Positions 1 to 38,241 of a stretch of 38,241 bases of DNA are shown here, in pieces. Made by a program: the position numbers and the translations under genes. The stretch comes from an uncultured bacterium. GTDB taxonomy: Bacteria > DUMJ01. How positions within the stretch are numbered: the stretch's first letter is position 1; the number at the start of each line of letters is the position of its first letter. The notes below the pieces were generated by a model that saw nothing but the letters and a program-made list of their open reading frames with translations, searched no databases and had not been told where the DNA came from. The stretch spans positions 1 through 38,241 of the forward strand of contig CALGNK010000038.1 in assembly GCA_937958695.1 (NCBI GenBank), in the 5' to 3' direction.

Positions 1-1
1 G

Positions 2-145
2 AAGCTAGGGATATCAGAGAAGAATAGGAAGAAGTACTCAGGATTATACGTACTATTGTATAAGGCTAACAAGATGAAAGAAGAGATAATAGAACTAGGT
101 ATAAAAATGGCATACGAAGTACTTCTGTCACTTGTAGGGACGTGA
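2..145 (+). CDS. C-terminal end of an unrecognised ORF, cut by the window start
   Basis: An open frame enters from before the window and ends at TGA (143-145), leaving 47 codons. The visible piece is lysine-rich and probably helical (KANKMKEEIIELGIKMAYEV) and ends in LLSLVGT. I do not recognise the family. The DNA just after the stop carries short coding-like words in another frame (for example EAIKGLGIRG near 164-193) interrupted by stops, so this may be the edge of a decayed gene or mobile element. It has the same orientation as the next operon but is separated from it by about 320 bases that contain a separate promoter. Confidence 0.35.
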   Translation, partial: KLGISEKNRKKYSGLYVLLYKANKMKEEIIELGIKMAYEVLLSLVGT

Positions 146-360
146 ATTGATGATCTAGAGAGGCGATAAAAGGGCTAGGCATTAGAGGTTCAAAAAAGAT
201 ATTAAACCTCTAACAGGTAGGTAATGATAATTTTGCATTTTTAGGTAGATTTTGCAGGGTTATGGGTCTTATACAGGGGTAAAAATTTATAGAAATTTTT
301 GATGTAAGATGCCCTGGTAGGGTATTTTCATATACCCGGTGTGAGCATAGAGACATAGGA

Positions 361-380
361 TGTCCGAACTCCTGTCCGAA
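361..380 (+). repeat. Tandem TGTCCGAA direct repeat upstream of the promoter
   Basis: TGTCCGAA occurs at 361-368 and again at 373-380, a 12-bp period of slightly over one helical turn. It ends 18 bp before the -35 hexamer of the aldolase promoter. Direct repeats at this spacing can be activator sites; a mobile-element end is the alternative. I saw no other such pair in the window. Confidence 0.4.
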
Positions 381-398
381 TTTCAGTTTATCTAGTAT

Positions 399-427
399 TT
401 GACGCTTTCTGCTGGATAAAGTATAAT
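399..427 (+). promoter_or_regulatory. Sigma-70 promoter of the aldolase-deoC-prepilin peptidase operon
   Basis: TTGACG (399-404) and a perfect TATAAT (422-427) are separated by 17 bp. Transcription should start near 434, giving a leader of about 30 nt that ends in the GAGAGGTG ribosome binding site (455-462). Confidence 0.8.
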
Positions 428-467
428 CTTAGTTATTAAAGTAAAACTTAAATAGAGAGGTGTAATG

Positions 468-1346
468 ATGCTTAAGGGTATTATACCTGCAGTAGTTACT
501 CCATTTAAAGGGGATGGTATAGATATAAATGCCTTTGAAAGATTACTAAACTTTCTCATTGATAGAAACGTAGATGGCCTTTTTATAGCTGGTACAAACG
601 GAGAAGGTCCCCTATTATCAAAAGAGGAAAAGGCTTTACTTTTTAAAACTGCTGTAGAGGTAGCTAGAGATAAGGTTCCTGTTATAGCCCAGATTGGAGA
701 AATTACTACCAAAGATACTATAGAACTGGGAGAATCAGCTGTAAAGTCTGGTGTGTCTGCTTTGGGAGTAGTAAGTCCCTATTATTTTAAGTTGGAAGAT
801 TCTGCTCTTAAGAAACACTTTATAAGTGTAGCTCGCGCTTTAGAGCCAACTCCAGTCTATCTGTATAATCTTCCTGGAAATACTGGAAATAGTATAAAGC
901 CATCGGTAGCTAAGGCGGTTATAGAAAATGCAAATAATGTAAAGGGAATAAAAGATAGTAGTAAAGACCTTCAGATACTTGAAGATTTTATATATGAATT
1001 GGGTCCAGATAGGGATGTTATTGTTGGTACAGATAGCCTAATATTACCTGCCCTTATTATGGGTGCTAAGGGAGCTATCTCTGCACTGGCTAACCCATTA
1101 CCAGAGTTATGTACTGGCCTATATAAGGATTTTCTCTCTAAAGACTTTGAGTCTGCTAAAGAGAAACAGTATGTACTGAATAATATAAGAACCATAACCA
1201 AGCAGTTTTCATCTATATCCGCACTAAAGGTTATGCTAAGACTTAGGGGGATAGATGTTGGGAGTGTAAGGCCTCCATTGGGGGAGATTACTGTTGAGCA
1301 GGAAGATGTATTAAAGAAAATATTAGAAGAATTGAACTATCTATAG
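468..1346 (+). CDS. DapA/NAL-superfamily class I aldolase, probably not a true DapA
   Basis: This is a (beta/alpha)8 Schiff-base aldolase of about 292 aa, the usual family length. Numbering from the first of two adjacent ATGs (465), it has the family signature GTNGE (43-47), the catalytic Tyr134 in YLYNLPGN and the Schiff-base Lys163 in GIKDSS. The start at 468 is preferred because GAGAGGTG ends 5 nt before it but only 2 nt before 465. In dihydrodipicolinate synthases the loop after the catalytic Tyr reads roughly YNxPxRTG, with an Arg that binds the substrate carboxylate. Here that residue is Asn139 (LPGNTG). I infer an aldolase for a 2-keto-3-deoxy sugar acid or a similar keto acid. It is first in an operon, 10 bp upstream of deoC, which suggests sugar or aldehyde chemistry rather than lysine synthesis. 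The family call is firm; the substrate is open. Confidence 0.85.
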   Translation: MLKGIIPAVVTPFKGDGIDINAFERLLNFLIDRNVDGLFIAGTNGEGPLLSKEEKALLFKTAVEVARDKVPVIAQIGEITTKDTIELGESAVKSGVSALGVVSPYYFKLEDSALKKHFISVARALEPTPVYLYNLPGNTGNSIKPSVAKAVIENANNVKGIKDSSKDLQILEDFIYELGPDRDVIVGTDSLILPALIMGAKGAISALANPLPELCTGLYKDFLSKDFESAKEKQYVLNNIRTITKQFSSISALKVMLRLRGIDVGSVRPPLGEITVEQEDVLKKILEELNYL

Positions 1347-1356
1347 GAGGATTAGT

Positions 1357-2013
1357 ATGACTAGGGAAGAGTTGTTAAAATATATAGACCAGACACTATT
1401 AAGGCCACATGCTACAATTGAAGAAATGACTGCATTCTTAGAAGAGGCAAAGCTTTATAAGTTTTATGCGGTGTGTATAAACCCTTGGTTTACAAAACTA
1501 GCCGTTGAAGTTATGAGGGGTTCTGGGATAAAGGTTGGAGTTGCAATAGGCTTTCCCCTTGGAGCTACAACGACTATGACTAAGGTATATGAAGCGGATG
1601 AAGCCTTAGAGAATGGCGCAGACGAGTTGGATATGGTTATAAATATTGGGGCACTTAAGAGTAAAGACTATGAGTATGTGGAAAGCGAGATAAAGAAGAT
1701 CGTCAATCTTGCTGGCAGAAAGATAGTAAAGGTTATACTTGAGACCTGTTACCTAACAGATGAGGAAAAGATCACTGCTTGTAAGATAGCGGAGGCTAGT
1801 GGGGCAAGCTTTGTAAAGACATCTACTGGATTTGCTCCTGGTGGAGCAACGGTAGAAGATGTTAAACTTATGAGAGAGACGGTGGGAAATAGATTGGGAG
1901 TTAAGGCTAGTGGTGGTATAAGAACTCTTGATGACGCACTAAAAATGATATCTGCCGGAGCAAACAGAATTGGAACAAGTTCAGGAAAAGCTATAATAGA
2001 TGCGCTAAGTTGA
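1357..2013 (+). CDS. deoC: Deoxyribose-phosphate aldolase
   Basis: DERA reversibly cleaves 2-deoxy-D-ribose 5-phosphate to glyceraldehyde 3-phosphate and acetaldehyde, the last step of deoxynucleoside catabolism. The protein is 218 aa, typical of the short bacterial form. The Schiff-base Lys154 lies in SFVKTSTGF, Lys183 in GVKASGGIRT and Asp92 in ELDMVIN, which is the known catalytic triad. The start is set by AGGAGG (1345-1350), which overlaps the upstream stop codon. The stop TGA overlaps the TTG start of the next gene. No other nucleoside-catabolism gene (deoA, deoB, deoD) is in the window, so pairing with a second aldolase is the main context clue. Confidence 0.95.
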   Translation: MTREELLKYIDQTLLRPHATIEEMTAFLEEAKLYKFYAVCINPWFTKLAVEVMRGSGIKVGVAIGFPLGATTTMTKVYEADEALENGADELDMVINIGALKSKDYEYVESEIKKIVNLAGRKIVKVILETCYLTDEEKITACKIAEASGASFVKTSTGFAPGGATVEDVKLMRETVGNRLGVKASGGIRTLDDALKMISAGANRIGTSSGKAIIDALS

Positions 2014-2732
2014 GTATAATATTATTTCTCATTGGACTTATAATAGGAAGTTTCTTGAATGTATGCATATATAGGATACCTGAGGGTATTTCTATAGTTA
2101 TTCCTGGATCTTTCTGCCCACATTGTAAACATAAGCTTTCTTGGATAGATAACATCCCACTGGTTAGCTATATCCTGTTAAAAGGAAGATGTAGGTACTG
2201 TGCCAAGAAAATTCCTCTACAGTATCCCCTTGTGGAACTCCTTACGGGGGTTATATTTATCCTATTTTATAGAAGGTTTGGAATCTCCGCTGAGTTTATA
2301 CTATTTCTTTCTACATCGTCCCTTCTGATAATAGCCTTTTTTATAGACCTAAGATATATGGTATTGCCAGATGTAGTTATAATCCCAAGCATTATACTTT
2401 CGGTGATCTATGGAAGTATATACGGTTTTCCGAATAACTTTATAACAGCAGGGATATTTGTCCTTATCTTTTATCTCTTGCGTGTTATTTTTAGTGGTGG
2501 ATTGGGAATAGGCGATGTAGAGCTTATCTTTATCTTTTCTCTTATGCTTGGTTTCTATGGAACACTTATGGTGGTTGTTATATCATCCCTTATTGGAACT
2601 ATCTATGGGGTGTATCTGATAAGAAAAGGAAGGGCAGGAATGAGGACTAAAATTCCCTTTGGACCCTTCCTTATAGGCGCATTCCTTCTTGTATCATCTC
2701 TCAATATCCAAGCTTTTTATCTACCACATTAA
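2010..2732 (+). CDS. Type IV prepilin peptidase / N-methyltransferase (A24 family)
   Basis: This polytopic membrane aspartic protease removes the leader from type IV pilin-like precursors and, in bifunctional members, N-methylates the new N-terminus. The 240-aa protein begins with GSFLNV near residue 13. It has a cytoplasmic zinc loop with Cys36, Cys39, Cys61 and Cys64, the first catalytic Asp113 (IDLRYMVLPD), the second Asp169 (GIGDVE), and a late IPFGPF motif. It starts at TTG (2010-2012), overlapping the deoC stop as TTGA, with no clear ribosome binding site, so translational coupling is likely. The four Cys suggest a bifunctional enzyme. No pilin or assembly gene is nearby, but comM-like and dprA genes further right would fit a competence pilus. 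The 3' end overlaps the convergent gene by 32 bp. Confidence 0.92.
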   Translation: MSIILFLIGLIIGSFLNVCIYRIPEGISIVIPGSFCPHCKHKLSWIDNIPLVSYILLKGRCRYCAKKIPLQYPLVELLTGVIFILFYRRFGISAEFILFLSTSSLLIIAFFIDLRYMVLPDVVIIPSIILSVIYGSIYGFPNNFITAGIFVLIFYLLRVIFSGGLGIGDVELIFIFSLMLGFYGTLMVVVISSLIGTIYGVYLIRKGRAGMRTKIPFGPFLIGAFLLVSSLNIQAFYLPH

Positions 2733-3627
2733 CCATCTTAGAAACATCTGGATAGGCTTTAAGATTCTTAATAAATATCTCTAAAAGTCTATCTGTATAG
2801 TATGGATTGAGTCCTGCTATATGTGGAGTTATAACTACATTTTCTAAATCCCAGAGCTCACTCTCAGGTGGAAGGGGCTCTGTCTCAAAGACATCTAACC
2901 CAGCCCCTAATATCCGCTTCTCTTTTAGGGCTTTTATAAGGGCCTTTTCGTCTACGACCTTTCCCCTTGCTACATTTATCAAGATACTTGTAGGCTTCAT
3001 TAAACTTAGTTCCTTCTCCCCTATCAAGCGATAAGTCTCACTTGTAAGAGGAACTATAATGACTACTATATCGGACTCTCTCAATAGAATATCTAAAGAG
3101 TCTTTCCCTAAAAGTATATCTGGCTTGACCTCAACCTCTTTCTCAAGGTCTCTTTTTAGTCCGATAGTTTTCATTCCAAAACCTCTAGCCAATCTTGCTA
3201 TCCCCTGTCCTATCTTTCCATAGCCTATTATGCCTATCGTCTTTCCATAGAGCTCATCTATGTATACCTCGTTGTGAAGCCAAGCCCTTTTATTCTTTCC
3301 TTCAAAGGATTTTATAAGCCCTCTAGTGATAGCCAATATGAGAGCAAATGTATGTTCTGCTATAGGTATAGGATGAACCCCACTGGCATTGGTAAGTATT
3401 ACATCACTCTCTACCAATTCCGGAAATAGAAGCCCATCTACACCAGCACCTGTTGCCTGTATCCATCTTAAGTTCTTTGCTATTTTAAATTCCTCTCCTG
3501 ATATCCCTCCAAGTATTACCTCGGCAGATTCTAAATCGTCTACAAGTTCTATATCACTCCTTGCTGATAAGATCTCTTTTAAGTGATGTTCTTTAAAGTT
3601 ATATCTATACCTTATATATAACTTCAA
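2701..3627 (-). CDS. D-isomer-specific 2-hydroxyacid dehydrogenase (NAD family)
   Basis: This is a 308-aa cytosolic NAD(P)-dependent reductase of 2-oxo acids. The Rossmann motif GYGKIG is at 135-140, and the catalytic residues are Arg221 (NVARG), Glu250 (FETEPLP) and His269 (ITPHIAG), the standard triad of the family. The start is TTG, supported by AGGAGGG (3634-3640) 6-7 nt upstream; no in-frame ATG is better placed. That ribosome binding site overlaps the stop of hflC, so this is the third gene of an hflK-hflC-dehydrogenase operon. The substrate (glyoxylate, hydroxypyruvate, phosphoglycerate-like or other) cannot be read from the sequence. The lack of an ACT or regulatory domain argues against a full-length SerA. 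Confidence 0.9.
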   Translation of the reverse strand: MKLYIRYRYNFKEHHLKEILSARSDIELVDDLESAEVILGGISGEEFKIAKNLRWIQATGAGVDGLLFPELVESDVILTNASGVHPIPIAEHTFALILAITRGLIKSFEGKNKRAWLHNEVYIDELYGKTIGIIGYGKIGQGIARLARGFGMKTIGLKRDLEKEVEVKPDILLGKDSLDILLRESDIVVIIVPLTSETYRLIGEKELSLMKPTSILINVARGKVVDEKALIKALKEKRILGAGLDVFETEPLPPESELWDLENVVITPHIAGLNPYYTDRLLEIFIKNLKAYPDVSKMVNVVDKKLGY

Positions 3628-3639
3628 GAACTTCCCTCC

Positions 3640-4512
3640 TTATTTCATCTCTAGGTCTTGGAGAATCTTAAATATCTCCGATTTAGTAGATATTATAATA
3701 TTTGTATCTTCCTTTTTTAATATCTCCCCATATGTTTCTAGATATTTTATAAGAAATGCAAACTCTGGAGCTTTAGAATAGGCATTCTGTATAAGTGCAA
3801 TAGAGGTGCTATCTCCTTCTCCCTTTATCTTCTGGCTTGTCATATTCGCTTTAGATATAAGTTCAGCCTTTATCTTATCCGCATCAGCCATAATAGAGAT
3901 CTTCTGTTTTTCTCCTTCAGATATATACTTCTGTGCCATCTGTAATCTTTCTGCCTTCATCCTCTCAAAGACGGATGCCTGGACCTCTTTTGGAAAGTTG
4001 GTAGTCTTAAATCTCACATCCACAATATCTAATCCGTATTCTGGAAGTAGAGCCTTTAGGTCATTTATAACAAGGTTGGGAATCTCTTCTCTCCCCATAA
4101 TAATCTGGGAAAGGGTATATTTGCCTACCTCTTTTCTCATAGCAGAATAGACTACGTCATCCAAGATTGTATTAGCCCCTTGCTGTGTCCTTACCCTCTG
4201 TAAGAATTTGTCAGGTTCCTTTATCCTATATTTTGCATAATAGTCTACTATTATGGTCTTTTTATCCTGTGTTACCGCTACTTGAGGATTGGTATCATAC
4301 TCTAGAATCTTTTTACTAAACTTATGCACCGTATCTATAAATGGAGCCTTAAACCCTAAGCCAGGTGTTGTATCTACCTTTACTATCTTACCAAATCTTG
4401 TTATTACAGCCTGTTCTGTCTGGTCTAACTGATATAAGAATAAACCCCTTAATAGTATAAGTGATAAAAGCACAATAAATACTATTAACTCTATCTTTCT
4501 TAACGTGTTCAT
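3640..4512 (-). CDS. hflC: HflC-type SPFH membrane protein, FtsH modulator
   Basis: HflC and HflK form a large membrane complex around the FtsH protease. This 290-aa protein has one N-terminal membrane segment (about residues 9-27), then an SPFH/prohibitin domain opening with QAVITRFGK, and a charged helical region (FERMKAERLQMAQKYISEGE) typical of HflC. Its ATG overlaps the hflK stop as ATGA (4509-4512), which implies coupled translation. It is about 40 aa shorter than proteobacterial HflC. FtsH itself is not in the window. Confidence 0.93.
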   Translation of the reverse strand: MNTLRKIELIVFIVLLSLILLRGLFLYQLDQTEQAVITRFGKIVKVDTTPGLGFKAPFIDTVHKFSKKILEYDTNPQVAVTQDKKTIIVDYYAKYRIKEPDKFLQRVRTQQGANTILDDVVYSAMRKEVGKYTLSQIIMGREEIPNLVINDLKALLPEYGLDIVDVRFKTTNFPKEVQASVFERMKAERLQMAQKYISEGEKQKISIMADADKIKAELISKANMTSQKIKGEGDSTSIALIQNAYSKAPEFAFLIKYLETYGEILKKEDTNIIISTKSEIFKILQDLEMK

Positions 4513-5495
4513 TTTATCACCTCTGAACTTCTTAAGAATATATTGAGACCTACAGAAGGATCAACTATGTATTTGTTTATCCCCGCTAGTATGCTACGCA
4601 TCCTATCTAGATATATCTGCTTCTTGGCTATATTCTTTTCTCTTATGTACTGTTTATAGACTTCCTCAAATCTATTAACCTCTCCCTTAGCAAGGTTTAT
4701 CTTTTGTATCTTATACGCCTCTGCCTCTTTTACTATTTTATAAGCCTCTCCCTCTGCCTCTAAGACCACCTGATTATAATACCTTTTCCCTTCATTTACT
4801 AGTTGATCCATCTTCTCTTTTGCCTTTTGAACTTCATCAAAAGCTGACTTTACCTGTTCAGGTGGGTCAACATCCTGTAACTGAACTGCAACTACCCTTA
4901 TTCCACAGTTGTACCTATCTAGTACAGACTGGATTAGGTCTTTTGTCTCGTTCTGAATAGCCTCTTTCCCTATAGTTAGGACATCATCTACATTATTACC
5001 AGCGATTACCGTTCTCATTGCAGACCATGAAGTCTTTCTTATAGTCTCTATAGGGTTATCCACGTTAAATAGATAGGCGATCGGGTCTCTAACTATATAC
5101 TGAACTATAAATTCTACCTCTACTATATTCTCATCTTTAGTTACCATTACCTTTTCTTCTGGCACATCACTATAGATAATGTTACCAGAGGCATCCTTCC
5201 CTATACTTCTAAACCCTATCTCTATCCTGTTTACCTTCTCTACCGAGACCTTTTCTACTGTTTGTATGGGCCAGAACCATTTGGCATGGATTCCGGGACC
5301 AGTAACCTTAGAGAAAGCTCCGAATGTCTTTACTATCCCAGCTTCATCTGTGTTGACAGTATAGAAAGAGCTTGAAAGGATTATTATTGCTATTATAAGA
5401 ATAAATAATCCTGCAATAATAGAGGTTGGTTTTATATTTCCAACCCTCTTTTGTTTTTCCTCTGGAAGTCTTTCCCAATCGAACCGTTCTTCCAT
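4509..5495 (-). CDS. hflK: HflK-type SPFH membrane protein, FtsH modulator
   Basis: This is the HflC partner. After a polar N-terminus (about 24 aa) comes one membrane segment (about residues 25-45), then an SPFH domain (VNTDEAGIVKTFG) with the HflK hallmark VQLQDVDPPEQV followed by a long helical region. Two in-frame ATGs are possible. The first (5499-5501) touches the GGGGAGGG ribosome binding site with no spacer. The second (5493-5495) lies 6 nt from it, so I choose the second, giving 328 aa. It is the first gene of the operon, and an extended -10 promoter lies upstream. Confidence 0.93.
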   Translation of the reverse strand: MEERFDWERLPEEKQKRVGNIKPTSIIAGLFILIIAIIILSSSFYTVNTDEAGIVKTFGAFSKVTGPGIHAKWFWPIQTVEKVSVEKVNRIEIGFRSIGKDASGNIIYSDVPEEKVMVTKDENIVEVEFIVQYIVRDPIAYLFNVDNPIETIRKTSWSAMRTVIAGNNVDDVLTIGKEAIQNETKDLIQSVLDRYNCGIRVVAVQLQDVDPPEQVKSAFDEVQKAKEKMDQLVNEGKRYYNQVVLEAEGEAYKIVKEAEAYKIQKINLAKGEVNRFEEVYKQYIREKNIAKKQIYLDRMRSILAGINKYIVDPSVGLNIFLRSSEVIK

Positions 5496-5530
5496 AAACA
5501 TCCCTCCCCTTTGGATTTATTTATCTATTT

Positions 5531-5539
5531 AGTATATCA
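5531..5539 (-). promoter_or_regulatory. Extended -10 promoter of the hflK operon
   Basis: On the minus strand the sequence reads TGATATACT, a TGn extension plus TATACT, about 36 nt upstream of the hflK start. No convincing -35 hexamer is present at 16-18 bp, which is usual for extended -10 promoters. It faces away from the aldo/keto reductase promoter. Confidence 0.5.
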
Positions 5540-5561
5540 CAAAATTTTAGTCGGAGTAAGC

Positions 5562-5590
5562 TAGACAATTTACACGGATAGTAGTATAAT
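5562..5590 (+). promoter_or_regulatory. Sigma-70 promoter of the aldo/keto reductase gene
   Basis: TAGACA (5562-5567) and a perfect TATAAT (5585-5590) are 17 bp apart. The mRNA leader would be about 35 nt and contains GGAGG at 5616-5620. Confidence 0.7.
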
Positions 5591-5630
5591 CCTTCTCAAG
5601 AACGAATTCTTTTATGGAGGTTTTGAAGCT

Positions 5631-6488
5631 ATGGAAAGAAGACCCTATGGAAATACAGGAGAAATGCTTTCTATTATAGGATTTGGCGGTATTGTTGTAG
5701 CCAAGATGCCTCAAGAAGAGGCAAACAGTATCGTTTCTATGGCTATTGACAGAGGGATAAACTACTTTGACGTAGCCCCGACTTATATGGATGCGGAAGA
5801 AAGATTAGGAATTGCTCTTAAAGGAAAGAGAGACTCTGTATTCTTAGCCTGTAAGACAGAAAAGAGGACAAAGGAAGAGGCTCAAAAGGCTCTAGAAAAT
5901 TCGCTAAGGCTTTTACAAACAGACCATTTTGATCTATATCAGCTTCACGCTATGACAACAGATGAAGATTTTGAGATAGCTATGGGACCCAATGGTGCAA
6001 TGGAAACTTTTATCTCCGCCAAGGAGAAGGGACTTATAAGGTATATTGGTTTTTCCGCTCATTCTGCTGAGGTAGCGCTAAGACTATTAGATGCCTTCCA
6101 TTTTGATTCTGTTTTGTTTCCTATAAACTGGGTAAACTACTTTAATGCTAATTTTGGACCACAGGTAGTCAAGAAGGCTTTGGAGAAAGGAACCGCTAGA
6201 CTTGCTTTAAAGGCTATGGCTAAGACGCTTATACCTGAAGGGCATCCTCGTAAATATGATAAGTGTTGGTATCTTCCAGTAGAAGAACCTGACTTGGCAA
6301 GTTTGGCTTTAAGGTTTACTCTGTCCCAACCCATTACCGCTGCTATTCCCCCAGGTGAACCTAAATTCTTTAAGATGGCTCTAGATATAGCGGAGAACTT
6401 TAGACCCATAACAACTGAGGAGTTAGAGTACCTAAAGGAAAAAGCTAAAGGATTAGAGCCGATATTTAAACTTAGAAGTGTAGCATAA
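5631..6488 (+). CDS. Aldo/keto reductase family protein
   Basis: This 285-aa (beta/alpha)8 NAD(P)H-dependent carbonyl reductase has the complete AKR tetrad: Asp47, Tyr52 (DVAPTYMDAE), Lys75 (ACKTEKR) and His106 (LYQLHAM). The N-terminus RPYGNTGEMLSIIGFGG is typical of the family. The C-terminal part has no CxxCxxC iron-sulfur extension, although many relatives of this AKR branch carry one. It is transcribed alone from its own promoter and ends 90 bp before rplS. GGAGG lies 10 nt before the ATG, a slightly long spacing. The substrate is unknown. Confidence 0.9.
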   Translation: MERRPYGNTGEMLSIIGFGGIVVAKMPQEEANSIVSMAIDRGINYFDVAPTYMDAEERLGIALKGKRDSVFLACKTEKRTKEEAQKALENSLRLLQTDHFDLYQLHAMTTDEDFEIAMGPNGAMETFISAKEKGLIRYIGFSAHSAEVALRLLDAFHFDSVLFPINWVNYFNANFGPQVVKKALEKGTARLALKAMAKTLIPEGHPRKYDKCWYLPVEEPDLASLALRFTLSQPITAAIPPGEPKFFKMALDIAENFRPITTEELEYLKEKAKGLEPIFKLRSVA

Positions 6489-6512
6489 ACGTTTAAACAG
6501 TAAATCTAGTAG

Positions 6513-6542
6513 TTGCAATTATATATCTAGATATGATATAAT
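6513..6542 (+). promoter_or_regulatory. Promoter of the rplS-lepB-...-galE-like operon, with an internal palindrome
   Basis: TTGCAA (6513-6518), an 18-bp spacer, and TATAAT (6537-6542) with a TGn extension (6534-6536) make a strong promoter, as expected for a ribosomal protein gene. The spacer contains a perfect 12-bp palindrome, ATATCTAGATAT (6523-6534). The leader of about 30 nt is too short for a structured L19 leader and carries AGGAGG at 6564-6569. Confidence 0.75.
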
Positions 6543-6578
6543 GCCTAAGGTTTTAATTTACGTAGGAGGGATGAAGAA

Positions 6579-6935
6579 ATGGATCCTATTCTATTGTTAG
6601 AAAAACAGCAGATACGACAGGATTTAGAGAATTTTAAACCAGGAGATTTGGTGAGGGTTTATACGAAATCTCCAGAAGGAAGGCTACAGGTATTTGAAGG
6701 GACAGTTATAGCCATAAAGGGAAGCGGTATTAATAGATCTTTCACTGTAAGAAAGATTTCGTATGGAGTTGGTGTAGAGAAGGTCTTTCCTCTCTACTCA
6801 CCTATAATTGATAAGGTAGAGGTAGTAAGGAGAGGTAAGGTAAGAAGGGCTAAGTTGTACTACTTAAGGACCAAGATAGGTAAGGAGGCTAAGATAAAAG
6901 AGGCTAGGATAAAGGAAACTAGCATAAATGAGTAA
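6579..6935 (+). CDS. rplS: 50S ribosomal protein L19
   Basis: L19 lies at the 30S-50S interface of the ribosome. The 118-aa product has the family features [12 protein letters not shown] near residue 19, the central [23 protein letters not shown] segment, and [14 protein letters not shown] near residue 88. The C-terminus is lysine-rich. The start follows AGGAGG by 9 nt; an ATG at 6571 is out of frame. It is not preceded by the usual rpsP-rimM-trmD block. It overlaps lepB by 8 bp and heads the long housekeeping operon. Confidence 0.97.
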
Positions 6936-7440
6936 AGAAGTGATAAGAGATTTAATAGAGTCTGTAGTAATAGCTGTCATCTTGGCTTTCGGTATAATAA
7001 GGCCCTTTATTATACAGCCCTATGCTATACCTAGTGGATCTATGGAGCCTACCCTCCTTGTGGGAGATAAGCTCTTTGTGAATAAGTTTATATACAGATT
7101 TAAACCTATACAGCGTTTTGATGTAATAGTTTTTAAGTATCCACATAACCCTAAGGTAGATTACATAAAGAGAGTTATAGCCCTTGAGGGAGAGACGGTA
7201 CAGCTTGTTGACGGTAGGGTATACATAAACAGTCAGCCCATAGAAGAGAACCATAAGATGTATCCTTCATACGATAACTTTGGTCCAGTAACTGTCCCTA
7301 AGGGTAAACTCTTTGTCTTAGGTGACAATAGAAGTAATAGTGAGGATAGTAGATATTTTGGTTTTGTTCCTGTTGAAAATGTCTTAGGAAAAGCAATCTT
7401 AATATATTGGCCTCCAGGAAGAATAAGTATAATAAAGTAG
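6928..7440 (+). CDS. lepB: Signal peptidase I
   Basis: This membrane-bound serine protease cleaves Sec/Tat signal peptides. The 170-aa product has one N-terminal membrane anchor (about residues 10-25), the catalytic Ser38 in PSGSMEPTL, the general base Lys81 in [11 protein letters not shown], and the conserved box [11 protein letters not shown] at 132-142. Its size matches compact Gram-positive and thermophile enzymes with a single anchor. It overlaps rplS, a linkage also found in Firmicutes. Likely clients in this window are the sugar-binding protein and the secreted phospholipase-like protein. Confidence 0.96.
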
Positions 7441-8048
7441 AGTCAACTCAGGATATAGAGTTAGCTTTATTTTCCCAAGAGATCTACCCGGTTTGTGGGA
7501 TAGATGAGGCTGGCAGGGGTGCTATTGCTGGCCCTTTAGTAGCAGCAGCTGTTGTTTTACCTCTTAGATGTGATGTGCCTTTATTTGATTCTAAAAAGCT
7601 ATCCCCAAGAGAGAGGGAGTTAATAGCCCATAAAATAAGGGAAATTGCATTAGGGATAGGTTTGGGTATAGTCCAACCAGAAGAGATAGATGCTAATGGG
7701 TTATCTTGGGCTAATAAAGAGGCTTTTAAGAGGGCTTTATTGGATTTAGATGTTGATGTAAAAGGCATAATAACAGATGCTCTAGGAATTGATGTGGATA
7801 TATTTCAACTAAACATCATAAACGGTGATGAGATTTGTGCTTCTGTATCTGCTGCATCTATAATAGCAAAGGTATCTAGGGATTCTATAATGAACTACTA
7901 TGATAAAATTTTCCCGCAGTATGATTTTTCTCATAATAAAGGTTATCCTACCCCTTCCCATAAAGAGAGATTGAAGATTTATAAGCCCTCGGTTATACAT
8001 AGGATTTCTTTTTCTCCTGTAAGAGAGGTGTTGGAATATGAAGAATAA
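7407..8048 (+). CDS. rnhB: Ribonuclease HII
   Basis: RNase HII removes ribonucleotides and RNA primers from DNA hybrids. The 213-aa protein has Asp33-Glu34 in GIDEAGRG, Asp124 in ITDALG and Asp159 in AKVSRDS, the four acidic metal ligands. The only usual start codon before the conserved core is TTG at 7407, which makes a 34-bp overlap with lepB and leaves a 29-residue polar leader before GIDEAGRG. The ribosome binding site is weak (AGGAAAAG at 7386-7393), so the true start is uncertain. It overlaps yraN by 11 bp. Confidence 0.94.
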   Translation: MASRKNKYNKVESTQDIELALFSQEIYPVCGIDEAGRGAIAGPLVAAAVVLPLRCDVPLFDSKKLSPRERELIAHKIREIALGIGLGIVQPEEIDANGLSWANKEAFKRALLDLDVDVKGIITDALGIDVDIFQLNIINGDEICASVSAASIIAKVSRDSIMNYYDKIFPQYDFSHNKGYPTPSHKERLKIYKPSVIHRISFSPVREVLEYEE

Positions 8049-8430
8049 GAGAAGTTTAGGTAGCTTAGGAGAGAAGAAAGCTCTAGAGTACTTAAAAGGC
8101 TTAGGTTACGATATACTTGCTGTTAATTTCTATTCTCAACGAGGAGAGATAGATATCATAGCAGAAGATAAAGGGGTCTTAAGTTTTATAGAGGTAAAGA
8201 CTAGGACTAGTAAGAGATTTGGAGCTCCTGAGGAATCTGTTACTTATAGAAAGAGGGAGCGTATAGTTAGAACAGCCCTTTATTATCTAAATGCTAAAGG
8301 ATGGCCTAGATTAAGTTGTAGGTTTGATGTCCTTACTGTAGATATAGATCCAAAGACTGGAGATACAAGATTTAACCTTACAAAAGATGCCTTTCAGTTG
8401 GAAGGGGATACCTATAGGTATGTTGGCTAA
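8038..8430 (+). CDS. yraN: YraN/UPF0102 family putative nuclease
   Basis: This 130-aa protein has the PD-(D/E)XK-like fold of the UPF0102 family: Glu37 and Asp39 in QRGEIDIIA, then Glu52 and Lys54 in FIEVKTR. The conserved rnhB-yraN linkage supports the call. The molecular role is not established; members are thought to act on branched or damaged DNA. It overlaps both neighbours by about 11 bp. Confidence 0.92.
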   Translation: MKNKRSLGSLGEKKALEYLKGLGYDILAVNFYSQRGEIDIIAEDKGVLSFIEVKTRTSKRFGAPEESVTYRKRERIVRTALYYLNAKGWPRLSCRFDVLTVDIDPKTGDTRFNLTKDAFQLEGDTYRYVG

Positions 8431-9952
8431 GGTCTTGAGTGCTACCCTTTTGGGTATAGAAGGGGCGCTGGTAGATGTAGAGGTCGATATAAGTAACGGA
8501 TTACCCAGCTTTACTATTGTAGGATTGCCTGACCAGGCTGTTCAAGAATCAAGAGAGAGGATAAGGTCTGCAATAAAGAATTCTGAGTTTAACTTTCCTG
8601 TAAAAAGAATTACTGTCAATCTTGCCCCAGCGGACATAAAGAAAGAGGGACCCGCGTTTGACCTTCCTATAGCTATAGGAATACTTATGGCTTCTGAATG
8701 CATAGTTTCTCAGCTTGATAGCTCTTTTCTTATTGTTGGGGAGTTGTCTTTAGATGGTTCTATAAGGCCAGTAAATGGAATTATCTCTATGGCTATAATG
8801 TCTAGAGAATTAGGGATTCCTATAATGTTTGTCCCTTATGAAAACTCCTCAGAAGCTGCCTTAATTCCAGGCGTAAAGGTCTATGGTATTAGACATTTAA
8901 CTGAGATCGTTCAATTTCTGAATGGCAACATTAGCCTTTCTCCTGCGGGTCCAGCAAAATCTATAAGGATAAATGAAGTGTCAGGTGATTTTAGCGAGAT
9001 AAAGGGCCAAGAATCAGCTAAGAGGGCTTTAGAGATAGCAGCCTGTGGCTTTCATAATATTATTATGGTTGGTCCTCCAGGTTCTGGTAAGACTATGCTA
9101 GCTCAGAGGTTACCAACCATCCTTCCTCCACTCACAGAGGAAGAGGCTCTAGAAGTAACCAAGATATACAGTAGTGCAGGACTTTTACCAAAGGGTGGAG
9201 GGATAATAGAAGAGAGACCTTTTAGGTCTCCACATCATTCTATATCTTTGGCTGGTATGGTTGGAGGGACTAGTAATCCTAGGCCTGGAGAGATAAGCCT
9301 AGCCCACAATGGTGTCCTCTTCTTGGATGAGTTCCCAGAATTTAGAAGAGATGTATTAGAGGCTCTAAGACAGCCAATGGAGGATGGAACTCTTGTAATA
9401 TCTAGGGCCCATGGGAGTATAAGATTTCCGGCTAGATTTATGCTTGTTGCAAGTATGAATCCCTGTCCATGTGGATACTTAGGTGATACAAAGAAGCCTT
9501 GTACCTGTAGTCCTTATCAGATTGAAAGATACTTTAGTAAGATTTCTGGACCTATTTTGGATAGGATAGATATTCAGATAGAGGTCCCAAGATTAGAGAC
9601 AGATACCCTTATAAAGAGTAATCTAGGTGAGACATCAGAGAGCATAAGAATGAGAATAAAGAAGGCTCGAGAATTTCAGTCATATAGGTTTAAAGATGGT
9701 TTTAGGGCTAATGGACTTATGGAGCCTCGAGAGATAAAGGAACACTGCAAACTTACCCCTTCTGTTCAAGGCTTATTAAGAGAGATTATTGACAAGTTTC
9801 ATCTTAGTGCTAGGTCTTATGATAAACTATTAAAAGTGGCTAGAACTATAGCTGACCTTAGTGAGAGTGAACTGATAAGAGAAGAGGACGTATTAGAGGC
9901 TATTCAGTATAGGGTATTGGATAGGAAATATTGGGAGAAGAAGTTTTCATAA
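8420..9952 (+). CDS. YifB/ComM-like AAA+ ATPase (Mg-chelatase-like)
   Basis: This is a 510-aa AAA+ protein of the family containing ComM, a hexameric helicase that promotes branch migration during natural transformation. I start it at ATG 8420 because the family begins MLAKVLSATLLGIEG; an ATG 33 bp upstream would only add residues encoded over yraN. Order: N-terminal LonC-like domain (about 1-170), Walker A GPPGSGKT (218-225), Walker B LFLDEF (300-305), a Cys cluster CPCGY...CTC (349-363), and the Mg-chelatase C-terminal domain. It sits directly before dprA, which fits a role in DNA uptake and recombination. Confidence 0.93.
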   Translation: MLAKVLSATLLGIEGALVDVEVDISNGLPSFTIVGLPDQAVQESRERIRSAIKNSEFNFPVKRITVNLAPADIKKEGPAFDLPIAIGILMASECIVSQLDSSFLIVGELSLDGSIRPVNGIISMAIMSRELGIPIMFVPYENSSEAALIPGVKVYGIRHLTEIVQFLNGNISLSPAGPAKSIRINEVSGDFSEIKGQESAKRALEIAACGFHNIIMVGPPGSGKTMLAQRLPTILPPLTEEEALEVTKIYSSAGLLPKGGGIIEERPFRSPHHSISLAGMVGGTSNPRPGEISLAHNGVLFLDEFPEFRRDVLEALRQPMEDGTLVISRAHGSIRFPARFMLVASMNPCPCGYLGDTKKPCTCSPYQIERYFSKISGPILDRIDIQIEVPRLETDTLIKSNLGETSESIRMRIKKAREFQSYRFKDGFRANGLMEPREIKEHCKLTPSVQGLLREIIDKFHLSARSYDKLLKVARTIADLSESELIREEDVLEAIQYRVLDRKYWEKKFS

Positions 9953-10977
9953 TAGATTGGATCCAATTGAACCTTACTGGAAGATATAGGGCAATAAAAG
10001 AGTTATTCTCTAGGGGTCTTTCTACCGAAGAGATTATAAGCTTTTTAGGTCTTGAGAAAGAGAAGCTCTTAGCCTTAAGAAAAAGGGCTGAGCAAGAGTA
10101 TAAGAGGTCTCTAGATTTAGGTATAGATTTGATACCCATATCTTCAGATGAATATCCTATTCTTCTAAAAAATATATCTGATCCTCCTGCACTTTTGTAT
10201 GTGTTAGGGGAAAAGGTCTGGCTGAAAGATAACTTTATAAGTGTTGTAGGGACTAGAAGACCCACTAGATACGGAATAAATGCTACAAGAATAATAGTCT
10301 CTAGATTAGTTGAAAATGGGATAGGAATTGTTAGCGGTTTTGCCTATGGAATAGATACTGTAGCTCACACAGAGGCTTTACATGGAGGAGGTTATACTAT
10401 AGGAGTTTTGGGAACTGGTATAGATGTAGTTTATCCAAAGGTGAATAGAGGCTTAAGAAAAGATATATTAGAGAGTAAGAGAGGATGCCTTATAAGTGAA
10501 TTCCCTATTGGGGATAAGCCTGAGTCCTGGCATTTTCCAAGACGTAATAGGATAATTAGTGGGCTTACCCAGATCACTCTTGTGGTTGAGGCTTCTCTAA
10601 AGAGTGGAGCTATGATAACAGCAGGCTATGCCTTGGAACAGGGAAGAGAGGTCTTTGCTGTTCCAGGTAATATAGACAGCGAAAATAGTCAAGGAACTAA
10701 CCAACTTATAAAAGAGGGAGCAAAGATAATAACTTCAGGGGATGATATCCTTGAAGAGTTTAATGTAATACCAAAGCTTACTACGATAAGACTACCTGAA
10801 CTTAATGAAGAGGAGGCTATTATCTGGAATATACTTAATGAACCTAGGCTAGAAGATGATATACTTAATATAAGTGGATTTGATGTTAGTAGATTTAATA
10901 TTATAATTACTAGATTAGAGTTGAAGGGTTTGATAGAGAGATTACCAGGAAGGATGTTGAAGAGGAAAGATGGCTGA
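9931..10977 (+). CDS. dprA: DNA processing protein DprA
   Basis: DprA protects incoming single-stranded DNA and loads RecA onto it in natural transformation. The 348-aa protein has the Rossmann-like DprA core with SGFAYGIDTVAH, GVLGTGIDVVYP, SEFPIG, WHFPRRNRIISG, KSGAMITA and VPGNI, followed by a C-terminal winged helix (about residues 290-345). It starts at TTG (9931), overlapping the previous gene by 22 bp; the conserved N-terminal WIQLNLT argues against a much later start. It overlaps topA by 8 bp. With the comM-like gene and the prepilin peptidase it suggests competence. Confidence 0.95.
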   Translation: MGEEVFIIDWIQLNLTGRYRAIKELFSRGLSTEEIISFLGLEKEKLLALRKRAEQEYKRSLDLGIDLIPISSDEYPILLKNISDPPALLYVLGEKVWLKDNFISVVGTRRPTRYGINATRIIVSRLVENGIGIVSGFAYGIDTVAHTEALHGGGYTIGVLGTGIDVVYPKVNRGLRKDILESKRGCLISEFPIGDKPESWHFPRRNRIISGLTQITLVVEASLKSGAMITAGYALEQGREVFAVPGNIDSENSQGTNQLIKEGAKIITSGDDILEEFNVIPKLTTIRLPELNEEEAIIWNILNEPRLEDDILNISGFDVSRFNIIITRLELKGLIERLPGRMLKRKDG

Positions 10978-13051
10978 GAAGACTTTGGTTATAGTAGAAT
11001 CACCTGCTAAGGCAAGGACTATATCTCATTACCTAGGGAAGAATTTTATAGTCAAGGCTTCTCAGGGGCACATAAGGGACCTGCCTGAGGCAGATTTTGG
11101 TGTTGAGATAAATAAGGATAAGTTAAAGGTAAAATATGTTACCATTCGGGATAAACTACCAATAATAAAGGAGTTAAAAGATACCAAGGCTAAGGTCAAT
11201 AAAGTGCTCTTTGCTACAGACCCTGATAGAGAGGGAGAGGCAATCTCTTGGCACTTAGCAAATATCCTTAAGATAGATCCCAATGAGAAGTGCAGGATAG
11301 AATTTCATGAGGTCACCAAGAACGCTATAGCTGAGAGTCTAAAAGACCCTAAGCCGATAGATATAAATAGGGTAAATGCTCAGCAGGGAAGAAGAGTATT
11401 AGATAGAATTGTTGGTTATAGATTGAGCCCATTCCTCTGGGAAAAGCTTATGAAGAATGACCTTAGTGCTGGCAGGGTTCAGTCTGTTGCATTAAAGTTT
11501 ATATGCGATAGAGAAAGAGAGATCGAATCATTTGTCCCAGAGGAATACTGGGAGATAGAAGGTATCTTTCTCCAAGAAGATGTTAAATTTAAGGCAAAAC
11601 TTATATCAAAGGGAAAAGAGAAGATAAAGATACCAAATGAGGCTGATGCTAATAGAATATTAGAAGAGCTTAAAGACTCTGAGTTTCATATCCTAAATAT
11701 CAAGAGAACCAGGAAGAAGAAATCATCTCCTCCTCCTTTTGTTACTAGTACATTACAACAAGAGGCATCTAAGAGGCTTGGTTTTTCTCCATCTAAGACT
11801 ATGACTATTGCTCAGCAGTTATATGAGGGACTTAGGATAAAAGACACGATAGTTGGGCTTATAACCTATATGAGGACCGATTCTGTTAGAATAGCAGAAC
11901 CTGCGTTAAAAGAGGTTAGAAGATTTATAAAGGAACATTATGGTGAGGAGTATCTACCTAAAAAACCAAAGGTATATAAATCCTCAAAATCTGCACAGGA
12001 GGCTCATGAAGCAATTAGGCCTACATCTGTAGAGAGGACACCAGATTCTATAAAAGAGTATCTAACACCTGACCAATTTGCCTTATACAGGCTTATATGG
12101 GATAGATTTGTCGCTTGCCAGATGGAAGATGCAATATATGATACGATTACAGTTGATGTGATAGGGAACGATTATATCTTTAGGGCTAATGCATCTAGAT
12201 TGGTGTTTCCTGGATATCAGATAGTAAGTGGTAAAGAGGAAGAGGAGGAAGAGATTCCTCTTGAAAAGCTGGATAAGGATAAAGACATAAAACTCTTGGA
12301 GCTTCTTCCTACACAACACTTTACACAACCCCCACCTCGTTATACAGAGGCATCTCTCATTAAATTGCTTGAAGAAAAGGGCATAGGTCGTCCAAGTACC
12401 TATGCCACTATTATCAGTACTATTCAGGAGAGAAACTACGTAACAGTTGAAAATCATGTCCTAAAACCTACAGAGGTTGGTATGACTGTCTCTGATCTTC
12501 TTACAAAGTATTTCCCAAATATAATGGATCCTAATTTTACTGCCAAAATGGAAGAAGACTTGGATGAGATAGAAGAAGGTAAAGAGGACTGGGAAAGATT
12601 AGTAATAAAGTTCTATCAGGAGTTTGAGAAACAGGTGAATGAGGCAAAGGAGAAGGCAGAGATAAGTAATATATTGGGTAACTGCCCACAATGTGGAAAG
12701 CCTTTAGTGGAGAGAAGGAGTAAGTATGGCGTATTTATTGGGTGTTCTGGATATCCAGAGTGTACTTATACTAGGCCTATAACCAAGAATACAGGGGTAA
12801 CTTGTCCAAAGTGCGGAGGGGAGATAGTTGGGTTAAAGTCTAAGGCTGGTAAGATGTATTATAGATGTTCTAACTATCCGAATTGTGATTTTGTCATCTG
12901 GGATAAACCTACCAGTACTAAATGCCCTAAGTGTGGATATCCTCTTATATTTGCCAAATCTAAAAAGGGAAACCCTTATAGGAAGTGTAGCAATCCAGAC
13001 TGTGATTTTGTCTTATTGAGTAGAAGAAAAGTTAAGGCTCAAAAGGTATAA
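10970..13051 (+). CDS. topA: DNA topoisomerase I (type IA)
   Basis: This type IA enzyme relaxes negative supercoils. The 693-aa protein opens with a Toprim domain (Glu10 in VIVESPAKA; Asp84 and Asp86 in FATDPDREGEA). The active-site Tyr300 lies in GLITYMRTDS, and GRPSTYATI follows in the core. The C-terminus has three four-Cys zinc ribbons: Cys572/575/592/598, Cys612/615/633/639 and Cys652/655/673/678. All three look intact. It sits between dprA and trmFO, a widespread order. GAAGAGGAAAG lies directly upstream of the ATG. Confidence 0.97.
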   Translation: MAEKTLVIVESPAKARTISHYLGKNFIVKASQGHIRDLPEADFGVEINKDKLKVKYVTIRDKLPIIKELKDTKAKVNKVLFATDPDREGEAISWHLANILKIDPNEKCRIEFHEVTKNAIAESLKDPKPIDINRVNAQQGRRVLDRIVGYRLSPFLWEKLMKNDLSAGRVQSVALKFICDREREIESFVPEEYWEIEGIFLQEDVKFKAKLISKGKEKIKIPNEADANRILEELKDSEFHILNIKRTRKKKSSPPPFVTSTLQQEASKRLGFSPSKTMTIAQQLYEGLRIKDTIVGLITYMRTDSVRIAEPALKEVRRFIKEHYGEEYLPKKPKVYKSSKSAQEAHEAIRPTSVERTPDSIKEYLTPDQFALYRLIWDRFVACQMEDAIYDTITVDVIGNDYIFRANASRLVFPGYQIVSGKEEEEEEIPLEKLDKDKDIKLLELLPTQHFTQPPPRYTEASLIKLLEEKGIGRPSTYATIISTIQERNYVTVENHVLKPTEVGMTVSDLLTKYFPNIMDPNFTAKMEEDLDEIEEGKEDWERLVIKFYQEFEKQVNEAKEKAEISNILGNCPQCGKPLVERRSKYGVFIGCSGYPECTYTRPITKNTGVTCPKCGGEIVGLKSKAGKMYYRCSNYPNCDFVIWDKPTSTKCPKCGYPLIFAKSKKGNPYRKCSNPDCDFVLLSRRKVKAQKV

Positions 13052-13054
13052 TCT

Positions 13055-14350
13055 ATGAAGGCAGTTATCATTGGTGGCGGCTTAGCAGGGGTAGAGTCTG
13101 CATATTATCTAGCCAATAAAGGGATCGAAGTAATCTTATACGAGATGAGACCATATATCTCTACAGAGGTTCATAGGACCGGATATCTAGCAGAGCTTGT
13201 CTGTAGCAACTCTCTGAAGTCAGACACACCTTATGATGCTAGTTGGCTTTTAAAAGAAGAGATGAGACTTTTAAACTCAATAGTCATAGAATCGGCAAGA
13301 AAAAATGCCATCCCTGGTGGTAAATCTTTAGTTGTAGATAGAGATGGTTTTAGTGCGTATATTACAGAGAAACTTCTGAGTCATAAGAATGTCTATGTAG
13401 TTAGGGAAGAATGCAAAGATATTCCTAATGATAGGCCACTTATTATAGCCACCGGTCCGCTAACTGGTGGAGATTTTGCAGAGTCTTTAAAGAGACTTTT
13501 AGGTGAGAATTTCCTGTACTTTTATGATGCTACAAGTCCGATAGTTACTAGAGAGTCTGTAGACGAAGAGGAGTGTTTTTGGGCTTCTAGGTATAACTAT
13601 GGTGGGGCAGATTATCTAAACTGTCCTATGGATGAGGATACTTATGATAAGTTCTATAGTGCCCTTATATCTGCTGAGACAGTTCCATTACAGGATTTTG
13701 AGGAGGAAGTTTTCTATGAGGCATGCCTTCCCATTGAAGAGATAGCTAAGAGGGATAGAGATGCATTGAGGTTTGGTCCATTTAAGCCTAAAGGTTTAAT
13801 AGATCCAAAGAGTGGTAAGATGCCTTATGCTGTTTTACAGCTAAGGAGAGAAGATAGGGAAGGTAGGCTACTTAGTTTGGTTGGATGTCAGACAAAGCTC
13901 AGATGGAAAGAGCAGGAGAGGGTATTTAGATTGATACCTGCTCTTAGATCAGCAGAGTTTGTTAGATTTGGTGTTATGCATAGGAATACATTTATAAATT
14001 CTCCTAGTTTACTTTCTCCTTCTCTTGCCTTAAAGTCTGATTCTAAGATATTCTTTGCTGGTCAGATTACTGGTGTCGAAGGTTATTTAGAATCATCTGC
14101 TACCGGTATTGTTGCTGGAATAAATGTGTATAGGATCTTAAATGATAAGGAACCGATTATCTTTCCTGAGGAGACAGCTATTGGAAGTTTAATAAGATAT
14201 ATAACTACTGCTAACCCGGATAATTTTCAGCCAATTGGTATAAACTATGGTATACTGCCTGAAGTAAGGCATAAGTCTCGTAAGGAAAGGCGTAGAATTA
14301 TAGCTGAAAGGGCTCTAGAGAGTCTGGGGAGGCTTCTATATGAACTCTAG
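13055..14350 (+). CDS. trmFO: Methylenetetrahydrofolate-tRNA-(uracil-5-)-methyltransferase
   Basis: TrmFO makes ribothymidine at U54 of tRNA using methylenetetrahydrofolate and FAD. The 431-aa protein starts with the FAD-binding GGGLAGVESAYYLA (about residues 7-20). It has the conserved ELVCSNSLKSD with Cys50 and a second conserved Cys224 in EACLPIEEI, equivalent to the two functional cysteines of the Bacillus enzyme. Only 3 bp separate it from topA, and it overlaps the recombinase gene by 11 bp, matching the classical topA-gid-codV arrangement. Confidence 0.96.
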   Translation: MKAVIIGGGLAGVESAYYLANKGIEVILYEMRPYISTEVHRTGYLAELVCSNSLKSDTPYDASWLLKEEMRLLNSIVIESARKNAIPGGKSLVVDRDGFSAYITEKLLSHKNVYVVREECKDIPNDRPLIIATGPLTGGDFAESLKRLLGENFLYFYDATSPIVTRESVDEEECFWASRYNYGGADYLNCPMDEDTYDKFYSALISAETVPLQDFEEEVFYEACLPIEEIAKRDRDALRFGPFKPKGLIDPKSGKMPYAVLQLRREDREGRLLSLVGCQTKLRWKEQERVFRLIPALRSAEFVRFGVMHRNTFINSPSLLSPSLALKSDSKIFFAGQITGVEGYLESSATGIVAGINVYRILNDKEPIIFPEETAIGSLIRYITTANPDNFQPIGINYGILPEVRHKSRKERRRIIAERALESLGRLLYEL

Positions 14351-15224
14351 TGAATACTATATTGATTTATTTTTGATATATATGAAATCTGAAAGGGGAG
14401 CAACTTTAAATACATTAAAGGCTTATGAGAAGGATCTAAGGCAATTCTTGTCTTTTATAAGTAAAGAAGGTTTAGAGATATATACCGTCTCTAAAGATAT
14501 TATAAGAGATTTTATAGTACTTCTTACTGAGAGTAGATATAATAAAAACTCTATCATAAGAAAGCTATCTACCCTTAGGCGTTTCTATAAGTTTATGGTA
14601 AAAAGGGGCTTTATGAATGAAAATCCTTTAGTAAGCCTTTTTTCTCCAAAACAAGAAAAGGTTCTGCCAAATTTTCTTACACAGTCTGAGATGGAAAGGT
14701 TGATAGAAAATATCCCTTTAGATAATCCATTAGGGATAAGAGATAGGGCTATAATAGAGATATTGTACTCAACGGGTGTAAGGATTGGAGAACTGGTCCA
14801 GCTTGACATCTCTAATATAAAGGATAATAGGCAGATATTAATAAAAGGAAAGGGGAATAAGGAAAGGATTGTTTTCCTTGGTGATTATGCGCTAAAGAGT
14901 TTGAAGAGGTATCTAGAAGAGGTAAGGCCTAAATTAGTTAGAGATGCAGGGGAAAGGGCGTTATTTTTGAGTAGATTTGGGACAAGGCTCACCTGTAGGA
15001 GTATAGAGAGGATGATGGAGAAGTATGGTATTCAGATTGGGAAGGATATAAGTCCACATACGATAAGGCATTCATTTGCCACGCATCTTTTAGAAAATGG
15101 TGCTGACCTTAGGGCGGTGCAGGAGCTTCTAGGTCATTCTGACCTATCGACTACTCAAAAATATACCCATATAACCTTAGAGAGACTCAAAGAGATATAT
15201 AAAAAGACTCATCCTAGAGCTTAG
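14340..15224 (+). CDS. XerC/XerD-type tyrosine recombinase
   Basis: This site-specific recombinase probably resolves chromosome dimers at dif. It is 294 aa, with a SAM-like core-binding domain (about 1-95) and a catalytic domain with all expected residues: Arg148 (STGVRIGEL), Lys171 (KGKGNKER), His240 and Arg243 (PHTIRHSF), His266 (LLGHSD) and nucleophile Tyr275 (TTQKYTHI). Position after trmFO matches CodV/XerC of Firmicutes. No second Xer and no hslVU follow, so it may act alone, as XerH or XerA do. There is no sign of an integrated element, so it is unlikely to be a phage integrase. Confidence 0.93.
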   Translation: MNSSEYYIDLFLIYMKSERGATLNTLKAYEKDLRQFLSFISKEGLEIYTVSKDIIRDFIVLLTESRYNKNSIIRKLSTLRRFYKFMVKRGFMNENPLVSLFSPKQEKVLPNFLTQSEMERLIENIPLDNPLGIRDRAIIEILYSTGVRIGELVQLDISNIKDNRQILIKGKGNKERIVFLGDYALKSLKRYLEEVRPKLVRDAGERALFLSRFGTRLTCRSIERMMEKYGIQIGKDISPHTIRHSFATHLLENGADLRAVQELLGHSDLSTTQKYTHITLERLKEIYKKTHPRA

Positions 15225-15237
15225 AAAGGAGGAAGAT

Positions 15238-16158
15238 ATGAGGATACTTGTTACAGGAGGAGCTGGCTTTATCGCCTCTCATATTGTAGATGCTTTTATA
15301 TCTATGGGCCATACGGTAGGGGTTATAGATAACCTTTCAAGTGGAAGAAGAGAAAATATAAATCCAGATGCTATGTTCTTTGAAATAGATATAACGGATA
15401 GGACTAAACTAGAAGAGGTCTTTAAGTCCTTTAAACCAGAGATAGTTGACCATCATGCAGCGCAGATAAATGTGAGACGTTCGGTTGAAGACCCTGTCTT
15501 TGATGCAACGGTAAATATAATAGGCTCCCTTAATCTACTAGAACTCTCTAAAGAGTATAGAGTAAAAAAGTTTATCTTCGCCTCCACAGGTGGAGCTATA
15601 TATGGAGATGTAGGAGGAATGGCTGATGAATCAACTCCAACTGCTCCTATATCTCCCTATGGTGCAAGCAAGAGATCGGTTGAGATATATCTTGGTTACT
15701 ATTATTCTGTCTTTGGTTTGGAATATGTAGCCCTTAGGTATGCAAATGTCTATGGCCCAAGGCAGGACCCGTTTGGAGAGGCAGGGGTTGTGGCAATATT
15801 CTCTGAGAGGATACTCTCAAATAAACCCTGTATAGTTTATGGAGATGGAGAACAAACTAGGGATTACGTATATGTTATGGATGTAGTAGAGGCAAATATA
15901 AAGGCTTTATCTGCCCCTATAGGTATATATAATATTGGAACAGGGAAGGAGACAAGTGTAAACGAGCTTATAGAGGTCTTAAGGTCTGTCTCTGGAAGAG
16001 ATTTTTCCGTCGTCTATGATGCCCCTAGACCTGGAGAGGTAAGACGTATAGCTCTTAACTGTGAAAAGGCTAACAAATTGCTTAATTGGACCCCTAAGAC
16101 TTCTCTGGTAGATGGGATAAGAGAGACCTTCAACTACTTTGCCAATATGAAGCACTAA
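15238..16158 (+). CDS. NAD-dependent sugar-nucleotide epimerase/dehydratase (GalE-like)
   Basis: This extended short-chain dehydrogenase of 306 aa probably acts on a nucleotide sugar, for example UDP-glucose/UDP-galactose interconversion. It has the NAD-binding TGGAGFIASH (6-15), STGGAIYGD (116-124), and the catalytic Tyr141/Lys145 in SPYGASKRS. The ending GIRETFNYF is normal for the family. AGGAGG lies just before the ATG. It is the last gene of the housekeeping operon, and its final 180 bp are read antisense by the convergent phospholipase-like gene. galE is a reasonable guess, but dTDP- or UDP-sugar dehydratases of similar length cannot be excluded. Confidence 0.88.
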   Translation: MRILVTGGAGFIASHIVDAFISMGHTVGVIDNLSSGRRENINPDAMFFEIDITDRTKLEEVFKSFKPEIVDHHAAQINVRRSVEDPVFDATVNIIGSLNLLELSKEYRVKKFIFASTGGAIYGDVGGMADESTPTAPISPYGASKRSVEIYLGYYYSVFGLEYVALRYANVYGPRQDPFGEAGVVAIFSERILSNKPCIVYGDGEQTRDYVYVMDVVEANIKALSAPIGIYNIGTGKETSVNELIEVLRSVSGRDFSVVYDAPRPGEVRRIALNCEKANKLLNWTPKTSLVDGIRETFNYFANMKH

Positions 16159-17070
16159 TCCTTTTACTTTTGAGGCTAAGTCGGATAGTTGTTCTAATAT
16201 AATATCATCATACCTAGTCTTAAGGGCTTCGTCTTGTTCTAAACCAGGATACCAGTTAAACTCTTCTTCTTTATCTATGTCGGCCCCGTAGAGTTTTGAC
16301 TGTATATCCCAGATTTCCTCTGCTTTCTTTGAACTCTTTATAGCGGACTCTACTATAAATGCCTTCAGATCCTTTGGTTCTATTGGTTTTGCAGATGTGA
16401 GGATATTTACATATTTTGGATTTCCAACCCTACATTGATAAGCTTGGTATCTCTCTAGAGTAAAGTGATGGTTTTGGACTATGGGGATTATCTTTTTAGG
16501 GTTAAATTGTTTCTGAACTATTACTTTATATGGCACTGGATATGTGTGCTGTGGCTGGGTTATATCCTCTATATAGTGGAGGCATCTAGCAAGAAATCTA
16601 AACCCCCAGTATATGTCTCCATTTTTGAATGCATTAATACTCATATTATAGTAGTATATAAACCTTTCAGGTGCCCCTCCTAGCTTTATAGGTCCCATTA
16701 TCCAATAACCATGTCTCCAAGCGCTACTATCTAACCCTATATATCCTAGGATTTTAAATAAAAATGAATCTATATCTTTATCTAGTCCCCAGTCAGGTTC
16801 TTCACAGTATGTGATTAAGATTTCTAAAGCAGATGTTGTATCCCCTATATTCCCTTCCTTATAGGGGATATAGTAGGGGCCTAATCTTCTATCAGAATCC
16901 TCATAGTTAAACGGCGTTATCTTGATACTATCAAAATTCTTTATCCATTCTACGTCTTTTAAACAATAGTAAGTGACCTCTTTATGCCCACCCCAGGCAA
17001 AAGCGACCTTTGGTAAAATCATAATTACAGCAAGCAACACCGAAGTAAAAAATAATAGCTCTTTAAACAT
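15979..17070 (-). CDS. Secreted zinc-dependent phospholipase C / S1-P1 nuclease-like protein
   Basis: The 363-aa product has a signal peptide (about 1-25) with a likely cut at AFA|W, which would expose Trp26 as the mature N-terminus, the first zinc ligand in this superfamily. Other candidate ligands follow in the family order: His29, Asp93, His120, His165-xxx-Asp169, His175, and His202-xxx-Glu206. The H-x3-D-x5-H and H-x3-E spacings match bacterial zinc phospholipases C. It would hydrolyse phosphodiesters outside the cytoplasm, on phospholipids or nucleic acids. A ribosome binding site GAGGGA is 6 nt before the ATG, and the gene has its own promoter. The catalytic core ends near residue 304; the last 59 residues are encoded antisense to the epimerase gene and look like a read-through tail. 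Confidence 0.8.
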   Translation of the reverse strand: MFKELLFFTSVLLAVIMILPKVAFAWGGHKEVTYYCLKDVEWIKNFDSIKITPFNYEDSDRRLGPYYIPYKEGNIGDTTSALEILITYCEEPDWGLDKDIDSFLFKILGYIGLDSSAWRHGYWIMGPIKLGGAPERFIYYYNMSINAFKNGDIYWGFRFLARCLHYIEDITQPQHTYPVPYKVIVQKQFNPKKIIPIVQNHHFTLERYQAYQCRVGNPKYVNILTSAKPIEPKDLKAFIVESAIKSSKKAEEIWDIQSKLYGADIDKEEEFNWYPGLEQDEALKTRYDDIILEQLSDLASKVKGLVLHIGKVVEGLSYPIYQRSLRGPIKQFVSLFTVKSYTSYLSRSRGIIDDGKISSRDRP

Positions 17071-17099
17071 TCAAATTCCCTCTTATTTTAGTTTTCTAT

Positions 17100-17128
17100 A
17101 GTTTAAATATAAGTTTATCCTTTGTCAA
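17100..17128 (-). promoter_or_regulatory. Promoter of the phospholipase-like gene
   Basis: On the minus strand a perfect TTGACA (17123-17128) is followed 17 bp later by TAAACT (17100-17105). The -35 box directly abuts the stop codon of the Gfo/Idh gene, so the secreted enzyme can be expressed apart from the upstream catabolic genes. Confidence 0.55.
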
Positions 17129-18355
17129 CTAGATGACATTATCTACTCTAGGAAATTTTGTATAATCAACTAATGATATCTTCTTTCCCGGTCTTGCCCA
17201 GTCAATATTAGTCTCTGAGGGAAGGATCCCTTCTCTATAACAGTGTTTAAATAACTCTTCTAAACCTTCTACCCAGTTTAAGACAGGGTCTCCCTCTCTT
17301 CTTATGAGCTCTTCTGGAAATTCTACTATATCAGGAGTTGACTCTTGAGCTCCATTAATTGTAAGCGTATGAGACATTGCAGACTCCAGGGGACAGTATA
17401 CAATATCTTTACCTCTAATAGCTTCTACGGTCTTCCATAACTTTCTTATACTACTATGATCAGGAGATCCGTATTCTTTAATAGTCCCGTCTTTGAATCT
17501 AGCTATAAGTCTATTGGCACTTTCTGGTATTGTAGATTCGTTATAGGCAACTATTGCAGATTCAAATTCATATATAAAAATTGGACCAAGCTGATTCTTT
17601 ACCGCATGGGTTGCATAGAATAGTACTTCTACTCTATCCTCTGTTAAGATCTTAATAGCTGAGGTATCAAAGTTTTCAATTGGATTGGCCCTATATAGTT
17701 CTGCTGTTACTTCAATAGGTTTTGCACTGCTATTTATAGTAGTGCCCAATAGATGAAACATATTGTGTAGGAAGTGTGCAGTGGCATTATTGGCAACACT
17801 ATCCAGTATCCAATTCCCTCTATCATCTTTTTTTCTACCAGCCCAGCTTGATCTCTTATAATAAGCGATATTTCTAGGCCAGAGAACAAGGGTTTTAAGC
17901 CTTTTAGGCCTTCCTAATAGACCTTTCATAACGTCTTCTTTTAAGGATATATATGCTGGATCGTATGCCCACTGAAACCCAATGGCTACTATAAGCTGAG
18001 TTTTATCCCTTTTTTCTATCATTTTATATATCTCTTGAATTGTAGCAGATGCTGGCTTTTCGCATAACACATTACTTCCATTTTCTAATGCGGTAATGGT
18101 CTGATTACAGTGAAAATGGATCGGTGAAGAGATTATAGCTAGATCCGCTCTTTCTTTTTTATAGAATTCTTCTAATGTAGGAAATATAGGAATCCCACCT
18201 TTCTTTAGTTCTTCTAGATACATACAGGTTTCTGGATATGGGTCTACCGCTCCAACAATCTCTACCCCATAATTATCTCCCTCTTGTAATAGAGCCCTCA
18301 CATAATTGTTACCATAGCCACCTATAGCTACCAGCACAACAGATAATTTATCCAT
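17129..18355 (-). CDS. Gfo/Idh/MocA family oxidoreductase
   Basis: This 408-aa NAD(P)-dependent dehydrogenase is of the type that oxidises sugars, inositols or glycosides. It has an N-terminal Rossmann domain with GGYGNN at 12-17, the conserved Glu-Lys-Pro at 99-101 (LCEKPAS), and a larger C-terminal alpha/beta domain. AAGGAG lies about 6 nt before the ATG. Only 3 bp separate it from the flavoprotein gene, so they are co-transcribed with the SDR. Possible roles are oxidation of a sugar to a lactone or a redox-neutral glycoside cleavage. The substrate is unknown. Confidence 0.9.
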   Translation of the reverse strand: MDKLSVVLVAIGGYGNNYVRALLQEGDNYGVEIVGAVDPYPETCMYLEELKKGGIPIFPTLEEFYKKERADLAIISSPIHFHCNQTITALENGSNVLCEKPASATIQEIYKMIEKRDKTQLIVAIGFQWAYDPAYISLKEDVMKGLLGRPKRLKTLVLWPRNIAYYKRSSWAGRKKDDRGNWILDSVANNATAHFLHNMFHLLGTTINSSAKPIEVTAELYRANPIENFDTSAIKILTEDRVEVLFYATHAVKNQLGPIFIYEFESAIVAYNESTIPESANRLIARFKDGTIKEYGSPDHSSIRKLWKTVEAIRGKDIVYCPLESAMSHTLTINGAQESTPDIVEFPEELIRREGDPVLNWVEGLEELFKHCYREGILPSETNIDWARPGKKISLVDYTKFPRVDNVI

Positions 18356-18358
18356 ATG

Positions 18359-20344
18359 TTACTCCTTCTTAAATATTGCTCCCCTTCTATAGTCATTCCA
18401 TACATTTTCAAACCAATCGTCACCTTTAGGTATTGGTCTAACAGGAACCCAGTCAAAGTAGCACTCCCCTTCACTATACATTACTTCTTGGATTGTCTTT
18501 GAAAACCTTCCTTCGTCTAGAGAGAATCTAAATGTTTCAGGAAGTTCAGGGAGAGGTAAGTCTCCATTACTGTCATATACCAGATAAGATCCTCTACTTT
18601 TCCCACCCTTTTCTATATAGTTTGCTATGGCACAGAGATAGACATACTGGGTTATAAGTAGGTCGTAGTTTTTATATGCATAGGGGAGTTCCTCTATAGA
18701 AGAGATTCTAGTTATCTCTGTTATAGATTTCAAGTCATTCTTTGCTTCATCTTTAGACCTATAGGCAGACTCTAAGGAACGTATTATCCCTCCATCCCTG
18801 TCCATTCTCTCTCCAATCTTTCTACGTATATCTGATACATTACTAGACTCACTCATCTTAGATAAGAATCTTCTGCCTAAATCTATCTTTGTTATTATCT
18901 GTTCTTTTGCTACCGATATAAACTCTTCAATGGACATTGGAGCCTCTCTATAACAGGCAGATATATACTCTGCTGCCCTTGTGCTTCCTACTTGTCCTGA
19001 GTTTAAGGCACTTCCTCCAGGCCTATATACACCGTGGGAACCATTTACCTCTCCCACTGGAAAGAAATGTCTAATGTTACTCTCCCACCAGATATCTCCA
19101 ACTAGGCCTCCATTGTTATGCTGGTTACATACTGCAATCTCTAGATATTCTTTTGTTATATCTATTCCATGGTCTTTATAGAGGTCTATAGCCGGTTGAT
19201 TCATATGGGCTAATCTCTCTATCGGTGTTCCAAATAGAGCTTTAGATTTTGCCAAATAATCATAAGCCTCTTTTTCTAGTAAGTCAAAACTAAACTTATC
19301 TCCAAGCGGGTTTCTTGTAAAGTCTAAAAAGACTCTCCTTCCCTTTATAACTCTTTCATAGTATACAAGGATATCTATTAGAGAAGAGCCATAGTTTTTT
19401 ACCTTTCTCGGATCAAAGGGCCATTGATAGCCTTTTAGGAATATTGCGGTAAGCATTTTCCTTGGGTCTTTAAAGTAATCTAGTAAAAATTCTCTTTCGT
19501 TATTGCCATCTTTATCTGTGGATACATATCTAGGTAGTACTTGTTGGTATGTCCCAGAGAGATTCCATCTGAATTTTATTGAGGCTATACCAAATTGAGA
19601 TTCAGTAACATTCCTAGCTCTAACCCCAGCTTCTAATGCAATTCCAGTAGAGCCTGTTTGACTCTCTGGATACACAGAAGATCTATACATACCAGCTGGT
19701 CCTCCGGTAGCGTATATAATGTTCGTACAATTAAAGAGGACGTATCTCTTATCGGGATTCTCTAGTTCGTTTAGATTTAAGGCTAATATTCCAATACTCT
19801 TAGTTTTAGCCCTATCGGTTAGGATACCTATAACTTGGTATCTATCAAATATCTTGATCCCCTTTCTTTCAACCTCTGCCTGGAGCTTTTCTGTCATATA
19901 TTTGGATGTTAAAGGACCAATAGATGTAGCCCTCTGTCTTGGATCATGGTCTGTCTTATAACCTACATATTCCCCATAGGTATTGTGCGGAAATGGAACT
20001 CCTAACTCTACAAGTCTAAAGAAGCATCTAGCTGAGAGTGCTGCTTCTACAAGTGCTATATCTCCATGCATACATCCGCCTTGGAATAGTGTCTCTGCCA
20101 TCTCATAGACAGAATCCGGACTTTGGCCTGCAACTGTAAGTTTATAGTATGTTTGTTTATCAGAACCTGTATTCCTTGATGTCCCTTTCATTAATCCTTC
20201 TGTAACGAGGGCAATATCCCTCTGCCCAAATGAGTAAAGCCTATCTACCGCATTAAATCCTGCAGCACCTGATCCAACTACAACTGTATTTAAAGAATAT
20301 ACATCCAAATTAATCCCTTCTATTTGAATCTGAGTATATTCCAT
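18359..20344 (-). CDS. FAD-dependent oxidoreductase of the fumarate reductase/succinate dehydrogenase flavoprotein type
   Basis: This 661-aa flavoprotein belongs to the SdhA/FrdA/L-aspartate oxidase superfamily. The FAD-binding GSGAAG is at 24-29, and a second FAD-contact region near the middle of the protein reads YRPGGSALNSGQVGSTRAAE. A longer reading frame begins at 20476, but those 44 codons lie over the SDR gene. A perfect AAGGAGG (20354-20360) sits 9 nt before ATG 20344, which I take as the start. I see no signal peptide and no separate iron-sulfur or cytochrome subunit gene. It lies between an SDR and a Gfo/Idh dehydrogenase in what looks like a three-gene operon, which points to oxidation or reduction of a sugar-derived acid rather than a respiratory complex. 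The family call is firm, the function open. Confidence 0.85.
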   Translation of the reverse strand: MEYTQIQIEGINLDVYSLNTVVVGSGAAGFNAVDRLYSFGQRDIALVTEGLMKGTSRNTGSDKQTYYKLTVAGQSPDSVYEMAETLFQGGCMHGDIALVEAALSARCFFRLVELGVPFPHNTYGEYVGYKTDHDPRQRATSIGPLTSKYMTEKLQAEVERKGIKIFDRYQVIGILTDRAKTKSIGILALNLNELENPDKRYVLFNCTNIIYATGGPAGMYRSSVYPESQTGSTGIALEAGVRARNVTESQFGIASIKFRWNLSGTYQQVLPRYVSTDKDGNNEREFLLDYFKDPRKMLTAIFLKGYQWPFDPRKVKNYGSSLIDILVYYERVIKGRRVFLDFTRNPLGDKFSFDLLEKEAYDYLAKSKALFGTPIERLAHMNQPAIDLYKDHGIDITKEYLEIAVCNQHNNGGLVGDIWWESNIRHFFPVGEVNGSHGVYRPGGSALNSGQVGSTRAAEYISACYREAPMSIEEFISVAKEQIITKIDLGRRFLSKMSESSNVSDIRRKIGERMDRDGGIIRSLESAYRSKDEAKNDLKSITEITRISSIEELPYAYKNYDLLITQYVYLCAIANYIEKGGKSRGSYLVYDSNGDLPLPELPETFRFSLDEGRFSKTIQEVMYSEGECYFDWVPVRPIPKGDDWFENVWNDYRRGAIFKKE

Positions 20345-20358
20345 ATCTTGATACCTCC

Positions 20359-21135
20359 TTATAATCTCCTTAAGTGAAATCCTCCATCTACATTGATAAC
20401 TTCTCCAGTAGAGAATGATAACTTCCCAGAGCAGAGCACTGAGACCGCATTGGCTATATCTTGAGGATAACCCCATCTCTTTATTGGTGTAATACCTTCG
20501 GCAATTAGTCTATCGTACTTTTCTTTTACTACACTAGTCATATCTGTTAATATGATACCAGGCCTAATCTCGTATACGTATATGCCATGATTGGCTAATC
20601 TATCAGCAAAGAGTTTTGTGAGCATGCTTACACCAGCTTTGGATATGCAGTATTCACCACGGTTTGTAGAAGAGGTATATGCAGATATAGAAGATATATT
20701 TATAATGATTGGAGAAGTATCAACTCCAGATTCAACTAACTTTATCATCTCTTTTGCTACAAGTTGGGTCAAAAAGAGCGTCCCTTTTAAGTTTATCCCA
20801 ATAACAAAGTCAAAACTCTCTTCCGTCATCTCTAAGAGATCTTTTCGTTCTTTTGGTGCAACTCCAGCATTGTTAACAAGTATATCGATTCTTCCAAATT
20901 CATTAATAACAGTCTCTACCAATCTTCTCCTGTCATTTCCATCAGCCAAATTTCCCTGGACATAGATTAAAGGGACATTGAGATCCTTTATGGGATCTAG
21001 ATTCTCTTTTATATTTTCTGGAGGAATAATATCAAAGATAGCTATAGCACAACCTTCTTTAGCTAACTGTTGAGCAATAGCATTACCTATTCCTCTTGCC
21101 CCTCCAGTTACTATAGCGGTTCTTCTATCTATCAT
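20359..21135 (-). CDS. Short-chain dehydrogenase/reductase
   Basis: This 258-aa classical SDR has the cofactor motif TGGARGIG (10-17), NNAG (88-91), the catalytic Ser149, Tyr162 and Lys166 (EYCISKAG), and PGIILTDMT after the active site. The acidic residue after the second strand (FDII, Asp35) hints at NAD preference. AGGAGG is well placed before the ATG. It is the first gene after a strong promoter and 14 bp upstream of the flavoprotein start. Likely substrates are a sugar, polyol or sugar acid. Confidence 0.92.
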   Translation of the reverse strand: MIDRRTAIVTGGARGIGNAIAQQLAKEGCAIAIFDIIPPENIKENLDPIKDLNVPLIYVQGNLADGNDRRRLVETVINEFGRIDILVNNAGVAPKERKDLLEMTEESFDFVIGINLKGTLFLTQLVAKEMIKLVESGVDTSPIIINISSISAYTSSTNRGEYCISKAGVSMLTKLFADRLANHGIYVYEIRPGIILTDMTSVVKEKYDRLIAEGITPIKRWGYPQDIANAVSVLCSGKLSFSTGEVINVDGGFHLRRL

Positions 21136-21170
21136 CTTTAAACCCTCCTAGGTTTTTGGTTTTGTTTATT

Positions 21171-21199
21171 ATTATACAGTATACCTATTTACAACGCAA
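21171..21199 (-). promoter_or_regulatory. Promoter of the SDR-flavoprotein-Gfo/Idh operon
   Basis: On the minus strand TTGCGT (21194-21199), a 17-bp spacer and a perfect TATAAT (21171-21176) lie about 36 nt upstream of the SDR start. The three-gene operon can therefore be expressed separately from the transporter operon upstream. Confidence 0.7.
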
Positions 21200-21383
21200 A
21201 ATTCTAACCGTCCGTTAAAGAAGTTGCAGAACATTAAAGAGTAATACTTTATGGGGATGAGTATCTCCTAGAATAAAAGGCAGAATAGGGATGTTTTAGA
21301 TGACTATGCGTATTTACTATGGAACACCATTATAGGCGTATCCCATTGAATAACGCCTTACCAATTTTATACTTCATTAACCC

Positions 21384-21871
21384 TTAAAGATATTCTATAT
21401 CTCTTGTTAATCTTTCTATAATTACCTCTTTCTCATTAAAAAGATATGACAAATCCTTTTGGAGGAATCTTGTGGCTTATCTATTAAAAATGAAGTAATT
21501 CCCAAATTTACTATTGTTTCTGCACCATTATCAAAATAGGTTCTCTGTAAAGCTAGATCTTCAGATATAAATTTAGGACGTGATTTACATGATCTTCTCT
21601 TCCAAAGGGTTGACCATTCTGCCAGTAACATACTATTGCGTCATGATAGAACTAAATTAAATAAAGGTGTTGCAATCCATTCTATTTCTATAGTGTTACC
21701 TTTGACATCTATTCTCTCTGGGATAGAAAACGGTATCTTATCACCCTCATTATCTATAATCCATCCTGTTGTATATTTTGTCTTTCAGATATGGTTATGT
21801 ACAGGATCTATTATTGATATCTTCCCCTCATCAATCTTTACGCCTAAATTATCATTTAATAGTTGTATCAT
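21384..21871 (-). pseudogene. Decayed gene following the amidohydrolase
   Basis: No single intact frame covers this stretch, but coding-like protein runs through all three minus-strand frames. It starts at ATG 21871, 1 bp after the amidohydrolase stop, and reads 28 codons to an in-frame TGA (21785-21787). It continues in the same frame (TGWIIDNEGDKIPFSIPERI), then shifts to a second frame near PLFNLV|YHDAIVCYWQNGQPF. It returns to the first frame (SEDLALQRTYFDNGAE), and shifts again at an A-run to end as NEKEVIIERLTRDIEYL with TAA at 21384-21386. That is at least one nonsense and three frameshift changes over about 160 codons. The phrase PLFNLVYHDA recalls C-terminal parts of some glycoside hydrolases, but I cannot name a family. 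The rest of the window is clean, so real decay is more likely than poor sequence. Confidence 0.65.
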
Positions 21872-21872
21872 C

Positions 21873-22634
21873 TTACTTAAAGAGGCCTAATAACTTTGCA
21901 ATGTTATACCCCATTATCTCTTCTTTTTCTTCTTTAGATAATTCATCATCCAATAATGCGTTATATTTTGCCAATTCTACATGCATAAGTTCAAATGGGG
22001 TATCACTGCCAAAACATACCCTTTTTGACCCAAGTTCTTTAATAGCTTTCAATATAGACTTTGCACCTATATTACTGCCTATTAAGGTAATGTTATTATA
22101 TTCTTTCGCTACCTCTATCATAGCATTACTAAGATCCGGAATACCTGCCCCACCCATATGAACAGCCAGGATTTTAGCCTCAGGAAATATCTTTGCTATC
22201 TTACCTACTCTAAAAGGGTTAGTTCTGTCATACGCATCAGCCCCTACATGAAATGCTATAGGCTTATCTAGTTTTACTATTTCCTCTATTATTGGAAGTG
22301 ATAGAATAGGGTCATCTATATAAAAATAATTTTGTGCTCCGTTAAGTTTAATACCATAAAATCCATAGTCATAGACAAATTCTTTTATCATATCCTTTGC
22401 TTTATTTATACCTAGGTGCGGATTTATCCATCCAAAGCCAATTATTCTCTCAGAGAATCTTTTCATGGATTCATAGACATATCTATTTAACTCATAGGTA
22501 AGCTCACTTATGTATGAAGGTTGAAGCCAAACTATAGCCTTATCTACCTTTGACTTGTCCATTATTATTAGTAATTCTTCTGCACTAATACCTTCGTCGA
22601 TAAAGGTTATATGTGTATCTGCATCTATTATCAT
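21873..22634 (-). CDS. Amidohydrolase-2 family metal-dependent hydrolase, possible sugar lactonase
   Basis: This 253-aa TIM-barrel protein has putative metal or catalytic residues His8 (DADTHIT), His129 (IAFHVG), His159 (AVHMGGAG) and Asp211 (FGSDTP), the pattern of amidohydrolase_2 enzymes. The family includes sugar lactonases and decarboxylases. Next to sugar transporters and several dehydrogenases, a lactonase that opens the product of sugar oxidation is the natural guess (inference). A strong GGAGGAG precedes the ATG. The gene follows the permeases by 16 bp and ends 1 bp before the pseudogene. The usual first HxH pair is reduced to DxH, so the metal site may differ from the best known members. 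Confidence 0.82.
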   Translation of the reverse strand: MIIDADTHITFIDEGISAEELLIIMDKSKVDKAIVWLQPSYISELTYELNRYVYESMKRFSERIIGFGWINPHLGINKAKDMIKEFVYDYGFYGIKLNGAQNYFYIDDPILSLPIIEEIVKLDKPIAFHVGADAYDRTNPFRVGKIAKIFPEAKILAVHMGGAGIPDLSNAMIEVAKEYNNITLIGSNIGAKSILKAIKELGSKRVCFGSDTPFELMHVELAKYNALLDDELSKEEKEEIMGYNIAKLLGLFK

Positions 22635-22650
22635 GTTTATCTCCTCCTAT

Positions 22651-23475
22651 CTATCCTTTTAATCCTGTCATAATTATAGATCTTACAAAGTATCTCTGTG
22701 TCATGAAGAATAGAATTAGAACAGGAATTACGCTTATACAGGAAGCAGCCATAAGTCTAGTCCAGTTCGTAACCTCTATTCCTTGAAATAGTGCTACACC
22801 TATCTGTATAGTATATTTATCCTGTGAATTCAAGAATATGATAGGACCCAAAAAGTCATTCCAAGACCACATGAAAGATAGGACACTTATGGTAGTAACA
22901 GCTGGCTTTGAAAGAGGTAATACTATCCTCCATAGTATCCCAATAGTACTTGCTCCGTCTATTCTAGCTGCATCTTCAAAATCCCCAGGGATAGTTTTGA
23001 AAAATTGAGTTAAGAAGAATATACTATATGCATGAAAAAGAGAACCTGGAACTATTAGCGCTAAATGGTTGTTTATCCATCCAATCTTTCGCATCAATAT
23101 ATAAAGAGGTATCATAGTTACAGCAAAAGGGATCATCATTGTAGCTAATACTAGAGAGAATAGTATATTTTTACCTACAAAGTCTATCTTGGCAAAGGCG
23201 TATCCAGCTAGAGATGCAGTTAATATTCTTCCAAAAACTATCAATAGAGAGATTTTAAAACTATTTAATATAAAAAGTCCAAAGGGTAATCTCTGCCAGA
23301 CCTCTAGATAATTTTGAGTAAAGATTTTTCTAGGGATAAATTCTGGAGGATAAGCGAATTCGGTGCCTGGTTCTTTAAACGAAGTAGAAACCATCCATAA
23401 AAATGGAAGGAGCATCGTTATTGCCCCTAATATCAAAACAATTATAGATAAATAAAAGATTAATCTCGCTTTCAT
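22651..23475 (-). CDS. Carbohydrate ABC transporter permease, MalG/CUT1 type
   Basis: This 274-aa inner-membrane protein has about six membrane segments and the cytoplasmic EAA loop (EDAARIDGAS, 167-176, followed by LPLSKPAV) that docks on the ATPase. It pairs with the upstream MalF-type permease 18 bp away. No ATPase gene is in the window, so a shared MalK/MsmK-type ATPase elsewhere must energise it. Its neighbours suggest an oligosaccharide or glycoside substrate. Confidence 0.94.
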   Translation of the reverse strand: MKARLIFYLSIIVLILGAITMLLPFLWMVSTSFKEPGTEFAYPPEFIPRKIFTQNYLEVWQRLPFGLFILNSFKISLLIVFGRILTASLAGYAFAKIDFVGKNILFSLVLATMMIPFAVTMIPLYILMRKIGWINNHLALIVPGSLFHAYSIFFLTQFFKTIPGDFEDAARIDGASTIGILWRIVLPLSKPAVTTISVLSFMWSWNDFLGPIIFLNSQDKYTIQIGVALFQGIEVTNWTRLMAASCISVIPVLILFFMTQRYFVRSIIMTGLKG

Positions 23476-23493
23476 ATTAGCATCCCTCCATAG

Positions 23494-24363
23494 TTATCCA
23501 TAAAATACCCAGCGCTTTGAGAGGTTAAGTTGTATAAGTGTTAATACGAATATAAAAATAAATAATAACCATGCCATAGCAGAAGCATAAGACATCTTAA
23601 GCTGTTGAAAAGCAACGCTCCACAGATGATATACATAAACAGCAGTTCTATAAGCAGGTGCACCACCAGTCATTACAGCTATAAGTGTATAGACCTGGAA
23701 TGAGCCTATAATAGATGTAACTACTAGGAAGAAAGTTGTTGGAGTCAATAGTGGAAATGTAACATATCTAAAAAGTTGAAATTTAGTAGCTCCGTCTATC
23801 TGGGCTGCTTCGTAAAGCTCGGAAGAAATATTCTGTAAACCTGCTAGGTATATTATCATGTTATAACCCATAGCTTGCCATATGTGGACTATGATCAAAG
23901 ATGGCATAGCCCAATTTAAATCTGAAAGCCAGCCAGGCCCTTGTATACCTAACATTCTTAATATAGAGTTAATAAGACCGAATTCTGGATTATATAACCA
24001 TCTCCAAACCAATCCTATTGCTACTGCAGATGTTACCGTGGGTATATAGTATATCACCCTAAATAAAGTTTCTCCAGGGATATTTCTGTTTAGTAGTAGA
24101 GCTAAAATCAGTCCCATAGTAATAGAAAGAGGAACTCCTACAAAGGTATAATAAAGAGTATTTTTAAATACTAGCCAGAAATTTCCATCTTCAAATAATA
24201 AGTTTCTATAATGTTCTAAGCCAACAAAACCTGAAAATCCTGTGGTAAACTTCCAATCTGAAAAACTTATAAATAGGGAGGCTACTATTGGACCTAAGAT
24301 AAATATAAAAAGTCCTATCATACTTGGAGCAATAAATAAGTAACCTTCTAGATTCCTTCTCAT
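23494..24363 (-). CDS. Carbohydrate ABC transporter permease, MalF/CUT1 type
   Basis: This 289-aa permease has six predicted membrane segments, beginning LEGYLFIAPSMIGLFIF as usual for the family, and the EAA loop YEAAQIDGATKFQLFRYVTFP near residues 184-204. It forms the transport channel with the MalG-type protein. The gene follows the binding-protein gene after a 72-bp gap that holds a strong stem-loop, a layout that usually keeps permease levels below binding-protein levels. Confidence 0.94.
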   Translation of the reverse strand: MRRNLEGYLFIAPSMIGLFIFILGPIVASLFISFSDWKFTTGFSGFVGLEHYRNLLFEDGNFWLVFKNTLYYTFVGVPLSITMGLILALLLNRNIPGETLFRVIYYIPTVTSAVAIGLVWRWLYNPEFGLINSILRMLGIQGPGWLSDLNWAMPSLIIVHIWQAMGYNMIIYLAGLQNISSELYEAAQIDGATKFQLFRYVTFPLLTPTTFFLVVTSIIGSFQVYTLIAVMTGGAPAYRTAVYVYHLWSVAFQQLKMSYASAMAWLLFIFIFVLTLIQLNLSKRWVFYG

Positions 24364-24395
24364 GAAGTAATAAATCCCTCCTTTTAAGTTAAAAA

Positions 24396-24423
24396 TGGCG
24401 GAGTCTATACAAAGACTCCGCCA
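24396..24423 (-). terminator. Stem-loop between binding-protein and permease genes (attenuating terminator)
   Basis: A perfect 10-bp inverted repeat, TGGCGGAGTC (24396-24405) and GACTCCGCCA (24414-24423), has an 8-nt loop. In the minus-strand mRNA the stem is followed by UUUUU (24391-24395), so it fits an intrinsic terminator. Because permease genes lie just downstream in the same direction, it probably acts as a partial terminator or mRNA-stabilising end for the upstream transcript. Confidence 0.8.
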
Positions 24424-24435
24424 GAGTTTTACAAT

Positions 24436-25734
24436 TTATTTGCCCTTTTGGAGCAACTTTGTTACTTCTACTGCAGCTTCTTTACATGCCTGGGATACGG
24501 GTTTTTTGCCTAGAAATGCCTCATCAAATATTCGGCTGAGAAGAGTAGTCATTTCATCGTATTGTGGAACAAGTTCAGTTAGTCTTGTCCTACCTCCGTA
24601 TAGTGCATCAACAAATGCCTTAATATTTTTAGGTGGCCTTCCCTTTGTATCTAGGAATAATGGGCTTTCAGCCACAGATTTGAGAGGTGGCAAGCCTCCT
24701 ATCTCTACAAAGGCTTTAAGTCCTTCCCCTCCGCCTAGGAATTCGATAAGTTTCCAACCTAGGTCAGGGTTTCTAGAATTGAATGGTATAGCATACCCAT
24801 CCCAAGAAACTCTTTCTATGCTTCCTGTTCTCCATCTTGGAACAAGGCAAATATCCCATTCAAAATCTTTTATTGTTCTATAGTTTGGTAAAGCCCAGGA
24901 TCCATTATGCCACATAGCTAATTTGCCACTCATAAATAGCATATCTGAGCCCTGTTCTTTCTCTACTGATGCGGAAGGAGCTACTTTATATTTGGTCCTC
25001 AGACCAATATATAACTCCATAGCTTCTATTGCCTCTGGCGAATCCAATGTACATCTCTTTTTGTCAGGAGATAAGACTGATCCTTTATTCCTCCATATCC
25101 AGCTCTGCCAATATGGCCACCAGGTTCTTATTCCTGTACCATATGTTTCTGGAATGCCATCTCCGTTTTCATCCTTGGTCAGTTTGGTAGCAGCCTTTAA
25201 GAAATCATCAATAGTCCACTTATCTCCCTGAGGAGGCTTTAAGCCAGCTTTATCAAACATAGTTTTATTGTAAAACATGACTACAGAGCCACCTAAATTT
25301 GGTAAACCATACCATCTCCCATTCCAAGTATAAGCTTTAATAGCTGTAGGGTAATAGTCTGTAGTGTTTATAACTTTAGATTTTCTGATTCTATCTGTTA
25401 TATCTAATAAAAGTCCTTCGCTAGCAAATCTTGGGAATGGCTCGTCATCAAACCATGTAGCATCTGGAGGATCCCCGCTTGCTATCATAGTGAGAAGTTT
25501 TGTCCAAGCTTGTCCAGCAGGGGCAAGAATTAACTCTACCTTTACTCCAGGATTTTTTTCTTCAAAGAGAGCTATAATCTTCTTAAGCGCCTCTAATTCT
25601 CCAAGACCACCTCCATAGTCATAATAGAAAGTAACCTTTTTAACCTCCTGAGCAGAAAGAAATACATTACTTCCCCCCCATACCAAGAAACTAATCAGAC
25701 ACACAACTAATACTTTACTAAAAAGCTTTCTCAT
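24436..25734 (-). CDS. Extracellular sugar-binding protein of an ABC transporter (family 1)
   Basis: This 432-aa solute-binding protein delivers a sugar or oligosaccharide to the CUT1 permeases. It has a signal peptide (about 1-28, likely cut at LSA|QE) with no lipobox, so it may be free or held in another way. The mature part has the family pattern KKIIALFEEKNPGVKVELI near residue 45 and WYGLPNLGGSVVMFYNKTMF in the middle. A strong AAAGGAGG precedes the ATG. It follows the GH30-like gene by 29 bp. Many aromatic residues would suit carbohydrate stacking; the ligand cannot be named. Confidence 0.93.
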   Translation of the reverse strand: MRKLFSKVLVVCLISFLVWGGSNVFLSAQEVKKVTFYYDYGGGLGELEALKKIIALFEEKNPGVKVELILAPAGQAWTKLLTMIASGDPPDATWFDDEPFPRFASEGLLLDITDRIRKSKVINTTDYYPTAIKAYTWNGRWYGLPNLGGSVVMFYNKTMFDKAGLKPPQGDKWTIDDFLKAATKLTKDENGDGIPETYGTGIRTWWPYWQSWIWRNKGSVLSPDKKRCTLDSPEAIEAMELYIGLRTKYKVAPSASVEKEQGSDMLFMSGKLAMWHNGSWALPNYRTIKDFEWDICLVPRWRTGSIERVSWDGYAIPFNSRNPDLGWKLIEFLGGGEGLKAFVEIGGLPPLKSVAESPLFLDTKGRPPKNIKAFVDALYGGRTRLTELVPQYDEMTTLLSRIFDEAFLGKKPVSQACKEAAVEVTKLLQKGK

Positions 25735-25763
25735 TACTCTTTCCCTCCTTTATAAAAGATTTT

Positions 25764-27185
25764 TTAGTTATTTATTATTACTAGCTCCCCAAAAAATGTA
25801 GTTACTGAACGTGGAGGAGCTAAGTACTTAATTTCTCCATCTTTCGTAGTATAATTACTTATACTCTTGTATCTTTCCTCTTTTGAAGTTCGATAAACAT
25901 AAAAAGAGTTAATTTCGCTTCCTAAGATTTTTATGTTTAACTCTTTCTCAACTTCAGATAGATTTAACACCACAAAGTTATCCTTATTTTTAGTTCCATT
26001 ACTAGAAAAGGCTATTATTGCTATATCTGAGTCATCTGTAAATGTTCTAACAACTGCCATGCCGGGTTGTCCAGCCCTAGATACCTGCTTATAATAGTAA
26101 TATCCGTCCTCTATGGAATAAGTGCCATCTTCGTAAACTCTAAAAGCAGTTCCTGGATTGGGATCTCCTTTAAACCACTGAGACGGGCGTTGTATGCAAG
26201 CCCAAGGTATATAACCATTAACCTTGGCAGAGTATATATGATTTTTAATCTCAAATATGAAATCTACATCCATTTTGCTCCAACTACTAGATGTTACCCA
26301 ACTATGTAATTCAGGTTTCTTTTCCCTTAAGATATCATTCCCCACACTTCTATAATCGCCATATCCTCTCCCAAACCTAGGGTTATAAAAACCATGAGAA
26401 GTAATAAGACCAAGAGAAGCTACTGCTTCAGGATCATCTGCTATACTAGAAGCATATCCCCACTCGCTAAATCTATACCAATTGCTAGTTTCTCCCGGGG
26501 TTACCCCTATGTCTTTCAGATTATTTGCATCTAATATTTCCCTTACTAATTTTACAAATTCAACCACCTGTTCTGGAGGCCAATACATGTTATAATCATG
26601 TCCTTGTTCCCAATTAGGAGAATTCCCATCTTTAGGCCATCTATGAAAATCTTCCCCTTCATTATGGAGAGAAATATATCTTACAGGTAGCCCCTCTACT
26701 TCTATTAAATACTTAGCCCAGGAAACCATATACTTTGCACATTCAATCTTATAGTTTGGATCTAGATCTCGACCCCTAATAAACTTTTGCTTTGTCATCC
26801 AACCAGGAGGCCCATAAAGAGTAACTATAATTTTTAAATCTTCTCCTCTAGCCTGGGTCCTTTTTAATCCTTCTTTTGCAAAATATCTCATCCATTTAGT
26901 GGTAGTAGTATGATCATAATTAGATAGATCTATACTATATCCCTTAGATATCTTATTAGCTTCTTGATGAAACGGATCCAAAAACATTTTTATAATACTA
27001 GGCTTTAATCCATCCTCTCCAAATATTAGATCTAAGATCTTCTGCCTATCTTCTTCTCTTAGTATACCGAATCCTCCATAATCTTGGGGATAACTATTAT
27101 AGTCTGGAGTCTGTGAGGTTTCTACATAGTTTACACCAAACCCATCCCAATCACTTATCTTTCTAGAAAAGTCTACATAAATCAT
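25764..27185 (-). CDS. Intracellular clan GH-A glycoside hydrolase, GH30-like
   Basis: This 473-aa protein has a (beta/alpha)8 barrel (about 1-350) followed by a beta-sandwich-like C-terminal part that reads VVLNLSEVEKELNIKILG and ends with PRSVTTFFGEL, as in GH30 enzymes. The acid/base candidate is Glu176 in SLHNEGE, after the Asn typical of clan GH-A. The place where GH30 enzymes carry the nucleophile Glu (W-x-T/S-E) reads SWVTSSSW here, with Ser299 in place of Glu, which is unusual. There is no signal peptide, so it would act on imported oligosaccharides. AAGGAGG lies 10 nt before the ATG, and ATGA overlaps the gntR stop. The family call is moderate and the activity unknown. Confidence 0.72.
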   Translation of the reverse strand: MIYVDFSRKISDWDGFGVNYVETSQTPDYNSYPQDYGGFGILREEDRQKILDLIFGEDGLKPSIIKMFLDPFHQEANKISKGYSIDLSNYDHTTTTKWMRYFAKEGLKRTQARGEDLKIIVTLYGPPGWMTKQKFIRGRDLDPNYKIECAKYMVSWAKYLIEVEGLPVRYISLHNEGEDFHRWPKDGNSPNWEQGHDYNMYWPPEQVVEFVKLVREILDANNLKDIGVTPGETSNWYRFSEWGYASSIADDPEAVASLGLITSHGFYNPRFGRGYGDYRSVGNDILREKKPELHSWVTSSSWSKMDVDFIFEIKNHIYSAKVNGYIPWACIQRPSQWFKGDPNPGTAFRVYEDGTYSIEDGYYYYKQVSRAGQPGMAVVRTFTDDSDIAIIAFSSNGTKNKDNFVVLNLSEVEKELNIKILGSEINSFYVYRTSKEERYKSISNYTTKDGEIKYLAPPRSVTTFFGELVIINN

Positions 27186-27886
27186 TTCTTATATACCTCC
27201 TTAAGTTTCTCTTTCCATACTTCATAGCTCTTTTCAATAGCTTCTTCTATCTCTAAAGGGTCCTTCTTCTTGATAGCCTCAAATATCCTCCTATGATCCT
27301 CTACCGCTCTTTGAGCATAAATCTTTGTTGTCTTCTCTATAGATGGTTTAAGAAGCTCAAGAATAATATGACCAACCTTTAATACAAGAGAGTTTTTAGT
27401 AGCTTTTAATATGGCAAGGTGAAATTCTATTTCTCTATCTCCAAGTTCATCAAGTCTTCCCTTCTTAACTGCCTCCTCATGTTTTTTAAGGGCTTCTTCT
27501 ATATTATTAATGTCACTTTCAGTCATCTTCTTTGCCGCAAGTTTAGTATAACCAACTTCAAAAAGATGTCTAAGTTCTAATAAATTTTCACTCTCTCCTT
27601 TCTGAAATATTAGAGAAAATATAAGGGGATCAACAGCATTTTCATTTATAGATTCAGATATATAAGTTCCATCCCCATGTTTTACTGTAACAACACCTAA
27701 AGCCTTTAACATCTTTATTGCTTCTCTTACTGATGGTCTACCTATCCCCAACTTCTCACTTAACTCTATCTCAGATGGTAATCTATCCCCTGGCTTAAGC
27801 TCTCCAGTTAGTAACTTTTCTTTTATTTTATTAACTACTATATTAACTACTGATTCTTTATTAACTGGTTCACCAAAATCTATCAT
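27182..27886 (-). CDS. GntR-family (FadR/FCD) transcriptional regulator
   Basis: This is probably the repressor of the island. The N-terminal winged helix (about residues 10-78) reads LKPGDRLPSEIELSEKLGIG then SVREAIKMLKALGVV. The C-terminal all-helical FCD domain has the ligand/metal motifs EIEFHLAI and EDHRRIFEAI. A longer frame begins at 27913, but that ATG has no ribosome binding site and lies only about 13 nt from the predicted transcription start. The ATG at 27886 follows AGAGGGG by 4 nt and is preferred (234 aa). It is the first gene of the leftward operon, so it is probably autoregulated. FCD regulators usually bind sugar acids or other organic acids, consistent with an acidic inducer. 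Confidence 0.92.
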   Translation of the reverse strand: MIDFGEPVNKESVVNIVVNKIKEKLLTGELKPGDRLPSEIELSEKLGIGRPSVREAIKMLKALGVVTVKHGDGTYISESINENAVDPLIFSLIFQKGESENLLELRHLFEVGYTKLAAKKMTESDINNIEEALKKHEEAVKKGRLDELGDREIEFHLAILKATKNSLVLKVGHIILELLKPSIEKTTKIYAQRAVEDHRRIFEAIKKKDPLEIEEAIEKSYEVWKEKLKEVYKK

Positions 27887-27932
27887 CTTTCCCCTCTGTA
27901 AGATATCATTCATAATATGTCTTACATCTTAT

Positions 27933-27961
27933 ATCTTATCACTCAATTGATAAGTTGTCAA
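27933..27961 (-). promoter_or_regulatory. Promoter of the gntR-GH30-transporter operon
   Basis: On the minus strand a perfect TTGACA (27956-27961), a 17-bp spacer and TAAGAT (27933-27938) with a TGn extension (27939-27941) form the promoter. Its -35 box is inside the 17-bp palindrome at 27946-27962. Around and after the -10 the minus strand reads ATAAGAT-ATAAGAT-GTAAGAC, three near-identical 7-bp units. Confidence 0.7.
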
Positions 27962-27962
27962 T
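27946..27962. promoter_or_regulatory. 17-bp palindrome, candidate GntR operator
   Basis: ATTGATAAGTTGTCAAT is an inverted repeat with arms ATTGA/TCAAT; seven of eight symmetric base pairs match around a central G. It covers the -35 box and part of the spacer of the gntR promoter, where a bound repressor would block RNA polymerase. FadR-type regulators bind short palindromes of this size. A second, shorter inverted repeat, CAGATT-CT-AATCTG, is at 27968-27981. Confidence 0.55.
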
Positions 27963-28043
27963 ACCCCCAGATTCTAATCTGTAATCATTTAGAGTAACAT
28001 ATAAAATTGTTTTCATTATGCATAAAGATAAAATGAAAATATA
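27963..28043. other. Centre of the divergent gntR / SIS-operon control region
   Basis: This gene-free, very AT-rich stretch lies between the two divergent promoters. It contains the inverted repeat CAGATT-CT-AATCTG (27968-27981). Beyond that I see no conserved element; room for an activator site exists. Confidence 0.4.
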
Positions 28044-28072
28044 TTGACAATCCAATTACTCTGTGATATCTT
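28044..28072 (+). promoter_or_regulatory. Distal promoter of the SIS-to-RpiR operon
   Basis: A perfect TTGACA (28044-28049), a 17-bp spacer and TATCTT (28067-28072) with a TGn extension (28064-28066) make this promoter. The 9-mer ATCTTATAT overlapping the -10 (28068-28076) also occurs at the -10 of the divergent gntR promoter (27926-27934), a possible shared regulator site. Confidence 0.6.
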
Positions 28073-28088
28073 ATATTTTGGAGAAAAA

Positions 28089-28117
28089 TTGATATAACAG
28101 AGGGTATACTGTATTAT
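28089..28117 (+). promoter_or_regulatory. Proximal promoter of the SIS-to-RpiR operon
   Basis: TTGATA (28089-28094), a 17-bp spacer and TATTAT (28112-28117) make a second good promoter downstream of the first. The leader would be about 35-40 nt, T-rich and unstructured, ending in AAAGGTG before the ATG at 28161. Confidence 0.6.
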
Positions 28118-28160
28118 AGATCACCTATTTATTTTATTTTTATTTTTGAAAGGTGAAAAT

Positions 28161-28778
28161 ATGGATAAGAAGGAAATGATTGAAATAGCCTTAAATGTTT
28201 GGGAGATGGAAAGTAGGGCTTTAAAAAACTTACCAAATGTAATAAATGAGGAATCCTTAGTTGAAGCAGTAGAGATGATTATTGATTGTAAAAATAGAAA
28301 TGGCAAGGTCTTAACTTTAGGCCTTGGGACTTCTATGGCTGTGGCTAAAAAGATTTCACATACTTTAAGTTGTGTTGAGATACCTTCTCTATTTTTATCA
28401 GCAGGAGATGCTGTCCATGGAGGATTAGGTGCACTACAGAAGAATGATCTAATTATTGCTATTTCCAAAGGTGGGAATACTCAGGAGATTTTAAATTTGT
28501 TACCTTCTATAAAGAAAAAGGGGGTTAAGATTATATCAGTCACTGAAAATGAAGACTCAATACTAGCTAGAAATAGCGATTTAATCCTAAAATATAGAAT
28601 AGAAAGAGAGGCAGACAAATTTAATATGTTGGCTACAGTTAGTAGCATTTCAGTAATTGCAATCTTTGATGCCATAGCTGTGATTATTATGAATTATACA
28701 GGTTATACAAAAGAACAGTTCGCCGTTATTCATCCAGGAGGAGCAGTTGGTGAAAGGCTACTAAAGGGGGAGAAATAA
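28161..28778 (+). CDS. SIS-domain sugar-phosphate isomerase, KpsF/GutQ-like without CBS domains
   Basis: This 205-aa protein is a single SIS domain with GLGTSMAVAKKI (54-65), SAGDAVHGGLG (80-90), ISKGGNTQEIL (101-111) and the KpsF-type HPGGAVGERL (191-200). KpsF and GutQ interconvert ribulose 5-phosphate and arabinose 5-phosphate and normally carry two C-terminal CBS domains, absent here. I start it at ATG 28161, 6 nt after AAAGGTG; a TTG at 28146 is less likely. It is the first gene of the rightward sugar operon, only 4 bp before the zinc dehydrogenase, so it should act on a sugar phosphate made in this pathway. Confidence 0.85.
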   Translation: MDKKEMIEIALNVWEMESRALKNLPNVINEESLVEAVEMIIDCKNRNGKVLTLGLGTSMAVAKKISHTLSCVEIPSLFLSAGDAVHGGLGALQKNDLIIAISKGGNTQEILNLLPSIKKKGVKIISVTENEDSILARNSDLILKYRIEREADKFNMLATVSSISVIAIFDAIAVIIMNYTGYTKEQFAVIHPGGAVGERLLKGEK

Positions 28779-28782
28779 AGTT

Positions 28783-29826
28783 ATGAAAATGAAAGCTGTA
28801 TTTTTTGAGGGTCCAGAAAGATTGTTGTTAGAAGAGGTAGAAGTTCCAAGATGTGAAGAGGCCGGGATTCTTGTCAGGGTAGAGGCTTGTGGGATATGTG
28901 GTTCTGATATCAGAAATTATCATTCAGGATTAAAGGATAATGTAACCCATCAAATAATGGGTCATGAGATAGCAGGGATTGTAGTAGAAGTTGGGAAAAG
29001 AGTAAATAAATTTAAAGAGGGAGACAGGATAGCTATTGCTCCAGATGTGAGTTGTGGTGAATGCTTCTATTGTAAAAGAGGTTGGGTAAACTTATGCATT
29101 AATCATAAGATGATAGGTACACATTTCCCAGGTGGATTTGCTCAGTACATCTATTTATCTAATGAAATTTTATCTAGAGGAATTGTAAACTTTATTCCTA
29201 AAGATGTATCCTTTGAATCTGCCACTATTTCAGAACCAGCCTCCTCTGTTATTGCGTGTCAAGAGAGGAATAATATTACCTTGGGAGATACTGTAGTAAT
29301 AATCGGGGATGGACCTATAGGTTGCTTACATCTTGAGGTGGCTAGGGCTAGAGGAGCAGAAAAGATAATAATGGTTGGGCTAAAGAGGCTTGAAATGGCT
29401 AAATCTTTTAACCCAGATTATCTGATAGATGCCAGCTCTCAAGATCCTGTAAAAGAAGTCTTGAAGATAACAGATGGTTTAGGGGCAGATGTAGTTATTG
29501 TGGCAAATCCTGTTAAAGAAACTCAGGAGCAAGGTATAGAGATGGTAAGAAAGAGAGGAAAGATTATACTTTTTGGTGGAGTATCTAGAAGCGATCCTAT
29601 GACACTGCTAAATAGCAATCTTATACATTACAACGAGTTAGATGTTGTTGGTTCATTTTCTTATACTCCAATTTCTCATGAGATGGCTTTAAGATTAATC
29701 TCCCAAGGAAAGATCAATGCAGAGAGATATATTACTGACATTGTTCCTCTAGAAAGGATAGTGGAGGGCTTTACCCTTGCTGAACAGGGTAAGGCGATGA
29801 AGGTGATTGTTAAACCTTGGGATTAG
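28783..29826 (+). CDS. Zinc-dependent medium-chain dehydrogenase (sorbitol/threonine dehydrogenase-like)
   Basis: This 347-aa NAD(P)-dependent alcohol or polyol dehydrogenase has the catalytic zinc residues Cys39 (CGICGSD), His61-Glu62 (GHE) and Glu151 (SEPAS), the structural zinc cysteines 91, 94, 97 and 105, and the dinucleotide motif GDGPIG (175-180). All ligands are intact. It is the second gene in the sugar operon, so it is expected to oxidise a sugar alcohol, sugar or sugar phosphate, or to reduce a ketose. Confidence 0.92.
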   Translation: MKMKAVFFEGPERLLLEEVEVPRCEEAGILVRVEACGICGSDIRNYHSGLKDNVTHQIMGHEIAGIVVEVGKRVNKFKEGDRIAIAPDVSCGECFYCKRGWVNLCINHKMIGTHFPGGFAQYIYLSNEILSRGIVNFIPKDVSFESATISEPASSVIACQERNNITLGDTVVIIGDGPIGCLHLEVARARGAEKIIMVGLKRLEMAKSFNPDYLIDASSQDPVKEVLKITDGLGADVVIVANPVKETQEQGIEMVRKRGKIILFGGVSRSDPMTLLNSNLIHYNELDVVGSFSYTPISHEMALRLISQGKINAERYITDIVPLERIVEGFTLAEQGKAMKVIVKPWD

Positions 29827-29854
29827 ATTGGTAGAAAGGAGATAGAGATTTGAA

Positions 29855-31135
29855 ATGTATGAGATAGACAGAAAGTTAGAAGAATTAGAAAGAAATAAAT
29901 CCTCAATTAATATAGGTCTTATTGGAGCTGGACAGATGGGGACTGACATCGTATCTCAAGTTAAGCAGATGCTAGGACTTGATATACCTGTAGTTGTAGA
30001 TATAAATCTGGATTCTGCATATAACGCATATAAAATTGCAGGTATAGATAACGTTGTAAGAGAAGAGGATCCTGCTAGGGCAGAAAGGGCTATGAGGGAA
30101 GGTAAGAAGGTGATAGCTACTAATTATCAGGTAGCGACTAGGAGTAATAATATACAAGTAGTTATAGATGCTACAGGTGTTCCAGAAATGGGAGCATTAA
30201 TATCTCTAGACTGTATAAATTATAAAAAGCATATAGTAATGATGAATGTCGAATGTGATGTGACTATAGGACCTATCCTTAGAAAAATGGCAAAAAATGC
30301 TGGAGTAATCTATTCTTGGGCTGGAGGAGACGAGCCAGCAGCAATTCTAGAACTTTATAGATTTGCAAAGGCTTTGGGGTTTAGGATTATTGCTGCAGGA
30401 AAGGGTAAAAATAATCCTCTAGATATATATGCAACTCCGGATAAATTAGAGGCTCAGGCAAGAAAGAGGCAGATGAGTCCAAAGATGCTCTGTGAATTTG
30501 TAGATGGTTCAAAGACTATGGTAGAGATGTCTGCAGTATCCAATGCTACAGGTCTTATCCCTGATATAAGAGGAATGCATGGTCCTAAGTGTAATAGGGA
30601 TGAACTATTAAAGGTCTTCTGTAGAAAAGACCAGGGAGGGATTTTAGATAGAGAGGGTATAGTGGATTATGCTATAGGGGATGTGAATCCCGGGGTATTT
30701 TTGATAGTAACAACTGATAGTGAAAGACTCAGGAGTTCCTTAATTCAGAGAGATATGGGATACGGTCCCAACTATTTACTATTTAGACCGTATCATCTAT
30801 GTAGTATAGAGACACCTCTTACATGTGCTCAGATTGTCTTATATGGAGAGTCAAGCGGATACTCAAAGAGACTTGTTTCAGAGTGTATTGCTGTAGCTAA
30901 AAGGGACATAAAAGCAGGTGAAGTATTGGACGATATTGGAGGTTATTATTATAGAGCTTGCATAGAACTATACGAGGTATCAAAAAGGGAGAGATTTCTC
31001 CCTGCAGGTCTAGCTAAAGGAGCCAAGTTAAAAGTTGACGTAAGACAAGACGAACCATTGACCTATGATATGGTAGAGTTGCCTGAGAGTTTACTACTTC
31101 ATTTAAGGATGCTCCAGGATAAACTCTTAGGATAA
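29855..31135 (+). CDS. Homoserine-dehydrogenase-like NAD(P) oxidoreductase with SAF domain
   Basis: This 426-aa protein has an N-terminal Rossmann domain (GAGQMG, 24-29), a homoserine-dehydrogenase-like middle with IDATGVPEMG and YSWAGGDEPAAILELYRFAKALG, and a C-terminal SAF domain (about 340-420) opening CIAVAKRDIKAGEVLDDIGG. This architecture matches the group annotated as predicted homoserine dehydrogenase (COG4091), whose members often sit in sugar or sugar-acid operons rather than in amino-acid pathways. I expect oxidation or isomerisation of a short or branched sugar derivative. AGAAAGGAG lies upstream of the ATG. The substrate is unknown. Confidence 0.82.
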   Translation: MYEIDRKLEELERNKSSINIGLIGAGQMGTDIVSQVKQMLGLDIPVVVDINLDSAYNAYKIAGIDNVVREEDPARAERAMREGKKVIATNYQVATRSNNIQVVIDATGVPEMGALISLDCINYKKHIVMMNVECDVTIGPILRKMAKNAGVIYSWAGGDEPAAILELYRFAKALGFRIIAAGKGKNNPLDIYATPDKLEAQARKRQMSPKMLCEFVDGSKTMVEMSAVSNATGLIPDIRGMHGPKCNRDELLKVFCRKDQGGILDREGIVDYAIGDVNPGVFLIVTTDSERLRSSLIQRDMGYGPNYLLFRPYHLCSIETPLTCAQIVLYGESSGYSKRLVSECIAVAKRDIKAGEVLDDIGGYYYRACIELYEVSKRERFLPAGLAKGAKLKVDVRQDEPLTYDMVELPESLLLHLRMLQDKLLG

Positions 31136-31164
31136 AATTGATAAATAAAGTAGGAGGTATTATT

Positions 31165-32436
31165 GTGACAGAGATAGAGGTTTCAGAAACTAAAGATTAC
31201 TTTATCAAGGATGGTAGAAGATTCTTCTACCTTGCCGATACCTGTTGGAGTGCGTTTACCAATATAAGCTATGAAGAGTGGGAATATTATTTGGACTATA
31301 GAAGGATGCAAGGGTTTAACGCACTTCAGATAGATTTATTACCACAGTGGGATAGGAGTGAATCCGATTATTATATAAACCCATTTGAGGTTTTGCCTGA
31401 TGGAGGTTGGAATTTTAATAAAATAAATGAAGATTACTTTAATAAAGTAGAGGATATGATTAAAGTTGCGGTAGAGAGGGATTTTATTCCTGCTCTAGTA
31501 GTTTTGTGGTGTAACTATGTAAAAGGGACTTGGGGCTCAAAGATAGATCCTTCTAAGATTATGCCTTTAAGCAAAGTAGAAGATTATGTTGGTTATATAA
31601 CTGAGAGATACAAAAGGTACAATCCTATCTTTATAATAAGTGGTGATACAAACTTTGAAACAGAAGAATCTATAGGATATTACCTTACCGCCCTTGATAC
31701 TGTAAAGAGATTATCTCCAGAGTCATTAACTACAATGCATCTCTGTGGAGGTTTTTGGGAGTTACCAGAGGTCTTTGTAAAATCGCCTAATCTTGATTTT
31801 TATATGTATCAATCCGGACATTCCAGAGAGAATCAGCATCTTTCTTATGAGTTAGCACAAAAGTTCTATCAGATGCCGGTAAAAAGACCGATAGTAAATG
31901 GAGAACCTTGCTATGAAGGTCACGGATATGGATATAGATTTGGGAGGTTTAATAATTTTGATGTAAGGAGAGCTATTTGGCAGAGTCTTCTCTCTGGGGC
32001 AAAGGCAGGAGTTACTTATGGAGCACATGGTATATGGTCTTGGCATAAGAAGGGAAAAAGATTTAGAAGTGAAGAATTCTCTAGGATGCCATTTGTATGG
32101 CAGACTGCTCTCAGATTTCCTGGTGCATTTGATACTGCCTATGCAAAGTGGATCTTTGAAATATATAATCTTTTTGATATAGAACCTGCAAATGAATTAC
32201 TTATCACTGATACTACAGAGATAAGAGTCTCTAAGAGTGATAGCAGGATAGTTATTTATACCCCTTATAACTGGAATATAAGTCTAAAGATAGATGCAAG
32301 TTTATACAATTGGGAAGGGATAGAGCTTGAAGAAAGAAGGATTTTTAGACCAGAGATAGAAATTTTTCAAGAACATTCTATAATAAAGATGAGTGAATTT
32401 AATAGTGATATATTAATAATTGGTACTAAATCTTAA
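31165..32436 (+). CDS. DUF4038/GH140-like glycoside hydrolase (apiosidase-like)
   Basis: The product (423 aa from the preferred start) has the DUF4038 N-terminal signature FFYLADTCWSAF then YRRMQGFNALQID, a barrel with FIISGDTNFE (Asp161) and NGEPCYEGHGYG (Glu247), and a C-terminal beta domain from about residue 340. Asp161 and Glu247 are plausible acid/base and nucleophile. Characterised GH140 members release apiose from plant rhamnogalacturonan-II; other DUF4038 proteins are uncharacterised. The GTG start at 31165 follows AGGAGG (31152-31157) by 7 nt; an in-frame TTG at 31138 has no such site. No signal peptide is present, so it acts in the cytoplasm. Its place between dehydrogenases and an isomerase/kinase pair implies it releases the sugar they process. 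Confidence 0.78.
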   Translation: MTEIEVSETKDYFIKDGRRFFYLADTCWSAFTNISYEEWEYYLDYRRMQGFNALQIDLLPQWDRSESDYYINPFEVLPDGGWNFNKINEDYFNKVEDMIKVAVERDFIPALVVLWCNYVKGTWGSKIDPSKIMPLSKVEDYVGYITERYKRYNPIFIISGDTNFETEESIGYYLTALDTVKRLSPESLTTMHLCGGFWELPEVFVKSPNLDFYMYQSGHSRENQHLSYELAQKFYQMPVKRPIVNGEPCYEGHGYGYRFGRFNNFDVRRAIWQSLLSGAKAGVTYGAHGIWSWHKKGKRFRSEEFSRMPFVWQTALRFPGAFDTAYAKWIFEIYNLFDIEPANELLITDTTEIRVSKSDSRIVIYTPYNWNISLKIDASLYNWEGIELEERRIFRPEIEIFQEHSIIKMSEFNSDILIIGTKS

Positions 32437-32454
32437 TAGAGAAGGAGTGATAAT

Positions 32455-33858
32455 ATGCCACTTACTTTTGCTCTAATTGTAGGAAATAGGGGATTTTTCC
32501 CAGATTCACTGGCAGTTGAAGGAAGAGAAAGGATGATTAAAGTATTAAAAGAAGAGGGTTTTGATGTTATATGCCCTTCTAGTGAGGAAACAAAATTAGG
32601 AACGGTAGAGACCTGGGAAGATGCAAAGAGATGCGCAGAACTCTTTAAGAGGAATAGAGAAAAGATAGATGGAGTAATAGTTTCTCTACCTAATTTTGGC
32701 GATGAAAAAGGGGTAGCTAATACTCTAAGACTTAGCGAGTTAGACGTTCCTATATTGGTTCAGGCGTTTAGAGACGATTTGTCAGCCTTGGACTTACAGC
32801 ATAGAGGTGATTCTTTCTGTGGGAAGATATCGGTATGTAATAACCTGTATCAGTATAAGATACCTTTCTCTTTAACTAGCCTACATACAGTAAATCCAGA
32901 AGAGGATAGTTTTAAGGAAGACTTAAGTTGGTTTGCTGGAGTTTGTAGAGTAGTAAAGGGACTTAAAAATCTAAAACTTGGTGCCATAGGTGCTAGACCT
33001 GGAGCTTTTAATACAGTAAGATTTTCAGAAAAGATATTAGAAGCTTATGGGATTTCTGTTGAGACTATAGACTTGTCAGAGATCATATCAAAGGTTAATA
33101 GGCTCAGCTCTTCTGACCCTAGAGTGAAAGAACAGATTGAAAGAATAAAGTGCTATGCTAACGTAAGTAATGTTCCAGAAGACAGGTTAGAAGTATTAGC
33201 AAAGTTTCTAACGGTAGTAGAGGATTGGATAAGAGAAAACGATATAAAGGCGACTGCGATTCAATGTTGGACATCTATAGAGTATAATCTTGGCATTATG
33301 CCATGCTTGGTAATGAGTATTATGAGTGAAAGTTTGTCACCATCTGCTTGTGAAGTAGATATAACTGGTGCTCTTTCTATGTATATACTACAACTTGCCT
33401 CTCAAACTCCTTCTGCTTTGGTAGACTGGAATAACAATTATGGTTATGAAGAAGAGAAGTGTGTACTCTTCCATTGTGGGAATTTCCCTAGGTCTATACT
33501 GGATATAAAAGAGGTAAAATATGGAGATATTATAGGACAAACAGTTGGCTTTGATAATGCATACGGAGCCTGTGCTGGAAGGATAAAAGAAGGTTTTCTA
33601 ACTTTTGCTAGGATTTCAACCGATGATAGTCTTGGTAAGATTAAGGCATATGTAGGAGAAGGCGAGTTGACATCAGATCGGGTAGAAACATTTGGGGCTT
33701 CTGGTGTGGCTAAGATTAGAAACTTGCAGAGTCTTATGCATTATATATGTGAAAATGGATTTGAACATCATGTGGCTATAAATAGATCCCATACTGCGAA
33801 GGTTATCTACGAAGCGCTTAACAAGTATTTAAGGATTGATACATATTGGCACAAATGA
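32455..33858 (+). CDS. L-fucose/D-arabinose isomerase family protein
   Basis: This 467-aa protein belongs to the FucI/AraA-fold sugar isomerases (COG2407 type), which are metal-dependent aldose-ketose isomerases. Candidate metal ligands are Glu300 (ACEVDITG), Asp324 (LVDWNNN) and His439 (FEHHVA). The 24-residue gap between the Glu and Asp equals that in E. coli FucI (Glu337, Asp361). It is shorter than classic FucI (about 590 aa), as usual for this branch. The gene is followed directly by the FGGY kinase, so the ketose it makes is probably phosphorylated next. Which aldose is used cannot be told from sequence. Confidence 0.88.
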   Translation: MPLTFALIVGNRGFFPDSLAVEGRERMIKVLKEEGFDVICPSSEETKLGTVETWEDAKRCAELFKRNREKIDGVIVSLPNFGDEKGVANTLRLSELDVPILVQAFRDDLSALDLQHRGDSFCGKISVCNNLYQYKIPFSLTSLHTVNPEEDSFKEDLSWFAGVCRVVKGLKNLKLGAIGARPGAFNTVRFSEKILEAYGISVETIDLSEIISKVNRLSSSDPRVKEQIERIKCYANVSNVPEDRLEVLAKFLTVVEDWIRENDIKATAIQCWTSIEYNLGIMPCLVMSIMSESLSPSACEVDITGALSMYILQLASQTPSALVDWNNNYGYEEEKCVLFHCGNFPRSILDIKEVKYGDIIGQTVGFDNAYGACAGRIKEGFLTFARISTDDSLGKIKAYVGEGELTSDRVETFGASGVAKIRNLQSLMHYICENGFEHHVAINRSHTAKVIYEALNKYLRIDTYWHK

Positions 33859-33868
33859 GGAGAGTAGA

Positions 33869-35389
33869 ATGTCTTACCTTTTAGGTTTAGATGTAGGCAC
33901 TACTGGTTGTAAAGCCATAGTCCTTGATCCAGAAGGAGAGGTAAAGAGTTATGGTTTTCAAGAATACGAAGTAGTATACCCTAAAATACAATGGGCGGAA
34001 CAATCTCCAGAAACGGTATGGAATAGTGTAAAGAAGGTAGTAAAGGAAGCTATAGAAAAGGCTAATGTTAAGATGATAAAGGCTATAGGGCTTTCTGTCC
34101 AAGGAGATGCTATCATACCGGTAGATAAGAATATAGAACCGCTTTATCCTGCTATATTGGGAATGGATTATAGAAGTAATAAAGAGGCGGAGGAATGCTC
34201 TGAAGTTTTTGGGGACAGATATCTATTTGAGAAGACTGGGATGAGGCCGCATCCTATGAATTCTTTAACGAAAATCTTATGGTTAAAGAGACATAAGAGA
34301 GACGTGTATAATAAGACCTACAAATTTATGACCTATGCAGACTTTATTCTTGCCAAACTTGGAGTAGACTCAAAAGATCCTGTAATAGACTTTACTATGG
34401 CATCAAGGACTATGGCTTTTGACTTAAAAAAGAGAGAGTGGAGCCAAGAGATTTTGAGTAAGTTAGATATAGACGAATCCTTGTTTTCAAGGCCATTACC
34501 TTCTGGAAGGATTGTTGGAGAAATATCAGCTAAATTGGCTGATGAGCTTAATATAGATAGAGGGACTTTATTAGTTACCGGAGGACATGATCAGACTTGT
34601 GCTGGGATCGGCGCTGGATTAGTTAAGGAAGGGATATCTCTGGATTCTCATGGTTCTGCGGAGGTAATTTCCACAGCATTAAATAAGCCTTATCTTAATG
34701 AACTGATGTACGAGAGTTATTATCCATGTTATATACACGCTAAAGAAAATATGTATTTTACTTTTGCCCTTCTCCATGTTAGTGGAATAATCTTCAGATG
34801 GTATAGGGATAATTTCGCTTTTGAAGAGATCAAGATAGCTAAAAATCAGGGAAGAGACCCTTATGATCTAATTACTGAAAGATTAAGTAGAGAGCCTTCC
34901 TGCCTTTTCGTCCTTCCACATTTTAATGGTTCTGGAACTCCTTACTGTGATTTGACCTCGAAAGGTGCTATTTTAGGCCTTAATCTTAAGGTAGATAAAT
35001 ATGATATAGCCAAGGCTATAATGGAAGGTCTCACTTATGAGCTGAAGATAAATATAGAGAGGATGAAACTATGCGGTATAGACTTAGGGGAGGTGAGGTG
35101 TGTAGGTGGTGCATCTAAGTCTTCATTCTGGCTTCAACTAAAAGCAGATATATTAGATATGCCAATATATACCCTTAAGGTAAAAGAATCCGCATGTTTA
35201 GGTTCAGCTATCTTAGCAGGATATGCTGTAGGGATTTATAATTCAATAGAAGAAGGGGTAGAAAGAGCTGTTAAGATAGATAAAGAATACATCCCTGATG
35301 GGGATATGAGCAAGATATATAAAGAGAAATATAATATATACAGAGAGATTTATCATATCTTGAAACCCTTAAATCAAAAGATAGTTTAA
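33869..35389 (+). CDS. FGGY-family carbohydrate kinase
   Basis: This 506-aa kinase is of the xylulokinase/fuculokinase type. The N-terminal phosphate-binding segment is LGLDVGTTGCKA (5-16), the catalytic base Asp241 lies in GGHDQTCAGIGAG, and the C-terminal ATP site has VGGASKSSFWLQLKADIL and ESACLGSAILAG. GAGGAGAG (33857-33864) overlaps the isomerase stop and sets ATG 33869 as the start; the frame upstream only overlaps the isomerase gene. The isomerase-kinase pair points to a pentulose, methylpentulose or branched ketose. Apulose kinases of apiose catabolism are also FGGY proteins. Confidence 0.92.
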   Translation: MSYLLGLDVGTTGCKAIVLDPEGEVKSYGFQEYEVVYPKIQWAEQSPETVWNSVKKVVKEAIEKANVKMIKAIGLSVQGDAIIPVDKNIEPLYPAILGMDYRSNKEAEECSEVFGDRYLFEKTGMRPHPMNSLTKILWLKRHKRDVYNKTYKFMTYADFILAKLGVDSKDPVIDFTMASRTMAFDLKKREWSQEILSKLDIDESLFSRPLPSGRIVGEISAKLADELNIDRGTLLVTGGHDQTCAGIGAGLVKEGISLDSHGSAEVISTALNKPYLNELMYESYYPCYIHAKENMYFTFALLHVSGIIFRWYRDNFAFEEIKIAKNQGRDPYDLITERLSREPSCLFVLPHFNGSGTPYCDLTSKGAILGLNLKVDKYDIAKAIMEGLTYELKINIERMKLCGIDLGEVRCVGGASKSSFWLQLKADILDMPIYTLKVKESACLGSAILAGYAVGIYNSIEEGVERAVKIDKEYIPDGDMSKIYKEKYNIYREIYHILKPLNQKIV

Positions 35390-35400
35390 AAGGAGGAGGT

Positions 35401-36279
35401 ATGGGATTAGAACTAAAAGAGGTAGGGAAAAGAATACCTCACACACTTTTAGTAAGGTTAGAGGCATTATATGATACCTTAAAATCTGCTGAGAAAAAAG
35501 CAGTAGATCTATTAATCAAAGAACCAGAGTATTTTGTGAACTCAACTATTGTAGAAACAGCTGAAAAGGCAGGCTGTAGCGAAGCCACATTAGTAAGATT
35601 AGCTAGGAAATTAGGTTTTGAAGGATATCCAGCCCTTAAGAATTACTTACTAGAATCATCTAGAGACAATCCTGTAGAACTTTACGAAGGGATTAAAAGG
35701 GAAGATTCTATAGAAGATATTGTAAATAAGATATTTGAATCCTCAATACAAACACTTAAAGATACATTAAATTCCATAAGCATAGAAGATTATATAAAAG
35801 CGGTAGATTGTATCTCTAGTGCCAGTAAGATTCTGTTTATAGGTGTAGGAGATGCCTATCCAGTAGCTCTATCAGGTTGTCAGAGATTCTTAAGAATAGG
35901 ATTTACCGCCTATGCTTCTGCTGATTTTGATACTCAACTGATCTATACTACCCAGCTTACCGCTAACGATGTAGTAATTGCCATCTCTCATTCTGGAAGG
36001 ACTAAGACCATATTAGACGTAGTAAAATATGCAAGGAATTTAGGTATAAAGATAATTTCTATAACGAATTTCCCTCTATCTCCTTTAGCAAAACACTCAG
36101 ATATTGTTCTTTTAACTGCTGCTTTTACAGGTCAAGTAGGAAAAGAGATTATTACTAAGAGAATAGCTGAGATGTGTATCTTAGAGAGTTTATTTATTAG
36201 TGTGCTATTAAAGAGAGAAGAAATATTTGCCTCTTCTTTAGAAAAGTCTAACTCTGCTGTAAACATTAATAAGCTTTAG
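35401..36279 (+). CDS. RpiR/MurR-family transcriptional regulator with SIS domain
   Basis: This 292-aa regulator has an N-terminal helix-turn-helix domain (about 14-88; AEKKAVDLLIKEPEYFVNST and CSEATLVRLARKLGFEGYPA) and a C-terminal SIS sugar-phosphate-binding domain (about 125-260; ILFIGVGDAYPVA, AISHSGRTKTIL). Such proteins sense a phosphosugar, here probably the product of the kinase 11 bp upstream. The ribosome binding site AGGAGGAGGT runs up to the ATG, giving a short 4-nt spacing from the first AGGAGG. It is the last gene of the rightward operon and ends 39 bp from the convergent oppC-like gene with no clear terminator between. Confidence 0.92.
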   Translation: MGLELKEVGKRIPHTLLVRLEALYDTLKSAEKKAVDLLIKEPEYFVNSTIVETAEKAGCSEATLVRLARKLGFEGYPALKNYLLESSRDNPVELYEGIKREDSIEDIVNKIFESSIQTLKDTLNSISIEDYIKAVDCISSASKILFIGVGDAYPVALSGCQRFLRIGFTAYASADFDTQLIYTTQLTANDVVIAISHSGRTKTILDVVKYARNLGIKIISITNFPLSPLAKHSDIVLLTAAFTGQVGKEIITKRIAEMCILESLFISVLLKREEIFASSLEKSNSAVNINKL

Positions 36280-36318
36280 ACTGTTTCAATTCTCATTGAC
36301 CATAGATCAAATTATACA

Positions 36319-37455
36319 TCATCTTGCATATGGATCAGCTGCATCACGTAAACCATCACCTAGGAAGTTAAAGCAGAGAACAGTCAAAATGATAAATACA
36401 GCTGGGATAAGACGCCAAGGATAATGAGCAACAGCCAAGATCTGTTGGGCATCCTGTAATAATACACCCCAACTTATTGCTGGTGGTTGTAGACCTAGAC
36501 CTAAGAAACTCAAAGCAGTTTCGCCTAACACCATGCCAGGGATAGAAAGTGTTATAGATACTATTAAATGACTTGTGAAAGAAGGTAATAAATGCCTTGT
36601 TATTATTCTCCATTCGCTAGCACCGGCAAGCCTGGCTGCCATAGTGAAATCTTCTTCTCTTAAGCTTAACAGTTTTCCACGCACAACTCTAGCTAATCCA
36701 CACCATCCTATAACAGAGAGTATTATAGTAATAGTAAAATAGGTCTTAGTTACAGGCCAATCCCTTGGAACAGCTGCTGAAAGAGCCATCCATAAAGGTA
36801 TCGAAGGAATCGATATGAGAAAATCTATCGTCCTCTGAATAATCTCATCTACCGTACCACCTAAATATCCAGATAATCCTCCCAAGAGGATACCAGTTAA
36901 GAAACTTAAAAATACGCCAACAAGTCCTATAGTTAGAGAAATACGAGCCCCATAGATAACCCTAGAAAAGATATCTCTCCCTAATGCATCTGTTCCAAAC
37001 AAGAAGACTGGACCTTCATCTGAACCGAAAAGATGAAGATTATTTGGAAATACCCCCCAAAGTTTATAACTATCGCCCCTTACAAATAAACGTAAACGAT
37101 ACTTCTTTGTAGTATCGTTGACAAACATCTTACGAAAAGTCTCCATATTCATCTCTGCTTTTAAACCATAGACAAAAGGACTCCTAAGACCATCTGTTCT
37201 ATCGTATATATGAACTACCTGAGGAGGTGCATTTTTGTAATCTTCGAATCTTCTCCAAGGGTTATATGGAGCAATAAACTCGCAAAAAAGAACTAACATA
37301 TACAATAAAGCCAAAATATACATACTAAATATAGCCAATTTATGCTTCTTAAATTTCCACCATATCAATTTCCATTGAGATGCAAGCCATATCTCTTCTA
37401 TCTCTTCTTTTTCAATTTTATATTCGTCTTCTTGAAAGTCTTTAAACTCTGCCAT
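36319..37455 (-). CDS. Opp/Dpp-type ABC transporter permease, OppC-like
   Basis: This 378-aa permease has its first membrane segment near residue 40, then a long extracytoplasmic loop of about 110 aa before FGTDALGRDIFSRVIYGARISL. The core ends with the EAA-type loop MAARLAGASEWRIITRHLLP and GETALSFLGLGLQPPAISWG. Typical OppC proteins are nearer 300 aa; the long loop is the difference. The start at 37455 follows GGAGG (37464-37468) and lies 4 bp after the upstream oppB-like stop; a longer frame from 37485 overlaps that gene. In thermophiles many Opp-family systems import oligosaccharides, and the neighbouring sugar island makes that plausible (inference). ATPase and binding-protein genes must lie outside the window. 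Confidence 0.92.
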   Translation of the reverse strand: MAEFKDFQEDEYKIEKEEIEEIWLASQWKLIWWKFKKHKLAIFSMYILALLYMLVLFCEFIAPYNPWRRFEDYKNAPPQVVHIYDRTDGLRSPFVYGLKAEMNMETFRKMFVNDTTKKYRLRLFVRGDSYKLWGVFPNNLHLFGSDEGPVFLFGTDALGRDIFSRVIYGARISLTIGLVGVFLSFLTGILLGGLSGYLGGTVDEIIQRTIDFLISIPSIPLWMALSAAVPRDWPVTKTYFTITIILSVIGWCGLARVVRGKLLSLREEDFTMAARLAGASEWRIITRHLLPSFTSHLIVSITLSIPGMVLGETALSFLGLGLQPPAISWGVLLQDAQQILAVAHYPWRLIPAVFIILTVLCFNFLGDGLRDAADPYAR

Positions 37456-37459
37456 TCTA

Positions 37460-38241
37460 TCAGCCTCCACTACCAATATTCTCATATCTAATCCTAGGAT
37501 CTACCCATGCCAAGAGGATATCAGAAAGTAAGGTTCCAATTAGCGTAAGAAAACTTATTATTAATACAAAACTTCCCGCAAGATACATATCTTGAGACAT
37601 TAGTGCTTGTAAAAATAAGGGTCCCATAGTTGGAAGGTTTAAAACTATAGATGTGATTGTTTCTCCTGAGAATATAGATGGCAAGGTCCAACCTATAGTG
37701 CTTATCATAGGATTTATTGCTATACGAACTGGATATTTAAAAAGCAACCTCTTTTCTGGCAACCCTTTAGCCCTAGCCACTATAACATACTGTTTTCTAA
37801 GCTCATCTAATAAGTTTGCTCTCATAGTTCTAATAAGTCCTGCGGTTCCAGACGTTCCTATTATTATTACCGGAACCCATACACGCTTAAGCATATCAAC
37901 TACCTTTTCTAAACTCCAGGGAGCATCTACATATGCTTGAGAAAAAAGACCTGTAACCGTTAATCCAAACTGGGAATAAGCAAACCATATGATTATTAAA
38001 GCTAAGAGAAAGTTGGGGATGGAAAGACCAATAAATCCTATAAATGTAAATATATAGTCAAAAGTTGAGTATTGACGTATAGCGGAATATATACCTATAG
38101 GGATCCCTATTATCCAAGTTAGCGTCATAGAGAGTAATGAAAGCACTATACTTAATGTTAATCTTTCTCTAATAAGATCATTTACAGATTTATTCCATTG
38201 AAAGGAACGTCCCAAATTACCTTGAGTTACTATATTTTTCA
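37460..38241 (-). CDS. Opp/Dpp-type ABC transporter permease, OppB-like, cut by the window end
   Basis: The frame stays open to the end of the window, so the N-terminus (about 60-80 aa, including the first membrane segment) is missing. The visible part starts NIVTQGNLGRSFQW, matching the GDLGxS segment of OppB proteins, then SVNDLIRERLTLSIVLSLLSM. The EAA-type loop reads YVIVARAKGLPEKRLLFKYPVRIA, with typical late segments after it. An apparent TTG start at 38215 is not the real start. It is co-transcribed with the oppC-like gene. Confidence 0.92.
   Translation of the reverse strand, partial: KNIVTQGNLGRSFQWNKSVNDLIRERLTLSIVLSLLSMTLTWIIGIPIGIYSAIRQYSTFDYIFTFIGFIGLSIPNFLLALIIIWFAYSQFGLTVTGLFSQAYVDAPWSLEKVVDMLKRVWVPVIIIGTSGTAGLIRTMRANLLDELRKQYVIVARAKGLPEKRLLFKYPVRIAINPMISTIGWTLPSIFSGETITSIVLNLPTMGPLFLQALMSQDMYLAGSFVLIISFLTLIGTLLSDILLAWVDPRIRYENIGSGG

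Follow-up and report, generated by a model that had tools for sequence, protein, structure and literature searches.

The open reading frame at 31165..32436 on the forward strand encodes a 423-residue glycoside hydrolase of the DUF4038 family (PF13204), which is likely an intracellular apiosidase standing outside the clade of characterised enzymes. Within the stretch of 38,241 nucleotides analysed here (the window), the protein was confirmed to be related to GH140 and, as judged from its sequence, unsecreted. Its gene is the fourth of a seven-gene operon with gaps of 4-29 bp, preceded by genes for a SIS-domain protein, a Zn-dependent dehydrogenase and a type II DXR (DXR-II, also called DRL) and followed by those for a FucI-like isomerase, an FGGY kinase and an RpiR-type regulator. 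The link to DXR-II is the novel part of this locus. Our best reading is that a cytoplasmic apiosidase feeds apiose to the isomerase and the kinase; the genes beside DUF4038 may bring branched apiose into metabolism, and DXR-II among them comes from an isoprenoid-making family.

The reading frame is real and begins with GTG at 31165, 7 nt after a Shine-Dalgarno sequence AGGAGG read directly at 31152..31157 (+); starting instead at the in-frame TTG 31138 would lengthen the protein by 9 residues. The protein matched the Pfam family PF13204 'Apiosidase' at E 3e-90 over positions 2-319 of the 320 in the profile, scoring 303.5 bits where the cut-off is 26.5. Its best solved relatives by sequence were 8T9W, deposited as 'Apiosidase' (1.5e-31), BT1012 (3KZS/5MSY; 1.6e-18) and 4QFU (5.2e-13), and a profile search against the PDB returned the same three at 3.6e-46, 9.6e-31 and 8.8e-28, respectively; a fourth sequence match at E 0.062 was taken as chance. 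Identity to the solved GH140 enzymes is 26-27%. An AlphaFold2 model built from a three-row alignment reached a pLDDT of 62.7, with 215-326 below 50, and Foldseek ranked GH140 structures first for this weak model. The first-pass annotation, which had called the protein GH140-like and free of a signal peptide, is borne out on both points: the 11 residues ahead of Tyr12 hold no hydrophobic stretch, as read directly from the sequence.

In a tree of 51 rows, some with long branches, the window protein fell into a clade of 35 rows (support 100/100) with proteins from Paenibacillus-like genomes, Listeria, Limosilactobacillus and the genomes G176, G281, G396 and G397. BT1012, 8T9W and 4QFU formed a separate clade of 10 rows (100/98), and the window protein did not group with these characterised enzymes. 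Phylogeny had been put forward as a check on the original assignment, which would fail if the protein grouped with a DUF4038 clade whose function is known and different; no such grouping was seen, and the protein sits in its own clade beside that of BT1012 and 8T9W. We know of no characterised member of the intracellular 35-row clade. The acid pair named earlier, Asp161 and Glu247, is correctly numbered for the GTG start and is present in the alignment as the putative catalytic pair, invariant in 35/35 rows of its own clade and in 10/10 rows of the clade with BT1012 and 8T9W. Among the six rows that belong to neither clade, the first site is Asp in two and Glu in four, and the second is Glu in all six. 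The pair aligns with D156/E244 of 8T9W and with chain residues D167/E264 of BT1012, which we take to be D187/E284, its catalytic pair; the spacing of 97 between the aligned Asp and Glu of BT1012 is consistent with D187/E284.

Full equivalence with the characterised GH140 enzymes is spoken against by 16 positions that are invariant in the intracellular clade and differ from the characterised one, for example N245 two residues before Glu247, and by the 36 of 57 positions conserved in the characterised clade that the window protein keeps (20-42 in the six PF13204 rows belonging to neither clade). The reading frame starts 9-14 residues before the Tyr12 column in 25 of the 35 clade rows; longest-ORF starts are longer in the other 10, three of which carry a hydrophobic 12-mer upstream (mean 1.8-1.9). 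Strongly hydrophobic starts (2.3 or more) were found in 5/7 non-PDB rows of the BT1012 clade. We read the 35-row clade as unsecreted from these predicted starts. The window protein shares with BT1012 and 8T9W the PF13204 domain, the Asp/Glu pair and the best sequence and fold matches, the latter from a weak model, but differs from them in its 27% identity, its separate clade, a start unlike a signal peptide and its place in a sugar operon.

Close relatives are common in some groups. At E <= 1e-60, DUF4038 matches were found in 30/344 genomes of one order, presumably Paenibacillus-like, and at E <= 1e-40 in 3/50 and 1/17 genomes of two phyla, the order and both phyla having each been picked because one member had already matched. 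In a mixed set of 386 genomes, 15 matched at 1e-15 and five were close at 1e-60 or better: G176, G281, G328, G351 and G000, the window's own genome. The nearest named relatives, at 65% and 58%, come from two Dictyoglomus-type MAGs and were the sole loci in a scan of genome contigs with a single-protein query, for which an alignment query would serve better; a scan of viral contigs found no DUF4038 relative. Only two of the genomes searched for relatives share the genus of the window, the others having no more than its domain in common with it; with the Dictyoglomus-type matches, this makes Dictyoglomota the probable source of the window. The earlier placing of the characterised GH140 enzymes in gut Bacteroidetes was too narrow, since 8T9W is by its title a GH140 apiosidase from a mangrove metagenome and a GH140 gene is reported from Paenibacillus polymyxa A18 in the part of PMC6465253 cited here, where the enzyme of gut bacteria is termed an endo-apiosidase.

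Several of these relatives lie beside genes that resemble those for apiose catabolism. According to the portion of PMC13001218 on which we draw, the AplK/AptA/AptB cluster of E. coli SE15 goes with growth on D-apiose and is described as having no isomerase, in place of which its authors suggest two oxidoreductases. In Listeria monocytogenes NCTC7974, in a record filed as a plasmid, one gene run comprises a LacI regulator, a FucI-like isomerase, two transketolase halves, a 'glycerol kinase', PTS genes and DUF4038; compared with the E. coli SE15 proteins, the halves share 45% identity with AptA and 39% with AptB, and the kinase 36% with AplK. Full-length kinases of the Paenibacillus-like genomes are 39-41% identical to AplK, and their transketolase halves 48-51% and 37-40% to AptA and AptB. 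Among 31 clade loci, which leave out those of the window, Listeria and L. fermentum and several of which are short contigs, AptA/AptB-like genes were found in the fetched stretch of 8 and not found in that of 23, FucI-like genes in 8, PTS permeases in 19 and GH1 6-phospho-beta-glucosidases (50% identity or more) in 4; these counts are not independent because the loci are related. Split AptA-like transketolases are frequent in some genomes, with several in G176, and nearness to AptA/AptB is therefore less specific than it appears. The L. fermentum locus has deoxyribose and nucleoside genes in place of apiose-like ones, and at other clade loci DUF4038 is paired with Gfo/Idh, EutH or PTS genes. 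The new context proposed for the family in the first-pass annotation is accordingly not unique, given relatives in Listeria and the Paenibacillus-like order, some beside apiose-catabolism-like genes, and the data neither demonstrate nor require a new specificity. Nucleoside-hydrolase-like genes (IU_nuc_hydro or Sde182_NH-like), perhaps for another furanosidase, were also seen near DUF4038 in five genomes (L051, L053, L111, L112 and L168).

The placement of the gene in a monosaccharide-processing operon, between a SAF-domain dehydrogenase and an isomerase/kinase pair, holds: a Fucose_iso_C isomerase (32455..33858, +) and an FGGY kinase (33869..35389, +) follow it. The isomerase grouped in a four-row clade (100/98) with proteins of G176, G281 and G396, with an unsure outgroup placement, and all four genomes carry an intracellular DUF4038 protein and DXR-II. 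Matches to it at 1e-12 occurred in 30/372 genomes. It shares Fucose_iso_C with the FucI/SftI-like isomerases and scored 129 bits with the SftI model, but this is far under the SftI cut-off of 700, and E. coli FucI and AraA are very distant. Members of its subfamily lie in clusters with AplK/AptB/AptA-like genes in G226, G055 and G396 and apart from such genes elsewhere, for example on G000:C11; because of this nearness it is a candidate D-apiose isomerase. In a tree with several long branches, the kinase belongs to a seven-row clade (100/99) with kinases from six other genomes (G176, G281, G394, G396, G397 and G402) that are encoded next to DXR-II or in a cluster with it. Kinases of the AplK type fall in another clade together with GlpK, and the window kinase, at 23% identity to AplK, is not one of them; a DXR-II-linked kinase of G313 also lies outside its clade. 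No AptA or AptB was found among the window ORFs, and the split transketolase is absent from the locus and present instead on another contig of the same genome (C29). The window locus resembles the E. coli SE15 apiose cluster (PMC13001218, as far as cited) in its isomerase/kinase logic, and relatives in Listeria and Paenibacillus-like genomes have such genes near DUF4038, but it differs in its non-AplK kinase, its DXR-II and a split transketolase encoded elsewhere in the genome.

The gene directly upstream (29855..31135, +), labelled a SAF-domain dehydrogenase in the first-pass annotation, does encode a SAF domain; what that label missed is its identity as DXR type II, evident from PF21135 (1.6e-64) and Brucella DRL (3UPY; 3.6e-107). 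All ten residues checked agree with Brucella DXR-II (G121, E174, F178, K191, K193, T229, H250, R320, Y322 and V351); they were picked from those discussed in the part of PMC3847144 used here, which lists further sites. The window enzyme differs from the Brucella one in lying in a glycoside operon of a genome that keeps the ordinary DXR-I. DXR-I was found in 3/3 genomes of the genus, that of the window included, and DXR-II in 1/3. In the 386-genome set, DXR-II was present in 3/5 genomes with close DUF4038 compared with 15/386 overall (p 0.0005, or 0.007 when the window genome is left out). In the phylum chosen for G281, 7/50 genomes have it, among them each of the 3 that carry a close DUF4038 protein (p 0.002; 0.013 without G281). 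DXR-II adjoins AptA/AptB-like genes in G176 and G394 and an AptB-like gene in G392, and a minimal set SorC-ADH-RPE-FGGY-DRL occurs in G402, on a stretch with no isomerase and in a genome with no close DUF4038.

DXR-II was also observed among other genes. Acetoin-dehydrogenase-like E1alpha, E1beta and E2 genes follow it in four annotated alphaproteobacterial records with the checked residues (L182, L184, L194 and L196; two Rhizobium, one Sinorhizobium and one Aminobacter), and PTS-glucitol genes accompany it in L181 and L183 (Listeria innocua and Ligilactobacillus) and in L184. A fifth record, L193, has neither the full residue set nor acetoin-dehydrogenase-like genes, and L191 and L195 are unannotated. 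These associations suggest a catabolism of 2-C-methylerythritol via MEP, with DXP leading to acetyl-CoA and glyceraldehyde 3-phosphate. In Deinococcus aquaticus (L192), a DXR-II-like protein that has only 4/10 of the checked residues is encoded in the midst of sugar-nucleotide genes (rfbF, rfbC).

The operon is completed by a SIS-domain protein (28161..28778, +) of the KpsF type, probably a sugar-phosphate isomerase, which matched the solved SIS protein 3FXA at 2e-64; by the Zn-dependent medium-chain dehydrogenase (28783..29826, +), whose best solved matches are threonine 3-dehydrogenases, then a ketose reductase and a sorbitol dehydrogenase, and which is a candidate apulose reductase; and by the RpiR-type regulator, its last gene (35401..36279, +). 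A promoter-like site TTGACA-17-TATCTT precedes the operon at 28044..28072 (+), a consensus match only, the 34 such sites in the region being close to the shuffled mean of 30.2.

We consider it probable that the DUF4038 protein works in the cytoplasm as a GH140-type beta-D-apiosidase, releasing apiose from small plant apiosides once these have been imported. The substrate, the import route and every downstream step are our inference, as is action on terminal apiose, BT1012 itself being called an endo-apiosidase. The operon would then convert free apiose into a phosphorylated intermediate of central metabolism. In the route we propose, the FucI-like isomerase would turn D-apiose into achiral D-apulose, the Zn-dehydrogenase would reduce C2 of apulose to give 2-C-hydroxymethyl-D-erythritol (L-apiitol), with the same hand as MEP, the FGGY kinase would form its 4-phosphate, and DXR-II would oxidise and rearrange this to a pentulose 5-phosphate, as in the conversion of MEP to DXP (the DXR reaction in reverse, with CH2OH for CH3). 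By our own derivation, apulose has no stereocentre and the isomerase together with a ketone reductase could therefore set the hand that DXR-II needs; the route would use four operon enzymes and be redox-neutral overall. UDP-apiose synthase, which makes apiose by coupled oxidation and aldol cleavage (PMC5324594, in the part cited), would be a precedent for the rearrangement, and the set in G402 would fit a pentulose-phosphate product. Two variants were rejected: reducing D-apiose directly would lead to an apiitol phosphate with the opposite hand to MEP, by stereochemistry derived by hand, and DXR-II acting on apulose 4-phosphate would, by reasoning only, give no linear product. The DXR-II leg of the apiose route is put forward tentatively. 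In its favour stand the ten matching residues, the ordinary DXR of all three genus genomes beside a DXR-II in one, the kinase clade linked to DXR-II, the isomerase clade from genomes with DUF4038 and DXR-II, the association of close DUF4038 with DXR-II in the 50-genome phylum and the minimal set of G402. It is opposed by the threonine dehydrogenases as best matches of the dehydrogenase, by the set on C29, by the non-AplK kinase, by the lack of AptA/AptB in the window and by the want of an isomerase and a close DUF4038 in G402; the SIS protein has no role in it, nor do two enzymes encoded in relatives, a second kinase and a 2-hydroxyacid dehydrogenase. The wider proposal, in which DXR-II provides an additional way to catabolise apiose by turning branched apiitol phosphate into a linear pentulose 5-phosphate, and DXR-II enzymes are generally catabolic 'un-branching' enzymes with isoprenoid MEP formation secondary, is likewise doubtful.

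It is possible, if unlikely, that the apiosidase and isomerase supply apulose in trans to the known pathway of AplK/AptA/AptB-like enzymes, and that dehydrogenase, kinase and DXR-II, though in the same operon, are a separate module acting on a different branched polyol, for instance 2-C-methyl-D-erythritol. The genome does encode such a set on G000:C29 (AptB 57%, AptA 59% and AplK 48% to Paenibacillus-like genes), and G396 carries both types of set, so that the cell may have no need of another apiose route, or the two sets may serve different substrates. The module of G402, with neither DUF4038 nor isomerase nearby, and DXR-II beside PTS-glucitol or acetoin-dehydrogenase-like genes in named bacteria point the same way; on the other side, all genes concerned lie in one tight operon, and isomerase, kinase and DXR-II of related clades recur together with DUF4038 in G176, G281 and G396. 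DXR-II serving isoprenoid synthesis, with an accidental operon link, is in our judgement very improbable: the ten checked residues would suit it, but isoprenoid synthesis as the main role of the window enzyme was set aside because DXR-I is present, DXR-I is in all three genus genomes and DXR-II in one, and DXR-II occurs among sugar genes in several distant bacteria.

For the hydrolase itself, the same fold and mechanism acting on a furanoside other than beta-D-apiose is an unlikely reading, to which the protein's own clade, with its private invariant positions and low identity to solved GH140, the nucleoside-hydrolase-like partners in G176, G281, G396 and G397 and the different contexts at many clade loci lend weight; the acid pair and many further residues held in common with GH140 and the apiose-like gene linkage in Listeria and Paenibacillus-like genomes weigh against it. 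More improbable still is that the clade was made for PTS-phosphorylated glycosides, as phospho-apiosidases of which the window copy would be an ABC-fed version: PTS permeases and GH1 6-phospho-beta-glucosidases do occur at the clade loci (19/31 and 4/31), but the Pfam scan, which covered 35 proteins of the window, detected no PTS component, and ABC transporter genes flank the operon on both sides.

Under the reading of a cytoplasmic apiosidase, the locus would supply an apiosidase candidate whose source is probably thermophilic, and would point to a large intracellular GH140-related clade that is partly tied to apiose-like genes in Bacillota. It also makes directly testable the natural role of DXR-II, found in bacteria that already have the ordinary DXR. 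Among titles and the openings of abstracts, in a literature collection that leaves out most subscription papers, nothing was found on intracellular GH140, apiitol-phosphate catabolism or catabolic DXR-II.

A second apiose-like locus was observed on G000:C29 (L217, 8714-13534), where AptB-AptA-like genes are divergent from genes for a DUF5060-DUF4038-DUF5605 protein and an AplK-like kinase. In the window, a group on the reverse strand (22651..27913, -) diverges from the operon and encodes a GntR regulator, a GH59-like protein and three components of an ABC transporter (its binding protein and two permeases), a possible importer. The GH59-like gene (25764-27185, -) lies between the GntR regulator and the ABC sugar transporter, and a sequence search at E 0.001 returned no solved structure related to its product. 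Beside the ABC permeases, at 17129-22634 (-), lie Gfo/Idh, FAD-binding, short-chain dehydrogenase and amidohydrolase genes.
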